Shown here in pieces: positions 1 through 64,000 of a stretch of 64,000 nucleotides of DNA. Made by a program: the position numbers and the translations under genes. The notes below the pieces were generated by a model. That model made no database searches and was not told the DNA's origin. It was given only the letters and a program-made list of their open reading frames with translations. The stretch lies in NCBI RefSeq assembly GCF_029626175.1, contig NZ_JARUBM010000002.1, positions 3,427,001 through 3,491,000 on the forward strand. Direction: 5' to 3'. The DNA is from Micromonospora sp. WMMD1082 (GTDB lineage Bacteria; Actinomycetota; Actinomycetes; Mycobacteriales; Micromonosporaceae). The first letter of the stretch is position 1. Every line of letters starts with the position of its first letter.

Positions 1-18
1 GGCGCTGCGTGACCTGCG

Positions 19-58
19 GACCCCGGGCGGTCGCCGATGTGCGGTGACGCCCGGGGTC
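19..58 (-). terminator. Hairpin terminator after the holin-like gene
   Basis: An 11-bp perfect stem (arms 19-29 and 48-58) encloses an 18-nt loop, just past the stop of the minus-strand gene ending at 86. There is no T-run, which is usual for GC-rich actinobacteria. It probably ends that transcript. Confidence 0.5.
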
Positions 59-85
59 GCGGCGGCGGTGGGGAGGTGCCGGTGG

Positions 86-472
86 TCAGTCGCGGTCGAG
101 GATGGCGCCGAGGATCCAGGTGACGATGCCGACGAAGAGCGCGCCCAGCACCGCGGCCGGCCAGAAGCCGTCGACGTCGAAGGGCAGCCCCACCTGGTCC
201 GCGATCCAGCCGGTGAGCAGGAACAGCAGGCCGTTCACCACCAGCGCGATCAGCCCGAGGGTGAGCAGGTAGAAGGCACAGCCGACGGTCTTGATGATCG
301 GCTGGAGCACCGCGTTGACCACGCCGAAGATGACCGCCACGAGGAGCAGCGTCAGCACCGTCTCGGTGACCGAGTCCGCGTCGAGAGAGATGCCGGGGAT
401 GACCAGCGTGGCGAGCCAGAAGGCCACCGCCGTGGCGCCCACCCTGATCAGGAGACCCTTCAGAAAACCCAT
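86..472 (-). CDS. Phage holin family (4-TMS) small membrane protein
   Basis: The 128-residue protein is almost wholly hydrophobic, with about four membrane segments (near residues 1-20, 30-50, 57-80 and 95-122). A short acidic end (DRD) closes it. This fits the 'phage holin family' (mycobacterial 4-TMS holin superfamily) found as single chromosomal genes in many actinobacteria; the in vivo role there is not known and need not be lysis. I chose the ATG giving MGFLKG; upstream ATG codons (481, 568) would add an arginine-rich extension outside the family's usual size. It is divergent from the WXG100 pair. The family call is from topology and composition; no catalytic motif exists to test it. Confidence 0.75.
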   Translation of the reverse strand: MGFLKGLLIRVGATAVAFWLATLVIPGISLDADSVTETVLTLLLVAVIFGVVNAVLQPIIKTVGCAFYLLTLGLIALVVNGLLFLLTGWIADQVGLPFDVDGFWPAAVLGALFVGIVTWILGAILDRD

Positions 473-567
473 GGCGGGCATGCTGCCACGCCGGACGCGT
501 GGGCGGAACCCGATCATCCGGCACGACCTGGCCGTCACCCCACCGCAGTGACCCACAGTTGCCCGCA

Positions 568-576
568 TTGTCCACA
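568..576 (+). promoter_or_regulatory. DnaA-box-like site TTGTCCACA
   Basis: TTGTCCACA matches the DnaA box form favoured in high-GC actinobacteria. It lies in the 248-bp divergent region between the holin-like gene and the WXG100 pair. As a lone site it may be chance. Confidence 0.35.
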
Positions 577-720
577 GGAGAGTGGGGAGGGGTAGCAGAA
601 CCGCGATCGTGTCGCTACTGTCAGCGACGAGTTCTCATTGGCCCGTCCCGCGTCGTGCTCGCCCTCCGGCGTCGCGGGTGGTGCGTTCACCGCAGGGTCA
701 GCCACGATCGAGGAGACGAG

Positions 721-1053
721 GTGACGTCCGGGGTGTCCCAGACCCAGGCAGAGGCCGCGGTGATGCAGCAGACCGCGGCGAAGTTCGAGCAGACGGACCA
801 GTCGTTGCAGTCGATGCTGAGCGGGTTGTTGGCCCAACTGGAGGTCCTTCAACAGGCCTGGCGTGGGGCTGGCGGGCGCTCGTTCGAGCAGGTCAAACAG
901 CAGTGGGCGCAGGATCAGGCGAGTCTTCAGCAGGCGCTGCGGGAGACGGCGGGCGCGATCCGCACCGCGGGCACGCAGTACGACGCGTCGGACACGGAGG
1001 CGGCCGGCCGGATGGCCGCCACCAACCGCGGCGGGATCCAGCTGCCGCTCTAG
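721..1053 (+). CDS. WXG100 family type VII secretion protein (first of pair)
   Basis: The protein has 110 residues and two predicted helices joined by a W-R-G turn at residues 47-49, the hallmark of ESAT-6/CFP-10-like (WXG100) proteins. Such proteins form helical-hairpin dimers and are exported by ESX (type VII) systems. The start is GTG at 721 behind a good ribosome site (GAGGAGACGAG). A second WXG100 gene follows 25 bp downstream, so the two probably form a heterodimer. No ESX motor (EccC) or channel gene is in the window; a mycosin protease follows in the opposite direction. Confidence 0.85.
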   Translation: MTSGVSQTQAEAAVMQQTAAKFEQTDQSLQSMLSGLLAQLEVLQQAWRGAGGRSFEQVKQQWAQDQASLQQALRETAGAIRTAGTQYDASDTEAAGRMAATNRGGIQLPL

Positions 1054-1078
1054 GCCACGACCCAGGGGGAAGAATCCG

Positions 1079-1372
1079 ATGGAGCACGGTGTGCTGGTCG
1101 TCAACTTCGCCGCGTTGCAACAGGCCAGCGCGGACATCCAGCGGGCGTTGAACACGCTCGACTCACAGCTCGGCCAGTTGGAGCGCGATGCGGCGCCGTT
1201 GGTCGCCAGCTGGTCCGGCGAGGCCCAGCAGGCTTACGAGCAACGCCAGGCGCGGTGGCGGAACGCCTCGCGGGATCTCCAGGCGATGCTGCGAGACATC
1301 AAGCTCGCGGTGGACGAGTCCGCGGCCGACTATCTCGACACGGAGAAGCGGAACGCCGGCCTCTTCCGGTGA
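1079..1372 (+). CDS. WXG100 family type VII secretion protein (second of pair)
   Basis: The protein has 97 residues with a W-S-G turn at 45-47 between two amphipathic helices. The C-terminal part contains Y-L-D-T-E (Y then D then E), resembling the YxxxD/E export signal of type VII substrates. The ATG at 1079 is preceded by a purine-rich AGGGGGAAG ribosome site. It is the probable partner of the gene ending at 1053. Length and motif are typical, so the family call is firm; the cognate secretion machine must lie elsewhere. Confidence 0.88.
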   Translation: MEHGVLVVNFAALQQASADIQRALNTLDSQLGQLERDAAPLVASWSGEAQQAYEQRQARWRNASRDLQAMLRDIKLAVDESAADYLDTEKRNAGLFR

Positions 1373-1445
1373 ACCCTTCTCGGCGGGTCTCCCGACCAGG
1401 GGTGACGCCGGTCCTACCGGGGCCGGCGTCACGCACTCGCGGTGC

Positions 1446-2660
1446 TCAATCCGAATCGGCTGGGCGCCAGCGGCGTCGGGCCCCACGGGGCACGACCAAC
1501 GCCGTCACCGCGACGGCGGCCACCACCAGCAGCCCGACGGTGGCCAGCAGCAGTGCGCGTTCCCGGGCGGTGGCCCGGCGGTCCTGGCGCGCCAGCAGCG
1601 CCGGATCGGGCCGGTCATCCGCCAGCGCGGTCACCGGTTGCGAGCGCCGCGACGGACCGCCGCCGGCCTCGGTGACGGCCCGGTACGGGTTGAGCACCCC
1701 CGCACCGTGTCCACCGCCGGGGGCCGGGTCGGCGGTGCTGACGATCCGCCGGGCCACCTCGGCCGCGGTGAGGTCGGGGCGGTACTGGCGGAGCAGGACG
1801 GCGGTGGCGGCGACGAAGGGCACGGCGTAACTGGTCCCCTCGGCCCGATGGTGGCCCTGCCCGGGCGCGGCGATCAGCACATCGGTGCCGGGCGCGACCA
1901 GGTCCACGTGGGCGCCGGTCTGGGAGAAGTCGGCCCGCACCCCGTCCGCGCCGATCGCGCCGACCCCGAGCACCCCGTCGTACGCCGCAGGGTAGGGGAG
2001 CGGGTTGCCGTTGCCGTGCAGGTTGCCGGCGGCCGCCACCACGACCACGTCCCGACTGAGCGCGTAGGCGACCGCCGCACGGACCGCCGGATGGTCGGCG
2101 TACAGCACGACGGAGAGGTTGACCACGGCGGCGCCATGGTCGACCGCCCACCGGATCGCCCGGCCGAAGTCCTCCGGCGGGACCGAGCGTTCCGTCCCAC
2201 GACCGTCCACGACCTGCTGCTCGCTGACCCGGACCGGCAGGATCCGAGCCTTCGGCGCCAGCCCACGGAAGGCGATGCCGTCGCGCGGTGCCGCGGCGAT
2301 GATGCTCGCCACGCCGGTGCCGTGGCCGACGCAGTCGAGCCTGCCGTCACCGCCCGGGTCGAGCAGATCGGTGCCGGCGAGCACCCGGCCGGCGAGCTGG
2401 GGGTGGCGCGGGTCCACGCCCGAGTCGACCACCGCCACGGTCACCCCCGCCCCGGAGGCCAGCGGCGCGAGTCGTTCCGGCGCGTACCGCTGCTGCGGCC
2501 AGGGGGCGGCGGACACCGACCGGACCGGTACCGGTGGTGACGCGCAGGTCGGCGCGGCCCCGGCCGGCGCGGCGAACACCGCCGCCGTCGGCTCGGCCAG
2601 CAGGGCCGCGACCACCGGCCCGAGGGTCGCGAGAACAGGACGCGGGGCGCACCGGAACAT
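1446..2660 (-). CDS. Mycosin-type subtilisin (S8) protease of type VII secretion
   Basis: The 404-residue protein has a signal peptide (about 1-35), a subtilisin domain with D79 (VVDSGVD), H113 (GHGTGVAS), oxyanion N213 (AAGN) and S277 (GTSYAVP), and one C-terminal membrane anchor (about 374-394) followed by a basic tail. That layout is that of the MycP mycosins, which are membrane-anchored proteases on the outer face that stabilise or process ESX systems. The ATG at 2660 puts the signal peptide at the N-terminus; the longer upstream reading adds 23 unlikely residues. It is convergent with the WXG100 pair. Whether it serves that pair is inferred from proximity. Confidence 0.88.
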   Translation of the reverse strand: MFRCAPRPVLATLGPVVAALLAEPTAAVFAAPAGAAPTCASPPVPVRSVSAAPWPQQRYAPERLAPLASGAGVTVAVVDSGVDPRHPQLAGRVLAGTDLLDPGGDGRLDCVGHGTGVASIIAAAPRDGIAFRGLAPKARILPVRVSEQQVVDGRGTERSVPPEDFGRAIRWAVDHGAAVVNLSVVLYADHPAVRAAVAYALSRDVVVVAAAGNLHGNGNPLPYPAAYDGVLGVGAIGADGVRADFSQTGAHVDLVAPGTDVLIAAPGQGHHRAEGTSYAVPFVAATAVLLRQYRPDLTAAEVARRIVSTADPAPGGGHGAGVLNPYRAVTEAGGGPSRRSQPVTALADDRPDPALLARQDRRATARERALLLATVGLLVVAAVAVTALVVPRGARRRWRPADSD

Positions 2661-2811
2661 CGACCGCCTCCGTATCGTGTCGACACCGGAACGGGATGTT
2701 ATCGCTTCGCGACGCACCGGGCGGACCACCGCCCGCCTGGCATTGTGATCCTGTGGTCACCTTGTAGGTTGTAGGCGATACCGATGGCCTGTGCCGGGAG
2801 GAGGGGTGGCC

Positions 2812-5800
2812 GTGACCGACTGGGAGCCGGCCACCGAGGCCGAGGCGGCGCTGCGGGACGCGCTGCGCGGCAGCGACCAGCAGCTTTACTTCCGGATCCT
2901 CGCCAGCATCGAGCTGCTGCTGCCCGTCTCCGCGCAGGCGGCGGCGGGGCGGGCACCGGTCGGCTGGGGCACCTGGACCACCGGCGGTCGCACGCATGTG
3001 TTGGCATTCACCTCCGCCGAGGCGATGCGTGCCTGTCTCGGCGAGCACGCCGGGCCCAGCCGGCGCACCGGCTACGCGGAGCTGGCCGCGGGCTGGCCGA
3101 ACCACGAGTGGTGGCTGGCGGTCAACCCGGGCCTGCCCGTCGAGGGCTACCTACCCGCCTGGTACGTCTCCCAACTGTCCCGTGGCGACGTCCGGCTACC
3201 GGGGCGCACCGCGGGCGCCCGCGCCCGGCTGGAACGCGTCGAGGCGTTGAACCGGTCGCGCGAGGTGGGCCTGGGCGTGCCGCCGCCCGCCGCGCCGACC
3301 CCGCCCGCCGCACCGCCGCCGGTTCCGCCCGTCCCGGCGGCCACCGTGGCGCCCGAGCCGAGACCGCCCGGTCTCCGTCCGGGCCGACCGGCCGCGCCCG
3401 CGCCGGCGCCACCGGTGGTGCCTGCTGCCTTCCATCTTCCCGAGGTGCCGGCGGTGACGCCGGGTGCGGTCGGCGGACCGCACCGGCAGCCGCCCCTCAG
3501 CCGGGCACCCGGTCACCCCGCCCCCGCGGTCCCGGACAGCGTGCCGAGCAGCGATGGGAGTCGGCCTGGCGCCGACGTCGGCCGGCCGGCCGGTCGTGGC
3601 GGTCTGCCGCCCCGGCGCCCGGTGCCGGGGCGAGGCGACGAACCACCCGCTCCCGGTCAGGGGTGGCCGATGACGCCGGAGCGGTCCCGTCCGCCCGCCA
3701 ACGGTCGTCCCGCTGAATCCGGCGGCGAGCAGACGGGCCATCGGTCCTTCTTCGAACCGGCGGCCGGTCGGTCCGCCCGTGGTGCGGACCGTTCCGCCGA
3801 GCGGGCCGCGCCGCCGTCCCGGTTTCCGGGCGGTCAGCCGTTTCCCCGACGAGGGTCGGCGGGCGGGCCGGCGTCCGAGGGTCAGCCCCGCGCCTTCGTC
3901 TTCACCGAGAACGACCAGTCCACGGCCCGACCGGAGCCGGGTGCGGAGGCGCACCCGCCGCTGCCGCCACCCGACGGGTCGGCCCGGCCACTGCGGGTGA
4001 GCACTCCCGCCGGTTGGGCGGCGCCCGACGGCGGTAACCCCACGGCCGGGGGCGGCGAGGCGGCCCCGGGGCTGCCGGTTCGCCGGCCGACGGACGGTGC
4101 GGAGGAGGAACCGTCGCCGTCGGTGGCGGAAACACTCTCCGAACCTCCCACGCCGCGCCGTGGCTTCACGCCGATCGTCATCGAGGGCACCATCATCGAG
4201 GCCCGTGACCTCACCCTGGCCAACGGCGCCGCACAGCGCCCGCAGCAACCGGGCGGGGAGACGACGGCCCACGGGCCCGGCGGCACCGCCACGCGGGCGG
4301 GTGTACCTCCGCTGCATCCGGCGCCGGAGGGCACCGGGGCCGCCGCCGACCCGCGCGTCGAGCCGGCACCCGGGCCGACGTCGGAGCCGACGGTACGGAT
4401 CCCGACGGCCGGATCCGCGCCCACGGCCGAGTCCGCACCGACCGTGGCGGCGCAGACGGCCGCGCCGTCGGTGGCAGCGCGGACGGCTGAGCCGTCGGTG
4501 GCAGCGCGGACGGCCCGAGCCGAGCCGACCGTCCCGTTCCCGACCGCGATACCTGAGCCCACCGTTCCGGTCGCGACCGCGGCACCGGAGCCGACGATCC
4601 CGCTCCGGGCCGCAGCGCCCGAGCCCACCGTCGCGGTCCGGACGGTGACGGCGGAACCGGCGACCGCCCCCGGCGCCCCCTCCGGCGTCCCGCCGGCCGG
4701 AACGGCCGAGGCAACCACGCCGACGGCACCTTCCGCGTCGGCCGAGCCAACCACGCCGACGGCAGCCCCCGCGCCGGCCGGGACGACCACGCCGCCCACC
4801 GCCGGGGCGCCGGAGGCTCCCCTGCCCTCGGCGCCGGTGTCGTCCGGGCGCGCGCCGTCCAGCGCGGCAACCGCCGCCCCGGCCGCCGCCCCGCCCTTCG
4901 AACCCGCCAACGGCGTGGAGGAGGACCTGCTCGGCGCGGCGGACGCCGGGAACACGGACACCTTCCTCTCCACGTTGCTGCTGGCCCGGGTCCTCATGCC
5001 GGTCGCGGCGGACTCCGCCCCGGGCAGCCGGCCCGGCGACCCGGGGTTCGTCTGGCCGACCGTCGACCTGGACGGCCAGACCTTCGTGGTGGTCTTCACC
5101 TCACCGCAGCGTCTCGCCGACCACACCGATCCGGCCGCCGAGACGGTTCAGGTCCGGTTCGTCCAGCTGATCCGCCGCTGGCCGGACACCTCGTGGTGGT
5201 TCGCCGTGAACCCCGGCACCCCCGTCGGGGCGAAGCTGCCCGGCGAGCAGATTGTCGGGCTGGCCAACTGGGCGGCCGAACTCGGCCTCGGCGACGAGAC
5301 CGAGGGCGAACCCGAGCCGCCGGCCGAGGCGACCGCACCGGCGAGCAGCCCACGGAAGGCGGGACCGGCGGCCGACCCGGCGCGGCCGATCGTGATGCAG
5401 AAGGCGATCGCACCCAGCCAGCTCGGCTACTACCTGGAACGGGGCTACGACCGGGTCTCCGGGTTCGTCCACCGGGCCAGCGAGCTGGCGCATCTCACCA
5501 CGCCGGCCACGCTGTACCAGGCGCTCGGCCTCAGCCACCCGCAGTCGCCCTTCGCACCGGACGCCGAGCAGATCTACGTGCTCAGGTGGCCGGCGTACCG
5601 GCCGAGCCTCTACCGGATCCCGTACGGGGGGCAGAGCGAGGCGGCCATGCGGGCCATGGAGGGCTGGGTCATCGAACGACCACCGTTCCGGGGCAACGGC
5701 TTCGCACCCGGGGAGAGCAGCGACGTGCTCGCCGAGTTCAAGGTGGACAGCGTCCGGCTGCCGCACGGCGCGCAACTGCTCTGCCTCGACGCGGCCGGCA

Positions 5801-5865
5801 CCGAGCGACTGGTCGCCGTCCTCGACGCGGACACGCTCTCGTGGCGTGAGGTCGGTGAGCGATGA
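2812..5865 (+). CDS. Giant protein with two SseB-like domains and a Pro/Ala-rich centre
   Basis: The protein has 1017 residues. The N-terminal 130 look like an SseB N-terminal domain (motif W-W-L-A-V-N-P-G-L-P). A copy of the same fold returns at about 700-830 (W-W-F-A-V-N-P-G-T-P), and a third globular region fills 860-1017. Between them about 540 residues are Pro/Ala/Thr-rich and probably disordered, with repeats of the type P-E-P-T-V near 580-625. No membrane segment or signal peptide is visible. GTG at 2812 was chosen because GGGAGGAGG lies 8 bases upstream; GTG codons at 2791 and 2806 are alternatives. It overlaps the next gene by 4 bases. SseB-domain proteins occur beside actinobacterial type VII genes; its exact role is unknown. 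Confidence 0.75.
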   Translation: MTDWEPATEAEAALRDALRGSDQQLYFRILASIELLLPVSAQAAAGRAPVGWGTWTTGGRTHVLAFTSAEAMRACLGEHAGPSRRTGYAELAAGWPNHEWWLAVNPGLPVEGYLPAWYVSQLSRGDVRLPGRTAGARARLERVEALNRSREVGLGVPPPAAPTPPAAPPPVPPVPAATVAPEPRPPGLRPGRPAAPAPAPPVVPAAFHLPEVPAVTPGAVGGPHRQPPLSRAPGHPAPAVPDSVPSSDGSRPGADVGRPAGRGGLPPRRPVPGRGDEPPAPGQGWPMTPERSRPPANGRPAESGGEQTGHRSFFEPAAGRSARGADRSAERAAPPSRFPGGQPFPRRGSAGGPASEGQPRAFVFTENDQSTARPEPGAEAHPPLPPPDGSARPLRVSTPAGWAAPDGGNPTAGGGEAAPGLPVRRPTDGAEEEPSPSVAETLSEPPTPRRGFTPIVIEGTIIEARDLTLANGAAQRPQQPGGETTAHGPGGTATRAGVPPLHPAPEGTGAAADPRVEPAPGPTSEPTVRIPTAGSAPTAESAPTVAAQTAAPSVAARTAEPSVAARTARAEPTVPFPTAIPEPTVPVATAAPEPTIPLRAAAPEPTVAVRTVTAEPATAPGAPSGVPPAGTAEATTPTAPSASAEPTTPTAAPAPAGTTTPPTAGAPEAPLPSAPVSSGRAPSSAATAAPAAAPPFEPANGVEEDLLGAADAGNTDTFLSTLLLARVLMPVAADSAPGSRPGDPGFVWPTVDLDGQTFVVVFTSPQRLADHTDPAAETVQVRFVQLIRRWPDTSWWFAVNPGTPVGAKLPGEQIVGLANWAAELGLGDETEGEPEPPAEATAPASSPRKAGPAADPARPIVMQKAIAPSQLGYYLERGYDRVSGFVHRASELAHLTTPATLYQALGLSHPQSPFAPDAEQIYVLRWPAYRPSLYRIPYGGQSEAAMRAMEGWVIERPPFRGNGFAPGESSDVLAEFKVDSVRLPHGAQLLCLDAAGTERLVAVLDADTLSWREVGER

Positions 5866-6227
5866 TGCGGGACGGCTACGTGGCCCGCTGGCGTGGGCGG
5901 GAGTACCAGGCCAGCCCGGACGGCGGCGAGATCCGGCTCTACCAGCCGGAGGCGGGCGACGGCTTCGCCGAGGTGCGTCCCGGGCGGCACGTCCGGGTCG
6001 TCCCGGCCGCCGAGGTCGAGGAGCTGGCGTACGTGCGGACGACCTGCACCTGGAAGGGGCAGCCGTTCATCGTGCTGGCCGAGCACGAGGGATGGCTGCG
6101 GGTCGAGTACACCGGCGGGCGCTGGCCGGTCGCGCAGGCGATGCGGCTGGAGGCCTTCGACTTCGGCGTCTACCAGGGATGGGCACCCGCCGGCGAGGTC
6201 ACCGACGTACGCGAGCAGCGGGTCTGA
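5862..6227 (+). CDS. Conserved-looking small protein coupled to the SseB giant
   Basis: The 121-residue soluble protein is rich in aromatic residues and beta-strand patterns (VARWRGREY; AFDFGVYQGW). Its ATG overlaps the upstream stop (ATGA at 5862-5865), so the two are translationally coupled and probably act together. I do not recognise the family. No signal peptide or membrane helix is present. It may be a dedicated partner of the SseB-domain protein within the ESX-like neighbourhood. Confidence 0.75.
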   Translation: MMRDGYVARWRGREYQASPDGGEIRLYQPEAGDGFAEVRPGRHVRVVPAAEVEELAYVRTTCTWKGQPFIVLAEHEGWLRVEYTGGRWPVAQAMRLEAFDFGVYQGWAPAGEVTDVREQRV

Positions 6228-6242
6228 GGCCCACCCGACCGG

Positions 6243-7175
6243 TCACGACTTCGCCCAGCGGAGGATCTCGCCCAGCACCAGTTCCGGTGTCTCCAGGTGC
6301 GGGAAGTGCCCGACCCCGTCGAGCAGTCGCCACTCGTACGGTGCGCTGACGTAGCGGCCCGAGCCCTGGGCGGTACGCGGCAACGAGGCCAGGTCCAGCG
6401 CGCCGTGCAGCTGCAGGGTGGGCGCGGCCAGCGGGCGCTGCATCAACTTGACGAACCGGTAGCCATGCAGCCGCAGCACCGACCGGAACGCCCACCGGTA
6501 GCCCTCCAGCGCGCAGAACGCGGCCTGCGGGATCCGCATCGCCTCCCGATAGCGCCGGGCGTAGCCGGCAAAGTCCGAGCCGGAGACCCAGCGGTCACCG
6601 CCCCAGCGGCGCAGGATCTCCTCCACGGCCCGCCCGTCGTCGCGGGTGAGCAGATGCTCGTAGCGGGGCAGCTGGAACTTCAACGCGGGAGTCGACGCGG
6701 CGAACTGACCACGCGGATCGGCGAAGATGGCGGCGCGCAGCCGCAGCGGGTGCGGGGCGCCGAGCACCACCAGCCGGCGGACCAGGTTGGGGTGGAAGGA
6801 CGCCACCGTCCAGGCGATCATCCCGCCGGCGCCGGTGCCGACCACCGTCGCCGAGCGCTCGCCCAGGGCACGGATCAGCCCGGCGACGTCGGCCGCGAGG
6901 GTGTAACCGTCGTACCCCCGAGGTGGTTTGTCGCTGGCGCCGTAGCCGCGCAGATCCATGGCGACGGCGCGGAAGCCTGCGTCGGCGACCGCGGGCAGCA
7001 TCTGCTGCCAGGCCCACCAGTGCTCGGGGAAGCCGTGCAGGAAGAGCACCATCGGGCCGGTGCCCGCCTCGACGACGTGGAACCGGCTGCCGTTGGCGCC
7101 GACGAACCGGTGCGTCCACGGCCCCTCGGTGAGGACGCAGGACTCGTCGACGGCATCGCCACGCTGCTCGGTCAT
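6243..7175 (-). CDS. Alpha/beta hydrolase, epoxide-hydrolase-like, without nucleophile
   Basis: The 310-residue protein shows the alpha/beta-hydrolase plan: oxyanion motif HGFPEHWWAW, then DLRGYGASDKP, a nucleophile elbow, a cap domain, a possible acid in LHGALD and the final GVGHFPH. Relatives carry G-H-D-W-G-G or G-x-S-x-G at the elbow. Here it reads V-G-T-G-A-G-G-M, so the catalytic Asp/Ser position is Gly (codon GGC, one change from GAC or AGC). The protein may have lost hydrolase activity and act by binding, or may represent a single recent mutation. It is convergent with the small gene ending at 6227. Confidence 0.85.
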   Translation of the reverse strand: MTEQRGDAVDESCVLTEGPWTHRFVGANGSRFHVVEAGTGPMVLFLHGFPEHWWAWQQMLPAVADAGFRAVAMDLRGYGASDKPPRGYDGYTLAADVAGLIRALGERSATVVGTGAGGMIAWTVASFHPNLVRRLVVLGAPHPLRLRAAIFADPRGQFAASTPALKFQLPRYEHLLTRDDGRAVEEILRRWGGDRWVSGSDFAGYARRYREAMRIPQAAFCALEGYRWAFRSVLRLHGYRFVKLMQRPLAAPTLQLHGALDLASLPRTAQGSGRYVSAPYEWRLLDGVGHFPHLETPELVLGEILRWAKS

Positions 7176-7229
7176 GACCGACAGCCTATGACCCCGGTGC
7201 CGGTCGCTCGGCGCGGCGCCGGTGAGCGG

Positions 7230-7736
7230 TCAACCGACCGGGCTGATCTTCAGGATGCTGCGCGGGATCCCCGGGCCGCAGTCCACGCCGTCCGGTGCGG
7301 GGCCGGTGGTCACCCGTACCCAGGTGCCGGTGGCGAAGGTGCCCTTGCCGGTGCCGTGCAGCGCGTACTCCCGGCCGTCGTCGGTGACCAGGGTGTAGCA
7401 CGGGCCGCTGCCGCCGTGGCTGAGCCGGCCGGCCAGCACGTTGGCCCGGCGCAGCTCGGTCGGCTGGCTCGGTGGTGCCGTCGGGGTGCCGATCAGGGGC
7501 GGCTCGGTGGGTGAGCGCGTGGCACCGGTGCGCCCGTCGGGCGGCTGGCCGGTCGTGCCGCCGGTGGCGTCGCCGGTCGGGCCGGGGCCGGCGTTCTCCT
7601 CGGCCGGCGGGCTGCCCGCGCCGGTGGGGCTCTGCTCGGCGGTCACGGTGCCTCCGTTCGGGTCGCCGCACCCGGCCAGCACCAGCAGAGCGGCGAGGCA
7701 GGCCGTCGGCACGCGGGCGCGAAGGGTGGTGGGCAC
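7230..7736 (-). CDS. Small lipoprotein with Pro/Thr-rich linker
   Basis: The 168-residue protein begins with a short basic n-region and hydrophobic core ending in the lipobox L-A-G-C, so it is probably lipid-anchored outside the cell. A Gly/Pro/Thr-rich linker follows, then a small beta-rich C-terminal domain (about 90-168) with two cysteines. GTG at 7736 places the lipobox about 20 residues in; ATG codons near 7817-7820 would add an implausible leader and run into the hairpin at 7784-7820. I do not recognise the C-terminal domain. Confidence 0.7.
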   Translation of the reverse strand: MPTTLRARVPTACLAALLVLAGCGDPNGGTVTAEQSPTGAGSPPAEENAGPGPTGDATGGTTGQPPDGRTGATRSPTEPPLIGTPTAPPSQPTELRRANVLAGRLSHGGSGPCYTLVTDDGREYALHGTGKGTFATGTWVRVTTGPAPDGVDCGPGIPRSILKISPVG

Positions 7737-7783
7737 GACGGTACGACGTGCGCACCGTCGCGCCGGTTCCCCGTGGTGCGACG

Positions 7784-7820
7784 GTGATGCCCCGGGCAGA
7801 TGAACTGCCCGGGGCATCAC
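7784..7820 (-). terminator. Perfect 16-bp hairpin terminator after the metalloprotease
   Basis: GTGATGCCCCGGGCAG (7784-7799) and its exact complement (7805-7820) flank the 5-nt loop ATGAA. It lies 17 bp past the stop of the minus-strand protease gene and before the lipoprotein gene. No T-run follows. Confidence 0.75.
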
Positions 7821-7837
7821 GTGGCTACCTCAGTGGG

Positions 7838-10258
7838 TCAGGAGAAACGGACCCTGGTGTAGATGCCGTCCTGCTCCAACACCCTGATCTTGGTGCCGGT
7901 GGCCGGGAGCTTGACGCCGTGGTTCGGCAGCTCCGCGTACCAGTACTGCTTGGTGTCGTCGAACAGTGGCTGCGCCGCCTGGCCGCGGATGTACTGCGGC
8001 TGGCTGTTGAGGTGCAGCGTGAACGAGTCCGCCTTCTTCAGGCTGAACGGCGCGTCGTAGACCTGGATCCGGGCCCGCCAGGGCTGCCCGGTCAGGTTGT
8101 AGATCGGCCGCGGGTGGGCATCGATGATCAGGTTCCGGCCCTCGCCCGGGTGCGCGAACGTGTCGTTGTCCGCCCACCGGGTGTTCCAGTACGAGATCAG
8201 CAGACCCTCCTGGTACGCGTAGTGGTCCACGTAGTCCGGCCTGGTGTTGGCGTACCCGAAGAAGTACGGGCCGGTCTTGAGGTACTTGTCGTAGGAGATG
8301 TACTGCCGGGTGCCCGCGATGTAGTAGTTCGCGAACTTCCGGGTATACGTCTCCTCGACCACCTCGAACCCGCCGGCCAGCGTCCACCCGGTCGCGCCGT
8401 CCTCGGCACCGTCGGTGAAGACCGTCTCGCCGTCGGCGGTCAGGGTGACCGCGTCACCGAAGAAGCCGCCCTCGGAGACGGCGCCGTCGGTCTGGTAGCG
8501 CAGGCGGAACCCGACGGTGTTGCCGACCACCGCGTCCAGCGGGATCTCGATGTCGACCCACTCGTCGTCCGAGCTGCCGTCCAGCGCGAACCGGCCGGGG
8601 GAGACCTCCTTCAACGGCTGACCGTCGACCGTGCCGGGCTGCGGCGTCCACGTCTGCCCGCCGTCGGTGGAGGTCTCGAAGAAGAGGTAGTCGTAGTCCT
8701 CCTCGATGCTGTAGCGGCCCTTCAGCGACAACGTGGCCGAGGAGTTCCCGGTCAGGTCGAACGTCCGGGTCAGGGTGCTGTTGAGGTCGTCACCGTTGCC
8801 GGAGAAGAACTGCTTGGTGCCCTCGTACGGCGTGCCGTTGTCGAAGGTGTACTCCCGCTCGGGCAGCACCACCACGGCGGCCTGGGCCTCGTTGGTGTTG
8901 TACTCCTGCGGGCCGAGGACCAGCGTCCGTTGCTGCCCGGCCACGATCACCTCGTAGTCGAGCCAGCCGAGCTGGAGCTTGTTCCAGGCGCCCAGGTCAC
9001 CGCCGCGCTCGCCGATGCCGCCGTCGTTCTTGGCGCCGAGCCGGCTCTGCGCCATCAGCGTCCAGTGCTCGTTGTTGTTGTCGCCGCCACTGAGGACGTT
9101 GTAGTCGTCCGGCAGGCCGAGGTCGTGGGCGTACTCGTGGTAGAAGACGCTGCGACCGCCGTTCTCCGGCTGGATGGTGTAGTCGCCGATCCAGATGCCG
9201 GTGTCGCCGATCTGGGTGCCGCCGGCCAGGAAGTTCGGCGGGCCGGTGCGGCCCTGGTCGGACGCGTACGCGTACCAGCGGTGGCTCCAGATGGCGTCCT
9301 CGCCGTAGATCGGGTCGCCGTCGGCCATGTCGCCACCGGCGTGCACGATCTGGAAGTGGTCGATGTAGCCGTCGGGCTCGTTGAAGTTGCCGTCACCGTC
9401 GTGGTCGTAGCGGTCCCACTGGTCCATCGCCCGGACGTCGGCGGCGATCTCCTCGTCGGACCGGCCGGCGGCCTTCTGGTCGGCCACCCACTGGTTGGCC
9501 GCGTCGCGCACCAACGCCCAGACGTTGGAGCAGACGATCGAGCCGCACGGGTAGCCGCTGGAGCGGCCGTAGCGGGCCTGGTTGTAGTTCACCTTGACCC
9601 AGTCGGTGACCACGCCGTCGACGCTGTAGCGGCCCGAGGACTGGGCCTCGTAGTACTGCTTCACCGACTCGTCACCGGGGCCGGTGCCGAAGTAGAGCTG
9701 CCGGAAGTGGTCGGCGTCGTAGTCCGGCTGCCAGACGGTGGAGTTGTCCACCGCGCGGTCCGGCTCGGGGATCTCGTTGTGCAGCGGCCCGTCGAACCGG
9801 ATCGGGCCGGCAGTGTCCGGGTCGGTGTCCTGGTCGGGGTAGTCCGGGTGCCGCTCGTTGCCGAACTCCGCGAGGATCACGAAGATCCGGTCGGTCTTCT
9901 CCCGGGACAGCTCGACGTACTGCTTCTCAGTCGGTCCCTTGCCGCGCTTGGTGGTCTTGGCGTCGCGGCCGGCCTTACCGCCACGGATGGCCCGGTCGCC
10001 GACCTTGACCACCGTGCTGCCGTTGATCCGCTCCGCGGTGGCCCGGCCCGAGAGCACCTCGCTCAGGCCCTCCTGACGCAGGGCGCGACGCTTCTCCTCC
10101 AGTGGGTTCGGCAGGTCGTGTTCGGCGTGGGCGGGCTCCGCGGCCGACTGGGCGGCCGCCGGGGTCTCCGTCGACGGCGCGGCGGTGGCGGATGCGCCGA
10201 CCGTCAGCCCTGTCGCCGTCAACGAGAGCCCGAGCAGACCCACTGCGACTTTCCGCAC
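7838..10258 (-). CDS. Secreted M6-family (immune inhibitor A-type) metalloprotease
   Basis: The 806-residue protein starts with a Sec signal peptide (about 1-29, ending near ASATA-A). The catalytic zinc motif is H374-E-Y-A-H378-D-L-G-L-P-D, the HExxHxxGxxD form of M6 peptidases. Calcium-binding-like stretches rich in D and N (DHDGDGNFNEPDGY) precede it, and beta-sandwich regions follow with the adhesive-type W/F patterns of InhA C-termini. GTG at 10258 has CGGAGG seven bases upstream. It is a single-gene unit with a hairpin upstream of its start and a strong terminator after it. In Bacillus this family degrades host antibacterial proteins; here it is more likely a scavenging exoprotease. Confidence 0.9.
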   Translation of the reverse strand: MRKVAVGLLGLSLTATGLTVGASATAAPSTETPAAAQSAAEPAHAEHDLPNPLEEKRRALRQEGLSEVLSGRATAERINGSTVVKVGDRAIRGGKAGRDAKTTKRGKGPTEKQYVELSREKTDRIFVILAEFGNERHPDYPDQDTDPDTAGPIRFDGPLHNEIPEPDRAVDNSTVWQPDYDADHFRQLYFGTGPGDESVKQYYEAQSSGRYSVDGVVTDWVKVNYNQARYGRSSGYPCGSIVCSNVWALVRDAANQWVADQKAAGRSDEEIAADVRAMDQWDRYDHDGDGNFNEPDGYIDHFQIVHAGGDMADGDPIYGEDAIWSHRWYAYASDQGRTGPPNFLAGGTQIGDTGIWIGDYTIQPENGGRSVFYHEYAHDLGLPDDYNVLSGGDNNNEHWTLMAQSRLGAKNDGGIGERGGDLGAWNKLQLGWLDYEVIVAGQQRTLVLGPQEYNTNEAQAAVVVLPEREYTFDNGTPYEGTKQFFSGNGDDLNSTLTRTFDLTGNSSATLSLKGRYSIEEDYDYLFFETSTDGGQTWTPQPGTVDGQPLKEVSPGRFALDGSSDDEWVDIEIPLDAVVGNTVGFRLRYQTDGAVSEGGFFGDAVTLTADGETVFTDGAEDGATGWTLAGGFEVVEETYTRKFANYYIAGTRQYISYDKYLKTGPYFFGYANTRPDYVDHYAYQEGLLISYWNTRWADNDTFAHPGEGRNLIIDAHPRPIYNLTGQPWRARIQVYDAPFSLKKADSFTLHLNSQPQYIRGQAAQPLFDDTKQYWYAELPNHGVKLPATGTKIRVLEQDGIYTRVRFS

Positions 10259-10456
10259 GTGGTACCTCCGGATTGAGGGAACCGGCCCGTCGGGGGTTGT
10301 GGGCCGGAGAAAACGGCCCCCGTGAATGGGGCCAATGGTGAACTTAGGCACTGCTGGGGCTGGTGGGAAGAGTTCCACGCCGATTTGTTGCAGATAATTG
10401 TTGGGAGGCGTTTTCACTGTCACACGTCGGCCGCTCGCCGAGCCCCGCCGACACGA

Positions 10457-10493
10457 CGATGGGTGGCGGTCCGCGCCGGACCACCACCCATCG
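10457..10493 (-). terminator. Hairpin terminator of acsA
   Basis: CGATGGGTGG (10457-10466) pairs with CCACCCATCG (10484-10493), and an inner GGTCC/GGACC stem continues the helix. It lies 17 bp after the acsA stop on the minus strand. Confidence 0.7.
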
Positions 10494-10509
10494 AGTCGTA
10501 CGCCTGCCG

Positions 10510-12504
10510 TCAGTCCTCGTCGGACTTGCTCCCGCTCATGCCGGAGGCGATCAGGTCCATCACGGACGAGTCCTGCAGCGTCGTCACGTCGCCCAGCGAG
10601 CGGTGCTCCGCCACGTCCCGCAGCAGCCGGCGCATGATCTTGCCGGACCGGGTCTTCGGCAGCTCCGGCACCAGCATGATCTGCCGGGGCTTGGCGATCG
10701 GGCCGAGCGTCTTCGCCACGTGGTTGCGCAGGTCGGCGATGAGCTGCTCGCCCGCCTCGCCGCCGGTCTCGGTGCTGCCGCGGGGAATGGCGAACGCGAC
10801 GATCGCCTGCCCGGTGGTCGGGTCGGTGGCGCCGACCACCGCCGCCTCCGCCACCGCCGGATGCGACACCAGCGCCGACTCCACCTCCGTGGTCGAGATG
10901 TTGTGCCCGGACACCAGCATCACGTCGTCGACGCGGCCGAGCAGCCAGATGTGCCCGTCGTCGTCCTTCTTCGCGCCGTCACCGGCGAAGTAGATCCACG
11001 GGCCGTCGGGATCGCCACCCGCGCCCGCGCCAAACCGCGACCAGTACGTCTCGATGAACCGGTTGTCGTCGCCCCAGATGGTGCGCAGCATCGACGGCCA
11101 CGGCTCACGCAGGACGAGGTAACCACCGCCGCCGTTGGGCACGGACTGGCCCTGGTCGTCCACCACGTCGGCGACGACGCCCGGCAGCGCGGTCATCGCC
11201 GAGCCCGGCTTGGCGGCCGTCACGCCGGGCAGCGGCGAGATCATCATGGCGCCGGTCTCGGTCTGCCACCAGGTGTCCACGACGGGCAGTTCGCCCCGCC
11301 CGACGTACTGCCTGTACCACATCCACGCCTCGGGGTTGATCGGCTCGCCGACGCTGCCGAGCAGCCGCAGCGACGACAGGTCATACCCGGCCGGGATGTC
11401 CTCGCCCCACTTCATCATGGTGCGGATCAGCGTCGGCGCGGTGTAAAGGATCGTGACCCGGTACTTGTCGACGATCTCCCAGAACCGTCCCTTGTGCGGG
11501 GTGTCCGGGGTGCCCTCGTACATCACCTGGCTCACGCCGTTGGAGAGTGGGCCGTACACGATGTAGGAGTGACCGGTCACCCAGCCGATGTCCGCCGTGC
11601 ACCAGTAGACGTCGGACTCCGGCTTCAGGTCGAAGACCGCGTGCGAGGTGTACGACGCCTGGGTCAGGTAGCCGCCGGTGGTGTGCAGGATGCCCTTCGG
11701 GCGGGCGGTGGTGCCGCTGGTGTAGAGGATGAACAGCGGGTGCTCGGCGTCGAACGGCTGCGCCTGGTGTTCGGTGGACGCCTGCTCCACCGTCTCGTGC
11801 CACCAGTGGTCCTTGGCCGACCAGGCCACCTCCTCGCCGGTGCGGCGGACCACCAGGACGTGCTCGACCGACGGGCAGTTCGCCACCGCCTCGTCCACGG
11901 TCGGCTTGAGCGCCGACGGCTTGCCGCGCCGGTAGCCGCCGTCGGCGGTGATCACGACCTTGGCCGTGGCGTCCTGGATCCGGTTGGTCAGCGACTCGGC
12001 GGAGAAGCCGCCGAAGACCACGCTGTGGGTGGCGCCGATGCGGGCGCAGGCCAGCATCGCGACCGCCGCCTCCGGGACCATCGGCAGGTAGATCGCCACC
12101 CGGTCACCGGCGGTCACCCCGAGATCGGTGAGCGCGTTCGCCGCCTGGCTGGTCATCTTCTGCAGCTCGGCGTAGGTGATGGTGCGGGTGTCGCCGGGCT
12201 CGCCCTCCCAGTGGATCGCCACCTTGTCGCCCCGGCCGGCCTCGACGTGCCGGTCGAGACAGTTGTACGCCACGTTCAGCTGCCCACCGACGAACCACTT
12301 GGCGAACGGCGGCGTGGACCAGTCCAGCACCTGGTCCCACGGCTTAGCCCAGCTCAGCCGCGCGGCCTGGCGCTCCCAGAAGGCGAGCCGGTCGGCCTCG
12401 GCCTCGGCGTACGCCTCGGCGGTGACGTTGGCGTCAGCGGCGAGTTCGGCCGGCGGCGGGAACTGACGCGTCTCATTCAGCAGATTGGCCAACGCCTCAC
12501 TCAT
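10510..12504 (-). CDS. acsA: Acetyl-CoA synthetase (AMP-forming)
   Basis: The enzyme converts acetate, ATP and CoA to acetyl-CoA via acetyl-AMP. Its 664 residues match the family length. The adenylate-forming P-loop [11 protein letters not shown], the conserved W-W-Q-T-E-T-G, the Y-F-A-G-D hinge and the C-terminal catalytic lysine K622 in [12 protein letters not shown] are all present; that lysine is the one usually controlled by reversible acetylation. The ATG at 12504 overlaps the stop of a 27-codon mini-ORF in the 80-bp repeat just upstream (ATGA). It is a single-gene unit. Confidence 0.96.
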
Positions 12505-12584
12505 GCCGACACTCCGCTCCGCTTCGTGCCGTCATGAGGCACCGGCGCGCCGGGTTGATGATTCGCTCGCTGCCGGTCGCTCAT
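12505..12584 (-). repeat. 80-bp start-codon repeat, copy C (upstream of acsA)
   Basis: Read on the minus strand, this runs from an ATG at 12584 to the base before the acsA ATG. It is similar in order and spacing to the two copies at 18361-18520 (shared blocks: ATGAGCGACCG, CGAGCGAATCATCA, GGTGCCTCA, GGAGCGGAGTG). It encodes a 27-residue peptide whose TGA overlaps the acsA start, and supplies a GGAG ribosome-site-like tract. The rest of this 310-bp gene-free stretch (12585-12814) holds the acsA promoter region and shows no other feature I can name. Confidence 0.8.
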
Positions 12585-12814
12585 GCCGTGACTCCTCGTC
12601 GCTCGGGGTGACCTGCGTCTCTCCGGGCAGGTTAGTCCGGGCGGACGACCGAGGCGACCGATCCCCCGCGCCCCCGTCGCCCAACGGCCCGTATCACGCG
12701 CCGAGGTGCACGGACGGGCCTTGCCGACCCAGGGGTGGGCGTCGCCCGGTGGCGCGCGTCGCGTTGCCGGCGACTCGTGCCCGGCGTGGCACGCCGGGTC
12801 GCTAGCGTGACGGG

Positions 12815-13558
12815 GTGACCGCCGACCCGCTCGCGCCGCTGCTCGCGCTCGCCGACGTCGCCGACGCCGTCGAGCGGGCCCGTACCCGCTTCGACCAGGC
12901 GCTCGGCCACCGTGCCCTGCGCCGCCACGGTGGTCAGGTGGCGGCCGAGGTGAGCCTGCGGTCCGCGGTGGCCAGCGCCGCGCTGGAGGGCCGGGCCCAC
13001 GAGCGGGAGGCGGTCCGCGCCGGAACCGTCACCGAACCGGTGCTCCAGGGCGCACTGCGGGTGGCCGGAGCGCTGCCCGGGCTGAGCGAACTCTGGCCCA
13101 GGGCGCCCCGGCAGGCGCTGGCGAAGCTGCACGTGCTCGCCGCCCGCAAGATGGTCCCCGAGGCGGAACTGGGTCGACCAATCGACGACCCGGTGGTCGC
13201 CACCCGGCTGGACGGCCTGGCCGGGCTGGCGGCCGGCGGCACCAAGGTCCCCCCGCTGGTGCTGGCCGCCGTCGTACACGGGGAACTGCTGAACCTGCGG
13301 CCCTTCGCCGGCCCGTCCGGCGTGGTGGCCCGGGGCGCGGCCCGTCTCGTGCTGCTCTCCAGCGGGTTCGACCCGCGCGGCCTGCTCGCGGTCAACGTCG
13401 GCCACCGCGAGCGCGAACCCGAGTACGTCGGGGCGGCCGGCGCCTTCGCCACCGGCACCCCCGACGGGCTGCGGTCCTGGCTCCGCCACTACATGTCGGC
13501 CGTCGAGGTGGGCGCCGACCAGCTCACCGCGATCGGCGACGAGATGCTGGCCGCCTGA
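12815..13558 (+). CDS. Fic-like protein with degenerate active-site loop
   Basis: The 247-residue helical protein resembles the actinobacterial Fic/DOC-like 'oxidoreductase' gene that I recall beside the septum-site/tad cluster. The N-terminal part has S-A-A-L-E-G (resembling the inhibitory S-x-x-x-E-G helix). The expected HPFxxGNGR loop reads R-P-F-A-G-P-S-G-V-V-A-R, so the catalytic His and the GNGR anion hole are altered. AMP-transfer activity is therefore doubtful. The start is GTG at 12815. It is convergent with the HAD gene. Confidence 0.7.
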   Translation: MTADPLAPLLALADVADAVERARTRFDQALGHRALRRHGGQVAAEVSLRSAVASAALEGRAHEREAVRAGTVTEPVLQGALRVAGALPGLSELWPRAPRQALAKLHVLAARKMVPEAELGRPIDDPVVATRLDGLAGLAAGGTKVPPLVLAAVVHGELLNLRPFAGPSGVVARGAARLVLLSSGFDPRGLLAVNVGHREREPEYVGAAGAFATGTPDGLRSWLRHYMSAVEVGADQLTAIGDEMLAA

Positions 13559-13570
13559 ATCTCTCCCCAC

Positions 13571-13590
13571 CCGGGCCGGCAGCGGCCCGG
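13571..13590. terminator. Short bidirectional hairpin between convergent genes
   Basis: CCGGGCCG (13571-13578) and CGGCCCGG (13583-13590) flank a 4-nt loop, between the convergent Fic-like and HAD genes. A second GC palindrome (CGGCCG) follows. Confidence 0.5.
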
Positions 13591-13647
13591 CGGCCGCGGG
13601 TGCGCCGTTGGGTGCGGCGTCGTCGAGGATGCCGGCGGGGTGCGGGT

Positions 13648-14454
13648 TCAGGCCGGGGAGGCGCCGGCCCGGGTGCGGCGGTGCCGGCCGTACCAGGCGA
13701 TGCCGATCGCCACGCCGACACCCACGCCGAGCGCGGCCGCGGCGACCGGCACGGCCGGCCGCTCCCGCAGCCGCCGGCCCAGCGGGATCGGATGCCGGAA
13801 CTCCAGCACCGGCCAGGCGTTCTCGACGGCCAGCCGGCGCAACTGCCGGTCCGGATTGACCGCCGTCGGGTGACCGACGCATTCCAGCAGAGGCCGATCG
13901 CTGTACGAGTCGGAGTAGGCGTACGAGTCGGTGAGGTCGTAGCCGCGCTCGGTGGCGAGTTCGCTGACCGCCTCGACCTTGCTCGGGCCGGCGGCGTAGA
14001 ACTCCACCTCGCCGCTGTACCGGCCGTCCACCACACCCATCCGAGTGGCGATCACGTCGGTGACCCCGAGCAGCACGCCGATGGGACGCACCATCTCCTC
14101 ACCCGAGGCGGAGACCAGGACCACGTCCCGGCCGGCGGCCTGGTGCTCCTCGATCAGGGCGGCCGCCTCGGCGTACACGTAAGGGTTGATCAGCTCGTGC
14201 AGCGTCTCCGCGACGATCTGGCGGACCTGTTCCACCGGCCACCCCTTGCAGAGAGTGGCGAGGTAGTCGCGGGTCCGAGCCATGGTCTGCTCGTCGGTGC
14301 CGCCCAGCCGGAACATCAGCTGCGCGTACGCCGACTTGACCACGTCACGCCGGGTGATCAGGCCGTCCCGGTAGAACGGCCTGCCGAACGCCAGAGCGCT
14401 CGACTTGGCGATGACGGTCTTGTCCAGATCGAAGAAAGCGGCACTTCGGCCCAC
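13648..14454 (-). CDS. HAD-IB family phosphatase with C-terminal membrane anchor
   Basis: The 268-residue protein has the HAD motif F-D-L-D-K-T (nucleophile D9, acid/base D11), motif II S-A-S-G and a K before the metal site Y-S-D-S-Y-S-D, typical of SerB-like subfamily IB. A single membrane segment (about 236-255) and a basic tail end it. Family members dephosphorylate phosphoserine or related small phosphates; the membrane tail argues for a different, unknown substrate. In actinobacteria a gene of this type commonly lies upstream of ssd and the tad genes, as here. Confidence 0.85.
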   Translation of the reverse strand: MGRSAAFFDLDKTVIAKSSALAFGRPFYRDGLITRRDVVKSAYAQLMFRLGGTDEQTMARTRDYLATLCKGWPVEQVRQIVAETLHELINPYVYAEAAALIEEHQAAGRDVVLVSASGEEMVRPIGVLLGVTDVIATRMGVVDGRYSGEVEFYAAGPSKVEAVSELATERGYDLTDSYAYSDSYSDRPLLECVGHPTAVNPDRQLRRLAVENAWPVLEFRHPIPLGRRLRERPAVPVAAAALGVGVGVAIGIAWYGRHRRTRAGASPA

Positions 14455-14830
14455 GGCGCGAAAGTCTAGCTCGATGGTCTATCGTCGGCGGGTGCCCGGG
14501 GGCCGAAGAGCGCTCGGACCTGCGGATCGGCCTCCCGGCGTCTGCGAACAGTGACCGCCGTCACACTCTGCGAACAGGATTTCGCAGGGAGTGGAGGCCG
14601 CACCACTCGACGTACACAGTCCGCTCAGGCAGACTTGTTTCACAGCACGAGCATTCATATCCCGGACAACCGGCAGACCCTCGGCGGTTGCACCCCCCGT
14701 GACCGCTGAGCAGGTTCGGCTCGACCCCCCCGGAGCCGAACCTCCGACGACCCCCGTCTCCCCCCGACGGGGGTCGTCCCTTTGCGCCGTCGATGCTTCG
14801 CGTGTGATCTCGGCTCAGCCGTACACCGGG
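14455..14830. other. Gene-free stretch between two minus-strand genes
   Basis: These 376 bp hold no convincing ORF. The left part should contain the HAD gene promoter. The right part has two consecutive perfect hairpins (separate entry). In between, TCTGCGAACAG and CTGCGAACAGG form an imperfect direct repeat near 14548-14578 (unit about 11 bp, spaced about 28 bp), a possible regulator site. I saw no tRNA or known RNA fold. Confidence 0.5.
14712..14783 (-). terminator. Double hairpin terminator of the VHL-like gene
   Basis: Two perfect stems stand side by side: AGGTTCGGCTC with its complement (14712-14742, 11 bp) and GACGACCCCCGTC with its complement (14746-14778, 13 bp), the second followed by CCCTTT. 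Both lie downstream of the minus-strand gene ending at 14831; the T-run also allows use on the plus strand. Confidence 0.65.
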
Positions 14831-15802
14831 CTAACGGATCACGGCGCGGGCTGGGGTGCGGGTCGGCTCGAAGCAGGCCAGGGCGCGACCCCGGCGGTCG
14901 GTCACCACCCAGGGGTGGCCGACGTACGTGTGCTGTCGGTACGACGCGGACGGTTGCAGCACCGCATAGTGCCGCCGCCGACCCTGGTGGTCCAGCCAGT
15001 ACAGGATCAGTGGTCGTGAGCTGAGGTTGACGAACTCGACGCTGGTCTCGGCGCCGCCGCTGACCGAGCGCAGCCCGCGCTCTCGTGACGCCGGCAGCGG
15101 CCTCAGCTCCTGCGGCTCGGGCGGGCGGGTGGTCGGGGGCGGGTTCGTCGGTCGACTCGTCGGCGACGGACTTGCCGGCTGGCTGGTTGGTGAACTTGGG
15201 CGGGCCGGTGGGGTGCCCGGATCGCGCGTAGTGCCGGCCCGGGTGGGCGATGGGCTCGGTGCCGACGTCTGGCTGGGCTGCACCGGGCGGGAGGAGGAGA
15301 CGCCCGCGACGGACGACGAGGCCGCCGGGGCGGACGGCGACAGCGGTTCGGTGGACGCGGTCGCATCCGTCGTGACCGGCGGCGGAGCGACCCAGCTGAA
15401 CGGTACGTCGGGGCCGGTGGCCGGCGGCGGTTCGGTCGTTGGCCAGAGCACGGTGAGCATGACGCCGAGCACGGCGGCGGCGAGGCCCGTCAGCACGAGC
15501 CGGTGTGACCTGCCGCCGCGGGCGTACGCGGGCACGAGGAAGACAGCGTCGGGTGGGGGTGCCGTTGACGGCTCGCTGCTGCGGACGTCCGGTAGCGGCG
15601 GGAGCGCGGGCGGAACCGGACGCGCGGGGAGGGCCGGCGGTGCCGGCCGCGTCTGTGCTCCCGGCGGTGCCGAGCCTTCCGGCGGTGCTGGCGCTTCCCG
15701 TTCTGTCGGCGGTATGGCGCGGGAACGCGGGTCGAACAGCCAGGGGCCGACCCGGAGCCTCGGCTCGACGCGGGTGTGTTCGTGATCCGGTGGCTGCTTC
15801 AT
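14831..15802 (-). CDS. Membrane protein with extracytoplasmic VHL-beta-like domain
   Basis: The 323-residue protein has a Pro-rich cytoplasmic part (1-95), one membrane segment (about 101-120), a Ser/Thr/Pro-rich spacer (125-240) and a C-terminal beta domain (about 245-318). That domain reads like the von Hippel-Lindau beta domain: V-E-F-V-N, then Y-W-L-D-H-Q-G, H-Y-A-V-L-Q-P and H-T-Y-V-G-H-P-W. Aligned by eye, VHL positions Y98, H115 and W117 of the hydroxyproline pocket are kept and S111 is Thr. The spacer looks like a cell-wall-spanning linker. The domain call is from motif reading only; ligand unknown. Confidence 0.75.
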   Translation of the reverse strand: MKQPPDHEHTRVEPRLRVGPWLFDPRSRAIPPTEREAPAPPEGSAPPGAQTRPAPPALPARPVPPALPPLPDVRSSEPSTAPPPDAVFLVPAYARGGRSHRLVLTGLAAAVLGVMLTVLWPTTEPPPATGPDVPFSWVAPPPVTTDATASTEPLSPSAPAASSSVAGVSSSRPVQPSQTSAPSPSPTRAGTTRDPGTPPARPSSPTSQPASPSPTSRPTNPPPTTRPPEPQELRPLPASRERGLRSVSGGAETSVEFVNLSSRPLILYWLDHQGRRRHYAVLQPSASYRQHTYVGHPWVVTDRRGRALACFEPTRTPARAVIR

Positions 15803-15952
15803 GACCTCGTTCCGGCGAGGAACGCCGTTCCGTCGACGGCACAGGACGTCGATTATGCGTGGTGCGCGTCACGTCCCGCCATGGTCGCTGGGGGTGGAAA
15901 TGGGCGCGGTGCGCGGCCGGCGCACATAGCAGATCAACGGCGGTTGCGGGCG

Positions 15953-15980
15953 TTGTCCACAGGGGACCTGGTTGTCCACA
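15953..15980 (+). promoter_or_regulatory. Pair of DnaA-box-like sites upstream of ssd/tad operon
   Basis: TTGTCCACA occurs twice in direct orientation (15953-15961 and 15972-15980), 19 bp apart, in the divergent region between the VHL-like gene and ssd. Both match the actinobacterial DnaA box. They could tie transcription of this division/pilus operon to DnaA; this is inference. Confidence 0.45.
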
Positions 15981-16064
15981 GGCCGGCCGGTTGGGGCGGC
16001 GTTCGGGGTGGTGGCGGGGGCAGGGTTCGACCCAGCGAACCCGCGCCGACCGTTGGAGGCCGCG

Positions 16065-17168
16065 ATGCCACCCCGTACCGCCGTCCCGCCGCACCGGCGC
16101 CTGCCGCTGGTCGTCACCTCCGACGGTGACCTGCTCGACGACCTGCTCCGGCTCGCCGCCGCCGGCGGGGTCGAGGTGGAGGTCGCCGCCGATCCGGCCA
16201 CCGCCCGCACCCGCTGGCGGCCCGCCCCGCTGGTCTTCGTCGGCAGTGACCAGGCGCAACCCTGTCTACGGGCGCGGTTGCCCCGGCGTTCCGGGCTGAT
16301 CCTGGTGGGCCGGGCCGGCGACGTCGAGTCCGGCTGGCAGGTGGCCGATCTGCTCGGCGCCGAACACGTCGCGGTGTTGCCGGCGGCCGAGCCGTGGCTT
16401 GTCGACCGGTTCGCCGAGTGTGGGTCCGAAGGCCCGGCCACGGCCGGGACACGGCTGGTCGCCGTGGTCGGCGGCCGGGGCGGCGCCGGTGCCAGCATCC
16501 TGGCCGGCGGGATCGCCGTCACCGCCGCCCGGGCGCGGCTGCGGACCCTGCTGCTCGATGCCGATCCGCTCGGCGGCGGTCTCGACCTGGTGCTCGGCTG
16601 GGAGCAGATGGAAGGGCTGCGCTGGCCGGCACTGACGGGTGCCGACGGGCGGGTCGACGCCCCTGCCCTGGTGCGGGCGCTGCCCAGCCGGGGTGATCTG
16701 GTGGTGCTCTCCTGGGATCGTGGTGACCTGATCGCCGTACCGGCCGAGGCGATGGCGGCCACGCTGGACGCCGCCCGCCGGGGTCGGGACTTCGTGGTCG
16801 TGGATCTGCCCCGCCAACTCGACGACGCGGCCGTGACTGCCCTCCAGGCGGCCGATCGGGTGTTCGTGGTGGTGCCGGCGGAACTGCGGGCGACCGCCGC
16901 GGCGGCCCGGGTGGTCGCGGCGGCGGCCCCACACTGTCAAGACCTGTCGGTCATCGTCCGAGGCCCCGCTCCCGGTCGGTTGCGCGCAGCCGAGGTGGCC
17001 AGAGCACTCGGCCTGCCGCTGGCCGGCACCCTGCGGCCCGAGCCCGGCCTCTGCCGAGGGCTTGAGCGGGGCGAGGCTCCGGCGGCCGGTGGCCGTGGTC
17101 CGCTGGCGGAGCTCTGCCAGCGGATCGTCACCGAGCTCACCGGCCGGTCCGCGGCAGGTGCGGCATGA
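16065..17168 (+). CDS. ssd: Septum-site-determining Ssd/CpaE-like protein
   Basis: The 367-residue MinD/CpaE-type protein has an N-terminal receiver-like region (1-110) and a deviant P-loop V-G-G-R-G-G-A-G-A-S in which the signature and Walker lysines are replaced (usual form GGKGGVGKS). D-A-D-P-L-G-G-G follows as the A' motif. This matches Ssd of mycobacteria and CpaE of tad systems, which localise pilus assembly or septation and may not hydrolyse ATP. ATG at 16065 has GGAGG five bases upstream; the in-frame 15972 start would cross the DnaA-box region. It overlaps tadA by ATGA. Confidence 0.85.
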   Translation: MPPRTAVPPHRRLPLVVTSDGDLLDDLLRLAAAGGVEVEVAADPATARTRWRPAPLVFVGSDQAQPCLRARLPRRSGLILVGRAGDVESGWQVADLLGAEHVAVLPAAEPWLVDRFAECGSEGPATAGTRLVAVVGGRGGAGASILAGGIAVTAARARLRTLLLDADPLGGGLDLVLGWEQMEGLRWPALTGADGRVDAPALVRALPSRGDLVVLSWDRGDLIAVPAEAMAATLDAARRGRDFVVVDLPRQLDDAAVTALQAADRVFVVVPAELRATAAAARVVAAAAPHCQDLSVIVRGPAPGRLRAAEVARALGLPLAGTLRPEPGLCRGLERGEAPAAGGRGPLAELCQRIVTELTGRSAAGAA

Positions 17169-18364
17169 CCGGGGAGAACCTGGCGGCCCGCGTGCGGCAG
17201 CGGATCGCCGCCGCCACCACGCCGGTCACCCCGGCCGCGATCGTCTCCGCGGTACGCGCCGAACCCGACGCCGCCGTGCTCGGCGACAACGCTCTGCTGC
17301 GGATTGCCGACCGGGTGCGGGAGGACCTGGTGGGTGCCGGTCCGCTCGCTCCCCTGCTGGCCGACCCAGAGGTGACGGACGTCCTGGTCAACGGGGCGCG
17401 CGTGTGGGTCGACCGGGGGCAGGGGCTGCACCAGGTCGCGGTGCCGGTGGGCACCGCCGACGACGTGCGGAGACTCGCGCAGCGGCTCGCCGCCGGTGCC
17501 GGCCGTCGGCTGGACGACGGTTCGCCGTGCGTGGACGCACGGCTGTCAGACGGTACGCGGCTGCACGCGGTGCTGCCGCCGGTGGCGACCGACGGACCGT
17601 ATCTGTCGCTGCGTACCTTCCGGCAGCGGCCGTTCACCCTGGACGAACTGGTGACTCAGGGTGCGGTGGCGCGGCCGGTGGCGCCGGTGCTCGCCGCGGT
17701 GGTCGAGGCCCGGCTCGCCTACCTGGTGATCGGCGGCACCGGCTCGGGCAAGACGACCCTGTTGAACACGCTGCTCGGCCTGGTGCCGTCCACCGAGCGG
17801 ATCGTGCTGGTCGAGGATGCCGCCGAGCTGCGGCCGGTGCATCCGCACGTGGTGGGCCTGCAGGCGCGTACGGCCAATGTGGAGGGATCGGGTGCGGTCG
17901 GCCTGAGCGAGCTGGTCCGGCAGGCGTTGCGGATGCGGCCGGATCGGCTGGTGGTCGGCGAGTGCCGGGGTGGGGAGGTGGTCGATCTCCTCGCCGCTCT
18001 CAACACGGGTCACGACGGTGGGGCGGGGACGCTGCACGCCAACGCCCCGTCGGACGTACCGGCCCGGCTGGAGGCGCTCGGTCTGCTCGGCGGGCTGCCG
18101 CGCCTGGCGCTGCACGCCCAGGTTGCCGCGGCGCTCCAGGTGGTGCTGCAGATCCGCCGTACGCCCCAGGGGCGCATGCTGGAGTCGATCTGCCTGCTGC
18201 TGCCGGAGGGGTCCGATCGCCTGGTCACCGCGGTTCCCGCGTGGATCCGGGATCGAGGGCTCGGCCTGGCGGCCCGCGCACTCGGCACCCTGATCCGCAG
18301 CCGCGACGTGCCCGTGCCACCGATCCTGTGCGAGCCCTGGCCCGGATCGGCAGCGCCGTCATGA
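17165..18364 (+). CDS. tadA: TadA/CpaF-type pilus secretion ATPase
   Basis: This 399-residue hexameric-type ATPase powers Tad/Flp pilus assembly. Walker A is G-G-T-G-S-G-K196-T-T-L, followed by the Asp box V-L-V-E-D-A-A-E-L and Walker B L-V-V-G-E-C-R-G-G-E, and the His box G-T-L-H-A-N. It starts by ATGA overlap with ssd. Its own stop is an ATGA overlap with the first copy of the 80-bp repeat, which now separates it from tadB. Confidence 0.93.
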   Translation: MTGENLAARVRQRIAAATTPVTPAAIVSAVRAEPDAAVLGDNALLRIADRVREDLVGAGPLAPLLADPEVTDVLVNGARVWVDRGQGLHQVAVPVGTADDVRRLAQRLAAGAGRRLDDGSPCVDARLSDGTRLHAVLPPVATDGPYLSLRTFRQRPFTLDELVTQGAVARPVAPVLAAVVEARLAYLVIGGTGSGKTTLLNTLLGLVPSTERIVLVEDAAELRPVHPHVVGLQARTANVEGSGAVGLSELVRQALRMRPDRLVVGECRGGEVVDLLAALNTGHDGGAGTLHANAPSDVPARLEALGLLGGLPRLALHAQVAAALQVVLQIRRTPQGRMLESICLLLPEGSDRLVTAVPAWIRDRGLGLAARALGTLIRSRDVPVPPILCEPWPGSAAPS

Positions 18365-18440
18365 GCGACCGTCGGCGAGCGAATCATCAATACAGCGTGG
18401 TGGTGCCTCAGGGCGGCACGGAGCGTAGCGGAGTGCCGTC
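18361..18440 (+). repeat. 80-bp start-codon repeat, copy A
   Basis: It begins at the ATG overlapping the tadA stop and ends at the base before an identical ATGAGCGA context. It reads as a 27-codon peptide (MSDRRRANHQ..., ending SGVPS) whose TGA overlaps the next ATG. The second half holds CTCAGGGCGGCAC and GTGCCGTCATGAG, an imperfect inverted repeat that could fold the GGAG tract into a loop. Confidence 0.88.
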
Positions 18441-18520
18441 ATGAGCGAGCGTGGCGAGCGAATCATCAGGTTCGGTGCGGTGGTGCCTCAGGGCGGCACG
18501 GAGCGTAGCGGAGTGCCGTC
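18441..18520 (+). repeat. 80-bp start-codon repeat, copy B
   Basis: This direct tandem copy of 18361-18440 is also exactly 80 bp and nearly identical in its last 42 bp (GGTGCCTCAGG to GTGCCGTC). It encodes a second 27-codon peptide (MSERGERIIR...) ending in the ATGA that starts tadB. Neither mini-ORF resembles a known protein; the peptides may be by-products of a translational-coupling spacer. Confidence 0.88.
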
Positions 18521-19891
18521 ATGAGCGACGCGTGGTGGCTGGCGATGACACTGCTGGTGCTGGCGGGCGTGGTAGTTCGCCCGATTCGCACCCGGCTTGT
18601 TCCGCGCCGGGGGACATCCGGCCGGGCGGAGGCCGACGATCCACTGGTCGCCTGGGTCGTCGCACTACGTGAGGCGGGGAACCGGGCCGACGGCGAGGAC
18701 CGGAGTGACGCGCGCCGGAACGGACGGACCTCGACCGGTGTGGGGTGGCCGGCGGTGACCGCAGCATCCGTTCCGATCGGAACCGGGTCGGTCGGGGCTA
18801 CTGGGTCGGCCGGAGTGGCCAGTGGGTCAGCCGGAGCGGCCAGGCACACCGGGCCGGTCGGGGGCGGTGGGTCTGCTTGCACGGTGCGTCATCCGGTGGG
18901 GCCGGCGGTGTCCACCCCGCTGACCGCACCCGTGGCGTCCCGCCCGCCGGGAAGGCGCGGGAGCCGTCGCCCGCTCGGGCCCGCCACCGCACCCGGCGGA
19001 GTCGTGTCGACGGCGGCGCCCGCCGTCCTGGTGCCGGTCGCCCGCGTAACGGGCGAAACGGAGCCGAGGGCGACCGAGGATAGGGCGGCACCGAGCCCAG
19101 CGGAGAACGGCCACGGCACCCGACCGGATCGTCGCCCCCTGCCCACGAGTCAGGCAGGGAGGTGGGCGGCGAGACAACGGCGGACGCTGCTGTTGACGAT
19201 CGTGCTCGGCGCGGGGATCGGCGGGCTCTTCGCCGGTCCGGTGGCGGCGGCGGCCCTGGCCGGGTACGGCGCGCTGGGCGCGCGGGCGTTACTCCGTCGC
19301 GCTACGGCGGGTCGGGCGGCCCGGGACCGCCGGGAGCGGCTGGACCAGCTGTGCGCTCTCGCCGCGGATCTCCGGGCCGGCCTGCCGGTGGCGGTGGCCG
19401 CGCAGGTGCTGAGCAGCCCGGCCGCCCGGATCGCCCCCGAGCTGGGGTGGCGAGTCCCGATCGGCGAGGCCGCCGCGGAAACCGACCGGCCTGGCGGCGC
19501 CGACCAGGAGGGTATGGGCGGGATGTCACCCGGTGATGCGTCCCGGCCGGACCGCCCCGGGCGGCTGGCCCACGCCGCGATACGGCTCGCCGATCGTACG
19601 GGAGCTCCGCTGGCGGAACTGGTCGAGCGGATAGAGGCCGACGCCCGATCGACGGACCGAGGGCTGGCCGCAGCCGCCGCCCAGGCGGCCGGGGCACGGG
19701 CCACCGCCTGGCTGCTGGCCGCCCTACCGCTGGGCGGTATCGGTCTCGGCTATGGCATCGGGGTCGATCCCCTCCAGGTCCTGCTCTACACCCCGATCGG
19801 AGGCGGCTGCGCGATCGTTGCCGTGGGCCTCCAGGTAATCGGGTTGCTCTGGGCGGACCGTCTCGCGGTCAGCCCGAGCGGGGGCAGCTGA
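18521..19891 (+). CDS. tadB: TadB-like pilus inner-membrane protein with long linker
   Basis: The 456-residue protein has a short hydrophobic N-terminus, then about 190 residues of low-complexity Gly/Thr/Pro linker (roughly 45-220) and a GspF-like membrane domain (222-456) with segments near 225-260 and 395-450. TadB/TadC form the pilus platform. Tad relatives I know lack such a long linker. The ATG at 18521 is set by the ATGA junction with repeat copy B. The stop overlaps the tadC start (TGATG). Confidence 0.8.
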   Translation: MSDAWWLAMTLLVLAGVVVRPIRTRLVPRRGTSGRAEADDPLVAWVVALREAGNRADGEDRSDARRNGRTSTGVGWPAVTAASVPIGTGSVGATGSAGVASGSAGAARHTGPVGGGGSACTVRHPVGPAVSTPLTAPVASRPPGRRGSRRPLGPATAPGGVVSTAAPAVLVPVARVTGETEPRATEDRAAPSPAENGHGTRPDRRPLPTSQAGRWAARQRRTLLLTIVLGAGIGGLFAGPVAAAALAGYGALGARALLRRATAGRAARDRRERLDQLCALAADLRAGLPVAVAAQVLSSPAARIAPELGWRVPIGEAAAETDRPGGADQEGMGGMSPGDASRPDRPGRLAHAAIRLADRTGAPLAELVERIEADARSTDRGLAAAAAQAAGARATAWLLAALPLGGIGLGYGIGVDPLQVLLYTPIGGGCAIVAVGLQVIGLLWADRLAVSPSGGS

Positions 19892-20736
19892 TGTCCGGCA
19901 TGACCCTGATCGTGGGCTGCCTGGCCGCCATCACCCTGATCGCCGTGGTCGTTGTCGGCCGGTACCGCCCCCGTCGTCGACTGCGACGGCTGGCCGGCGG
20001 GGCAGCACCGGCCGGCACCCGGCAGGAGAGCCGCGACGGAGGTGCCGCGTGGCCGAGGCGGTCGGCCCTGCACCACTGGATCGCCTGCCGGCAGGGTGAC
20101 CAGGACGGCCGCCGCGGTCAGTCGGCAGCCTCTGCCGTCTGGCGGGCTGACCCTGTCCGACTCGCCGCAGGGATGTCGGGAATCGCGGTGGCGGTGCTGG
20201 TCGAGGGCTGGGTCGGCCTGGTGGTGGCGCTGCCGACGGTCGTGTTGCTCGACCGGCTGCTCCGGCGGATCGAGCCGCCGGCCGTCCGGCGCCGTCGGCT
20301 GCGCGCCGCGGCCGACCTCCCGCTCGCCGCCGACCTGCTGGCGGCCGCCCTCAAGGCAGGGGCGCCCGTGGAACGCTCGGTGCTCGCCGTGGCCGACGCG
20401 CTCGGCGGTCCGCTGGCGGGCCAGCTCGGCCGGGCCGGTCGGACGCTGCAACTCGGCGGCGACCCGTCGGAGGCGTGGGCGCATCTCGCGACGGTGCCGG
20501 GAGCGCACCGCATCGCCACCGCCGCGATCCGCTCGGCGAGCAGCGGGGCAGCTCTGGCGGGGGCGCTCACCCGCCTGGCCGACGACCTGAGGGCCGACCG
20601 GGCCACCGCACTCGAGGCGGCCGCCCGCCGGTCGGGTGTGCTGATCGTGCTCCCCCTGGGCCTCTGCTTCCTGCCCGCCTTCATTCTCGCCGGTCTGGTG
20701 CCGGTGATCGTCGCCGTGCTCGGCGACGTGCTGTGA
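19891..20736 (+). CDS. tadC: TadC-like pilus inner-membrane protein
   Basis: The 281-residue GspF-fold protein has membrane segments near 5-22, 90-125 and 250-278, with the helical signature R-A-A-A-D-L-P-L-A-A-D-L-L-A-A-A-L typical of actinobacterial TadC. It overlaps tadB by one base (TGATG) and is followed 24 bp later by the pilin gene. It forms the assembly platform with TadB. Confidence 0.87.
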   Translation: MSGMTLIVGCLAAITLIAVVVVGRYRPRRRLRRLAGGAAPAGTRQESRDGGAAWPRRSALHHWIACRQGDQDGRRGQSAASAVWRADPVRLAAGMSGIAVAVLVEGWVGLVVALPTVVLLDRLLRRIEPPAVRRRRLRAAADLPLAADLLAAALKAGAPVERSVLAVADALGGPLAGQLGRAGRTLQLGGDPSEAWAHLATVPGAHRIATAAIRSASSGAALAGALTRLADDLRADRATALEAAARRSGVLIVLPLGLCFLPAFILAGLVPVIVAVLGDVL

Positions 20737-20760
20737 AACCCATCGAGAAGGGACGAACAC

Positions 20761-20928
20761 GTGCGCAGAATCCTCGCCCGCCTTCGCGGGGACGCCGGGA
20801 TGAACACCGCAGAGTACGCCGTCGGAACGCTGGCCGCGGTGGCCTTCGGCGGTGTCCTTCTCAAGGTGCTGACCTCCGACGGTGTGCAGTCCGCGTTGAC
20901 CGCCGTCATCGACCGGGCGCTGAAGTGA
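20761..20928 (+). CDS. DUF4244-type small Flp-like pilin
   Basis: The protein has 55 residues: a basic leader (V-R-R-I-L-A-R-L-R-G-D-A-G), then M-N-T-A-E-Y-A-V-G-T and a hydrophobic helix. This matches the DUF4244 / Flp pilin pattern with the conserved G...E-Y before the helix, cleaved by a prepilin peptidase. GTG at 20761 follows an AGAAGGGACGAAC ribosome tract. The stop overlaps the GTG of the next gene (GTGA). It is probably the major pilin of the cluster. Confidence 0.88.
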   Translation: MRRILARLRGDAGMNTAEYAVGTLAAVAFGGVLLKVLTSDGVQSALTAVIDRALK

Positions 20929-21293
20929 CCGGGCGCCGGCCGGCCGGTCGTGACCGGGGGTCCTTCACCGCCGAGATGGCGGCCGGCCTGCCGGCGCTGG
21001 TGCTGCTCCTGCTCGCCGGGCTGACCACGGTCAACGCGGTCAGCACCAGGGCGGCCTGCCTGGACGCGGCCCGGGAGGCGGCACTGGCCGCCTCCCGGGG
21101 CGAGCAGGGCGCCGCAGCCGGCCGTGAGCACGCTCCGATGGGCGCGGAGGTGACCGTCGTCCGGGAGGGTGATCGGGTCCGGGCGACGGTCCGTGCTCCC
21201 GTTCGCGCCCTCGGTGCCGACCTGCCCGCTGTCACCGTCGTGGCCACGGCCGTCGCCGCGGTCGAGCCGGGCGTACCCGAGCCGCAACCATGA
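20925..21293 (+). CDS. TadE-family minor pilin-like protein
   Basis: The 122-residue protein has a G-S-F-T-A-E-M-A-A-G-L-P-A-L helix near residues 11-38, the usual TadE N-terminal membrane/pseudopilin segment with conserved E, followed by a small beta domain. GTG at 20925 overlaps the pilin stop (GTGA); its own stop overlaps the next ATG (ATGA). It likely initiates or caps the pilus. Confidence 0.83.
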   Translation: MTGRRPAGRDRGSFTAEMAAGLPALVLLLLAGLTTVNAVSTRAACLDAAREAALAASRGEQGAAAGREHAPMGAEVTVVREGDRVRATVRAPVRALGADLPAVTVVATAVAAVEPGVPEPQP

Positions 21294-21808
21294 GGCGAGC
21301 CGCAACCATGAGGGCCGTGGCGACCCGCCCCGATCTGCCCACCCGTTGGCTGGCCCTCCTCGCCCATCGCCCCAGTCGGTGCCGCGGCCGGCGTCCCCAC
21401 CGTTACCCAAAGAGATCTTGGTGCGGGACGGCCCTCCTGAGGGCGATTCGGTACCAAGATCCAAAAAGAGATCGCGGTGGGGCGACGATCTGCCTGCTCG
21501 CGGTGGGGCTGCTCTTCGTCGTGGCCGGTGTCTTCGGCGCCGGGGTGGGCGCCGCACGGGTGGCGCGTCAGCAGGCCCGGGTCGCCGCCGACTTCGGTGC
21601 CCTGGCCGGCGCGGCGCGGGCACTGCAGGATGAGCCGACGGCGTGTGCCCGGGCGGGGGAGCTGGTCGCCGCGAACGGCGCCCGGTTGGTCTGGTGCCGG
21701 CTCGACGGGCTGGACGTGCTGGTCACCGCGGAGGTGACCGTCGACCCGCTGCCCGGCCTGACCGGAACTGCCCGGGCCACCACCCGGGCCGGCCCGCTGC
21801 GTGGCTGA
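21290..21808 (+). CDS. Rv3654c-like TadE/TadG-type protein with odd N-terminal extension
   Basis: The 172-residue protein holds the family core from about residue 59 on (R-D-R-G-G-A-T, then a membrane helix and the V-A-A-D-F-G-A-L-A-G-A-A-R helix typical of Rv3654c-type proteins). The first 58 residues are basic, low in order and unlike the family. They are encoded partly by a short 16-bp duplication (21280-21310) and by a 56-bp hairpin insertion (21409-21473). The ATG at 21290 is supported by the ATGA overlap; the extension may have arisen by the insertion capturing an upstream start. Confidence 0.75.
   Translation: MRRAATMRAVATRPDLPTRWLALLAHRPSRCRGRRPHRYPKRSWCGTALLRAIRYQDPKRDRGGATICLLAVGLLFVVAGVFGAGVGAARVARQQARVAADFGALAGAARALQDEPTACARAGELVAANGARLVWCRLDGLDVLVTAEVTVDPLPGLTGTARATTRAGPLRG
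21409..21473 (+). repeat. MITE-like 56-bp hairpin insertion with 9-bp flanking repeat
   Basis: AAAGAGATC occurs at 21409-21417 and 21465-21473 as a direct repeat. Between lie inverted repeats GATCTTGGT (21414-21422) and ACCAAGATC (21453-21461) with an inner GCCCT/AGGGC stem. This is the structure expected of a small non-autonomous insertion with target-site duplication, here within a coding region. Confidence 0.6.
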
Positions 21809-21837
21809 CCGGCGCCGGCGGCCAACCAGGGCCGCTG

Positions 21838-21897
21838 GCCGGGAGAAACGTCACCGCTAGCCGGGAGAGACGTCACCGCCGGCCGGGAGAGACGTCA
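21838..21897 (+). repeat. Tandem 22-bp repeat, 2.7 copies
   Basis: GCCGGGAGAGACGTCACCGCC recurs at 21838, 21860 and 21882 (period 22), the last copy running into ATGACG. It lies between the convergent tad operon and the LURP-like gene. GGGAGA before ATG looks like a ribosome site, but the ORF that follows is not convincing. Confidence 0.6.
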
Positions 21898-21972
21898 TGA
21901 CGACACGTGGGCCGGCCCCTGCCGGGCGGGGGCCGGGTCCTGGGTGGGCGACAGGTGACGCCGAGTCTGGCC

Positions 21973-22551
21973 TCAGCGGCCCTGGAGGGCGTCGAGGGCG
22001 ACGGCCATGGCGATCACCAGGCGGCGGTCGATCTGCGGGTACTGGATCTCGACGACGTACCGGTCGCGCAGGCCCCACTTCTTGACCACCGAGAAGACGG
22101 GCTGGCCGTCCGCGACGAAGTCGAAGTGGTACGGCAGCCAGGACAGCGACTCGATGAAGCGGCGCAGCACCGCCACCGGCAGACTCCGCTCCTGGCCGAT
22201 GATCTCGGGCAGGCCGGCCTGCTCGACGTGCCAGGTCGAGCGGAGCAGGGACTGTGCGAAGTTCTTGCGGAACAGGCCGATCGGGTTGCCGGCGTGGTCG
22301 GTGACGTCGTACGTGGCGCCGAGGTCGAGGCGCTGGCGTGCCTTGAACCCGAGCAGCGGCTGCTGCTTGGAGTCGTCGGTGTAGATCGTTACCTGCTCCT
22401 TGAAGGCGAGCCGCTTCTGCTGGGCGAACGCCAGCAACCCGCCCTCGGAGCCGTCCGGCGCGACACTGTGGACCTCGTACTGGTTGACCATGAACCGCAA
22501 CCGCTGGCGGATGTGGAACTGGTGCTGCGTCTGCAAACTGTCGAGCTGCAT
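21973..22551 (-). CDS. LURP-one-related / scramblase-like beta-barrel protein
   Basis: The 192-residue protein has the tubby-like C-terminal fold pattern of LURP-one/phospholipid-scramblase relatives: F-M-V-N-Q-Y-E-V, a run of alternating strands, R-S-T-W-H-V-E and a final hydrophobic helix V-I-A-M-A-V-A-L-D-A-L. Bacterial members are soluble or membrane-associated, of unknown function. ATG at 22551 lies seven bases after AGGAG on the minus strand (CTCCT at 22557-22561). Confidence 0.78.
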   Translation of the reverse strand: MQLDSLQTQHQFHIRQRLRFMVNQYEVHSVAPDGSEGGLLAFAQQKRLAFKEQVTIYTDDSKQQPLLGFKARQRLDLGATYDVTDHAGNPIGLFRKNFAQSLLRSTWHVEQAGLPEIIGQERSLPVAVLRRFIESLSWLPYHFDFVADGQPVFSVVKKWGLRDRYVVEIQYPQIDRRLVIAMAVALDALQGR

Positions 22552-22641
22552 GAGATCTCCTCAACTGTGGTGGGCCGGAGTGTCGCACAGCCCGGCAACG
22601 ACGCAGCGCCGCCGTCGGCGGCGCAGCGCCGCCGTCGCGAC

Positions 22642-22848
22642 TCAGCGAGGGCCGTCGACGATCGATCGGTGCGCCATCGTGGTGAGCATCTGCTGGATGG
22701 TGCGCAACCGTTCGTTGATCTGCTCCAGCCGCTCGGCCTGGGCCAGGGTGGCGAGCGCCGTACCCAGGGCGATCAGCTGATCGACGTCGAGCTTCTCCTG
22801 GTCGATGGTGTAGAGCAGGTCGACGGTCTCGGCGATCGTGTCGGCCAC
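22642..22848 (-). CDS. Small acidic helical protein
   Basis: The 68-residue protein begins V-A-D-T-I-A-E-T-V and consists of two amphipathic helices. GTG at 22848 follows a strong GGAGGAGAG ribosome site, which decides it over the longer 22947 reading. I do not recognise a family. It lies between the LURP-like gene and the helicase, all on the same strand. Confidence 0.7.
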   Translation of the reverse strand: MADTIAETVDLLYTIDQEKLDVDQLIALGTALATLAQAERLEQINERLRTIQQMLTTMAHRSIVDGPR

Positions 22849-22950
22849 GGCCTCTCCTCCAACTGCAGACAACGGACGGCAGGCATGGCGCTCGATGGAA
22901 GCGCTCCCACCATCATTGCCCGAGAGCCATGGATTACACACCCCCATGGA

Positions 22951-25551
22951 TCATTCCGGCAGGTTGGTGAGTACCACGTCGAGCACCCGGATCGCGTCCG
23001 GCTTGGACAGTGGATTGTTGCCGTTACCGCACTTGGGCGACTGCACGCAGGACGGGCAGCCGCCCTCGCAGCCACACTCGGCGATCGCATCGCGGGTGGC
23101 GCGCAGCCAGGACGCCGCCATGCCGTACGCCCGCTCCGCGAAGCCGGCACCGCCGGGGTGGCCGTCGTAGACGAACACGGTCGGCGCCTCGGTGTCCTGA
23201 TGCACCGCCGTGGACAGGCCGCCGATGTCCCACCGGTCGCAGGTGGCGACCAGCGGCAGCAGGCCGATCGCGGCGTGTTCGGCGGCGTGCAGCGCACCCG
23301 GCACGTCGGCCGGATCCACCCCGGCAGCGGCCAGTGACTCGGGGGAGAGGGTGAACCAGACCGCGACGGTACGCAGGTCGCGCGCCGGCAGGTCCAGCGG
23401 GCGGGTGTCGATCACCTCGCCGGTGGCGATCCGCCGCCGCTGGTAGGACACCACCTGGCTGGTCACGTCCACCTCGCCCAGGAAGAGCCCGACCGGGCCG
23501 GCGTCGACGTACGACCGCACCGACACCACCGACAGCGAGGTGACGTCTCGGGCATGGGTGGACCAGTCCGGCTCCTCGGGGCGTACCAGCGCGCACCCGT
23601 CGTCGAGATCGAGCGAGTCGACCACGTACGACACTCCCTGGTGCAGGTAGACCGCGCCGGTGTGCAGCAGGAAGTGCGACGAACCGCCGTCGACCGTGCC
23701 GAGCAGCCGGCCGGTCGCCGCCTCCACCACACAGACCGGGGCACCACCCTCGCCGCGCAGGTCGACCTCGGGCCGTTCCCGGTGCCGCCAGTACCAGCCG
23801 GTCGGCCGCTGCCGCAACGCACCCGCCTCGACCAGCGCCTGGACGGCCTCCTTGGCGCCGGCACCGAAGAGTTCCAGGTCGGCTGCGGTCAGCGGCGCCT
23901 CGGCCGCCGCGCAGGCCAGCTGCGGACCGAGCACGTACGCGTTGGCCGGGTCGAGCACGGTCGCCTCCACCGGTGCCCCGAAGACCGCCTCCGGATGGTG
24001 CACCAGGTAGGTGTCCAGGGGGTCGTCCCGGGCCACCAGCACCGCGAGAGCCTCCTGGCCGGACCGCCCGGCGCGACCGGCCTGCTGCCACAACGACGCC
24101 CGGGTGCCCGGGTACCCGCAGATCACGACCGCGTCCAGGCCGATCAGGTCGACCCCCAGCTCCAGGGCGTTGGTCGAGGCCAGCCCCAGCAGGTCGCCGT
24201 GCAGCAGCGCGCGTTCCAGCTCGCGGCGTTCCTCGCGCAGGTAGCCGCCCCGGTAGGCGGCGACCCGGCCGCCGAGCCCGGGTACCGCCTCGTCGAGGCT
24301 GCGCCGGGCGCTGGTCGCCACCACCTCGGCGCCGCGCCGGGAGCGGACGAAGGCCAGCGTGCGTATGCCGGCGGCGACGGTGTCGGCGAGCAGGTCGGCG
24401 GTCTCCCGCAGCGCCGACCGGCGGACCTGGGTGAGATCAGCCCCGTCCGCCGGCTTACCGGCAACCGGGCCACCAGCGGTCGGACCACCGGAGGCCGAAC
24501 CGCCGGAAACCGGGCCGCCGGAGGTCGGACCACTGGAAGCGGGGCCATCGGAGGTTGGGCTGCCGGGGGTCGGGGCGCCGGAAGCCGGGGTTTCGGGAGC
24601 CGGCGAGGGGGCGGACGAGCGGGTCGGGGAGGGTGCGGCGGCATCGGGGGGCAGCAGCGGTGGCTCCCACAGCGCGAAGGTCACCCCGGCCCGTGGCGAG
24701 GTGTCCTCGGTGACGGCGGCCACCGGCAGGCCGGTCAGCCGGCCGGCCGCCGCGGCCGGGTCGCCCGAGGTCGCCGAGGCCAGCACGAACGTCGGGCCAA
24801 CGTCGCGTCCGTACCGCGCGCACTGCCGCCGCAGCCGGCGGAGCACGTGGGCGACGTGGGAGCCGAACACACCCCGGTAGACGTGGCACTCGTCGATCAC
24901 CACGTACGCCAGCCGGCGCAGGAAACCGGACCACTGGGCATGGCCGGGCAGGATGCCGTGGTGCAGCATGTCGGGATTGGTCAGCACGAACCGGGAGTAC
25001 CGCCGGATCCACTCCCGTTCGGCGCGCGGAGTGTCGCCGTCGTAGCAGGCCGGGCGTACGCCCTCGATCTCCAGGGCGGCGAGGGCGCGCAACTGGTCGG
25101 CGGCGAGCGCCTTGGTCGGCGCCAGATAGAGCACCGTGGCGCGGGGGTCGGCGAGCAGCGTGGCCAGCGCGGGAAGTTGGTACGCCAGGGACTTGCCGGA
25201 CGCGGTGCCGGTGGCCACCACCACGTGCCGGTGGTCGTACGCCAGGTTGGCCGCCTCGGTCTGGTGCCGCCACGGCGCCGTCACCCCGCGCCGGGCGTAC
25301 GCCGCGCGTAGCTCCTCCGGAGCCCAGTGTGGCCACGGCGCCGGCACCCCGGCGCGGGGCGGCACCCGCTCGACGTGGGTGATCGGGTCGGCGGCGTGCC
25401 GTTGCCGCAGCCGGCGCAGCAGATCGCCCGGGGAGATGGTGGCGCCCGTCGCGGTGACGGCGGCCGGGGCGATGGCGGCTGGGGCGGTGCCCGGTGGCGG
25501 CTCGGCGTCACGGCCGGTGGATACGCTGGCTGCCGAGGTCACGTCCTGCAC
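22951..25551 (-). CDS. MrfA-type DEXH helicase with DUF1998 zinc-binding C-terminus
   Basis: The 866-residue SF2 helicase has motif I G-T-A-S-G-K-S, motif II D-E-C-H, S-A-T and the motif VI Q-Q-A-G-R-A-G-R. The C-terminal DUF1998-like region ends in a cysteine cluster C-x-C-x3-C-x2-C-x5-C. Proteins of this build include Bacillus MrfA, which repairs mitomycin damage. Residues about 300-365 are a low-complexity S/T-G-G-P linker encoded by roughly 15-bp tandem repeats (about 24470-24600) inside the region before motif IV; this insert is unusual. It is divergent from bldG, as recalled in Streptomyces. Confidence 0.88.
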   Translation of the reverse strand: MQDVTSAASVSTGRDAEPPPGTAPAAIAPAAVTATGATISPGDLLRRLRQRHAADPITHVERVPPRAGVPAPWPHWAPEELRAAYARRGVTAPWRHQTEAANLAYDHRHVVVATGTASGKSLAYQLPALATLLADPRATVLYLAPTKALAADQLRALAALEIEGVRPACYDGDTPRAEREWIRRYSRFVLTNPDMLHHGILPGHAQWSGFLRRLAYVVIDECHVYRGVFGSHVAHVLRRLRRQCARYGRDVGPTFVLASATSGDPAAAAGRLTGLPVAAVTEDTSPRAGVTFALWEPPLLPPDAAAPSPTRSSAPSPAPETPASGAPTPGSPTSDGPASSGPTSGGPVSGGSASGGPTAGGPVAGKPADGADLTQVRRSALRETADLLADTVAAGIRTLAFVRSRRGAEVVATSARRSLDEAVPGLGGRVAAYRGGYLREERRELERALLHGDLLGLASTNALELGVDLIGLDAVVICGYPGTRASLWQQAGRAGRSGQEALAVLVARDDPLDTYLVHHPEAVFGAPVEATVLDPANAYVLGPQLACAAAEAPLTAADLELFGAGAKEAVQALVEAGALRQRPTGWYWRHRERPEVDLRGEGGAPVCVVEAATGRLLGTVDGGSSHFLLHTGAVYLHQGVSYVVDSLDLDDGCALVRPEEPDWSTHARDVTSLSVVSVRSYVDAGPVGLFLGEVDVTSQVVSYQRRRIATGEVIDTRPLDLPARDLRTVAVWFTLSPESLAAAGVDPADVPGALHAAEHAAIGLLPLVATCDRWDIGGLSTAVHQDTEAPTVFVYDGHPGGAGFAERAYGMAASWLRATRDAIAECGCEGGCPSCVQSPKCGNGNNPLSKPDAIRVLDVVLTNLPE

Positions 25552-25682
25552 TCTCGCACTGGTGTTCGGAAATGGGAAATCGACGTGCCGGGTGCGGATG
25601 GAGCTGTCCCGGTGAGTCGTCAGCCGGACCGTGGGGTAGTGGTTAGATGCCCAGAGAGTTTACGGCTGTGCGAGGAGGACCG

Positions 25683-26024
25683 ATGGAGCTGTCGCTGGCG
25701 ACCCGTACCGTGGGCGAGCACACGGTGCTCGAGGTCGGCGGTGAGGTGGACGTCTACACCGCCCCCCGGCTGCGCGAGCGGCTCCTCGAACTGATCGACG
25801 GCGGGGCCCGCCACGTGGTGGTCGACCTCGGCCGGGTGGACTTCCTCGACTCGACCGGGCTGGGCGTGCTGGTCGGCGCGCTCAAGCGGCTGCGCACCGC
25901 CGACGGCACCTTCGCGCTGGTCTGCGACAAGGAGCCGCTGCTCAAGATCTTCCGGATCACCGCGCTGGACCAGGTCTTTCCGCTGCATCCGACGGTCGAA
26001 GCGGCGACCGGCGCCGGCCAGTGA
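25683..26024 (+). CDS. bldG: BldG-type anti-sigma factor antagonist (STAS)
   Basis: The 113-residue STAS protein has the phosphorylatable serine S57 in D-F-L-D-S-T-G-L-G, at the position and total length of Streptomyces BldG. It would bind and release an anti-sigma factor when unphosphorylated, controlling stress or development. ATG at 25683 follows GAGGAGG; the 25647 start would add 12 residues and lacks that site. The stop overlaps the next gene's ATG (TGATG). Confidence 0.92.
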
Positions 26025-26458
26025 TGGCCACGGTCCGGCTCTCCTTCTCGCCCGCTCCGGTGCACGTGCGCACCGCCCGCCTGGTCGGCGTCGCGGTGGC
26101 CCGGCGCGCGGGGGTCCGCGAGGATCTGCTCGACGAGGTGCGGCTGGCCATCGGTGAGGCGTGCACCCGCGCGGTCGCCCTGCACCGCCAGTACGGCCTG
26201 GCCGAGCCGGTGCTGGTGGAGATGTCCGACTCCGGGGCGTACGCGGTGCGGGTGGTGGACCGGGCGCCGATCGAGGCGGGCATCGGGCTCGCCGCGCTCG
26301 ACGCCGACCAACTGGCCAACGAGTCGCTGAACGAGGACGACCTGACCACCGGTGTCGGGTTCGCCCTGCTCGCCGGCTTCGTCGAAGATCTCCAGGTCCG
26401 GCCCGTCGAGGACGGCATCGGCACCGAGGTGCGAATGGTCTGGCCGGTCGCCCGCTGA
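26024..26458 (+). CDS. Anti-sigma regulatory factor (HATPase-like), BldG partner
   Basis: The 144-residue protein has the N-box-like helix L-L-D-E-V-R-L-A-I-G-E-A-C and later D-x-G-like and G-V-G-F-A-L-L-A-G-F segments, resembling a GHKL kinase-type anti-sigma factor. It is translationally coupled to bldG by TGATG. In Streptomyces the equivalent gene next to bldG encodes an anti-sigma factor that binds BldG. GTG at 26021 is an alternative start one codon earlier. Confidence 0.85.
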   Translation: MATVRLSFSPAPVHVRTARLVGVAVARRAGVREDLLDEVRLAIGEACTRAVALHRQYGLAEPVLVEMSDSGAYAVRVVDRAPIEAGIGLAALDADQLANESLNEDDLTTGVGFALLAGFVEDLQVRPVEDGIGTEVRMVWPVAR

Positions 26459-26854
26459 GCCCGGCCCGGCCCGGCCCGTTGAGCGCCCGGCCCGCTGAGC
26501 CTCGCCGGCCGCGCGGCAACCCGAGCCGCGACAACCGAGATCGGGCCTTCGTCGCCGCATTCCCCGGCCGGGAATGCGGCGACTTTCGGAATGGATCAGG
26601 CCCTATATCAGATTTCGGTTCATAACACAGCGACGAAGATCATCGAGACCTGGCGCCACCTCGGTGTGACCTCGAACACGGCGGAGGGCTAGAGTACGCG
26701 GGTTGTCAGCAAGTGATCCACCGGGCAGCCAGCGCAGATGGTCGTCCGTCACCGGTTCGCCACGGTGGGTCGGCGCGCGCTTGCGAATTCGCATCCAGGC
26801 GCCGGTCGGTGCGTCTCCACCGGCCGGCGCGTTGTTCGGCACAGGAGGACACAG
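26459..26854. other. Gene-free stretch between bldG operon and hppA
   Basis: These 396 bp contain GGCCC-rich short repeats just after the stop (26459-26500), a strong terminator (26551-26587) and then the hppA promoter/leader (about 26640-26854). The leader is AT-richer near 26600-26640 (CTATATCAGATTT). ORFs reading through it into hppA are not supported by composition. Confidence 0.5.
26551..26587 (+). terminator. Hairpin terminator of the bldG operon
   Basis: GTCGCCGCATTCC (26551-26563) pairs with GGAATGCGGCGAC (26571-26583), with loop CCGGCCG, followed by TTTCGG. The perfect 13-bp stem with a short T-run is a good intrinsic terminator. Confidence 0.75.
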
Positions 26855-29233
26855 ATGTCCGACACCTTGGCCGCCGAGGGCGGCGGGATCTCCCTCACCG
26901 GAGCCAATGTCACGTACGTCGTCATCGCCGCGGTGATCGCGCTGGTCGCGCTCGCCTTCGCCGCCGCGTTGACGAAGACGGTGCTGGCCGCCGGCAAGGG
27001 CACCACCAACATGCAGGAGATCTCCGGGGCCGTGCAGGAGGGCGCCTCCGCCTACCTGTTCCGGCAGTTCCGGACCCTGGCGATCTTCGTGGTGATCGCC
27101 GTGGTGCTGCTGTTCCTGCTTCCGGTGCACAACACCGACGGCAGCGAGACCGCGGTGAAGATCGGTCGTTCGCTCTTCTTCGTGGTCGGCGCGCTGTTCA
27201 GCGCCTTCATCGGTGGCGCGGGCATGTGGCTGGCCACCCGGGCCAACCTGCGGGTGGCGGCCGCCGCCCGGGAACGCGAAGGCGGCCGGGAGTCGGCCAT
27301 GAAGATCGCCTTCCGTACCGGTGGGGTGGTCGGCTTCCTCACCGTCGGTCTCGGCCTCTTCGGCGCCGCGCTGGTGGTGCTGATCTTCCGGGGTGACGCG
27401 CCGACGGTGCTGGAGGGCTTCGGCTTCGGCGCCGCGCTGCTGGCCATGTTCATGCGGGTCGGCGGCGGCATCTTCACCAAGGCCGCGGACGTCGGCGCCG
27501 ACCTGGTCGGCAAGGTCGAGCAGGGCATCCCCGAGGACGACCCGCGCAACGCCGCCACCATCGCCGACAACGTCGGTGACAACGTCGGCGACTGCGCCGG
27601 CATGGCCGCCGACCTCTTCGAGTCGTACGCGGTCACCCTGGTCGCGGCGCTGATCCTGGGCCGGGCCGCGTTCGGCACCGACGGCCTGGTGCTGCCGCTG
27701 ATCATCTCCACGATCGGTGTGCTGGTCGCGATCATCGGCGTCTTCATCACCCGGCTGCGCGCCTCCGACCGCAACGGGCTGACCGCGATCAACCGGGCGT
27801 TCTACCTCTCCGCGTTGATCTCGGCGGTGCTGGTCGCGGTGGCCACCTTCGCCTACCTCCAGCCGTCCTGGGCGGCGCAGCTCGGCGACGACTGGCGGGA
27901 CACCCTCAACGTGACCGGCGGGGATCCGCTCTTCGGCCCGCGTGGCGTGGTCATCGGCGCGGTCGTCATCGGCATCGTGCTGGCCGCCGCCATCCAGGCG
28001 CTGACCGGCTACTTCACCGAGACCAACCGCCGGCCGGTGCAGGACATCGGCAAGAGTTCCCAGACCGGCCCGGCCACCGTCATCCTCGCCGGCATCAGCG
28101 TCGGCCTCGAGTCGGCGGTCTACTCGGCGCTGCTCATCGGTGCCGGCGTCTTCGGCGCCTTCCTGCTGGGCGGCGGCTCGATCACCCTCTCGCTGTTCGC
28201 CGTGGCGCTGGCCGGTACCGGCCTGCTCACCACCGTCGGCGTGATCGTCGCGATGGACACCTTCGGCCCGATTTCGGACAACGCCCAGGGCGTGGCCGAG
28301 ATGTCCGGCGACGTCGACGAGCACGGCGCCCGTACCCTCACCGAGCTGGACGCGGTGGGCAACACCACCAAGGCGATCACCAAGGGCATCGCGATCGCCA
28401 CGGCGGTGCTGGCCGCGACCGCGCTGTTCGGCTCGTACACCGACACGCTGCGCCTCGCGTACGCCGACGCGGGGGTGACCGACGTCGGTGGCGAGATCCT
28501 CAACGCGCTGAACGTGGCCAACCCGCAGAACCTGGTCGGCCTGATCATCGGCGCGGCGGTGGTGTTCCTCTTCTCCGGCCTGGCGATCAACGCGGTCTCC
28601 CGCTCGGCGGGCGCCGTGGTGATGGAGGTCCGCCGGCAGTTCCGCGAGCTGCCCGGGATCATGGACGGCACCCAGCGGCCGGAGTACGGCAAGGTCGTCG
28701 ACATCTGCACCCGGGACGCGCAGCGTGAGCTGCTGACCCCCGGCCTGCTGGCGATCCTGGCGCCGATCGCGGTCGGGTTCGGCCTCGGGCCCGGCGCGCT
28801 GGCGTCGTACCTGGCCGGCGCGATCGGGGCGGGCACGCTGATGGCGGTCTTCCTGGCCAACTCCGGCGGTGCCTGGGACAACAGCAAGAAGATGGTCGAG
28901 GACGGCGCCTACGGCGGCAAGGGCTCCGAGGCGCATGCGGCGACCGTCATCGGCGACACGGTCGGCGACCCGTTCAAGGACACCGCCGGTCCGGCGATCA
29001 ACCCGCTGCTCAAGGTGATGAACCTGGTGGCGCTGCTGATCGCGCCGGCCGTGGTGGCGTGGAGCGTGGGCGAGGACCGCAACGTCGGCCTGCGGATCAC
29101 CATCGCGGTGGTGGCCACGCTGATCGTCGTCGCGGCGGTGGTGTTCAGCAAGCGCAAGAGCATCGCGATGGGCGACGACGCCGACAGCGGCTCCGGCACT
29201 GCGGACCCGCGGCCGGAGGAGATCAAGGCCTGA
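26855..29233 (+). CDS. hppA: Proton-pumping membrane pyrophosphatase, K+-independent type
   Basis: The 792-residue protein with about 16 membrane segments couples PPi hydrolysis to H+ export. The PPi site D-V-G-A-D-L-V-G-K-V-E and the D-N-V-G-D-N-V-G-D-C-A-G repeat are intact. The G-N-T-T-K-A motif carries Lys where K+-dependent enzymes have Ala, indicating the K+-independent H+ pump. ATG at 26855 follows ACAGGAGGAC. A short charged tail ends it. It stands alone after the bldG operon. Confidence 0.95.
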   Translation: MSDTLAAEGGGISLTGANVTYVVIAAVIALVALAFAAALTKTVLAAGKGTTNMQEISGAVQEGASAYLFRQFRTLAIFVVIAVVLLFLLPVHNTDGSETAVKIGRSLFFVVGALFSAFIGGAGMWLATRANLRVAAAAREREGGRESAMKIAFRTGGVVGFLTVGLGLFGAALVVLIFRGDAPTVLEGFGFGAALLAMFMRVGGGIFTKAADVGADLVGKVEQGIPEDDPRNAATIADNVGDNVGDCAGMAADLFESYAVTLVAALILGRAAFGTDGLVLPLIISTIGVLVAIIGVFITRLRASDRNGLTAINRAFYLSALISAVLVAVATFAYLQPSWAAQLGDDWRDTLNVTGGDPLFGPRGVVIGAVVIGIVLAAAIQALTGYFTETNRRPVQDIGKSSQTGPATVILAGISVGLESAVYSALLIGAGVFGAFLLGGGSITLSLFAVALAGTGLLTTVGVIVAMDTFGPISDNAQGVAEMSGDVDEHGARTLTELDAVGNTTKAITKGIAIATAVLAATALFGSYTDTLRLAYADAGVTDVGGEILNALNVANPQNLVGLIIGAAVVFLFSGLAINAVSRSAGAVVMEVRRQFRELPGIMDGTQRPEYGKVVDICTRDAQRELLTPGLLAILAPIAVGFGLGPGALASYLAGAIGAGTLMAVFLANSGGAWDNSKKMVEDGAYGGKGSEAHAATVIGDTVGDPFKDTAGPAINPLLKVMNLVALLIAPAVVAWSVGEDRNVGLRITIAVVATLIVVAAVVFSKRKSIAMGDDADSGSGTADPRPEEIKA

Positions 29234-29349
29234 CCCGTACGGCACCCCGGTCCCCGGTCGGCGATCCGCTGGCCGGGGACCGGTCGCCTGTCCGGAGCCG
29301 GCACTCACGGCCGGTGCCGACCAGCAGGAGAAGCCGTACGCTGCAACGC

Positions 29350-29895
29350 ATGCGTACGTGCCGGGCGGCAGCCGCCGGAAAGCTCACGGTGCTCCTGGCC
29401 ACGCTGATCCTGCTGGCCGCCGCGTGCGGGTCCAGCGGCCCCAGCCCGCGGGCCTGGGCCGCGTCGGTGTGCTCGGCGCTGACCCCGTGGCGGGCCGAGA
29501 TCAGCAAGCTGACCAGCAGCACCGACCAGCAGATGACCGCGCAGACCACCCCGGCGCAGGCCAAGGAGAACCTGGTCCGGCTCTTCGGTGGGGCCGAGGA
29601 GGCCAGCGAGACCGCCCGGCGGAAGGTGGAGCAGGCGGGGGTGCCGGAGGTCGAGCACGGCGAGGAGGTCTCCGCCGGCTTCCGGGCCTCGCTCGCCTCG
29701 ATGCGGGACGCCTACGGCCGGGCGCGGACCACCATCGACGGGCTGGGCACCGGCGAGGCCACCGCCTTCTACGACGGCGTACGGGCCGCGGTGGAGACCC
29801 TCCAGCAGGAGTACGACGCGAGCGCGCTGGACACCAGCCAGCTCAACTCCGAGGAACTGAAGCGCGCCTTCGACGAGGTACCCGAATGCCGCTGA
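29350..29895 (+). CDS. Lipoprotein with helical solute-domain-like body
   Basis: The 181-residue protein starts with a basic n-region, hydrophobic core and lipobox L-A-A-A-C (Cys about 24). The body is mainly helical and contains several conserved-looking acidic residues and an A-S-V-C pair. It ends C-R just as the next gene starts (10-bp overlap). I recall a lipoprotein at the same place near hppA/topA in other actinomycetes; the function is not known to me. Confidence 0.8.
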   Translation: MRTCRAAAAGKLTVLLATLILLAAACGSSGPSPRAWAASVCSALTPWRAEISKLTSSTDQQMTAQTTPAQAKENLVRLFGGAEEASETARRKVEQAGVPEVEHGEEVSAGFRASLASMRDAYGRARTTIDGLGTGEATAFYDGVRAAVETLQQEYDASALDTSQLNSEELKRAFDEVPECR

Positions 29896-30695
29896 GCGGT
29901 TCCGGCGAGACACCGGCGGTGCAACCGCTGCCGGTGGCCTTCCCGCCGCCCGCCGCGGCCGCACCGGCGACCCGCCGGCGCGGCGGGACCGGTCGACGGA
30001 GCACCGCCGCCGACCCGGAGACCGGGACGGTGTCCGGCGACGATCCTGCGGCGCAGCCCACGGCGGGGCCGACCGACCCGGCTACCGCCGACCGGCAACT
30101 GGTCTTCTTCGGTGCGGAGACCGGTGACCCCTCCGTGGCCGACCTCGCCGGGCTGCTCGCCGGGCCGGGCGAGGTCCACCGGATGGGCGGCACCGCCCGG
30201 TTGACGGTGGTGGTGGACGCCGCGTGGCGGGTGCACGTGCTCATCGGCGAGCTGGCCCAGCGGGGTGTCCGGGCCACCTGGGCGGCCACCGAGGCCCAGC
30301 GGTACGCGGTGCGCACCGCGTACACCCGGACGATCGTGCCGCTCGCGGCGGCCTGGCTGCGCGGCCCGACGCAGCACCCGCCCCCCGGGTTCCAACTCGA
30401 CGGCCGGCGGCTGCGTCTCTGGCTCGCAGCGGCCGGGGGGGCCGGCGCGGGCGGAGCAGCCGGGGTGGGCGATCCACCGGACTTCCTGCTCCACCTCGGC
30501 GGCAGCGATCCGCAGCGGTGGGCGGCGGTGGGTGCCGCCCTGGCCGCGGTCGGGCTGGCCGGCGAGCTGGTCGAGCCCGGCTCCGGCGGACCCGCGTACC
30601 GGATCGCGGGACGCCGCCGGACGATGCGGCTGGCCGAACTGGTCGGTGAGCGCCCGTCGGCGGCCCCGCCCGCGGCCTGGCCGGTCCGGCGTTGA
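29886..30695 (+). CDS. Conserved-type hypothetical protein next to topA
   Basis: The 269-residue protein has a Pro/Ala/Thr-rich N-terminal third and a mixed alpha/beta C-terminal domain (about 75-265) with R-L-T-V-V-V-D-A-A-W-R-V and R-Y-A-V-R-T-A-Y-T-R-T. No membrane helix or signal is visible. It overlaps the lipoprotein gene by 10 bp, suggesting co-translation. I do not recognise the fold; a related gene lies between hppA and topA in other actinomycetes, as far as I recall. Confidence 0.72.
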   Translation: MPLSGSGETPAVQPLPVAFPPPAAAAPATRRRGGTGRRSTAADPETGTVSGDDPAAQPTAGPTDPATADRQLVFFGAETGDPSVADLAGLLAGPGEVHRMGGTARLTVVVDAAWRVHVLIGELAQRGVRATWAATEAQRYAVRTAYTRTIVPLAAAWLRGPTQHPPPGFQLDGRRLRLWLAAAGGAGAGGAAGVGDPPDFLLHLGGSDPQRWAAVGAALAAVGLAGELVEPGSGGPAYRIAGRRRTMRLAELVGERPSAAPPAAWPVRR

Positions 30696-30856
30696 TCGCG
30701 GCTGACGCCGCGCTGACGTCCGGTCCGGGCCGCTGACGCCCCGGTCGACGCGGCCGCCCCATTGTCCGATCAGGGACACTCGGGTGTCGGGGAACACACG
30801 GGGAATCGGCCCTGTTCCACCTACACCGAGGGGCTGTCGTGGTCACAGCGGCCCGC

Positions 30857-30882
30857 TTGACACCCTACCCAGGGTGTACGGT
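30857..30882 (+). promoter_or_regulatory. Promoter-like site with embedded palindrome upstream of topA
   Basis: TTGACA (30857-30862) is followed by the palindrome CACCCT-ACCC-AGGGTG (30861-30876) and TACGGT (30877-30882). The spacing of the two boxes (14 bp) is short for a standard promoter, but the palindrome lies exactly where a repressor would block it. The gene-free stretch is 30696-31015; the remainder shows GC-rich sequence only. Confidence 0.4.
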
Positions 30883-31015
30883 GACGCCGTCCGGCGTGAC
30901 CACCGCTCGTCCCGGGCGGATTGCCGCCCGCGAAACCCGAAACACGGACGGCGCGTTACGTTGGACATCCGGAACGCCGGGTACCGGTGGGTCGAGTGCG
31001 CCCGGAGGCGGCCAG

Positions 31016-33847
31016 ATGCGGCCATTGAGTGGGAGTGGGGTCGAAACAGACGTGCCGAGCAACGCTGGAACCACCCGTCTGGTCATCGTCGAGTCTCCGG
31101 CGAAGGCCAAGACGATCTCAGGCTACCTCGGCCCGGGGTACGTCGTGGAGGCCAGCTTCGGGCACGTCCGCGACCTGCCCCGCAACGCCGCCGACGTGCC
31201 CGCCCGCTACAAGGGCGAACCGTGGGCGCGGCTCGGTGTCGACGTCGACAACGGCTTCCACGCCCTCTACGTCGTCTCCGCCGACCGCAAGCAGCAGATC
31301 AGCAAGCTGACCAAGCTCGCCAAGGAGGTCGACGAGATCTTCCTGGCCACGGACGAGGACCGCGAGGGCGAGGCGATCGCCTGGCACCTGGTGGAGACGC
31401 TCAAGCCGAAGGTGCCGATCCGGCGGATGGTCTTCCACGAGATCACCAAGCCGGCGATCCAGGCGGCGGTGGCCAACCCGCGGGAGATCGACCGCGACCT
31501 GGTCGACGCCCAGGAGGCGCGGCGCATCCTCGACCGGCTCTACGGCTACGAGGTCTCCCCGGTGCTGTGGAAGAAGGTCATGCCGAGGCTCTCGGCGGGC
31601 CGGGTGCAGTCCGTGGCGACCCGGATCGTGGTCGAGCGGGAGCGGCAGCGGATGGCCTTCCGCACCGCCGAGTACTGGGACATCCTCGCCACCCTCGCCG
31701 TGACGAACCAGGGCGAGGGGCCGCGCAACGTCAACGCCACCCTGGTCGCGCTGAACGGCGACCGGATCGCCACCGGCAAGGACTTCGAGCCGACCACCGG
31801 TCGCGTGCGCGCCGGGGCGGGCGTGGTGCACCTCGACGAGGGCGGCGCGCGGGGGCTCGCCGCCCGGCTGGAGGGGCGGCCGTTCACCGTCACCCGGGTC
31901 GAGGAGAAGCCCTACCGGCGTCGCCCGTACGCGCCGTTCATCACCTCCACGCTCCAGCAGGAGGCGGCCCGCAAGCTGCGGTTCTCGTCGCAGCAGACGA
32001 TGCGCACCGCGCAGCGGCTCTACGAGAACGGCTACATCACCTACATGCGTACCGACTCGGTGAACCTGTCGGAGACCGCCATCGCCGCGGCCCGCCGGCA
32101 GATCGTCGAGCTGTACGGCGAGCGCAGCGTGCCGCCGGAGCCGCGCCGCTACACCGGCAAGGTGAAGAACGCGCAGGAGGCGCACGAGGCGATCCGCCCG
32201 GCGGGGGACAACTTCCGCACCCCGGGTGAGGTGGCCAAGGAGCTGTCCGCCGAGGAGTTCAAGCTCTACGAGCTGATCTGGCGGCGCACCATCGCCTCGC
32301 AGATGACCGACGCGGTCGGCTCCAGCGTCTCGGTGCGGATCCGGGCGACCACCACCGCCGGGGAGGAGGCCGACTTCGGCGCCACCGGCAAGACCATCAC
32401 CGACCCGGGCTTCCTGCGCGCGTACGTCGAGTCCAGCGACGACGAGAACGCCGAGGCCGAGGACGCCGAGCGCCGGCTGCCGAACCTGGTGAAGGACCAG
32501 CCGCTGACCGCCGAGGAACTGGCGGCCCAGGGCCACCACACCCAGCCGCCGGCCCGCTACACGGAGGCGTCGCTGGTCAAGGCGCTGGAGGAGCTGGGCA
32601 TCGGCCGTCCCTCCACGTACGCGTCGATCATGCAGACCATCCAGGACCGGGGGTACGTCTTCAAGCGCGGCCAGGCGATGATCCCGTCGTTCCTGGCGTT
32701 CGCGGTGATCGGGCTGATGGAGCGGCACTACCCGCGCCTGATCGACTACGACTTCACCGCCAGCATGGAGAACGAGCTGGACGAGATCGCCGGCGGCGAC
32801 CACGCGGCGGTCGACTTCCTCACCGCCTTCTACTTCGGCACCACCAACGGTGCCGGCGACCAGGACATCGCCCGTTCCGGCGGGCTGAAGAAGCTGGTCA
32901 CCGAGAACCTCAGCGACATCGACGCGCGCAGCGTCAACTCGATCCCGCTGCACACCGACGACGAGGGGCGTGAGGTGGTGGTGCGGGTCGGCCGGTACGG
33001 GCCGTACCTGCAACGCGGGGTGCCCGGCGAGGAGCAGGCACCCGCCGCGGAGGGCGAGGAGGGTGCCACCCCGGGCGACCGGGCGCCGATCCCGGAGGGG
33101 TTGGCACCGGACGAGCTGACCCCGGAGAAGGTACGCGAGCTGTTCCTCGGCGGCGCGGGCGAACGCAAGCTGGGCGACGACCCGGCGACCGGGGAGCCGA
33201 TCCTGCTCAAGTCCGGCCGATTCGGCCCGTACGTGGCCAGCGGCGAGCGCAAGTCCTCGCTGCTGCGCTCGCAGTCGCCGGACTCGCTCACCCTCGACCA
33301 GGCGCTCAAGCTGCTCAGCCTGCCCCGGCTGGTGGGGGTGGGCCCGGACGGCGCCGAGGTGTTCGCCAACAACGGCCGCTACGGCCCCTACGTCAAGCGT
33401 GGTGACGAGTTCCGTTCGCTGGACTCGGAAGACAAGATGTTCACCGTCACGCTGGACGAGGCGCTGGCGCTGCTGGCCGCCCCGAAGACCCGCCAGCGCC
33501 GGGCCGCCGCCCCGCCGCTGCGGGAGATGGGCGCCGACCCGCTGACGGAGAAGCCCCTGGTCATCAAGGATGGCCGGTTCGGCCCGTACGTCACCGACGG
33601 GGAGACCAACGCCTCCCTGCGACGCGGCCAGACGCCCGAGGCGCTGACCCTGGAGGAAGCCTCGGAGATGCTCGCCGAGAAGCGGGCAAAGGGCCCGGCA
33701 CCGAAGAAGGCCCCCGCCAAGAAGGCCCCCGCGAAGAAAGCCGCCGCCAAGAAGACCCCGGCCAAGGCGACGAAGGCAACGAAGAAGACGGCCGCCGCCA
33801 AGTCCACCCCGGCCAAGAAGACCACCACCGCCCCCACCACCGACTGA
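31016..33847 (+). CDS. topA: DNA topoisomerase I
   Basis: This type IA enzyme relaxes negative supercoils. Its 943 residues carry the TOPRIM start L-V-I-V-E-S-P-A-K-A-K-T, the acidic D-E-D-R-E-G-E-A-I and the catalytic Y343 in I-T-Y-M-R-T-D-S. Three or more C-terminal repeats follow with the pattern G-R-F/Y-G-P-Y-V. A lysine/alanine-rich tail (K-K-A-P-A-K-K, about 895-940) ends the protein, typical of actinobacterial TopA and needed for DNA binding. ATG at 31016 has GGAGG eight bases upstream; GTG at 31052 (12 codons later) is the alternative. Zinc fingers are absent, as in the phylum. Confidence 0.95.
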   Translation: MRPLSGSGVETDVPSNAGTTRLVIVESPAKAKTISGYLGPGYVVEASFGHVRDLPRNAADVPARYKGEPWARLGVDVDNGFHALYVVSADRKQQISKLTKLAKEVDEIFLATDEDREGEAIAWHLVETLKPKVPIRRMVFHEITKPAIQAAVANPREIDRDLVDAQEARRILDRLYGYEVSPVLWKKVMPRLSAGRVQSVATRIVVERERQRMAFRTAEYWDILATLAVTNQGEGPRNVNATLVALNGDRIATGKDFEPTTGRVRAGAGVVHLDEGGARGLAARLEGRPFTVTRVEEKPYRRRPYAPFITSTLQQEAARKLRFSSQQTMRTAQRLYENGYITYMRTDSVNLSETAIAAARRQIVELYGERSVPPEPRRYTGKVKNAQEAHEAIRPAGDNFRTPGEVAKELSAEEFKLYELIWRRTIASQMTDAVGSSVSVRIRATTTAGEEADFGATGKTITDPGFLRAYVESSDDENAEAEDAERRLPNLVKDQPLTAEELAAQGHHTQPPARYTEASLVKALEELGIGRPSTYASIMQTIQDRGYVFKRGQAMIPSFLAFAVIGLMERHYPRLIDYDFTASMENELDEIAGGDHAAVDFLTAFYFGTTNGAGDQDIARSGGLKKLVTENLSDIDARSVNSIPLHTDDEGREVVVRVGRYGPYLQRGVPGEEQAPAAEGEEGATPGDRAPIPEGLAPDELTPEKVRELFLGGAGERKLGDDPATGEPILLKSGRFGPYVASGERKSSLLRSQSPDSLTLDQALKLLSLPRLVGVGPDGAEVFANNGRYGPYVKRGDEFRSLDSEDKMFTVTLDEALALLAAPKTRQRRAAAPPLREMGADPLTEKPLVIKDGRFGPYVTDGETNASLRRGQTPEALTLEEASEMLAEKRAKGPAPKKAPAKKAPAKKAAAKKTPAKATKATKKTAAAKSTPAKKTTTAPTTD

Positions 33848-33887
33848 CCCTCCCGATCTTGGTACGGCGGGGCGCGGGCGCGGGGCG

Positions 33888-35204
33888 TCAGCCGAGGAGG
33901 GTGGATAGGTAGGGGGTGGTGAGGGTGTGGTGCGGGTCCAGGTGGGTGCGGAGGGCTTGGAAGTCGTGCCAGCGGGGGTAGGCGGGGGCGAGTGACCCGG
34001 CATCGCGCCAGTGCAGCTTGCCCCAGTGCGGCCGGCCGCCCAGCCCCATCGCCACCTCCTCGAAGGCCCGGAAGTACGGCTCGTACGGCATGCCGACGTA
34101 CTGGTGCACGGCGACGTACGCCGACTCGCGCCCGTGGGCGGGCGACAGCCAGATCCCGTCGGCGGCGCTGAACCGCACCTCGACCGGGAAGAGCACCGCG
34201 AACGGCAGCCCGTGGACGATCCGGCGCAGCGCGTCGAGCGCGTCGACCAGGGCTTCGCGCGGCAGCGCGTACTCCATCTCCAGGAAACGGACCCGGCGCG
34301 GGCTGCAGAAGACGGCGTCGGAGCGGCCGGTGTAGCGACGCTCGCCGAGTGCCCGCGCGGAGAACGCGCTGATCCCCGGCGCCAGGGCCGGCACCGCACG
34401 GCCGAGCCGGCAGGCCCCGGCGAAGACCGTGTTGGCCAGGAAGTCGTCGTCCAGCCAGCCGCGCCAGCGGGGCAGCGGCAGGTCGTCGACGGCCACCCGG
34501 TCGTTCGTCTTGAGCTGCACCCGGCTGGTGCCCGGGAACCAGAAGAACTCGACGTGGTCGTGCGCGTCGACCAGGCCGGGCAGCTCCGCCAGTACGGAGT
34601 CCAGCGACGCCGGGCGCTCGTGTGCCCGCAGGACGAAGGCGTCCACGCACCGCAGCGTCACCTCGACCAGCACGCCGAGCGCGCCGAGCGAGACGCGGGC
34701 CGCGTCGAACACGTCGGGGTGCTTCTCGGCGGAGCAGCGCAGCACCTCACCGGCCCCGGTGACCAGGGTCAACGCCTCGACGAAGGTGGCCAGGCCGCCG
34801 TGTGCCGCCCCGGTGCCGTGGGTGCCGGTGGAGATCGCCCCGGCCACAGTCTGTGCGTCGATGTCGCCGAGGTTGGGTAACGCCAGTCGGTGACCGGCGA
34901 GCAGGGCGTTCAGCTCCCGGAGCGTCATTCCCGCCGGTACCGTGACGAGACGCCGATCGACGTCCACGCGTACGTCGATGGCGAGTCGGGTCAGGTCCAT
35001 CCGCTGTCCGTCGGCGACCGCGACGGGGGTGAAGGAGTGGCCGCTGCCGACCGGGCGGATCCGCTCACCGGCCTCGACCGCGCGGCGGACTTGGTCGGCG
35101 GCCTCGTCGACCGAGGACGGGCGCAGCACGGCGGTGGCCACGCTGTGCTGGTTGCCGGCCCAGTTGGACCAGCCGGCTGCCTCGGCGGCGGTGCCTGCGA
35201 CCAT
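33888..35204 (-). CDS. FAD-linked sugar-lactone oxidase (L-gulono/D-arabinono-1,4-lactone type)
   Basis: The 438-residue protein has an N-terminal VAO-type FAD domain (R-P-V-G-S-G-H-S-F-T-P, G-D-I-D-A-Q-T-V-A-G-A-I-S-T-G-T-H-G-T-G) and a C-terminal ALO domain ending H-W-G-K-L-H-W, the signature of aldonolactone oxidases. VAO relatives bind FAD covalently through a His in this first domain, but the residue was not settled here. ATG at 35204 is preferred to GTG 35210 because GAGGAG sits 7 bases upstream of it. It is divergent from a TetR gene with palindromes in between, so that regulator is a likely controller. Confidence 0.9.
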   Translation of the reverse strand: MVAGTAAEAAGWSNWAGNQHSVATAVLRPSSVDEAADQVRRAVEAGERIRPVGSGHSFTPVAVADGQRMDLTRLAIDVRVDVDRRLVTVPAGMTLRELNALLAGHRLALPNLGDIDAQTVAGAISTGTHGTGAAHGGLATFVEALTLVTGAGEVLRCSAEKHPDVFDAARVSLGALGVLVEVTLRCVDAFVLRAHERPASLDSVLAELPGLVDAHDHVEFFWFPGTSRVQLKTNDRVAVDDLPLPRWRGWLDDDFLANTVFAGACRLGRAVPALAPGISAFSARALGERRYTGRSDAVFCSPRRVRFLEMEYALPREALVDALDALRRIVHGLPFAVLFPVEVRFSAADGIWLSPAHGRESAYVAVHQYVGMPYEPYFRAFEEVAMGLGGRPHWGKLHWRDAGSLAPAYPRWHDFQALRTHLDPHHTLTTPYLSTLLG

Positions 35205-35224
35205 CGGCACACTCCTCTACACGA

Positions 35225-35243
35225 ATATGAACCGAAGTCATAT
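35225..35243. promoter_or_regulatory. Palindrome ATATGA-N7-TCATAT, likely operator
   Basis: The perfect 6-bp inverted repeat has 7-bp spacing and lies 21 bp upstream of the lactone oxidase start, in the 146-bp divergent region with the TetR gene. It is strikingly AT-rich for this genome. Confidence 0.5.
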
Positions 35244-35298
35244 CAGGAACGTTGTCCCTGGTAAACACCGCAATCGAGGTCCGCTCGTTGTACCGGTA

Positions 35299-35314
35299 GT
35301 CACGGTCTCGTGAC
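35299..35314. promoter_or_regulatory. Palindrome GTCACG-GTCT-CGTGAC, likely TetR operator
   Basis: The perfect inverted repeat has 4-bp spacing, 36 bp before the TetR gene start. It fits the size of a TetR-family operator and would allow autoregulation. Confidence 0.5.
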
Positions 35315-35350
35315 GTGCAGATATGTTCATCCGTCGAGAGGGGGTGGCGA

Positions 35351-36079
35351 GTGTCCACTTCAGCCGCCACGACCGGGCCACTGCGTCGTGTGCCAGTGCA
35401 GGGTCGTAGTGTCGCGCGTGTCCAGCGGATGCTGGACGCCTGCGCCGAGCTCGTCGACGAGGTGGGGTACGAGGGGCTGACCACCACCCTGCTCGCCGAG
35501 CGGGCCGAGGTGGCGATCGGGTCGGTCTACCAGTTCTTTCCGGACAAGCGGGCGATCGTGCAGGCGTTGACGCTGCGCACGATGGAGTCCTACCTCCAGC
35601 GGCTCGATGAACGCTTCGCCTCGGACGACCTGACCCACTGGTGGGACGGGGTCGACGCGGGGATCGATGAATACATCACGATGCACCGCACCGTTCCCGG
35701 GTTCCGTACCCTGCACTTCGGCGACGTGGTCGACCTGCATCTGCTCGATGAGCAGCGCGACAACAACGGCGTGATCGCCGACCAGCTTGCCCGGGTGCTT
35801 TCCGAGCGGTTCGGGCTGGCGGGCGTGCCCGACCTGCGCTTCCACCTGGAGATCGCGGTCGAGGCGGCCGACGCCCTGATCAAGCTCGCGTTCCGGCGCA
35901 AGCCGGACGGCGACGATCGGGTGCTGACCGAGGCGAAGGCGCTGATCCGCGAGTACCTGCACCGTCAGGTGAACGCGCGGGGCGACGCCGGCCGCCGGTC
36001 GGTGGTGCAGCCGGCGAAGCCGGCCGACGACCAGATCACCGACGCCGAGCAGGCCCAACCGGCGGCGCAGCCCGCCTGA
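35351..36079 (+). CDS. TetR-family transcriptional regulator
   Basis: The 242-residue protein has an N-terminal HTH (about 25-70, with T-T-L-L-A-E-R-A-E-V-A-I-G-S-V-Y-Q-F-F-P-D-K) typical of TetR regulators, and a helical ligand domain to about 205. The last 30 residues are Ala/Gln/Pro-rich. They are encoded where a 27-bp tandem repeat begins, so the tail may be recently extended. GTG at 35351 was preferred to the ATG at 35315, which would lie too close to the putative operator. It is divergent from the lactone oxidase gene. Confidence 0.88.
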   Translation: MSTSAATTGPLRRVPVQGRSVARVQRMLDACAELVDEVGYEGLTTTLLAERAEVAIGSVYQFFPDKRAIVQALTLRTMESYLQRLDERFASDDLTHWWDGVDAGIDEYITMHRTVPGFRTLHFGDVVDLHLLDEQRDNNGVIADQLARVLSERFGLAGVPDLRFHLEIAVEAADALIKLAFRRKPDGDDRVLTEAKALIREYLHRQVNARGDAGRRSVVQPAKPADDQITDAEQAQPAAQPA

Positions 36080-36145
36080 CACCGACCGGCAGCGCAGCCC
36101 GCCTGACACCGACCGGCGGCGCAGCCCGCCTGGCACCGGTCAGAC
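36065..36145 (+). repeat. 27-bp tandem repeat, three copies
   Basis: GCGCAGCCCGCCTGACACCGACCGGCG-type units start at 36065, 36092 and 36119. The first overlaps the TetR stop; the other two are downstream. The period is a multiple of three, and each unit carries an in-frame TGA or TGG, so repeat loss or gain would change the C-terminus. Confidence 0.7.
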
Positions 36146-36173
36146 GGCCCAGCCGGCGAGCAGGCTCAGTCGG

Positions 36174-37382
36174 TCAGAGGAAGGCGCGGCCCTCGCCCCG
36201 GTAGGTTGGCACGGTGGCCACGACGTGGTCGCCGTCCACCAGGTGCAGCTCGTTGACCCGTTCGCACAGCTCGCCCGACTTGGCGTGGCGGAACCAGACC
36301 CGGTCACCGACGCGCAGGGCGGCGGCCGGCGTACCGGTCAGCGGCGTCTGCACCTCGCCGGCCCCCTCCGCGCCGAGCAGCTTGAGGCCGGCGGGCAACC
36401 ACGGCCGGGGCAGCCGGCTGCGGTCGGCCGAGCCGGAGGCGATCCAGCCACCACCGAGCACGGTGGCCAGGTCGGGTGCCGGTCGTCGGACCACGCCGCA
36501 GGCGAAGAAGGCTGCCGGGGTCGGCCGCCAGGCGCGGTACGCGTCGAACAGCGTCGGGCCGTACAGCCCTGATCCCGCGGTGACCTCGGTTACCGCGGGA
36601 TCGGCGCCGGTCGCGGCCACACTGCCGGTGCCGCCGCCGTTGACGAACTCCAGGTCGGCGTGCTCGCGTACGGCGGCCACCGCCGCGCTCCGGCGGGCCA
36701 GCAGCTCGCGGTACGACCCGCGCTGGGCCAGCCGGATCGCGGTGCCGAGCGCCGCCCGCCCGGGCGGTGCGTCGCCGAAGCCGGCTATCTGCGCCTCGTA
36801 CGACATCAGCCCGACCAGCCGGAAGCCGGGCCGGCCGGCGACGGTGGCGGCCAGCCGGCCGACCGCCCGCGCGCTGTGCACCGGTGAGCGGCGCACGCCG
36901 AGGTGCACCCGCCCGCCCAGCAGCCGCCAGGAGGCGTCCAGGTCGAGGCAGACCCGGAGTTCGGACCGGTTACCCGGTGGCGCGACCGTGTCGCAGAAGT
37001 CCAGCTGATCCGGGTCGTCGACCATCAGGGTGACCGCCTCGGCCAGCGCCGGGTCGGCGCCCAGTTTGGCCAGCGCGGCCCGATCGACCGTGGGGTACGC
37101 CACCAGCACGTCGGCGCTGATCCCGGTGCCTACCAGCCAGATCGCCTCGGGCAGGGTGAATGCCATCACCGCGTGCCAGCCGGGGCGGGCCAGCGCGCGG
37201 GCGATCAGATCGCGGCTGCGCAGCGACTTGCTGGCGACCCGTAGCGGCTTGCCGCCGACCCGGTCGACGAGCGCGGCGGCGTTGGCGTCGAAGGCGGTGA
37301 GGTCGACCACCGCGTACGGGGGGTCGAGGTGCGCGGTCGCCCGGTCCAGCCGGTGGCGCAGTTTTTCGCTGTCGGTGGCCAC
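36174..37382 (-). CDS. PLP-dependent fold-III amino acid deaminase/aldolase
   Basis: The 402-residue alanine-racemase-fold protein has a probable PLP lysine in L-R-V-A-S-K-S-L-R (about residue 53). The later N-G-G-G-T-G-S-V and the C-terminal beta domain with V-G-D-R-V-W-F-R-H-A-K-S-G-E are those of D-threonine aldolase / D-serine dehydratase-like enzymes. The substrate is unknown. ATG at 37382 gives a normal N-terminus. It is divergent from the tmk fusion. Confidence 0.85.
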   Translation of the reverse strand: MATDSEKLRHRLDRATAHLDPPYAVVDLTAFDANAAALVDRVGGKPLRVASKSLRSRDLIARALARPGWHAVMAFTLPEAIWLVGTGISADVLVAYPTVDRAALAKLGADPALAEAVTLMVDDPDQLDFCDTVAPPGNRSELRVCLDLDASWRLLGGRVHLGVRRSPVHSARAVGRLAATVAGRPGFRLVGLMSYEAQIAGFGDAPPGRAALGTAIRLAQRGSYRELLARRSAAVAAVREHADLEFVNGGGTGSVAATGADPAVTEVTAGSGLYGPTLFDAYRAWRPTPAAFFACGVVRRPAPDLATVLGGGWIASGSADRSRLPRPWLPAGLKLLGAEGAGEVQTPLTGTPAAALRVGDRVWFRHAKSGELCERVNELHLVDGDHVVATVPTYRGEGRAFL

Positions 37383-37529
37383 GTGTGCACGCTAACTGTG
37401 AAACGGTTAATGCGAAATGCCCTCGCGTCTGCCCGTGCGGGCCGGGCTGGCCACGGCGGCCTAGGCTCGGCGAGCAGGCGGTGCACGACGGGAAGACGTC
37501 CCTGTCGGGTCTAGAGTGTTCCACCGGGG

Positions 37530-39869
37530 GTGCCCAGCGATGGGCCGGCACGTGGAGGTACGGCCATCGAAAGCCAGTTCAACGGCGAGTCGTCCGGCGT
37601 GTCGCCGGCCGCGGACCAGACAGCCGACGCTTCCGGCACATCCGGCCGGCCCGGGCCGACGGCGAATCAGCCCGGCGAGCCGGCGGGTCAGCCCGGCACG
37701 GCGGAGGCGCAGAGCCCGTCGGGCGGGCCCGGTGGCCAACGCGACCTGACCGGATACGGCGCGATCCGCTCGGTGTTGCGCATCCGGCCGTTCCGCCGGC
37801 TCTGGATCGTGCTCGGCGCGGCGTCCTTCGGCGACTGGCTCGGCCTGCTCGCCACCAGCGTCTTCGCCGCCGCCCAGGTCGAGGGGAGCACCGCCAAGGG
37901 TGCGGCCTTCGGTGGTGTGATCGCCGTCCGGCTGCTGCCCGCGCTGCTGCTCGGCCCGGTCGCCGGGGTGCTCGCCGACCGGTTCGACCGGCGCTGGACG
38001 ATGGTCATCTGTGACGTGCTGCGCTTCGTGCTGTTCGCGTCCATCCCTCTGTACGCGCTGACCGGCGCCAGCGGTGCCCGGGTGGTCAGCTGGGCGGCGA
38101 TCGCCACCTTCCTGATCGAGACGGTCACCCTGCTCTGGATCCCGGCCAAGGAAGCCGCGGTACCGAACCTCATCCCGCGGGCCCGGCTGGAGTCGGCGAA
38201 CCAGCTCACCCTGATCACCACGTACGGCCTGACCCCGGTCTTCGCCGCGATCGTGCTCTCGTCGCTCGACGGCATCGTCCGGGGCGCCACCGGCGGCGAG
38301 GTCCCCAGCTGGGCCCAACCGGCCCAGCTCGCGCTCTGGTTCAACGCGTTCTCCCGGCTCGCCACGGCCGTGGTGGTGGCCTTCGGCATCAAGGAGATCA
38401 GCCAGGGTCAGACCGACGAACGGGAGCGCACCGAGCAGAGCATGCTGCGCCAGTTCACCGAGGGCTGGCGGTTCATCGGGCAGACCCCGCTGGTCCGGGG
38501 GCTGGTCTTCGGCATCCTCGGCGCCTTCGCCGGTGGCGGCGTCGTCATCGGCACCGCCCGGTTCTTCGCCGACTCGCTCGGCGCCGGTGACGCCGCGTTC
38601 TACCTGCTGTTCGGTGCGATCTTCGTCGGCCTGTCGATCGGCATCGGGCTCGGACCGATGATCGTCCGCGACATGTCCCGGCGCCGCTGGTTCGGCATGA
38701 GCATCGTGCTGGCCAGCGCCTCGGTGATGACGCTGGCGTTCGCCATCCACCTGTCCATGGCGCTGGTCGGCGCGATCCTGGTCGGGGCCGGCGCCGGGAT
38801 GGCCTTCCTCTCCGGCACCACCCTGCTCGGCGGCGAGGTCGCCGACGAGGTACGCGGCCGGGTCTTCGCCGTGGTGCAGATCGGCACCCGGATGGTGCTG
38901 ATCCTGGCGATCGCGCTGGGCAGTCTGCTCGCCGGCGTCGGTGGATCCCGCACGCTGACCATCGCCGACCTCGGCATCTCCGTCTCCTCCACCCGACTGC
39001 TGCTGCTCGCCGCCGGCGCGGCCGGGATCTTTGCCGGGATCAGCGCCTTCGGCCAGATGGACGACAAGAAGGGCGTTCCGGTCCTGGCCGACCTGTGGGG
39101 GTCGATCCGGGGCCGTCCGCTGATGCCGGCCGAGCCGTTCGTCTCGGCCGGGCTCTTCGTGGTCTTCGAGGGCGGCGAGGGCGCAGGCAAGTCGACCCAG
39201 CTCGGCGAACTCGCCGAGCGGCTGCGGAGCCAGGGGCGCGACGTCGTGGTCACCCGGGAGCCGGGCGCGACCGGCATCGGTGCCCGGATCAGGTCGCTGG
39301 TGCTGGACACCACCGCCGGGGAGGCACCCTCGCCACGTGCCGAGGCGCTGCTCTACGCCGCCGACCGGGCGCATCACGTGGCCACCGTGGTCCGGCCCGC
39401 CCTGGTCCGGGGTGCCGTGGTGATCAGCGACCGGTACGTCGACTCGTCCCTGGCGTACCAGGGCGCCGGTCGGACGCTGCCGGTCGACGAGGTCTCCTGG
39501 CTCTCCTCCTGGGCCACCGGTGGGCTCAAGCCCGACCTGGTGGTGCTGCTCGACATCGACCCGCGCACCGGGCTGTCCCGGGTCGCCGCGCGGAGCGAGA
39601 CCGTCGACCGGCTGGAGGCCGAGTCGGTCGCCTTCCACGAGCGCGTCCGCTACGCCTTCCTCGACCTCGCCGCCGCCGACCCGAAGCGCTACCTGGTGCT
39701 CGACGCCGCCAGCCCGGTCGAGGAGATCGCCGAGCAGGTCACCCGCCGGGTGGAGGAGTTGCTCGGCAGCCCCGGTGGGATCGAGCACCCGGGCCCGGCG
39801 CACGGTCCGGACACCTCGGTGCAGCCCGAGTTATCCCCGTCGGAGCTGGTGACGACGGAGCGGACCTGA
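37530..39869 (+). CDS. tmk: MFS transporter-thymidylate kinase fusion
   Basis: The 779-residue protein has an Ala/Gly/Pro-rich leader (1-75), a major-facilitator domain with about 11-12 membrane segments (85-515) and a C-terminal dTMP kinase domain. The kinase P-loop is F-E-G-G-E-G-A-G-K554-S-T-Q, with the DR motif S-D-R-Y-V-D-S-S-L-A-Y-Q-G. The same fusion is known in Streptomyces, so dTDP synthesis is tied to a membrane protein of unknown cargo. GTG at 37530 lacks a clear ribosome site; the best GGAGG in the region lies 7 bases before an ATC codon at 37565, so the true start is uncertain. It overlaps holB by TGATG. Confidence 0.92.
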   Translation: MPSDGPARGGTAIESQFNGESSGVSPAADQTADASGTSGRPGPTANQPGEPAGQPGTAEAQSPSGGPGGQRDLTGYGAIRSVLRIRPFRRLWIVLGAASFGDWLGLLATSVFAAAQVEGSTAKGAAFGGVIAVRLLPALLLGPVAGVLADRFDRRWTMVICDVLRFVLFASIPLYALTGASGARVVSWAAIATFLIETVTLLWIPAKEAAVPNLIPRARLESANQLTLITTYGLTPVFAAIVLSSLDGIVRGATGGEVPSWAQPAQLALWFNAFSRLATAVVVAFGIKEISQGQTDERERTEQSMLRQFTEGWRFIGQTPLVRGLVFGILGAFAGGGVVIGTARFFADSLGAGDAAFYLLFGAIFVGLSIGIGLGPMIVRDMSRRRWFGMSIVLASASVMTLAFAIHLSMALVGAILVGAGAGMAFLSGTTLLGGEVADEVRGRVFAVVQIGTRMVLILAIALGSLLAGVGGSRTLTIADLGISVSSTRLLLLAAGAAGIFAGISAFGQMDDKKGVPVLADLWGSIRGRPLMPAEPFVSAGLFVVFEGGEGAGKSTQLGELAERLRSQGRDVVVTREPGATGIGARIRSLVLDTTAGEAPSPRAEALLYAADRAHHVATVVRPALVRGAVVISDRYVDSSLAYQGAGRTLPVDEVSWLSSWATGGLKPDLVVLLDIDPRTGLSRVAARSETVDRLEAESVAFHERVRYAFLDLAAADPKRYLVLDAASPVEEIAEQVTRRVEELLGSPGGIEHPGPAHGPDTSVQPELSPSELVTTERT

Positions 39870-41083
39870 TGCCGGACGCCTTCGCCGACCTGGTCGGGCA
39901 GGACGAGGCGGTGGACACGCTGCGCCGGGCGGCCGCGGCTGCCGCCGCCGTGCTGCGCGCCGCCGGTGAGCCGGAGGCGGGGGGCGGCAGTGACCCGGGT
40001 GGGGGGATGACCCACGCGTGGATCTTCACCGGCCCGCCCGGCTCGGGCCGGTCGGTCGCGGCACGCGCCTTCGCCGCCGCGCTCCAGTGCGGGCAGGGCA
40101 TCGGCTGTGGCCAGTGTCCGGGCTGCCACACCACGCTCGCCGGTACCCACGCCGACGTACGGCTGGTGGTCCCCGAAGGGCTCTCCATCGGCGTGAACGA
40201 GATGCGGGCCCTGGTGCTCCGGGCGGCCAGCACCCCGTCCGGCGGGCGCTGGCAGGTCGTGATCATCGAAGACGCCGACCGGCTGACCGAGGCGGCCGGC
40301 AACGCGCTGCTCAAGGCGGTGGAGGAACCGCCACCGCGTACGGTCTTCCTGCTCTGCGCGCCCTCCACCCACCCGGACGACATCTCGGTGACCATCCGGT
40401 CGCGGTGCCGGGTCGTACCGCTGCGACAGCCATCCGCCGACGCGGTGGCCGAGGTGCTGGTCCGCCGGGACGGCATCGCTCCGGACGTGGCCCGGTGGAC
40501 GGCGGCGGCCACCCAGGGCCACGTGGGGCGGGCCCGGCGGCTGGCCCGCGATCCGCAGGCCCGGGCCCGGCGGGAGGCGGTCCTCGCGGTGCCGCGCCGG
40601 TTGACCGGGGTGGGTGCCGCCTTCGACGCCGCATCGGCGCTGATCGAGGCGGCCGAGGCGGAGGCCGAGGCGTCGGTCGTGGAGATCGACGCCGCGGAGC
40701 GCGCGGCGCTGGAGACCGCGCTCGGCGCGGGCGGGACCGGCCGGGGGGCGGCCGGCGCGGCCCGGGGGGTCGCCGGGCAGCTGAAGGACCTGGAGCGGCG
40801 CCAGAAGTCGCGGGCGACCCGGGCCCAGCGGGACGCGCTGGACCGGGCCCTGGTGGACCTGGCCGGCTTCTACCGGGACGCGCTGACCATGGCGCTGGGT
40901 GCGTCGGTGGCGCCGGTGCACACCGACACCGCGGAGCAGGCCGGGGCCGGCGCCAGCCGTTGGCAGGCCGAGGGGGCGCTGCGGCGCCTGGAGGCGGTGC
41001 TGGCCTGTCGGACGGCGATCGAGGCCAACGTCAAGCCCCGGATCGCCGTCGAGGCGATGATGCTCGCCCTCTGGAAGGGCTGA
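39869..41083 (+). CDS. holB: DNA polymerase III subunit delta-prime
   Basis: This 404-residue clamp-loader AAA+ protein has a P-loop of G-P-P-G-S-G-R-S, with Arg in place of the Walker lysine, as expected for delta-prime subunits that do not hydrolyse ATP. A C-x8-C-x2-C-x2-C-like zinc cluster (C-G-Q-C-P-G-C) follows, then V-V-I-I-E-D-A-D-R-L and the arginine-bearing sensor S-R-C. The one-base overlap TGATG with tmk matches the gene pair known in Streptomyces. An Ala/Glu-rich insert lies near 255-300. Confidence 0.93.
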   Translation: MPDAFADLVGQDEAVDTLRRAAAAAAAVLRAAGEPEAGGGSDPGGGMTHAWIFTGPPGSGRSVAARAFAAALQCGQGIGCGQCPGCHTTLAGTHADVRLVVPEGLSIGVNEMRALVLRAASTPSGGRWQVVIIEDADRLTEAAGNALLKAVEEPPPRTVFLLCAPSTHPDDISVTIRSRCRVVPLRQPSADAVAEVLVRRDGIAPDVARWTAAATQGHVGRARRLARDPQARARREAVLAVPRRLTGVGAAFDAASALIEAAEAEAEASVVEIDAAERAALETALGAGGTGRGAAGAARGVAGQLKDLERRQKSRATRAQRDALDRALVDLAGFYRDALTMALGASVAPVHTDTAEQAGAGASRWQAEGALRRLEAVLACRTAIEANVKPRIAVEAMMLALWKG

Positions 41084-41136
41084 CCACCGTCGCGTCGGTC
41101 CGGCCGAGGGCGGCAGCCGTCCCGCAGCCCGGACCG

Positions 41137-41145
41137 TTATCCACA
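41137..41145 (+). promoter_or_regulatory. DnaA-box-like site TTATCCACA
   Basis: TTATCCACA is a perfect match to the bacterial DnaA box consensus. It lies in the 156-bp gap between holB and the small WXG-type operon. Confidence 0.4.
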
Positions 41146-41239
41146 GCCATCGACAGGCGCAATTCACGTGCGGTACGGTCCGTGTGCCGTGGTGACGGTG
41201 GCAGCACGCACAGTGATGTGGTTCGGGAGGAGTCCGGCG

Positions 41240-41569
41240 ATGCCGCGGGGTGAGATCGACGAGGCGTGGATCGAGGAAGCGGTCCGGCGCTACCGCCGGA
41301 TCGAGTCCCTCCAGGCCGAGTTCGACCAGGCCGTGGCCACGGTCGAGGTCACCGTCCGATCGCCGGACGGCCTGGTGGAGGTGGTGGTCACCGCCGGTGG
41401 CCGGATCACCGACGTGCGCTTCCTCGGCCCCTTGCACGCCCGGGCGCCGCGCGACGTGGCCGACTCCGTACGGGCCGCCGTCACCGCCGCCGCCGACGCG
41501 GCCCAGTGGGCGAGGGAGAAGCTACACAACGAGACGTTCACCGCCTACCGACCGCTGACGGGGGCCTGA
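41240..41569 (+). CDS. YbaB/EbfC-family nucleoid-associated protein
   Basis: The 109-residue protein has a coiled N-terminal helix (E-E-A-V-R-R-Y-R-R-I-E-S-L), a central V-T-V-R-S-P-D-G-L-V-E-V-V-V-T-A-G-G-R-I beta sheet and a final helix, the YbaB/EbfC DNA-binding dimer plan. Actinobacteria often place such a paralogue in front of ESX/WXG genes. ATG at 41240 follows GGGAGGAG. The next gene starts one base past its stop. Confidence 0.83.
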   Translation: MPRGEIDEAWIEEAVRRYRRIESLQAEFDQAVATVEVTVRSPDGLVEVVVTAGGRITDVRFLGPLHARAPRDVADSVRAAVTAAADAAQWAREKLHNETFTAYRPLTGA

Positions 41570-41570
41570 G

Positions 41571-41876
41571 ATGGACAGCCTCCGCGCTCTGGCCGGCCGC
41601 CTCGACGAGTCGAGCGCCACGCTGACCGCGCTCTCCCGTTCGGTCACCGCCGCCGATCCGGCGCAGGTGGCCTTCGGCGCCGACGCACCGGGGCGGCCGG
41701 GCGAGGTCGGGCGGGCACTGCACCGGCAGTGGGTGACCGCCACCGGTGACCGGGCCCGGGAGGCGCACGCGGCCGCCGCCCAGGTGGCCTCGGTGGCCGC
41801 CGCGCTGCGGGAGGCCGCCGACCGTTACTCGGACACCGACACCGCCGTCTCCCGCCGGCTGACCGGTGAGGCGTGA
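41571..41876 (+). CDS. WXG100/EspC-like type VII substrate-like protein
   Basis: The 101-residue protein consists of two long helices joined near R-Q-W-V-T-A, with an Ala-rich second helix and a C-terminal Y-S-D-T-D. It fits the EspC/WXG100-like size and plan, although the W-x-G turn is not canonical (Q-W-V-T-A-T-G). It is packed between the YbaB-like gene and the next helical protein, overlapping the latter by one base (TGATG). Confidence 0.7.
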   Translation: MDSLRALAGRLDESSATLTALSRSVTAADPAQVAFGADAPGRPGEVGRALHRQWVTATGDRAREAHAAAAQVASVAAALREAADRYSDTDTAVSRRLTGEA

Positions 41877-42580
41877 TGGACGCCCTGGACCGGCTCGCCG
41901 AGCCCGGCCTCGACCTGCTGCGCCGGGTCGACACCCTGCTCGCCGCCGGCGCTCCCGAGGGGCACCGGGTCTGGCCGCTGCTGCGCCGGATGCAGGTGCT
42001 GCCCGGCGACGCGCTGGGCAGTTTCCTGGACCTGCGACCGGCGCCGCTGGCCACCGCCGGGCACGCGGTGCGCCGGCACGTGCACGGGTACGACCACGCC
42101 TGTGCCGCGCTGACCGACCCGGTGCTCTGGTCCGGGTCGGCGGCCTCGGCGTACGGGCAGTCCCGGTCGGCGCTGCTGCGCCATCTGGACGAGGGGCCCG
42201 AGAGCCTGGTCGGGCGGCTGGAGGCCACCGCCGGCTACGCCGACGCGCTCGCCGACTGGGTGGAGGGCAGCCGGCTGGCCGTGGCCCGGGCACTGGCCGA
42301 GGTGGTCGGCTCGGCCGAGGCGGTGGCCGTCGTCGCGGCCACCTCGACCGGCAGGATGGCGACGGATGCCGGGCCGTCCTCGTCGGGTGGGACCGCCGCC
42401 GCCGAGATCGCCGTTCGGGTGCTGGCGGTGCTCTGTGTCGCGTACGACGGGGCGGAGACGCTGCTGCGGCAGTGGTCCCCGAGCCTGGCCGAGTCCCCGT
42501 GGCGGCCGGCCGGCGCCCGCTTCCGCCCGGACGCCGGTGGTGGCCTGGCGGACGGCCGGACGACCCGGGTTGGCTGGTGA
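41876..42580 (+). CDS. Long WXG-like helical protein
   Basis: The 234-residue, mainly helical protein has a W-S-G turn in L-W-S-G-S-A-A-S-A-Y followed by an amphipathic helix and D-W-V-E-G. This is a longer WXG/PPE-like design seen in actinobacterial putative type VII operons. ATG at 41876 overlaps the previous stop (TGATG); GTG at 41873 is possible. The three genes 41240-42580 form one operon, perhaps a secreted complex and its DNA-linked regulator. Confidence 0.7.
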   Translation: MDALDRLAEPGLDLLRRVDTLLAAGAPEGHRVWPLLRRMQVLPGDALGSFLDLRPAPLATAGHAVRRHVHGYDHACAALTDPVLWSGSAASAYGQSRSALLRHLDEGPESLVGRLEATAGYADALADWVEGSRLAVARALAEVVGSAEAVAVVAATSTGRMATDAGPSSSGGTAAAEIAVRVLAVLCVAYDGAETLLRQWSPSLAESPWRPAGARFRPDAGGGLADGRTTRVGW

Positions 42581-42864
42581 CGCCTCCGCAACGGGCGCAC
42601 GGCGCCGCTCGCGGGCACCCGGTGGGCGGCCCGTCGGCGGCGCCGTGACCTTCCCTGCACCCCCCGCAGGTCTGCACCCACTCAACGCCGTCGGCCTCGT
42701 TTTGTCCCGCTCGTGGCGCAGGTTTCAGCCGTCCGGGCCGGCATCGTCGTACCGGTAGCCGGGATGGGGGTCGGTCAAGTCGACAGCCGTGGATGGCTGC
42801 ACGGCGTAGGCACCCCCTGTGCCGGCCGGGCGCACCCGGCGTCCGCGCGACGTAGGGTGAGGGG

Positions 42865-43704
42865 ATGGGCATGCTCTGCGCGGTCAGCTTCCAGCGGTAC
42901 GGGCGGCTCTACTACCTCGACCCGGGCGACCTGCAACCCCAGGTGGGCGACAAGGTGCTGGTCCCCACCGACGACGGTCCCGAGGTGGCGGAGTGCGTCT
43001 GGGCGGCGCAGTGGGTCACGGAGGAGACCGAGGGATTTCCCCGGCTGGCCGGGCTGGCGCAGGAGGAGGATCTGCGTCGCGACGAGGCGCTGCGGCAGCG
43101 CAAGGCCGAGGCGAAGGTCGCGGCGAAGCGGCTGATCCGCGAGCATGGCCTGCCGATGAAGGTGGTCGCGGTCGACCACGTGTTCGGCAACGGCGAGGGC
43201 GGCGGTGAGCGCAGCACCATCTACTTCACCGCCCCGCACCGGGTGGACTTCCGCTCCCTGGTCCGCGACCTCGGTGCCACCCTGCACTGCCGGGTGGAAC
43301 TGCGTCAGCTCTCCGCCCGGGATTCGGCCCGGGTGCAGGGCGGCATCGGCTCCTGCGGGCGCGACCTGTGCTGTGCCACCTTCCTGAACGACTTCGAACC
43401 GGTCACCATCCGGATGGCCAAGGACCAGGACCTTCCGCTCAACCCGCTGCGCATCTCCGGCGCCTGCGGTCGCCTGATGTGCTGCCTGAAGTACGAGCAT
43501 CCGCTGTACCAAAGGTTCCAGGAGTCGGCCCCGGAGGTCGGCAGCCGCGTCACCACCCCGAAGGGTGACGGCCGCGTGGTCGGTCACAGCGTCCCCCGCG
43601 ATGCCGTCACGGTCCGCCTCGACGCCGACGGCTCCCGCTGCTCCTGCTCCCGCGCCTCCGTCTGCGCCCCCCGCCAAGCCCACGACCAGCACTACACCCC
43701 CTAG
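42865..43704 (+). CDS. PSP1 domain protein, RicT-like
   Basis: The 279-residue protein has the PSP1 C-terminal domain (F-T-A-P-H-R-V-D-F-R-S-L-V-R-D-L) and two cysteine clusters, G-S-C-G-R-D-L-C-C and G-A-C-G-R-L-M-C-C, that in Bacillus RicT bind Fe-S clusters in the RicA/F/T complex controlling RNase Y. Actinobacteria carry the lone gene beside holB, as here; its role there is not established. The stop TAG lies within the CTAG shared with the next, convergent gene. Confidence 0.9.
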   Translation: MGMLCAVSFQRYGRLYYLDPGDLQPQVGDKVLVPTDDGPEVAECVWAAQWVTEETEGFPRLAGLAQEEDLRRDEALRQRKAEAKVAAKRLIREHGLPMKVVAVDHVFGNGEGGGERSTIYFTAPHRVDFRSLVRDLGATLHCRVELRQLSARDSARVQGGIGSCGRDLCCATFLNDFEPVTIRMAKDQDLPLNPLRISGACGRLMCCLKYEHPLYQRFQESAPEVGSRVTTPKGDGRVVGHSVPRDAVTVRLDADGSRCSCSRASVCAPRQAHDQHYTP

Positions 43705-45515
43705 GTGAGGGTGGTGGGGGGTTCGGCTAGGTGGGGGGTCAGGGGGGTTTTGGGGGTTAGCCAGGAGGAGTGGGGGGACTGGTCGGGGTTGACCTGCCAG
43801 GTGCGGGCGACGCGGTCGATGACGATCGGATAGAGGGTGAGCGTGCCGTCGGGGTCGATGCGCATGCGTACGAAGCCCTTCGCGTCCTCGATGCCCTGTC
43901 CGGCGAAGAGTTCGTTGACGTTCACCCCGAAGGCGCTCGCGATCAGCAGGTACGCGGCCACCAGTTGGCTGGCCACCAGCCCGATCACCGGCAGGTAGAC
44001 CACTGCCGCGGCGACCGCCGGCAGCGGCCAGGGCCAGTCGTGGAACGGTAGGGCGAGCCAGGCCCAGGTGCCGGCGGCGGCCAACCCGACGTGGGCCAGA
44101 CCGTGCCCGACGCCGAGGATCCAGTGCCGCGCGTGCCGCTTGCCGCTGGAGCTGGGCGGCTTGGCGAACATGGCCGCCGCGAGCACCGTCACCAGCACCA
44201 TCATCACCAACGGCACGCTGAACAGTCGCTGCTCGGAGGCCTCCGACCGGAAGTCGGTCACGCCGGCCATGGAGAGCATCAGCAGGGTGTGCAGGATGCC
44301 CAGCAGCGTCGAGAAGCCCGGGTTGCGGCGCGGCAGCCGGGCGAAGATCCCCCAGCCGTACCGGCGGGAGCGGGCCGCGTCGGGGTAGCGGCCGGCCAGG
44401 TCGTACGTCCGGGACGGGCTGGACCGGCGGGCCAGGGTGTCCCGGGGCGGCACCTCGATCTGCTCGGGCAGTTTGTGCGTCGGGGTCAGGTACGCCCCGC
44501 CGGTGCCGGAGGTGACCAGCTGCCGGCCGTCCGGCCCGGTGTAGCGGGAGTAGTGGTGCAGGTCGCCGGAGATCAGCAGCCGCACCCGGGCGCCGGTGGG
44601 CGCGACGATGGTCCGGATGAAGTAGTCGATCGAGTCGTACGCCGTGGGCTGGTCGACGGCCTTGACCCAGGCCGGAGCCGGCACCGCCAGGATCACCTTG
44701 CTCTGCGGGCCCAGCTTCTTGGCCACCGCGTCGAAGTAGGTGAGCTGCGGATCGTCGACGTACGAGCCGGACTGGTCGTCGAGGCCGAGCAGCCACCAGT
44801 CGGCCGGCAGTTCGGCGGCGAAGTACGAGCGGGACTGGCCGGTGCGCCAGCCGCCGAAGTGCCGGTCCCGGGTGCGGACGAACAACCGCAGGAACGCGGT
44901 CAACCCGTCGTACCAGTCGTGGTTGCCGGGAACCGCGAAGATCGTCGGCTGCTCCGCCGGCTCGGTGGCCGGCAGCGCCGCCTGGTACGGCCCCTTGCAG
45001 CGGTCCTCGTACGCCTCGTACTCCGCCGACGGGTAGACCTGGTCACCGCCCATCACCAGGGTCTGCGCCCGGGGCAGCCGGTGCCCGTCCACCACCAGTT
45101 CCCGCTGGGCGAGTAGATACGCGACGGAATAGGTGGCGTTGAAGCCGTCACCCAGGTCGGCCACGTAGTCGAGCCAGAGCCCGCCGTCCGGCCCCACCTG
45201 CTTGGCGATCTCCGCGTCCAGCGCCTTCTGGAGTTCCCGCTTGTCCAGGTACGCGCCGAACAGCATCGCCAGCAGCGTACGCAGGCCGGTGCTGATCAGC
45301 AGGAACGGCGCCAGCCAGGGCACCGGCTTGCGCGGCGTGAAGCCCAGCTCCAGCGGATCGGTGCTGCGCGGCCGCCGGGCCGCCCGCCCACCCGCCGCCT
45401 CCTCGGCGTACGGGCCCAGCGGCACGGCCCGGCCGGTCGCGCCGGCCGCCGGCGGCTCGACATCGACCGGCTCGACATCGACTGGTTCGTCGCGAGGGAT
45501 GTGATCGTCGGTCAT
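43701..45515 (-). CDS. Membrane metallophosphoesterase
   Basis: The 604-residue protein has calcineurin-like metal motifs G-G-D-Q-V-Y, G-N-H-D-W-Y and S-G-D-L-H-H-Y. A membrane segment lies near 70-90 and a C-terminal bundle of about five segments between roughly 415 and 540. The first D-x-H motif of the superfamily is not obvious. ATG at 45515 gives MTDDH; the 45656 start would add a low-quality leader that reaches back toward the tRNA. Its stop overlaps the PSP1 stop in the palindrome CTAG. The substrate is unknown. Confidence 0.88.
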   Translation of the reverse strand: MTDDHIPRDEPVDVEPVDVEPPAAGATGRAVPLGPYAEEAAGGRAARRPRSTDPLELGFTPRKPVPWLAPFLLISTGLRTLLAMLFGAYLDKRELQKALDAEIAKQVGPDGGLWLDYVADLGDGFNATYSVAYLLAQRELVVDGHRLPRAQTLVMGGDQVYPSAEYEAYEDRCKGPYQAALPATEPAEQPTIFAVPGNHDWYDGLTAFLRLFVRTRDRHFGGWRTGQSRSYFAAELPADWWLLGLDDQSGSYVDDPQLTYFDAVAKKLGPQSKVILAVPAPAWVKAVDQPTAYDSIDYFIRTIVAPTGARVRLLISGDLHHYSRYTGPDGRQLVTSGTGGAYLTPTHKLPEQIEVPPRDTLARRSSPSRTYDLAGRYPDAARSRRYGWGIFARLPRRNPGFSTLLGILHTLLMLSMAGVTDFRSEASEQRLFSVPLVMMVLVTVLAAAMFAKPPSSSGKRHARHWILGVGHGLAHVGLAAAGTWAWLALPFHDWPWPLPAVAAAVVYLPVIGLVASQLVAAYLLIASAFGVNVNELFAGQGIEDAKGFVRMRIDPDGTLTLYPIVIDRVARTWQVNPDQSPHSSWLTPKTPLTPHLAEPPTTLT

Positions 45516-45660
45516 CCGCCGCAGCGTAGTGCCGCCCGCTCCGGCGCGCGACGACCGGGAAACGACCGGGTGCCCGGTTCGTCGACCCGGTGCCGGTTCG
45601 TCGGCTCGGGGAATCCCGCGCGGCCGGGGGCCGACCCGTGCCGTACACTTGACCACCGTT

Positions 45661-45734
45661 GCCGCCTTAGCTCAGTCGGCTAGAGCGACGCACTCGTAAT
45701 GCGTAGGTCGACGGTTCGATTCCGTCAGGCGGCT
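45661..45734 (+). tRNA. tRNA-Thr (anticodon CGT)
   Basis: The 74-nt cloverleaf has acceptor GCCGCCT/AGGCGGC, a D-arm with AGCTCAGTCGGCTAGAGC, anticodon stem ACGCA/TGCGT with loop CTCGTAA (anticodon CGT, reads ACG), and T-arm GACGG TTCGATT CCGTC. CCA is not encoded. Its 3' end is the probable attachment site of the integrated element, because an integrase gene ends 139 bp downstream. Confidence 0.97.
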
Positions 45735-45740
45735 CGGAGA

Positions 45741-45784
45741 GAGGCCCTGACCAGCAGGTTCGCTGGTCAGGGCCTCATTTTCAT
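45741..45784 (+). terminator. Strong intrinsic terminator after tRNA-Thr
   Basis: A perfect 15-bp stem (45741-45755 with 45762-45776, loop AGGTTC) is followed by ATTTTCAT. It ends the tRNA transcript. It may also serve the integrase on the opposite strand. Confidence 0.85.
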
Positions 45785-45872
45785 CGATGTAGTTTTGAAT
45801 CGCCCCCCGAAAACCCCCCACAAACGCCTACCGGCGATCAGGTTTCGCGTGTCTGCCAGCGGGGTGCAGGGT

Positions 45873-47090
45873 CTACTTGGTCCGGCGCTTCCCACGATCT
45901 TGAGGCGCAGGGCCGGTTGTCTCTGGACCTGCCCCAAGCTGTTCGAGGATGTCGGAGCTGTCCGGGGCGAGGGCGGGCTTGACGATGTAGTGCTTGTTGG
46001 TGACCTGCTCGGTGGCGTGGCCAAGTTGGGCGGCGGCTCTCTTGGTGTCGGCCTCCTTGTCGATGAGGGTGGCGACGGTCTTGCGGAAGGTGTGCGGGGT
46101 GACCCATTCGAGGCCGGTGTCGGCGCGGGCTTGACGCCACTGACGGCGCACGTTTTGCGGTGACAGCCAGGTGCCGCGTCGGGAGGCGAAGATCGCGTCG
46201 TGGGGGTTGTCGGCGGCGTGGAGTTTGCGAGCCATCAGCATCCCGACCGCGAACCGAGGTAGGACGATTGTTCGGAAACCGGCGTCGGTCTTCGTCCACT
46301 CCTGCCGGAAGAAGCCCTTGCCCTTGAGGTAGACGATCGTGCCGCAGATGGTGAGCGTCGGGCGTTCAGCGACAAGATCGAGATCCTTCCAGCGCAGCGC
46401 CAGAATTTCGCCGATGCGGGCGCCGGTGGCGAGCATGAGGTCGACGATGTCGGCCAGGTCGCCGGTCGGCCGAGGTCCCGACTTGCCGGGGGCGGGTTGT
46501 TGCCACCTTCGGATCGCCTCGCGAACCTCGTTCAGTTGCGTCAACTCCAGGGCCACCACCTTGCGGCGCGGGTTACGCAGTCGACCCGTGTCGCGTACGG
46601 GGTTGGCCGTGAGTGCGCCTCGGCGTACAGCCAAGGCGAACATCTGGCCGAGGACGACCTTCGCGCCTTTGGCGGCTGACGGCCGGTCCTCAGCGACCTT
46701 GCGCAGAAATCTGTCGAGGCGGCCCGCGGTGGCCTCTCGGATACGCAGCTCGCCGAGGGCGGGCTCGATCGAAACACGCACGCTGATCTCGTACCTACTG
46801 ATCGTCTGCGGCGTGACACGTTCCTCCGCGGTGATCTCGTCCAACCAGAGCTTGGCGAGGACCCTGACGTGGGTGTCCCTGGTGATCTCGTCGTCGTTCG
46901 GGGTGACTCGGTCGCGAAGTTTGACCTTCAAAGCCCGGATGGCGGCGGGGCCGGTGGTGTCGGTGGCCTCGACGTCGCGGGTCCTGCCGTCGTGATCACG
47001 GAATCGGGTTCGGGCGCAGTGCCGGTTGGGTCCGAGCTTCTTGGTGCGGATCGCGCCCCAGGTGCCGATGGGTAGTGGGGGTCGGGCCAT
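45873..47090 (-). CDS. int: Tyrosine site-specific integrase
   Basis: The 405-residue phage-type recombinase has an arm-binding N-terminal part (1-70), a core-binding helical domain (70-165) and a catalytic domain with R225 (G-A-R-I-G-E), K267, H333-x-x-R336 (H-T-F-R), H358 (L-G-H) and the nucleophile Y368. It inserts the element into tRNA-Thr. It ends close to the tRNA, the usual orientation for tRNA-site integrases, and lies 3 bp after the excisionase stop. Confidence 0.95.
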   Translation of the reverse strand: MARPPLPIGTWGAIRTKKLGPNRHCARTRFRDHDGRTRDVEATDTTGPAAIRALKVKLRDRVTPNDDEITRDTHVRVLAKLWLDEITAEERVTPQTISRYEISVRVSIEPALGELRIREATAGRLDRFLRKVAEDRPSAAKGAKVVLGQMFALAVRRGALTANPVRDTGRLRNPRRKVVALELTQLNEVREAIRRWQQPAPGKSGPRPTGDLADIVDLMLATGARIGEILALRWKDLDLVAERPTLTICGTIVYLKGKGFFRQEWTKTDAGFRTIVLPRFAVGMLMARKLHAADNPHDAIFASRRGTWLSPQNVRRQWRQARADTGLEWVTPHTFRKTVATLIDKEADTKRAAAQLGHATEQVTNKHYIVKPALAPDSSDILEQLGAGPETTGPAPQDRGKRRTK

Positions 47091-47093
47091 GAC

Positions 47094-47303
47094 TCAGCGC
47101 TCCGGGTCGGTGTGGGCGTCGAGCCAGCGTTCGACCTCGCTGCGCCGGTAGCGCAGGGTGTTGCCGACGCGGATGGCACGTGGTCCCTTGCCTCGGCTGT
47201 GCCAGGCGTAGAGGGTGTTCTTCGGCTTACCCAACCAAAGCGCAACGTCATCGATGGTCAAGAGCGGGTCGGGCCGCCACTCGGCGGCGGGTAGGGCGCT
47301 CAT
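47094..47303 (-). CDS. xis: Excisionase-type HTH protein
   Basis: The 69-residue MerR/Xis-type winged helix has D-P-L-L-T-I-D-D-V-A-L-W-L-G-K-P-K-N-T and a W-H-S-R-G-K-G-P basic wing. It lies directly upstream of int on the same strand. ATG at 47303 gives the normal size; the 47393 reading adds 30 residues of poor composition. It likely bends att DNA and controls int. Confidence 0.88.
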   Translation of the reverse strand: MSALPAAEWRPDPLLTIDDVALWLGKPKNTLYAWHSRGKGPRAIRVGNTLRYRRSEVERWLDAHTDPER

Positions 47304-47612
47304 CGCCGGCCTGCTGTGTCTGACGAGGCAAGCTGCGGAAGAGGCTCGCCGTGCGGCACCGACACTGAGGCGGGGTGTGCGTAGGGCGGGCATGGAACGG
47401 GTGTCCTTTCAACGCGTACCTCGAATAGGGATTTATCGAGGTCGCTGCGGCTGGTAACTCCTGCTGGCGCGGCGGCACCGTAGCGTGACTCACCGCCATT
47501 GGTCGATCGTGTGGTGTCAACACTTTCCGCGATTCGTGTCAAGCCGAGGGAAGGGGTGAGGCGTGGCCTTGTGGGTCGCCGCGAGTCGCGATCGATTCGC
47601 GTCGGGTCGGAT
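47304..47612 (-). promoter_or_regulatory. Control region upstream of xis-int
   Basis: This 309-bp gene-free stretch includes the inverted repeat ACCTCGA-N11-TCGAGGT (47418-47442), an AT-rich spacer and two TTGACA boxes on the minus strand (47515-47520 and 47537-47542, 22 bp apart). I see no good -10 box for either. It is the probable xis-int promoter with an operator. Confidence 0.45.
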
Positions 47613-48332
47613 TCAGCCATGCCGACTCACCACCGGGGCGGTGAAGACCATTAGGTCGATGTGTAGAACCTGGCCACCTGGCGCGGACATGGTCTGGCGG
47701 CTTAGGTCGGCGGCGTCGGTATCGGTGGCGTAGAAGGTGTACTGGTCGCCTTTTCCCGCAGTGCTGATGGCGACGATGTGCAGGATGTGGGTGATTCCGA
47801 TGTCGTGTGCGGCGGTGCGCAGCATGTGTTCGTGGTCGGCGAATGTCGCGCCGGAAGTGCGGGGGCGGACGGCGGCGATTATGCATGTGTCGCCGACCAT
47901 CATGAGTCGGCAGGCGGTGAACAGGTCGGCGATGCGGTCTGCGGCAGGTTGCTGGTCGTCGCGGGGCCAGCGCAGGGTGACCAGGGTGACTGGCTGGCTG
48001 GTCTGGTCGAGGTCGGCGAGGTGGGCGGGTTCGGTGATGGGCAGGTAGGTGCGACCGGTTTCGGTGGCGGCGGTCTGGAGGTGAGGGTCGTCGTCGAGGG
48101 CGACGACGGTGTCGCCGTGTCGGGTGTAGATGAGCACGAGTCGCCGGGCTAGCCGCGACGCGAAGCTGGCGTCGGGGTCGGTCGTCTGGGGGTCGTCGGT
48201 GTGGTTGTCGAGTCGCCACACGGCGATGGGGACGTCGCCGGCGACTCGGGGTGAGTCGTCGGGGATCGTGGTCGGGGTGTCGGTGGGACGGCGGTCGAGT
48301 GGTTGCGGGTCACGATGTGGATGAGCAGTCAT
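47613..48332 (-). CDS. Degenerate methyltransferase-like element protein
   Basis: The 239-residue soluble protein has a region Y-T-R-H-G-D-T-V-V-A-L-D-D-D followed by R-T-Y-L-P-I that resembles the SAM site of DNA methylases (Y-x-R-P-G-D-x-V-x-D-P-F-x-G-S-G). The glycine/PF motif is lost, so methyl transfer is unlikely. The N-terminal 70 residues are Asp/Thr/Pro-rich. It may be a structural or regulatory relic. Medium confidence it is expressed; low confidence in the fold. Confidence 0.6.
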   Translation of the reverse strand: MTAHPHRDPQPLDRRPTDTPTTIPDDSPRVAGDVPIAVWRLDNHTDDPQTTDPDASFASRLARRLVLIYTRHGDTVVALDDDPHLQTAATETGRTYLPITEPAHLADLDQTSQPVTLVTLRWPRDDQQPAADRIADLFTACRLMMVGDTCIIAAVRPRTSGATFADHEHMLRTAAHDIGITHILHIVAISTAGKGDQYTFYATDTDAADLSRQTMSAPGGQVLHIDLMVFTAPVVSRHG

Positions 48333-48382
48333 GGGGCAGGTGGCCCCCGTGCCCGGTTGGCCGTGTTCGCATTCACCAAATG

Positions 48383-48524
48383 CCCAACAGCGGACCGCAT
48401 CGCTGCGCTGGCGGAGGGCGGGTTACCCAACAGCGCCCAACACCCGGGCCGACGGTGGTGGGCGAGTCACGCCCAACAGGCAGCGCTGGCCTACCGAACA
48501 GGTACAACGGGGTCGGCTGTTGGG
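48383..48524. repeat. CCCAACA iteron cluster 1
   Basis: CCCAACA occurs at 48383, 48426, 48436 and 48472, and TGTTGGG at 48518. The pair 48426/48436 is one helical turn apart. They fill the 235-bp gap between two minus-strand genes, which has no other feature. Confidence 0.65.
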
Positions 48525-48567
48525 TAGGCAACCCCGTTGTCCGGGCTTGAGGATGTGCGGTGCCGGG

Positions 48568-48936
48568 CTAGCTGTCGCGGTGGTAGGCCATCTTCGTCAG
48601 GATCTCCCAGACGACCTCGGCGCCCACGGCGTCGAGGTGAGCGCGCCGCCGCCGGTATAGCAGCCACTCCACCGCCACGAGCAGCAGATAGATGACGGCG
48701 ACGGCAGCCCAGGCCGCGTTGAGGATCCAGACGAGCGTCATCATGGTCGACGCCGAGTCGCCGATGACGGCGTCGAGGACCGTCAGGATGCCGGCGTTCG
48801 CGACGGCCGCGGCCAGGGCGACGACGCCATACACCGTCCTGTCGACGAGTCGTCGACGGATGTGCGCGGTGTGGTCGGGGTGGTAGACCCGGGGCGCTAT
48901 GCCCGCCAGTGCCTCACCGCAGCCGCACCACACCAT
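48568..48936 (-). CDS. Small three-segment membrane protein
   Basis: The 122-residue protein has hydrophobic helices near 36-55, 65-85 and 88-108, a cytoplasmic R-R-R-R-A-H patch, and a Cys-bearing N-terminus. ATG at 48936 is chosen; an in-frame 48993 start would overlap the iteron cluster. Family unknown to me. It is element-borne and divergent from the sigma-like gene. Confidence 0.6.
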   Translation of the reverse strand: MVWCGCGEALAGIAPRVYHPDHTAHIRRRLVDRTVYGVVALAAAVANAGILTVLDAVIGDSASTMMTLVWILNAAWAAVAVIYLLLVAVEWLLYRRRRAHLDAVGAEVVWEILTKMAYHRDS

Positions 48937-48960
48937 CGCCGAGATCCCGCGACCTCGGCA

Positions 48961-49103
48961 CCCAACAGCGCCCAACAACACGTTGACGTGCACTGTTGGG
49001 TGCCTGCCGCTCGAACCTGGCTGGCCGGGGTTGTTGGGTGTGCGCGGCGGTGACCTGCGCTAACGCGACGTTCCTGCCGACCATGCGGTACGGGTCTGTT
49101 GGG
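48961..49103. repeat. CCCAACA iteron cluster 2
   Basis: CCCAACA sits at 48961 and 48971 (10 bp apart), and TGTTGGG at 48994, 49032 and 49097. This cluster occupies the divergent promoter region between the membrane protein and the sigma-like gene, suggesting a regulator binding there. Confidence 0.65.
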
Positions 49104-49169
49104 TGGACGTGCGCGGATAGGGGTCTCGCGCCGCAGTAGCGCGGCGCCCGATCCCCGCGCGAGGTTCCC

Positions 49170-50078
49170 ATGTCTGCATCTTCTTGGCCGTCGTCCCCGC
49201 TGGACGCGGCCGAACGTGCTTTCGATCTTCTCGTTCAGCCGCCGAGCCATGTCGGTTTCGACGGACGCGGCGTTGACGGTCTGCCCGACGCGATCGTGCC
49301 GCTGGACGTGCTGCGTGCCCTGTTGCTGTCTTCCACGACGTCGGTGGAGGTTCGCGACGCGGTGTGGCGGGAGTTGGTCGTGCGTGCCCGCCGCGACGGG
49401 CCCGCGTGGGTGGTCGCCGCGGTGGGGATGGCGATGCCCCGCCTGCGTCGGGTCGCCGGCATGCTCACGGCCGGGTGGCGTGGTGACACCGACGATCTGG
49501 ACGCCGAGTTGCTCGTCGGGTTCGTCGCCCGGCTCACGACGATCGACCTGGACGTGCCGCGTGTCTGCGGCCGGCTGGTCGACGCCGGCCTGCGGGCCGC
49601 CCGCAAAGCCCGCGACGCCGACTCCGACGCCCAGATCATTCACACCGACGCGACCGGGCCGATCGCCCCGGTCCAGCCGTGGGATCACCCCGATCTGGTG
49701 CTCGCGCGGGCGGTCGCTGCCGGCGTCGTCGACGCCGACGAGGCCAACCTGATCGCGGCGACCCGGATGGACACCACCACCGTGGCGCAGGCCGCCAAGA
49801 AGCTCGGGATCGCGCCGAGCACGGCCAGCGCCTGGCGGGCGAAGGCGGAGCGGCGTCTGGCGGAGGCGATCGCGGCCGGGGAACTCGCCTTCATCCCGCT
49901 GCGGCCACGGCCCGCCCACGATCGCGTGTCCCGCGGTCGGGCTGTTGGGCGGCTGTTGGGTGCCGACCGCGGCGCGGGCGCGTTGTTGGCCACCCAACAG
50001 CGGGCCTTTGGGGGCAAGACATCGGACCGAGAAGCGGCCGGTGTCGGCGCCCCCGGGATCGGGGCGGTGCCGGCCTGA
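49170..50078 (+). CDS. Sigma-like HTH regulatory protein of the element
   Basis: The 302-residue protein has a C-terminal sigma-region-4-like HTH (T-T-V-A-Q-A-A-K-K-L-G-I-A-P-S-T-A-S-A-W, about 210-240). The N-terminal 190 residues are helical and resemble no sigma region 2 that I can see. Similar proteins are found in actinobacterial conjugative elements ahead of T4SS genes. Two TGTTGGG motifs lie within its coding end (49943 and 49954) and one CCCAACA at 49993. It is a candidate activator or repressor of the transfer operon starting at 50204. Confidence 0.7.
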   Translation: MSASSWPSSPLDAAERAFDLLVQPPSHVGFDGRGVDGLPDAIVPLDVLRALLLSSTTSVEVRDAVWRELVVRARRDGPAWVVAAVGMAMPRLRRVAGMLTAGWRGDTDDLDAELLVGFVARLTTIDLDVPRVCGRLVDAGLRAARKARDADSDAQIIHTDATGPIAPVQPWDHPDLVLARAVAAGVVDADEANLIAATRMDTTTVAQAAKKLGIAPSTASAWRAKAERRLAEAIAAGELAFIPLRPRPAHDRVSRGRAVGRLLGADRGAGALLATQQRAFGGKTSDREAAGVGAPGIGAVPA

Positions 50079-50203
50079 GTGGCCGCGTTCGCACCGATCC
50101 ACGAACGGCTGAAAGGAGCGTTGCTCCCACGGCCCGCCCCGGTTCCCGGTGGCGCACCTCAATCCCTATCGAGCCCCGGGTTCCGGGGTGGGAGGTGCCC
50201 ACC

Positions 50204-50542
50204 ATGTTCCGCCGCACCATTATCCGCGTCGTCATCGTGGCCGTTGCCACGGTGGCGGTGCTCGCCGGGGCGAGTCCCGCATTTGCGGCCGAGCCGCCGA
50301 CCCCGGCGCCCTACCCTCTGCCCACGATCATCACCAACATCACGAATTGGATCACTGGCCTGCTGGTGGGGGTAGCGACGCTGTTCCTCACCATCGGAGG
50401 GATCCGTTATCTCGCCGCAGGCGGCGATCCTACCGAAGTGGAGAAGGCCAAGTCCGCACTCAAATCCGCGGTCCTCGGTTACGCCCTCGCCGTGCTGGCG
50501 CCGATCTTACTCGGAATCGTCCGGAGCTGGATTGGAGGCTGA
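50204..50542 (+). CDS. T4SS pilin, VirB2/TrbC-like
   Basis: The 112-residue protein has a signal peptide (1-28, ending A-F-A-A) and two hydrophobic segments (about 43-65 and 87-108) joined by a charged loop G-G-D-P-T-E-V-E-K-A-K, the pattern of T4SS pilins of Gram-positive elements. ATG at 50204 follows GGGAGG. It is the first gene of the transfer operon. Confidence 0.85.
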   Translation: MFRRTIIRVVIVAVATVAVLAGASPAFAAEPPTPAPYPLPTIITNITNWITGLLVGVATLFLTIGGIRYLAAGGDPTEVEKAKSALKSAVLGYALAVLAPILLGIVRSWIGG

Positions 50543-50543
50543 C

Positions 50544-51806
50544 GTGTACGGCTGGATCGTCGACCACACCATCAGCGGCGTCCTTAAATGGTTCGCCAAA
50601 ACGGTTGTGGGGGTGCTGGAAGTTTTGTGGGAGCTGTTGTCGGCGACGGTGTTCGTCAGCCCGGATGTTACACAGCTGCCACAGGTCACCGCGTTCGCCA
50701 GCACGTCGCTGGGCATTGTTAATTCCTGCTATGTGCTGGCGTTCCTGTGGATGGCGGTCCTGGTGGTGGGTCGTGACACCATCCAGGCGCAGTACGGGCC
50801 GGGTGAGTTGATTCCCCGTCTGATCATCGGGCTGATCGGCGCCAACTTCGCCGTCCCTCTGTGTTCGACGGTCATCGCGCTGGCGAACGCGTTAACGGCC
50901 GCGATAACCAGTCAGGACATCACCGCACCCGGCTCGATGCAGCAGCTGCATGCCGCCACGGTCACCGCGGTCGAAGGTCAGACCGGGGCGAACGCCGCCA
51001 GCTTCCTGCTGCTGCTCATTGCCCTGCTGATCGCGGTGCTCGCCAACATCCTCATCGTGCAGTGGATCATCCGGTTGGGAGTGCTGGTGGTGGCGGTCGG
51101 TTTGTCGCCCATCGCCCTGGCGCTGCACGGCACGCCGCAGACAGAGGCAGCGGCGAAGCTGTGGTGGCGACTGCTCCTGGGCACGCTCGGCACGGTGGTC
51201 ATCCAGGCGGTCGCCCTGCACACGACCTTGACCATCTTCCTCAACCCGGACAACAACCTCCCGGTCTTGGGACTGCCGGTTCACGGCGGTGATCCCGGCG
51301 CGGTGATGAACCTGCTCATCGTCGTGTGCCTGCTGTGGGGCGTCGTCAAGATCCCCGGCCTGATGAGCCGATACATCACCCAAACCAGGCCCAACCCCCT
51401 CGGGATGATCCTGCGGGTCGTGCTGATCCAACAGATCACCCAAGGGCTCAGTCGCGGGCTGGGCCGTGGCCGCCACACCGGCCGCGCCGCCGCCAGACGC
51501 CGAAGTCGGCCAGACGCGGGCGGCACCACCGTCGACCCGCCCTGGCCGGTGAGATCAGGTGGCCCCAGTTCCCATGCCGTATCGCCGCCTGCGATATCGC
51601 GCACCGCTCGGCTCGCTGGCGCCACGCCCCGGCCTCGTGGCGCGGTGACCCGGCCAGCGGGGGCAGGCCGCGGCCGGGCCGGCGTGACGTTCCCGTCCGG
51701 CCGACCGGCACGGCCATACACCAGAGACGAAATCGCCGCAGGCGTCGACCTCTACACCCGCGCCGTGAAATCCCGCTCTGGCACCTCCTCACGAGAGGCA
51801 CCCTGA
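50544..51806 (+). CDS. VirB6/TrbL-like membrane channel protein with basic tail
   Basis: The 420-residue protein has about six membrane segments (to about 300), including L-W-M-A-V-L-V-V and V-Q-W-I-I-R-L-G-V-L-V-V-A. A long Arg/Pro-rich cytoplasmic tail ends in G-V-D-L-Y-T-R-A-V-K. GTG at 50544 is set by GGAGG at 50534-50538, one base past the pilin stop. The tail motif recurs in the next small gene. It forms the inner-membrane channel of the transfer machine. Confidence 0.82.
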   Translation: MYGWIVDHTISGVLKWFAKTVVGVLEVLWELLSATVFVSPDVTQLPQVTAFASTSLGIVNSCYVLAFLWMAVLVVGRDTIQAQYGPGELIPRLIIGLIGANFAVPLCSTVIALANALTAAITSQDITAPGSMQQLHAATVTAVEGQTGANAASFLLLLIALLIAVLANILIVQWIIRLGVLVVAVGLSPIALALHGTPQTEAAAKLWWRLLLGTLGTVVIQAVALHTTLTIFLNPDNNLPVLGLPVHGGDPGAVMNLLIVVCLLWGVVKIPGLMSRYITQTRPNPLGMILRVVLIQQITQGLSRGLGRGRHTGRAAARRRSRPDAGGTTVDPPWPVRSGGPSSHAVSPPAISRTARLAGATPRPRGAVTRPAGAGRGRAGVTFPSGRPARPYTRDEIAAGVDLYTRAVKSRSGTSSREAP

Positions 51807-52027
51807 TGAGAACCCACCAACCACCTTCACCTGCGCACGAGAAGACGACCACGCTTTCCGATGGTCCGGACGAGGCCCCCGACATCATCGCCGTCGCCTG
51901 GCCCACCGGCCGGCCCATCCGCTCCTACACCATCGAGGAACTCGCCGAAGGCGTGGACCTCTACACCCGCGCCATGAAGACCGGCGTCACTCGCGCAGTG
52001 GGGCAGGAGGCTCGCGATGCGCGATAG
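51806..52027 (+). CDS. Small protein sharing the VirB6-like tail motif
   Basis: The 73-residue protein has a disordered N-terminal half and then P-T-G-R-P-I-R-S-Y-T-I-E-E-L-A-E-G-V-D-L, matching the last ~30 residues of the preceding protein (G-R-P-A-R-P-Y-T-R-D-E-I-A-A-G-V-D-L). ATG at 51806 overlaps the upstream stop (TGATG), and its end overlaps the PrgI gene by 11 bp. It may be a duplicated docking module. Confidence 0.75.
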   Translation: MRTHQPPSPAHEKTTTLSDGPDEAPDIIAVAWPTGRPIRSYTIEELAEGVDLYTRAMKTGVTRAVGQEARDAR

Positions 52028-52958
52028 CGACGACGCGCCCCCGCGCGCCCGAATTCCCGCCGACATCGACACCCCCGACAAGATCGTCTACGGGTTGACG
52101 GCGCGGCAGTTGGCGATCCTGGTCGTGGCCGGTGTAATCGGCTACGGCATCATCCGGGCGGCCGGCACGCTGCTGTCGCAGCCGGTCCTGTTCGCCGTCC
52201 TCACCCCCCTGGCAGGGGCGGCGGTCGTGCTGGCGCTGGGCCGCCGCGACGGCCTGCCGATGGACGCCTGGCTGCTGGCCGCGATACGGCACACCCGCGA
52301 CCCGAAGCGGCTCGCGCCGGCCCCGTCCGCCCGTCCCTCCGCGGTGCCGGGCTGGGCGCCGGACACCGACGCACCAGCGGCGGTGCCGCTGCTGCGGCTG
52401 CCGGCCACGGCGATCAGCGACGCCGGTGTCATCGACACCGGGCCGCAGGCCGTCGCCCTGGTCGCCTGCACCACCGTCAACATCGGGCTGCGGACCGGCG
52501 ACGAGCAGAACGCCCTGATCAGTGCGTACGGGCGTTGGCTCAACAGCCTGTCGTCGCCGGTGCAGATCGTCATCTCCGCCCAGCGGGTGGACCTGTCCAG
52601 CCACGCCCAACGCATCGCCGATACCGCCGACACCCTGGCCAACCCGGCGCTGGCCGAAGCCGCTGTGGACTACGCGGAGTTCCTCGACGATCTCGCCGCA
52701 CGACGTGACCCACTGTGGCGCACGGTCACGATCGCGGTCACCGCCCGAGGCGAGAAAGGCCGTGACACCGAGGTGCTGCGCCGGGCCGAGCACGCCGCCT
52801 CCGCCCTGTCCGCGCTCGGCGCGCAGACCGCCGTGCTCGACGGCGCCCGCGCCACCGCCGTGCTGACCTGCGCGGTCGACCCCTACACACCCACCGACGT
52901 CACCTGGCCCCGCGCCAGGCCCGACGCCGTCATCACCGGACCAGGAGACCCGGCATGA
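52017..52958 (+). CDS. PrgI-family / VirB3-like T4SS protein
   Basis: The 313-residue protein begins R-I-P-A-D-I-D-T-P-D-K-I-V-Y-G-L-T-A-R-Q-L, the PrgI signature, followed by two membrane helices (about 30-72) and a soluble domain (130-310) resembling the N-terminal part of VirB4. It stabilises VirB4 at the membrane in Gram-positive T4SSs. The stop overlaps virB4 by ATGA. Confidence 0.85.
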   Translation: MRDSDDAPPRARIPADIDTPDKIVYGLTARQLAILVVAGVIGYGIIRAAGTLLSQPVLFAVLTPLAGAAVVLALGRRDGLPMDAWLLAAIRHTRDPKRLAPAPSARPSAVPGWAPDTDAPAAVPLLRLPATAISDAGVIDTGPQAVALVACTTVNIGLRTGDEQNALISAYGRWLNSLSSPVQIVISAQRVDLSSHAQRIADTADTLANPALAEAAVDYAEFLDDLAARRDPLWRTVTIAVTARGEKGRDTEVLRRAEHAASALSALGAQTAVLDGARATAVLTCAVDPYTPTDVTWPRARPDAVITGPGDPA

Positions 52959-54739
52959 CGCTAATGATGAGAAGGCGATCCGCCAGCGCCACCCCCGCGA
53001 GCCCGGCCGACACGGCCGGGCTCGCGTCGGTTCTGGGACCGGACGCGGTCGAGAACACCCCCCGATACATTGCGGTCGGCGACGGATACGCCGCCACGTT
53101 GATCGTCACCGGCTACCCGGCCGAGGTCGGTGGCGCCTGGCTGGATCCGCTGCTGGCGTGGCCGGGCCGCCTCGACGTCGTCGTCTACATCGACCCCCTC
53201 GCCCCGCAGGTGGCCGCCGCGCGGCTGCGACGGCAGCGGGCGCGGTTGGAGTCCAACCGGCGCGACGACGCCGAGAAGGGCCGCCTCGCCGATCCGATCA
53301 CCGAGGCGGCCACGGAGGACGCGGCCGAGTTGGCCGACCGGATCGCCCGCGGCCAGTCGAGGCTGTTCCGCGTCGGCCTGTACCTGTGCGTGCACGCCCC
53401 GAGTCGGGACGAGTTGGACGAGGCGGTCGCGCACGTGCGGGCCACCGCGGCGTCGGTACTGCTGGACACGCAGCCGGCGACCTGGCGGCAACTGCAGGGC
53501 TGGCTGACCAGCCTGCCGCTGGCCACCGACACCCTCGGCATGCGGCGGGTAATGGACACCGACGCCATCGCGACCGCCTTTCCGCTGGCGTCGGCGGACC
53601 TGCCCGCACCACTACCCGGGGAATCCGGGCCGGCCGGGGGCATGTTGTACGGGCTCAACCCCGACTCCAACGGCGTCGTGTGGTGGGACCGCTGGAGCCA
53701 ACACAACGCCAACAGCGTCGTGCTCGCCCGGTCCGGGGCCGGCAAGTCCTACTTCGTCAAGCTCGAAGTGCTGCGGTCGCTGGCCGACGGCGTGTGCTGC
53801 GCAGTCATCGACCCGGACAACGAATACATCCGGCTCACCGAGGCGGTCGGCGGGGTCACCATCGCCCTGGGCGCCGGCGGGGTACGCCTCAACCCACTCG
53901 ACATCCCACCCGCCGACCGCCGCCCACAGGCCCGCACCTACGGGGCGCTGTTCCTACACACCCTGATCGCGGTGCTACTCGGGCAGCAGCCACCGCCGTC
54001 GGAGCGGGCCGCGCTCGACAAGGCGATCAACACCGCGTACGACGCCGCCGGAATCACCAACGACCCGGCCACCTGGCGCCGGCAGGCGCCGCTGCTGCGC
54101 GACGTGGCCGCGGCCCTGGTCGACCAGGGCACCGAGGCGGCGGAAACCCTCGCCGCCCGGCTCACCCCATGGACCACGGGGTCGTTCAAGGAGATGTTCG
54201 ACGGCCCGACCACCAGCGTGCCGTCCGGGCAGCTGATCACCTGGTCCACCCGGCACCTCGCCGACGAACTGCGCGCTCCCGGCATGCTGCTCGCGCTCGA
54301 CGCGATCTGGCGCGACGTCGACGCCCCCGCCGTGTGGTCGGCGAACCCGCCCCGCCGGCTCGTCTTCGTCGACGAGGCCTGGACTCTGCTTCGGGACGGG
54401 GAGGGTGCGAAGTTCCTGTCCCGGCTGGCCAAAAGCGCCCGGAAACGCCGGGCGGGGTTGGCCGTCATCACCCAGGACGTGGGTGACCTGCTCGGCTCCG
54501 ACCTCGGCCAGGTGGTGATCGCCAACGCGGCCACCCAGATCCTGCTGCGGCAGGCCTCGGCCGATGTCGTCGCTGACGTGTTCGGGTTGACCGCCGGCGA
54601 GGCGCGGCTGCTGCTCGGCGCCCGACGCGGTGAAGGACTCCTGCTGTCGGGTACGCACCGGGTCAGCTTCCAGGCGGTGGCGTCCCGGAAAGAGCACCGT
54701 CTCTGCATCGGTGATCTGGAGCTCACCGACGACGACTGA
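52955..54739 (+). CDS. VirB4-family transfer ATPase
   Basis: The 594-residue protein has Walker A A-R-S-G-A-G-K264-S, Walker B R-L-V-F-V-D-E-A-W and the Q-D-V-G motif, typical of VirB4/TraE ATPases that drive T4SS assembly and substrate transfer. ATG at 52955 overlaps the upstream stop (ATGA). The N-terminal part is short because some of the usual VirB4 N-domain is in the PrgI-type gene upstream. Confidence 0.92.
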   Translation: MTLMMRRRSASATPASPADTAGLASVLGPDAVENTPRYIAVGDGYAATLIVTGYPAEVGGAWLDPLLAWPGRLDVVVYIDPLAPQVAAARLRRQRARLESNRRDDAEKGRLADPITEAATEDAAELADRIARGQSRLFRVGLYLCVHAPSRDELDEAVAHVRATAASVLLDTQPATWRQLQGWLTSLPLATDTLGMRRVMDTDAIATAFPLASADLPAPLPGESGPAGGMLYGLNPDSNGVVWWDRWSQHNANSVVLARSGAGKSYFVKLEVLRSLADGVCCAVIDPDNEYIRLTEAVGGVTIALGAGGVRLNPLDIPPADRRPQARTYGALFLHTLIAVLLGQQPPPSERAALDKAINTAYDAAGITNDPATWRRQAPLLRDVAAALVDQGTEAAETLAARLTPWTTGSFKEMFDGPTTSVPSGQLITWSTRHLADELRAPGMLLALDAIWRDVDAPAVWSANPPRRLVFVDEAWTLLRDGEGAKFLSRLAKSARKRRAGLAVITQDVGDLLGSDLGQVVIANAATQILLRQASADVVADVFGLTAGEARLLLGARRGEGLLLSGTHRVSFQAVASRKEHRLCIGDLELTDDD

Positions 54740-54802
54740 CACACCGGCCAACATCCAGATTCTTCATCAGCCATCCCCTTTTCGTTTCAGGGAGGCAATC
54801 CC

Positions 54803-57358
54803 ATGAACCCGCCAACCATCCCTTTCTCGTCGCCTTTCGCGGTCACGCCGCCGCCGTCGCCGGTGCCGCCGGACCTGCCGGCCCCGTCGCAGTGGCTCCT
54901 CGACACCGCCAGCGCGGTCGTGGCCTGGTGCGCGCCGCGGCCATGGCTGTTGGGCGTCGCCGCCGTTGCCCTGGCTGTCGCTGTCGCGGCTCGGGTGGCC
55001 CACGCACGGTGGCGGCAGCAGATGATGACCCGTCACGCCACGTGCCTGGTCATCACCCCGCCGCCGGAGGTCGACCCGTCCGGCACCGCCGCGTTCTGGG
55101 CGACGATGGCCGAGATCCTGCACGCCGGATGGCGTCGCCGGCTGCGCGACGGCCGCGCTCACATCACCGTCGAGTACCGGTGGACCGGACGGGAACTGTC
55201 CATCATGGTGTGGGTGCCCGGCACCCTGCAGACCGGGCCCATCCACGCGGCCGTGCGGGGCGCCTGGCCCGGCGCCGCGTGCACCGTGCTCGACGCGGCC
55301 CCGCCGCTGCCGGGCGGCGCGGTGAGCGTCGGCGGCGCGCTGACGCCGATCCTTCCGCCGTGGTTTCCGCTGGCCACCGACCACGACGCCGACCCGATGC
55401 GGACCCTGATCGCCGCCGCGTCCGGCCTGCACGCGGCCGAATCCGCGTGCGTGCAGGTTCTGGCCCGGCCCGCCACCGCGCGGCAGGTCCGCGGGCTGCG
55501 CCGCGGCGTGCAGGCGCTGCGCACCGGCCGTACGCCGGGCGCCGTGCTCGACCCGGCCACCTGGCTCCGGGCCGCCCTCGACCTGGTGGCGGACCTGTTC
55601 GGCCCCACCCGCCGCACCACCGACCCGCCGGGCCGCACGACGATGCTGCCCGGCGCTGACCCGCAGCGCGACCGCGACGGCCGCGCCGGCATCGACAAAC
55701 TGGCCGGCACCCAGTGGGAGGTGGCAATCCGCTACGCCGTCGCGCACCGCAACCCCCGCGGACGTAGGCCCGAGGACCTGAAGCCTCGGCTGGTCACCCT
55801 CGCCCACGCGATAGCGTCGGCGTTCGGGGCGTGGACCGGCCGCAACCGGCTGCGTCGCCTCCGGCTCACCCAGCCCGCGCGGGTGCTGGCCGCCCGGGTG
55901 CTGCGCCGGGGCTTCCTGCTCAACACCGACGAGCTGGCCAGCATCGCCGCGCTGCCGCAGGACATCGCCGTGCCCGGTCTGGACCGCGCCAGAGCGAAGC
56001 CCATGCCGGCGCCGGTCGCCGTGCCGTTCGGCGGCCGAGGCACCAAGGTCCTCGGCCGGGCGGAGATCGGTGGACACAGCGTCGCGGTGAAGGTGCCCGA
56101 CGCCCGCCAGCACCTGCACGTGCTCGGCTCCACCGGCAGCGGCAAGTCCACGCTGCTGCTGAACATGATCCTGGATGACATCCACGCCCGCCGCGGCACG
56201 ATCGTCATCGACCCCAAAGGCGACCTCATCATCGACCTGCTCGACCGGATCCCGGCGAAGCTGGCCAACCGGCTCGTCCTCATCGACCCCGACCAGCCGG
56301 CCGGCGTCACCCTCAACCCTCTCGAAGGCACCGACCACGACCTGCTCGTCGACAACGTCGTCAGCATCTTCGGCAAGATCTTCGCCAAGCACTGGGGCCC
56401 GCGGATGGACGACGTGCTGCGGGTAGCCTGTTTGACCCTGCTGCGCAAGGCGAACGCGACGCTGACGCTGATCCCGTCGCTGCTGCAAGACCGCAAGTTC
56501 CGGTACAACTTCACCGCCGACCTCGACGATCCCGAGGGCCTGCGGGGGTTCTGGGAGTGGTACGAGTCGGCGCCGGCGCCGCTGCGGTCCCAGGTCATCG
56601 CGCCGCTGCTGTCCCGGCTGCGCTCGGTGCTGCTGCGCGACTTCCCACGCCGCACCTTCGGCGCCCCGGCCAGCTCGTTCGACATGCGCCGGGTCCTCGA
56701 CGGCGGCATCCTGCTCGCCCGGCTCCCCAAAGGGCAGATCGGTGAGGAAACCGCCCGGCTGATGGGCTCGTTCGTCCTCGCCTCGGCCTGGCAGGCCGCC
56801 ACCGGCCGAGTCCGGCTACCCGAGCCGCAACGCCGTGACGCCGTCTGCTACATCGACGAAGCACACAACTTCCTGACCCTGCCCGGCTCGGTGGGCGACA
56901 TGCTCGCCGAAGCCCGCGGCTACCACTTCGGCATGGTCCTCGCGCACCAGAACCTCGCCCAGATGCCCCGCGACACCCAACTCGCGATCAGCGCCAACGC
57001 CCGCAACAAGATCTTCTTCACCTGCGCGCCCGAGGACGCGCACCACCTCGCCCGACACACCCGACCCGAGCTGGACGAGCACGACCTCAGCCACATGGAC
57101 GCCTACCGGGCCGCGTGCCGCCTCGTCGTAGACGGCCGAGAAACCCCGGCGTTCACGCTGCACACCAACCCGCTCCGGCCGCTGGTCGGCGAGGCGACCG
57201 CGGTCCGGCAGGCCGCCGCCGCAGCCGTCGCCGGCAACAGCGGCACGCAGGCGGCGATCGCCCAACTCGCCGGCATCAACACCAACCCAACAGCGCACGG
57301 ACCAGGCCCAACAGCCCCGGCCGAGGACCCAACAGACGACGACAGCACCACTACGTAA
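54803..57358 (+). CDS. VirD4/TraG-like coupling protein
   Basis: The 851-residue coupling ATPase has an N-terminal membrane helix (about 48-65), an all-alpha/beta domain, Walker A L-G-S-T-G-S-G-K448-S-T and Walker B A-V-C-Y-I-D-E-A-H. It feeds the relaxase-DNA complex into the channel. It follows virB4 after 63 bp with GGAGG before ATG. Its last 25 codons contain three CCCAACA motifs exactly 21 bp apart, so the coding end doubles as a DNA site. Confidence 0.9.
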   Translation: MNPPTIPFSSPFAVTPPPSPVPPDLPAPSQWLLDTASAVVAWCAPRPWLLGVAAVALAVAVAARVAHARWRQQMMTRHATCLVITPPPEVDPSGTAAFWATMAEILHAGWRRRLRDGRAHITVEYRWTGRELSIMVWVPGTLQTGPIHAAVRGAWPGAACTVLDAAPPLPGGAVSVGGALTPILPPWFPLATDHDADPMRTLIAAASGLHAAESACVQVLARPATARQVRGLRRGVQALRTGRTPGAVLDPATWLRAALDLVADLFGPTRRTTDPPGRTTMLPGADPQRDRDGRAGIDKLAGTQWEVAIRYAVAHRNPRGRRPEDLKPRLVTLAHAIASAFGAWTGRNRLRRLRLTQPARVLAARVLRRGFLLNTDELASIAALPQDIAVPGLDRARAKPMPAPVAVPFGGRGTKVLGRAEIGGHSVAVKVPDARQHLHVLGSTGSGKSTLLLNMILDDIHARRGTIVIDPKGDLIIDLLDRIPAKLANRLVLIDPDQPAGVTLNPLEGTDHDLLVDNVVSIFGKIFAKHWGPRMDDVLRVACLTLLRKANATLTLIPSLLQDRKFRYNFTADLDDPEGLRGFWEWYESAPAPLRSQVIAPLLSRLRSVLLRDFPRRTFGAPASSFDMRRVLDGGILLARLPKGQIGEETARLMGSFVLASAWQAATGRVRLPEPQRRDAVCYIDEAHNFLTLPGSVGDMLAEARGYHFGMVLAHQNLAQMPRDTQLAISANARNKIFFTCAPEDAHHLARHTRPELDEHDLSHMDAYRAACRLVVDGRETPAFTLHTNPLRPLVGEATAVRQAAAAAVAGNSGTQAAIAQLAGINTNPTAHGPGPTAPAEDPTDDDSTTT

Positions 57359-57365
57359 CCCAACA
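57286..57365 (+). repeat. CCCAACA iteron cluster 3 (phased 21 bp)
   Basis: CCCAACA sits at 57286, 57307 and 57328 (21-bp steps) and at 57359 (31 bp on), all in the same orientation. The first three are inside the coupling-protein gene. A further copy at 57719 lies near the relaxase-like gene start. Confidence 0.7.
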
Positions 57366-57743
57366 GGTACGGCACGTCTCACCTGCCGACTGCGGCTACC
57401 CCGGCAGCGACACCATCGTCCGACAGCGCCAGACGCTGGTCCGCTCGGGCCGACCCCCGTCCACCCCGGCGCCCCTGCCTCGCGCCACCGTCGCCAGACA
57501 CCAGACACCAGCCTCGGCCTGCGTCCGGAGCGTCTCGCCTGCCCCCAGGCGGGGCCGCCACAGCCACTCGTCAACGGGCGTACCCCGGCGCCGGTCATCG
57601 ACCGCACCCGGTGGACGGCCAGCGGCGATCACGTTCGGCCTCAGCACGGCCCTCGGGCCGGACCACGACCCGGCCCGGCGTCGGCGCTGCACGGCCGGCC
57701 CCAGGCCGGGCCTGCCCACCCAACACCCCAGCTAGGAGGCACC
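57359..57743. other. Gene-free stretch, possible oriT/replication region
   Basis: These 385 bp between the coupling-protein gene and the replication-relaxation gene have no credible ORF (frames read through but with poor composition). They are bounded by CCCAACA sites at 57359 and 57719 and end with CTAGGAGG, the ribosome site of the next gene. Their place next to relaxase and coupling genes suggests oriT; no classical nick-site motif was recognised. Confidence 0.4.
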
Positions 57744-58679
57744 ATGCCCGCCGCCGACGACGCCCGACAGTTCCCCCAGGGGAACCCTGCACCGGGGAGC
57801 CGGCCGCTGGTCGTGCTCCGCACGACCTCAGCCACCCGCACCTCCGCGCAGACCCTGATCGACATCTCCCACCGGCTGCGTCCCCGCGACTACGCCATCG
57901 CCTCGCTCCTGCACGAACACACCACCCTGACTACCGACCAGCTCACCGCGATCCTCTTCACCAACCCGACCACCTGCCGGCACCGCCTGCACGCCCTGCG
58001 CAAGCTCGCCTTCGTCGACCGGTTCGTCCGCACCCGACCCGGCGCCCCCAACCCGGTCTGCTGGGTCCCCGGGCTGCTGTCGGCCCGCTACATGGCCCTC
58101 GCCACCGGAGAGAATCCCCCGACCGCGAAGGCGCTACGGGAACGCCAAGACCGCATCTACGCCACCCCGATGCTGGAACACCTGCTCGCGGCGAACCAGT
58201 TCTTCGTCGACCTGCTCGCCCACGCCCGCCAACACCCCGGCACCGGCCTGGTCCGCTGGTGGGGCGAACGCAGCACCACGGCGGCGTTTGGACGGCGTAT
58301 CCACCCCGACGGTCACGGCATTTGGGTCGATGGGCAGCGCAGCACCGGTTTCCACCTCGAACTGGACCGGGGCACCGAACCGCTGCGGCGCCTGACCGAC
58401 CGTCTGGCCTCGCACCGGCGGTTGCACGCCGAAGGAGGACCCGCCTACCCGGTGCTGTTCGTACTCCCCAACCGCGCCCGCGAGCAGAACCTGCACCGCA
58501 AGCTCGCCGAACGACCCGAGCCGAGCCTGACCATCGCGACTACCGCACCCGAGGCCGGAGCGAACCCGGCCGGCCCGGTGTGGCGGATCGCCGGCAACGG
58601 CCGCCACCGGCTCACCCTGGCCGACCTACCCAGCAGCCATGGACAACCCGGCCCCCTCAACCCCGGCCCGCCGAGTTGA
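57744..58679 (+). CDS. Replication-relaxation (putative relaxase/Rep) protein
   Basis: The 311-residue protein has a winged-helix N-terminal part (L-L-H-E-H-T-T-L-T-T-D-Q-L-T-A-I-L-F) and R-L-H-A-L-R-K-L, then a nuclease-like region with W-W-G-E and P-D-G-H-G-I-W. It fits the 'replication-relaxation' family seen in actinobacterial T4SS elements, a likely Rep or relaxase. ATG at 57744 follows CTAGGAGGCACC. Catalytic residues are not proven. Confidence 0.78.
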   Translation: MPAADDARQFPQGNPAPGSRPLVVLRTTSATRTSAQTLIDISHRLRPRDYAIASLLHEHTTLTTDQLTAILFTNPTTCRHRLHALRKLAFVDRFVRTRPGAPNPVCWVPGLLSARYMALATGENPPTAKALRERQDRIYATPMLEHLLAANQFFVDLLAHARQHPGTGLVRWWGERSTTAAFGRRIHPDGHGIWVDGQRSTGFHLELDRGTEPLRRLTDRLASHRRLHAEGGPAYPVLFVLPNRAREQNLHRKLAERPEPSLTIATTAPEAGANPAGPVWRIAGNGRHRLTLADLPSSHGQPGPLNPGPPS

Positions 58680-58704
58680 CCGGGTGGGCCTACTGTCGGT
58701 TGAC

Positions 58705-59283
58705 ATGGAACTCGTACAGATGCTCGCTGCGGCTGCCGATCAGGGGCCCACCCGAGCCGACTGGCTTGCCGCGTGGGCGGGCCTGCTGGCCGCCGTTGGC
58801 ACGGTCGGTACCTTCGTTTGGCAGGCGCGTGCTCTTAGTCGGGAGCGCGAGACGCGGCGGGAGGAAGTTAAGCGTCTGGAGGCCGACCAGCGAGATGCGC
58901 AGGACGCCCAGGCCCGGACAATCGTTCTGCACAATCCGGGATGTGGCGGAAACCAGCGGGTCTCGGTCCGCGATTACGGCGTCACGCTCGGCAACTACGG
59001 GGTGCACCCCATCACCAACATCAGGACCACGCTGACCCACCGCGAGACACAGCAGGATCTGACCGCCGGCGGCCCACAGCCTCTCCCAGTTCTGAAGGCC
59101 GGCGACATGCAGCACCTAAGCTGGAAGGTGGACGGCTACAACGTGGTATGGCCACCCGATCTCGACCATCACGATCTGCCGAATCTATTTCACTGCGAAG
59201 TGGCGTTCACGGACGTTAACGGCGTTCGCTGGATGGTGCGGCCAGGTCTCGGACAGCAGCCGTCTCGGGTCTTCGACTTCTGA
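58705..59283 (+). CDS. Single-pass membrane protein with coiled coil and beta domain
   Basis: The 192-residue protein has one membrane helix (about 20-42), a charged coiled coil (S-R-E-R-E-T-R-R-E-E-V-K-R-L) and a beta domain (about 80-190). The design resembles that of the damaged gene at 60000-60412, so they may be distant paralogues. ATG at 58705 is chosen; the earlier ATG (58639) would overlap the relaxation gene. Cargo of unknown role. Confidence 0.65.
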   Translation: MELVQMLAAAADQGPTRADWLAAWAGLLAAVGTVGTFVWQARALSRERETRREEVKRLEADQRDAQDAQARTIVLHNPGCGGNQRVSVRDYGVTLGNYGVHPITNIRTTLTHRETQQDLTAGGPQPLPVLKAGDMQHLSWKVDGYNVVWPPDLDHHDLPNLFHCEVAFTDVNGVRWMVRPGLGQQPSRVFDF

Positions 59284-59301
59284 CACCTCTGGGTCTTTTG
59301 G

Positions 59302-59966
59302 TTATGCGGCGAGGGCGTGAGCGGACCGCAACATCGGCCGCCACAGAACCTCAGGGGTTTTCACGCCGTACCTACCTCCGTCGAGGTAGTAATCCCGCTC
59401 CTTGATCGGCTCGTCCTCGCCGACCAGCTGTGCCTTCGGGTCCCATGTGTAGCCCGGAACCTCGGTGATGAACCCATCGTACGACTCATGCACATCCATC
59501 AGCCCGGCCGAGAACAGCGACGTCATCAGCCGGATCCCGTCTAACACGTTGTTGTTGGCGGCGGCGACGATGCCGAGGCGGAGCAGGTCCTCCCGCAGTC
59601 CTGCGGCGGACGGGTCGACCACCACCACTCCGGCGTGAGTTTCAGGTCGTCGCGGGGCCAGCGTTGGAGGCTGGTGGCGTACTCCAGGTTCGTGAGCCGG
59701 CGTTGCCGCTTGAGCCAGTGGTAGGGGCCGGCGCGGCTGCAGGTACCGAACACCTGGGCGCCGGGGACGCTGTTGCGGGTGCCGAGCATGCGCCAGAGGT
59801 CCTCGGGCCAGTTGGCGATTTCATGGCCGTGCGCCCCGGCGAGGGTCAGGTCCTGAATTTTCTTCCCGGCCTTGATGCCGTTGGCTCCGGCGGTGTAGAT
59901 GCGTCGGCCGAACAGGCACAGCTCACCAGCGCCGACGGAATATCGGCAGCGTTTGGTGCCGGCCAT
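59302..59966 (-). pseudogene. Phage terminase large-subunit remnant
   Basis: Two reading frames on the minus strand together resemble the middle and end of a phage terminase large subunit. The 59966 side has G-R-R-I-Y-T-A-G-A-N, D-L-T-L-A-G-A-H-G-H-E-I and V-P-G-A-Q-V-F-G-T. The 59302 side has V-V-V-D-P-S-A-A, W-D-P-K and Y-L-D-G-G-R-Y-G-V of the nuclease domain. They are out of frame with each other near 59600-59628. The N-terminal ATPase part and about 100 central residues are missing. It is a decayed prophage gene within the element. Confidence 0.75.
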
Positions 59967-59999
59967 CTCGATGATCGGCCGGTCGCTAAGTTCGCCACC

Positions 60000-60412
60000 A
60001 TGGGAATCAGCGACATCATCACGAGCACCATCGCAGTGCTCGCCCTAATTGTGTCGGGCTGGAGTGCGTGGTTCGCGCGGGCATCCTCTCGGTCGGCGGA
60101 GCGACAGGCGGTGGCAGCCGAGGCCGCGCTGCCGCCGCCGAAGGATGTGGCCTGGGTTGTCCAACGCCGAAACAAGGGGCGCTACGTGCTGAGTAACACC
60201 GGCACGAAGCCAGCGAAGGGTTTGCAGTGGATCCCGGCTGGCGCCGAGAACGAGGGATTCATCCGCTTCCCGAGGGACGTTGGTCGGGTCCTGCCGGGAG
60301 GTGATGTCGCGTTCACGGTCATACAGGCGTACGCGGATGCCCCGACCAGTTGTTCCTCACCTGGGATGGGCAGAGCGAGGCTGTGGCGGTCCCCTCCCTT
60401 CGTAAGGCTTAG
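60000..60412 (+). pseudogene. Frameshifted single-pass membrane protein
   Basis: ATG at 60000 opens a protein with a membrane helix (about 5-25), an R/A/E-rich coil, and a beta domain starting D-V-A-W-V-V-Q-R-R. At a run of four C (60340-60343) the frame breaks. One frame over, the downstream sequence continues D-Q-L-F-L-T-W-D-G-Q-S-E-A-V-A-V-P and stops at 60412, exactly how related proteins usually end. One extra C would restore it, so it is either a real mutation or a homopolymer sequencing error. Confidence 0.6.
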
Positions 60413-60456
60413 AGGCCCGAGACGGGCAGGCTGCAGGTCTCGGGCCCGTTGCCTCG

Positions 60457-60651
60457 TCAGCGGCTGGCGCGCTGGCCGCGTGGGCACTCTGGGTTGGTGC
60501 ATGCATCGATCGGCGACCACCGATCTGGACCGGAAGAGAGCCGGTCGTCCGGGGCCCAATCCTGCGTTTCCATCTGCTCTCCGCACTCGGAGCAGTCATC
60601 GGGCTCGTGGTAGCGCTTCTCCGCGCTGGTGTAGATCTTCTGGGGACTCAT
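60457..60651 (-). CDS. Small zinc-ribbon protein
   Basis: The 64-residue protein has C-S-E-C-G and C-T-N-P-E-C separated by about 30 residues, a likely zinc ribbon, in a charged sequence with a conserved-looking W-S-P-I-D-A. ATG at 60651 (MSPQKIY) is chosen over 60738. It lies downstream of the nuclease-like gene on the same strand. Confidence 0.6.
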   Translation of the reverse strand: MSPQKIYTSAEKRYHEPDDCSECGEQMETQDWAPDDRLSSGPDRWSPIDACTNPECPRGQRASR

Positions 60652-60761
60652 GCGCTCAATCGTGCCGCAAGGGGACACACAGTCGAGGTCGACACTTCTG
60701 CTGGTGTCAGCGAGTCCCCTGGCGCCCCGAAGGGGCAAATTGGCACGTGGCCAGAGCGAGG

Positions 60762-61742
60762 TCAGGAGTTGTCCGGGTTGACCAAGTCCTCCACCGTCAC
60801 CACGACGGGGCTTGCCTTTCCCTGCTTGCTTGCCGTCGTGCGAGGCGGCAACGCCCGAACGCCAACCAGGTAAACCCGGACCCCCGCCATATCGACGTAC
60901 GGGAACGAGACGCCCTTGGACTCGTCAGCCGGAAACTGAAGCGGGCGGCCGGAGATGTTGAAGATAACCAGGTAGGCCACGCTCTTCTGGTAGTCCTGGG
61001 CGTATTGGATGACTTGGTTGTACCCCTTGGCCAGGTAGTTCTTGCCGCGTGATCCGGCATCGAAGATCTTGCCGTCGCAAATCAGGGCGTCGTCCGAATC
61101 GACCTCCCCGATGATGTCCGCCTCGCCGGACGCCGAGCGGGGCTTGGCGTGGGTGACGTAGTTCCCCTCTAGGTACAAGAACCGCTGAAGGTCCAGGTTG
61201 TAGACCTCCTCGCCGTTGCGCGTGTCCTGCTGGAACCGGGCGTAAAGCTCTTCCCGATCGAACCACTCAACTCGACGGACATACCGCTCCAAGGTGTAGA
61301 GCACACTGCTCTCCGCGCCCACTCGCTCACCCATGTAGTCAAAGAAGGGTGCGAGCGCCAGCTCTACGAATTTCCGCCACCCGTCGTTGATGTTGCGCTC
61401 GCCGGACGCAAAGGCCATTTGCCGCACGATGGTCGATTTGTCGCCATGCTTGATGTCGCCTTCGGCGATGTGCTTCATGAGGCGCCATGCGAGCACGGCC
61501 CGGCCCCCTTCGGTGGTGCTCTTCCAGGAGAGATCGCGTTGCTGTAGGCGGGAAAGGAAGGCGGCGAAGTCCAAGCCCGGCTCGATCTGCTCGGCCTCGG
61601 CGAGAGCGGCACGAAGCGCCGGCTGCTTCTTAACCCAGTCGACGACCAGCCGTACCTCGTGACCGGCGAAACCGTAGTGCTGGGTCAGAATCCGACGCAT
61701 GCGTTCACGGAGCGCTACCTGGAGGTCCTGCTGATGCCTCAT
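60762..61742 (-). CDS. PD-(D/E)XK nuclease-like protein
   Basis: The 326-residue protein has a helical N-terminal part (1-160) and a C-terminal domain with E207-A-D209, D223-G-K225 and Q243-x-x-x-Y247 in the order and spacing of PD-(D/E)XK nucleases (E...D-x-K...QxxxY), followed by Y-L-V-I-F-N. It is probably a DNA/RNA-cutting enzyme, possibly a defence or stability module. The ATG at 61742 overlaps the stop of the upstream zinc-ribbon gene (ATGA), so the two form an operon. The substrate is unknown; I know no named system of this makeup. Confidence 0.72.
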   Translation of the reverse strand: MRHQQDLQVALRERMRRILTQHYGFAGHEVRLVVDWVKKQPALRAALAEAEQIEPGLDFAAFLSRLQQRDLSWKSTTEGGRAVLAWRLMKHIAEGDIKHGDKSTIVRQMAFASGERNINDGWRKFVELALAPFFDYMGERVGAESSVLYTLERYVRRVEWFDREELYARFQQDTRNGEEVYNLDLQRFLYLEGNYVTHAKPRSASGEADIIGEVDSDDALICDGKIFDAGSRGKNYLAKGYNQVIQYAQDYQKSVAYLVIFNISGRPLQFPADESKGVSFPYVDMAGVRVYLVGVRALPPRTTASKQGKASPVVVTVEDLVNPDNS

Positions 61743-61975
61743 CCGAAGATGCCCTTCACCGCTCGGTTGATCTGCCGATCCAGGGTGTCACCCAAGGTCT
61801 GCATCTTGCCGCCTACGTCCAAGAGACGAAGCTGAAGCCGGCAGCACGGACACGTCACGGTGCACTGCGCGATGACCTCAGAGAGGCGGATCCATACCTG
61901 GTAGCCGCACTCCGGACAGTCAATCTCGTGATCGCCATGCAAGATCTGGCTGGCCAGGGACACGAGAAGCATCAT
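61739..61975 (-). CDS. Zinc-ribbon partner of the nuclease-like protein
   Basis: The 78-residue protein has C-P-E-C-G and C-P-C-C pairs (about residues 20-45), a zinc ribbon, and a short amphipathic C-terminal helix. Its stop overlaps the nuclease start (ATGA). ATG at 61975 is chosen (two adjacent ATG codons, preceded by GGGGTGG); in-frame starts at 62080 or 62182 would add poor leader sequence. A role as nucleic-acid binding or targeting subunit is inference. Confidence 0.65.
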   Translation of the reverse strand: MMLLVSLASQILHGDHEIDCPECGYQVWIRLSEVIAQCTVTCPCCRLQLRLLDVGGKMQTLGDTLDRQINRAVKGIFG

Positions 61976-62004
61976 CCACCCCGACTGGGGGCGAGGCCAA
62001 TCGA

Positions 62005-62291
62005 TCAAGTGGCCCCAGCGACTGCGCCGATACGCACCCAGACGTGCGGCGCCCCCGCCACCGCCCCGGGCAGTCCGCATCGGCAGCCGGGTCTGGTGCA
62101 GCGGCAGTGGTCGCAGCGGCAGATCACGGTGGCCTGGGTGGCGGTGTAGGCGGAGACGAGGCGGTCGCGGCAGGCCGGGCATTCGGCTCCGGCGAGGTGC
62201 ACCAGGCCGGCGCCGATGCGGAGCTGTCGGCGGATCGCCCGTTGAGGCGGTCGAGGAACTGGGTGGTGCGGGTGGCGGCGTGGCCGCTCAT
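62005..62291 (-). pseudogene. Cysteine-rich small gene, apparently frameshifted
   Basis: An ATG at 62291 gives M-S-G-H-A-A-T-R-T-T-Q-F-L-D-R-L-N-G-R. One frame over, the sequence continues Q-L-R-I-G-A-G-L-V-H-L-A-G-A-E-C-P-A-C-R-D-R and then C-R-C-D-H-C-R-C. The join looks like a single missing base near 62235. It may be a small zinc-cluster protein that has decayed. Low confidence. Confidence 0.35.
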
Positions 62292-62445
62292 GGCGGGATG
62301 GCCGAGCGGATCCGGGTGAGCGTGTTGACGGTGTCGGTCGGCGGCAGGTGCTGGGCGACGTGGTGGCACCCCAGAGCTGGGTTGTGTCCGTCGACGAGCA
62401 GGAGCGGGCAGGGTTCGGGTGCGGATGGCAGGACGGAGCCACCCA

Positions 62446-62898
62446 TCAGCTCACCACCTTCAAGAGTTGATTAGCGACAAGGGCGGGCCAATAGTCCCGC
62501 GAGCGGTGGTACGCGGCCCGTGATGCTGCGGCGTAGCTTATCGGGTCGGCTAGCAGGCGTTGGGCGGCGCGCCACAGGCTATCGGGGCGGGACCGGTGCG
62601 GCACGTTGAACCCGCCGTCGGCGATCAGGTGGGGCAGGTTCCCGACGTCGTAGGCGACGACCGGGGTACCGGCGGCCATGGCTTCCAGCGCGACGAGGCC
62701 GAACGTTCCGGCGCGGGACGGCACGATCACGACGCTGGCGCCGGCCAGCCAGGGTCAGATCTTGTGCCAGGCGAGGCCGGGTAGCAGGATCACGGCGGAC
62801 TTCTCGGTTGCCAGCGCTTTGCACCTGTCGCGTAGCTGATTCTGGCTGCCGGTTGCCAGCTCGAACGGGGCATCGGCCGCGACCTCGATGGGCCGTTC
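62446..62898 (-). pseudogene. Glycosyltransferase (GT4) remnant
   Basis: Reading the minus strand from about 62898 to 62446 gives the C-terminal half of a group-1 glycosyltransferase: P-F-E-L-A-T-G-S, then [20 protein letters not shown] and [11 protein letters not shown]. An in-frame TGA (62757-62759) interrupts it, and its 5' part is replaced by an ISAs1-type fragment at about 62895. It is inactive. Confidence 0.75.
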
Positions 62899-63210
62899 GA
62901 TATCGCTTCACGACCGAAACCGTGTACGCGATCATCGACCTACAGGTCCATCAAGCCACACCGGCGCAGCTGGCTGGCAAGACCCGTGATCACTGGTCCA
63001 TGGAGAATAAGGTCCACTGGCTACGAGACGTCACCTACGACGAAGGCCGATCCCAGATCCGCGCCAGCGCCGGGCCCCAAGTCATAGCCGCCCTACGCAA
63101 CACTGCCATCGGCGCACTCCACACCGCCGGCATCACCAACATCGCCGCCGCCAACCGACATCACGCTCGCGACAGCACCCGCCCACTGGGCCCTACTCGG
63201 CATCACCTAA
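62893..63210 (+). pseudogene. ISAs1-type transposase C-terminal remnant
   Basis: The fragment begins R-F-T-T-E-T-V-Y-A-I-I-D-L and includes H-W-S-M-E-N-K-V-H-W-L-R-D-V-T-Y-D-E and R-N-T-A-I-G-A-L-H, typical of the ISAs1/IS1380-side transposase C-terminus. The natural ending (P-L-A-L-L-G-I-T, TAA at 63208) appears only after a one-base frame change near 63190. The 5' half and terminal repeats are missing. Confidence 0.7.
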
Positions 63211-63933
63211 CGACTTTGCCGCCGGGGCTCTGGGAGTGAGGATTGGGTGGATGTGGATGGCGTCGGCAGGGAAGCGCGCCAGCCGGAGGGGCAGGGATGC
63301 CGGGATGTGGAGCAGGGTCGCGTCGACCTGCATCTGTAGGTTCGGTCCGATTCGTCTGCCCACTGAACGCACTAGGCCGTCTCTGTTGAGTTCTTCTTCG
63401 ATGTGTCGCAGTGTGGCCTCGGTCCAACGGCTCTTAACAACTGTCAGGTGTTTTCCGTAGTCGCCGATCAGAGCCTCGCGAACGGGCTCAGGGTCCGTTG
63501 CCAACGCGACAGGTCGGCTTGGTTCCGTATCTGCTGGATGCCAGAGATCGAGCAATAGCCCCTCTGTCATCAGCTGGCGTTCCGCCTGCGACCGGACTCG
63601 AATCGTCCTATGGTCAGGGCGAGTGGCAGCGTTCACGTAGTGGACGTCCGCTTGTGGCTCAACAGCATTTACGCCGAGGACGCGCACCGCGCTGTTTTCC
63701 AGGCGCCCATCGATGACAGTGTGGCGGCCCTCGAAGCGGTCTAGATCGACGAATGTTGCGGGGTGAAGCATGGCGGTTGGTGCGGCGGAAACGATCGTAC
63801 CGTCGGACGTTAGGGCAGTTCCGCCGACAGCGAGCAGGCAGTGCGTCTCTCCGACTCGAAGCACGAAGCCCTCTCCGCGCACCGGCTGCCCCTCGTTGAC
63901 GACGAGGGGCAGCCATCTGTCGGCCTGGTTCAT
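63193..63933 (-). CDS. Hypothetical protein, element right arm
   Basis: The 246-residue soluble protein has mixed alpha/beta content and no membrane helix. Visible patterns are W-L-P-L-V-V-N-E-G-Q-P-V near the N-terminus, R-V-R-S-Q-A-E-R-Q-L, and a C-terminal I-H-I-H-P-I. I do not recognise the family. Its end overlaps the transposase remnant (63193-63210), so the last residues may be altered. It is followed by 67 bp to the window edge with no other feature. Confidence 0.6.
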   Translation of the reverse strand: MNQADRWLPLVVNEGQPVRGEGFVLRVGETHCLLAVGGTALTSDGTIVSAAPTAMLHPATFVDLDRFEGRHTVIDGRLENSAVRVLGVNAVEPQADVHYVNAATRPDHRTIRVRSQAERQLMTEGLLLDLWHPADTEPSRPVALATDPEPVREALIGDYGKHLTVVKSRWTEATLRHIEEELNRDGLVRSVGRRIGPNLQMQVDATLLHIPASLPLRLARFPADAIHIHPILTPRAPAAKSLGDAE

Positions 63934-64000
63934 GGAGTCATGGTATCCGCGCCTAGGCGCAGGCTGCCTCCGCGGTGGTCTTGACTGGTGCCAGGTCGGT

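Follow-up and report, generated by a model that had tools for sequence, protein, structure and literature searches.

A phased, element-specific DNA word as the probable operator set of an actinobacterial conjugative element

A conjugative element in the 64-kb stretch of DNA analysed here (the window) carries some two dozen short asymmetric sites, CCCAACA, whose same-strand neighbours are helically phased and whose clusters precede several operons. We consider it fairly probable that these motifs are the operators of an element-specific regulon, that the sigma-like protein sig binds their extended form, RCCCAACAG, and that the recognition helix of sig and the word have changed together among related elements. 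The sites, their layout, their phasing and their drift can be read directly from the sequence.

Sites and their setting

The exact word (CCCAACA/TGTTGGG) occurs 20 times in the window, compared to a mean of 5.1 and a maximum of 11 copies in 100 dinucleotide shuffles of the same DNA. The original prediction placed at least 19 copies between 48383 and 57725 and one near 10398; exactly 19 were counted there, and the remaining copy is at 10399. Densities in host and element are far from equal, with 380 copies in the 7,443,785 bases of the genome (0.051 per kb) versus 2.03 per kb in 48383-57725, making the host value about 40-fold lower. Most copies have the form RCCCAACAG, and CCCAACAG is found 132 times genome-wide, with 15 copies inside the window and 3 just beyond its right edge. 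Four more copies are clustered outside the window, at window-equivalent positions 65019-65139 (L001 9019-9139).

The conjugative nature of the element is borne out by its gene content (Table 1), which includes the features of a T4SS-type ICE: a tRNA-adjoining integrase, VirB4, a coupling protein, a pilin and PrgI. No relaxase besides Replic_Relax was matched by Pfam in the ORFs scanned. A search for att repeats found no shared 15-mer in the roughly 50 kb to the right, and the 3' end of the tRNA has an exact 35-bp copy about 445 kb to the right.

Table 1. Genes, site clusters and other features of the element (window positions; signs after positions give the strand of each copy)
Feature	Position	Strand	Basis or remark
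tRNA-Thr(CGT), likely integration site	45661..45735	+	ARAGORN; integrase gene adjoins its 3' end
Tyrosine integrase	45873..47090	-	PF00589, E 6e-21
g476, no assigned function, divergent element gene	47613..48332	-	no Pfam family
Cluster I, 5 copies	48383..48524		48383+, 48426+, 48436+, 48472+, 48518-; upstream of g476
g485, small ORF divergent from sig	48568..48993	-	no Pfam family; start codon uncertain
Cluster II, 5 copies	48961..49103		48961+, 48971+, 48994-, 49032-, 49097-; divergent sig promoter region
sig, sigma-like HTH protein, 302 aa	49170..50078	+	likeliest binder of the sites
Cluster III, 3 copies	49943..49999		49943-, 49954-, 49993+; sig 3' end, before T4SS operon
Strongly foldable block, kept at DNA/RNA level	49985..50203	+	conservation and folding
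T4SS pilin (TrbC/VirB2-like)	50204..50542	+	PF18895, E 3e-19
PrgI-family T4SS protein	52017..52958	+	PF12666, E 2e-19
VirB4/TraC-like ATPase	52955..54739	+	PF19044, E 4e-15
VirD4/TraG-like coupling protein	54803..57358	+	PF10412, E 1.5e-7
Isolated site near coupling-protein gene start	54948..54954	-	
Cluster IV, 4 copies	57286..57365	+	all copies +; coupling-protein gene end
Single site	57719..57725	+	25 bp upstream of Replic_Relax ATG
Replic_Relax protein, rival binder	57744..58679	+	PF13814, E 7e-39

The spacings listed in the original prediction all agree with the positions: 10 bp for 48426-48436 and for 48961-48971, 11 bp for 49943-49954, and 21, 21 and 31 bp in cluster IV (57286-57307-57328 and 57328-57359). 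Three copies of cluster IV do lie within the coupling-protein gene, at its coding end, and the fourth begins just past its stop. An element-specific set of sites with helical phasing of same-strand neighbours is supported. The expectation that the spacing pattern would recur in relatives was correct for close relatives; of the three word classes examined that are more distant, two (B and C) showed no same-strand phasing.

The positions of the sites recur as well. Clusters stand in the same gap as cluster I in relatives, and cluster III is well conserved across 9 aligned elements; the foldable block that it abuts may serve either as oriT or as a structured leader to the T4SS operon. An Rfam search gave a single sub-threshold match. 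The last copy of cluster II is 11 bp before a GGATAG element, itself recurrent in many relatives. In the 14 elements scored (window included), the gap between the coupling-protein and Replic_Relax genes holds 29 sites on the plus strand and none on the minus strand, whereas outside this gap sites fall on either strand, the remaining two main gap types having 50+/29- and 29+/21-.

Words of related elements and the choice of binder

Related elements share this layout with other spellings of the word: beside CCCAACA, these are CCTGACA, TCTGACA, CTCACA and TTGAACA. The window's genome alone contains four elements with four words, two of which differ by one base. Words were derived for each locus by k-mer enrichment against an order-2 background, with 10 of the 61 loci left unclassed; an expectation-maximisation motif search per locus was dropped, as in many loci it wandered off to GC-rich words of low information. 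Among 10 further sig loci, 6 had no word better than p 1e-5.

A search of 300 genomes of the family found sig homologs in 166, and one of 345 genomes of the class found them in 42. Residues ~190-235 give weak HTH and Sigma70_r4-type matches (Sigma70_r4 E 0.13 for the query), and a Sigma70_r4 match at E<=0.1 is found in 19 of 52 aligned homologs. The putative sigma-like fold is proposed solely from these weak HTH matches. The window's sig has no match in PLSDB plasmids and no meaningful match among solved structures.

The original prediction named the sigma-like and the relaxation protein as possible binders; sig is kept as a candidate, and the relaxation protein is less favoured. The choice leans to sig because words stay beside sig in two genomes: in G278 they cluster beside the sig copy, with the genome's two PF13814 genes located elsewhere, and in G119 they cluster beside sig in a genome with no PF13814 match at E<=0.001. 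Distance and neighbour tests weakly favour sig too. The nearest neighbour predicts the word class in 36 of 37 cases for the sig HTH, 36 of 37 for VirB4 and 34 of 37 for the Replic_Relax HTH, and without close relatives in 26-30 of 37 for every region tested; word class also follows general phylogeny. The helix comparison has exceptions in class A (L050, L069 and L070) and class D (L071 and L092). As for g476, tblastn placed homologs close to sig in many relatives, though not in all; it was rejected as binder since many site-bearing relatives lack a tblastn match, although a diverged copy could be missed.

Alternative explanations

It is unlikely that the sites are iterons of a relaxosome or origin to which Replic_Relax binds, with oriT/oriV marked by the clusters around the Replic_Relax gene and those at the end of sig. 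Its PF13814 match, weak HTH matches in its N-part and a PHROG match to 'replication initiation by nicking' (E 2e-8) would suit such a role, as would the conserved foldable block beside cluster III and the site that precedes the Replic_Relax start by 25-26 bp in 10 of the 14 scored elements, the window's among them. Word distance correlates with Replic_Relax HTH distance too, and the partial correlation exceeds all 2000 permutations. However, besides G278 and G119, two CTCACA elements (L089 and L097) have Replic_Relax HTHs closest to those of TCTGACA elements, and sites precede other operons as well. We are more doubtful still that sig is a true sigma factor with TGTTGGG as its -35 element, so that the sites are promoters and not operators. 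The resemblance of its HTH to sigma region 4, and the GGATAG/AATCG-type element that many relatives have in the sig promoter ~10-12 bp past the site, point that way. Against this, copies occur on either strand and form arrays as tight as 10-11 bp, the site ahead of Replic_Relax is oppositely oriented and 25 bp from the ATG, with scant room for a -10, and sigma region 2 is unmatched in the query and in 52 homologs. The only such match is one of 13 residues to PhyR_sigma2 (E 0.036) in L090.

The iteron/parS reading of the original prediction has been set aside because the layout is that of a regulon, with clusters before several operons rather than at one locus, and because no ParA or other partner ATPase or GTPase gene was found among the 20 ORFs scanned (E<=0.001). 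A parS-like centromere that would segregate or pair the excised element seems very improbable, even though phased repeats do occur in several clusters and R388 StbA is described as joining promoter sites and a stability role via 9-bp direct repeats (PMC3098194). Recognition of the word by a DNA-binding protein of the host, or an origin of the word in coding or compositional bias, is scarcely credible. In favour of such a reading, the copies in the 3' ends of sig and the coupling-protein gene are translated, but the genome has 380 copies in 7.44 Mb, its four elements use four words, and the bodies of the sig and Replic_Relax genes are free of the motif.

In the favoured explanation, an operator set bound by sig, the protein would most probably recognise the 9-bp asymmetric word RCCCAACAG, and binding would be cooperative along one helix face where the spacing is 10, 11, 21 or 31 bp. 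We infer that its targets are the promoter of sig itself together with the operons for g476, the T4SS, Replic_Relax and the genes lying to the right. Repression is the likeliest sign: initiation would be blocked at promoters, and elongation may be roadblocked in the gap between the coupling-protein and Replic_Relax genes, where the sites point along transcription. In related elements the sig recognition helix and the word would have changed jointly, and therefore each element would answer to its own regulator, presumably insulated from the others.

Comparison with known systems and implications

Repeated operators ahead of many operons are also found in plasmid RP4, where the plasmid regulators KorA and KorB belong to other protein families and, unlike here, their operators are palindromic. 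Cluster A mycobacteriophages (L5/TipsytheTRex repressor) are described as carrying more than 20 short asymmetric stoperators in promoters and gaps, with site consensus and repressor diverging jointly into separate immunity groups (PMC6550527, PMC9283540). As far as these accounts go, the likeness lies in many short asymmetric sites in the gaps of a mobile genome, here with a putative binder. The stoperators are 13 bp and mostly oriented along transcription, whereas the present 9-bp word is mixed in orientation outside the coupling-gene gap, forms helically phased arrays and belongs to a conjugative element. No PHROG family matched the window's sig at E<=0.1.

The stbDRs of R388, bound by the plasmid-coded StbA, are 9-bp direct repeats with 2-bp spacers (11-bp pitch) in the stb promoter; the stb operon adjoins oriT, and the same word occurs in other plasmid promoters (PMC3098194). 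From that description, the repeats here are similar in being 9 bp long and near one helical turn apart (10, 11, 21 and 31 bp pitch), and differ in that clusters also precede transfer operons and the word varies among the elements of one genome. In the Pfam scans, sig gave no StbA-type match. The element resembles the 17 putative T4SS-type ICEs reported from Actinobacteria in its integrase, VirB4 and VirD4-type genes and tRNA site; unlike here, no operator system is mentioned in the parts of that report consulted (PMC3218068). No paper listed in a literature search dealt with these words in conjugative elements, and the papers found on the word itself were unrelated by title.

A broader proposal is tentative. 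A large family of actinobacterial conjugative elements may possess a diversifying operator code, in which sigma-like regulator and scattered operators co-evolve into private words, so that several elements could coexist in one chromosome without cross-talk and a newcomer with the same word would be silenced. If true, conjugative elements would have their own equivalent of the homoimmunity groups of phages, and it could be read from the DNA sequence alone. The specificity of a widespread class of these elements could then be read as a code, which would predict which of them can coexist and at which points their transfer operons are regulated, and the recognition helices of a family of HTH proteins could be paired in number with DNA words.

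Sites across the element and its relatives

The number, positions and spacings of CCCAACA/TGTTGGG in the original prediction were reproduced: the window holds 20 copies, 19 of them within 48383-57725, and dinucleotide shuffles of the window (n = 100) gave a mean of 5.1 and a maximum of 11. The predicted enrichment over the genome also held, with 380 CCCAACA in 7,443,785 bases genome-wide and the 48383-57725 stretch about 40 times denser. Most copies have the form RCCCAACAG, and the longer word CCCAACAG occurs 132 times in the genome, 15 times in the window and 3 times directly to its right. Adding flanking DNA revealed a fifth cluster, of 4 CCCAACA.

Features of the element and related loci, the element's genes in rightward order (L001, DNA right of the window; coordinates are of the window unless marked)
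Feature	Coordinates	Remark
tRNA-Thr	45661-45735	left end of element
Tyrosine integrase		adjoins tRNA-Thr; left end of element
g476		reverse
g485		reverse
sig (sigma-like HTH protein)	49170-50078	+
Conserved block	49985-50203	sig 3' end and T4SS leader
T4SS pilin
PrgI protein
VirB4
VirD4/TraG-like coupling protein	54803-57358	+
Replic_Relax (PF13814)	57744-58679	+
Apparent insertion	58680-64000 and L001 8000-9000	between Replic_Relax and last cluster
Glycosyltransferase fragment	62446-62730	inside apparent insertion
Fifth cluster	65019-65139 (window-equivalent)
Two GGDEF (diguanylate cyclase) genes	L001 10324-11112, 15356-16201	right of last cluster; perhaps part of element
Copy of tRNA-Thr 3' end	G000:C2:3918037-3918071	window's genome, outside window
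Repeat units, L073	7046-7261 (oriented copy)	past sig

Homologs of sig were found in 166 of 300 genomes of the family, from which 60 loci were taken, with 10 more added later; the closest named relatives are from Micromonospora. Layout was compared in 17 elements, the window's included, with sig about 60% or more identical, not all gaps being scorable in each. The g476-sig gap holds 79 sites in 14.7 kb, the stretch from the sig 3' end to the pilin gene 50 in 7.1 kb, the gap from the coupling-gene end to Replic_Relax 29 in 8.7 kb (14 elements), and the DNA past Replic_Relax 29 in 26.0 kb. The T4SS genes hold only 14 sites in 109 kb, and the bodies of sig (12.0 kb) and Replic_Relax (12.6 kb) hold none. 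The coupling-gene gap has its 29 sites all on the + strand, in the direction of transcription; elsewhere both strands carry sites. A site lies 25-26 bp ahead of the Replic_Relax start in 10 of 14 elements, and many relatives, though not every one, have a GGATAG/AATCG-type element about 10-12 bp past a site in their sig promoter. Based on these counts, strands and promoter positions, the clusters precede operons and not a single replication or partition locus, which speaks against the proposed iteron/parS system.

Few or no CCCAACA sites occur in four clade members (L052, L053, L054 and L058, the last just below the identity limit). They form a subclade with sig 59-62% identical, in which the recognition helix nevertheless retains its W; their sites may have been lost or changed.

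A close relative, L039 (sig 91% identical), has the same gene order from g476 to Replic_Relax. Its last cluster lies about 0.75 kb past Replic_Relax (steps of 20, 43 and 52 bp), and that of the window element about 6.3 kb past (20, 43 and 51 bp). Because of this distance in L039 and the near-equal steps, the window element seems to have gained several kb here by insertion. Separately, 35 bp of the tRNA-Thr 3' end recur exactly about 445 kb to the right of the integration site; this copy could be a far-off attR, could remain from some other element or could have arisen by rearrangement.

Drift of the word and the identity of the binder

More distant relatives have clusters at sig in other words, namely ACCCAACT/C/G variants, CCTGACAG, TCTGACAG and ACTCACAG; TTGAACA is the word in L121 and in L128, which is from another family. 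Classing by fixed words placed 51 of 61 loci in one class each (CCCAAC-type 27, with GCCAACA counted in; CCTGACA 10; TCTGACA 6; CTCACA 8) and left 10 unclassed. Ten further loci yielded a word at p < 1e-5 in four cases (L120, L121, L123, L128) and none at that threshold in six. Two loci have additional repeats: L074 has 64 copies of GGGAGCA in a long array, which looks CRISPR-like, within 20 kb of its sig homolog (L039 carries this word 41 times), and the L073 repeat units, mostly 32 bp apart, contain CGACAAC words that differ from the CTGACAG words upstream of sig.

The window's genome has five sig homologs. In regions of 20-23 kb, CCCAACA occurs 23 times in the window element (2.2 expected), CCTGACA 8 times in L075 (3.0), TCTGACA 13 times in L120 (1.2) and TTGAACA 7 times in L121 (0.5), with 0, 2 and 0 CCCAACA in the latter three. 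The excess in L075 is modest region-wide and clearer in gaps (6 vs 0.4), and its word is one base from that of L120; no word stands out clearly at the fifth homolog, L122 (sig 30-34%). Four words in one host fit poorly with a host protein as binder.

The original prediction offered the sigma-like protein or the relaxation protein as binder. The C-terminal HTH of sig weakly resembles sigma region 4 and transposase HTHs, and its recognition helix tracks word class. Position 222 is W in 24 of 27 CCCAAC-type loci (exceptions L050, L069, L070); the helix reads RMRR in 10/10 CCTGACA loci, RRRV then RID in 6/6 TCTGACA loci, and MR(L/H)GRID in 6 of 8 CTCACA loci (exceptions L071, L092). Across 40 loci, the correlation with word distance is highest for the sig HTH (0.76), followed by the Replic_Relax HTH (0.69), the sig N-part (0.57) and VirB4 (0.54). 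With VirB4 and Replic_Relax controlled for, the sig HTH keeps a partial correlation of 0.50; the Replic_Relax HTH keeps 0.32 when VirB4 and sig are controlled for, and each value lies above all 2000 permutations. Nearest-neighbour class prediction separates the proteins poorly (sig HTH 36/37, Replic_Relax HTH 34/37, VirB4 36/37; 26-30/37 for all without close relatives). Loci in which sig is set apart are more informative, although they number two and have modest counts. No PF13814 match was obtained in genome G119 at E<=0.001, and yet CTCACAC/CGTGTGA words are clustered at sig there (L092). At the sig copy of genome G278 the word is ACCCAAC (4 in, 0 out); the 60 kb covered there gave no T4SS or Replic_Relax match, and the genome's two PF13814 genes are located elsewhere. 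As candidate binder, sig is therefore ranked first and Replic_Relax second.

A conserved block ahead of the pilin gene

Between about 49985 and the pilin start, the DNA is more conserved than its protein-coding role would require. Among 9 elements (the near-identical pair of window and L039 omitted), third-position agreement at same-amino-acid codons is 0.89-0.95 for sig residues 258-302 vs 0.51-0.62 for residues 1-240, and in three (L042, L044, L046) the sig frame stops ahead of the stretch and the DNA is retained. As single-stranded DNA it folds unusually strongly (z -4.5). In the RNA consensus fold predicted from 14 sequences, the GAGGT at the ribosome-binding site of the pilin gene is paired with ACCTC; compensatory support is small, with 8 of 71 pairs and a covariation term of -0.67. 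The block, which by eye the site-poor L053, L054 and L058 lack in their short sig-pilin gaps, might serve as a structured leader or as oriT.

Proposed regulation and comparable designs

We propose that sig would bind the asymmetric sites cooperatively on one helix face, repressing its own promoter and those of other operons, and would hinder transcription of the T4SS operon from running on into Replic_Relax. Alternatively, sig might be an activator or act in a mixed role; the promoter element past the sig-proximal site is also compatible with a regulator touching RNA polymerase.

The design is like that of stoperators in cluster A mycobacteriophages, where the site consensus diverges along with the repressor (PMC6550527, PMC9283540), and that of the stbDRs of plasmid R388 (PMC3098194); family scans detected no homology to either system. 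Such sites do not appear in the available part of a survey of actinobacterial ICEs reporting 17 putative T4SS-type elements (PMC3218068), and the listings of a literature search gave no account of these words for conjugative elements. The model of sig as binder predicts that differing words would insulate co-resident elements, and that newcomers with an equal word would be excluded.
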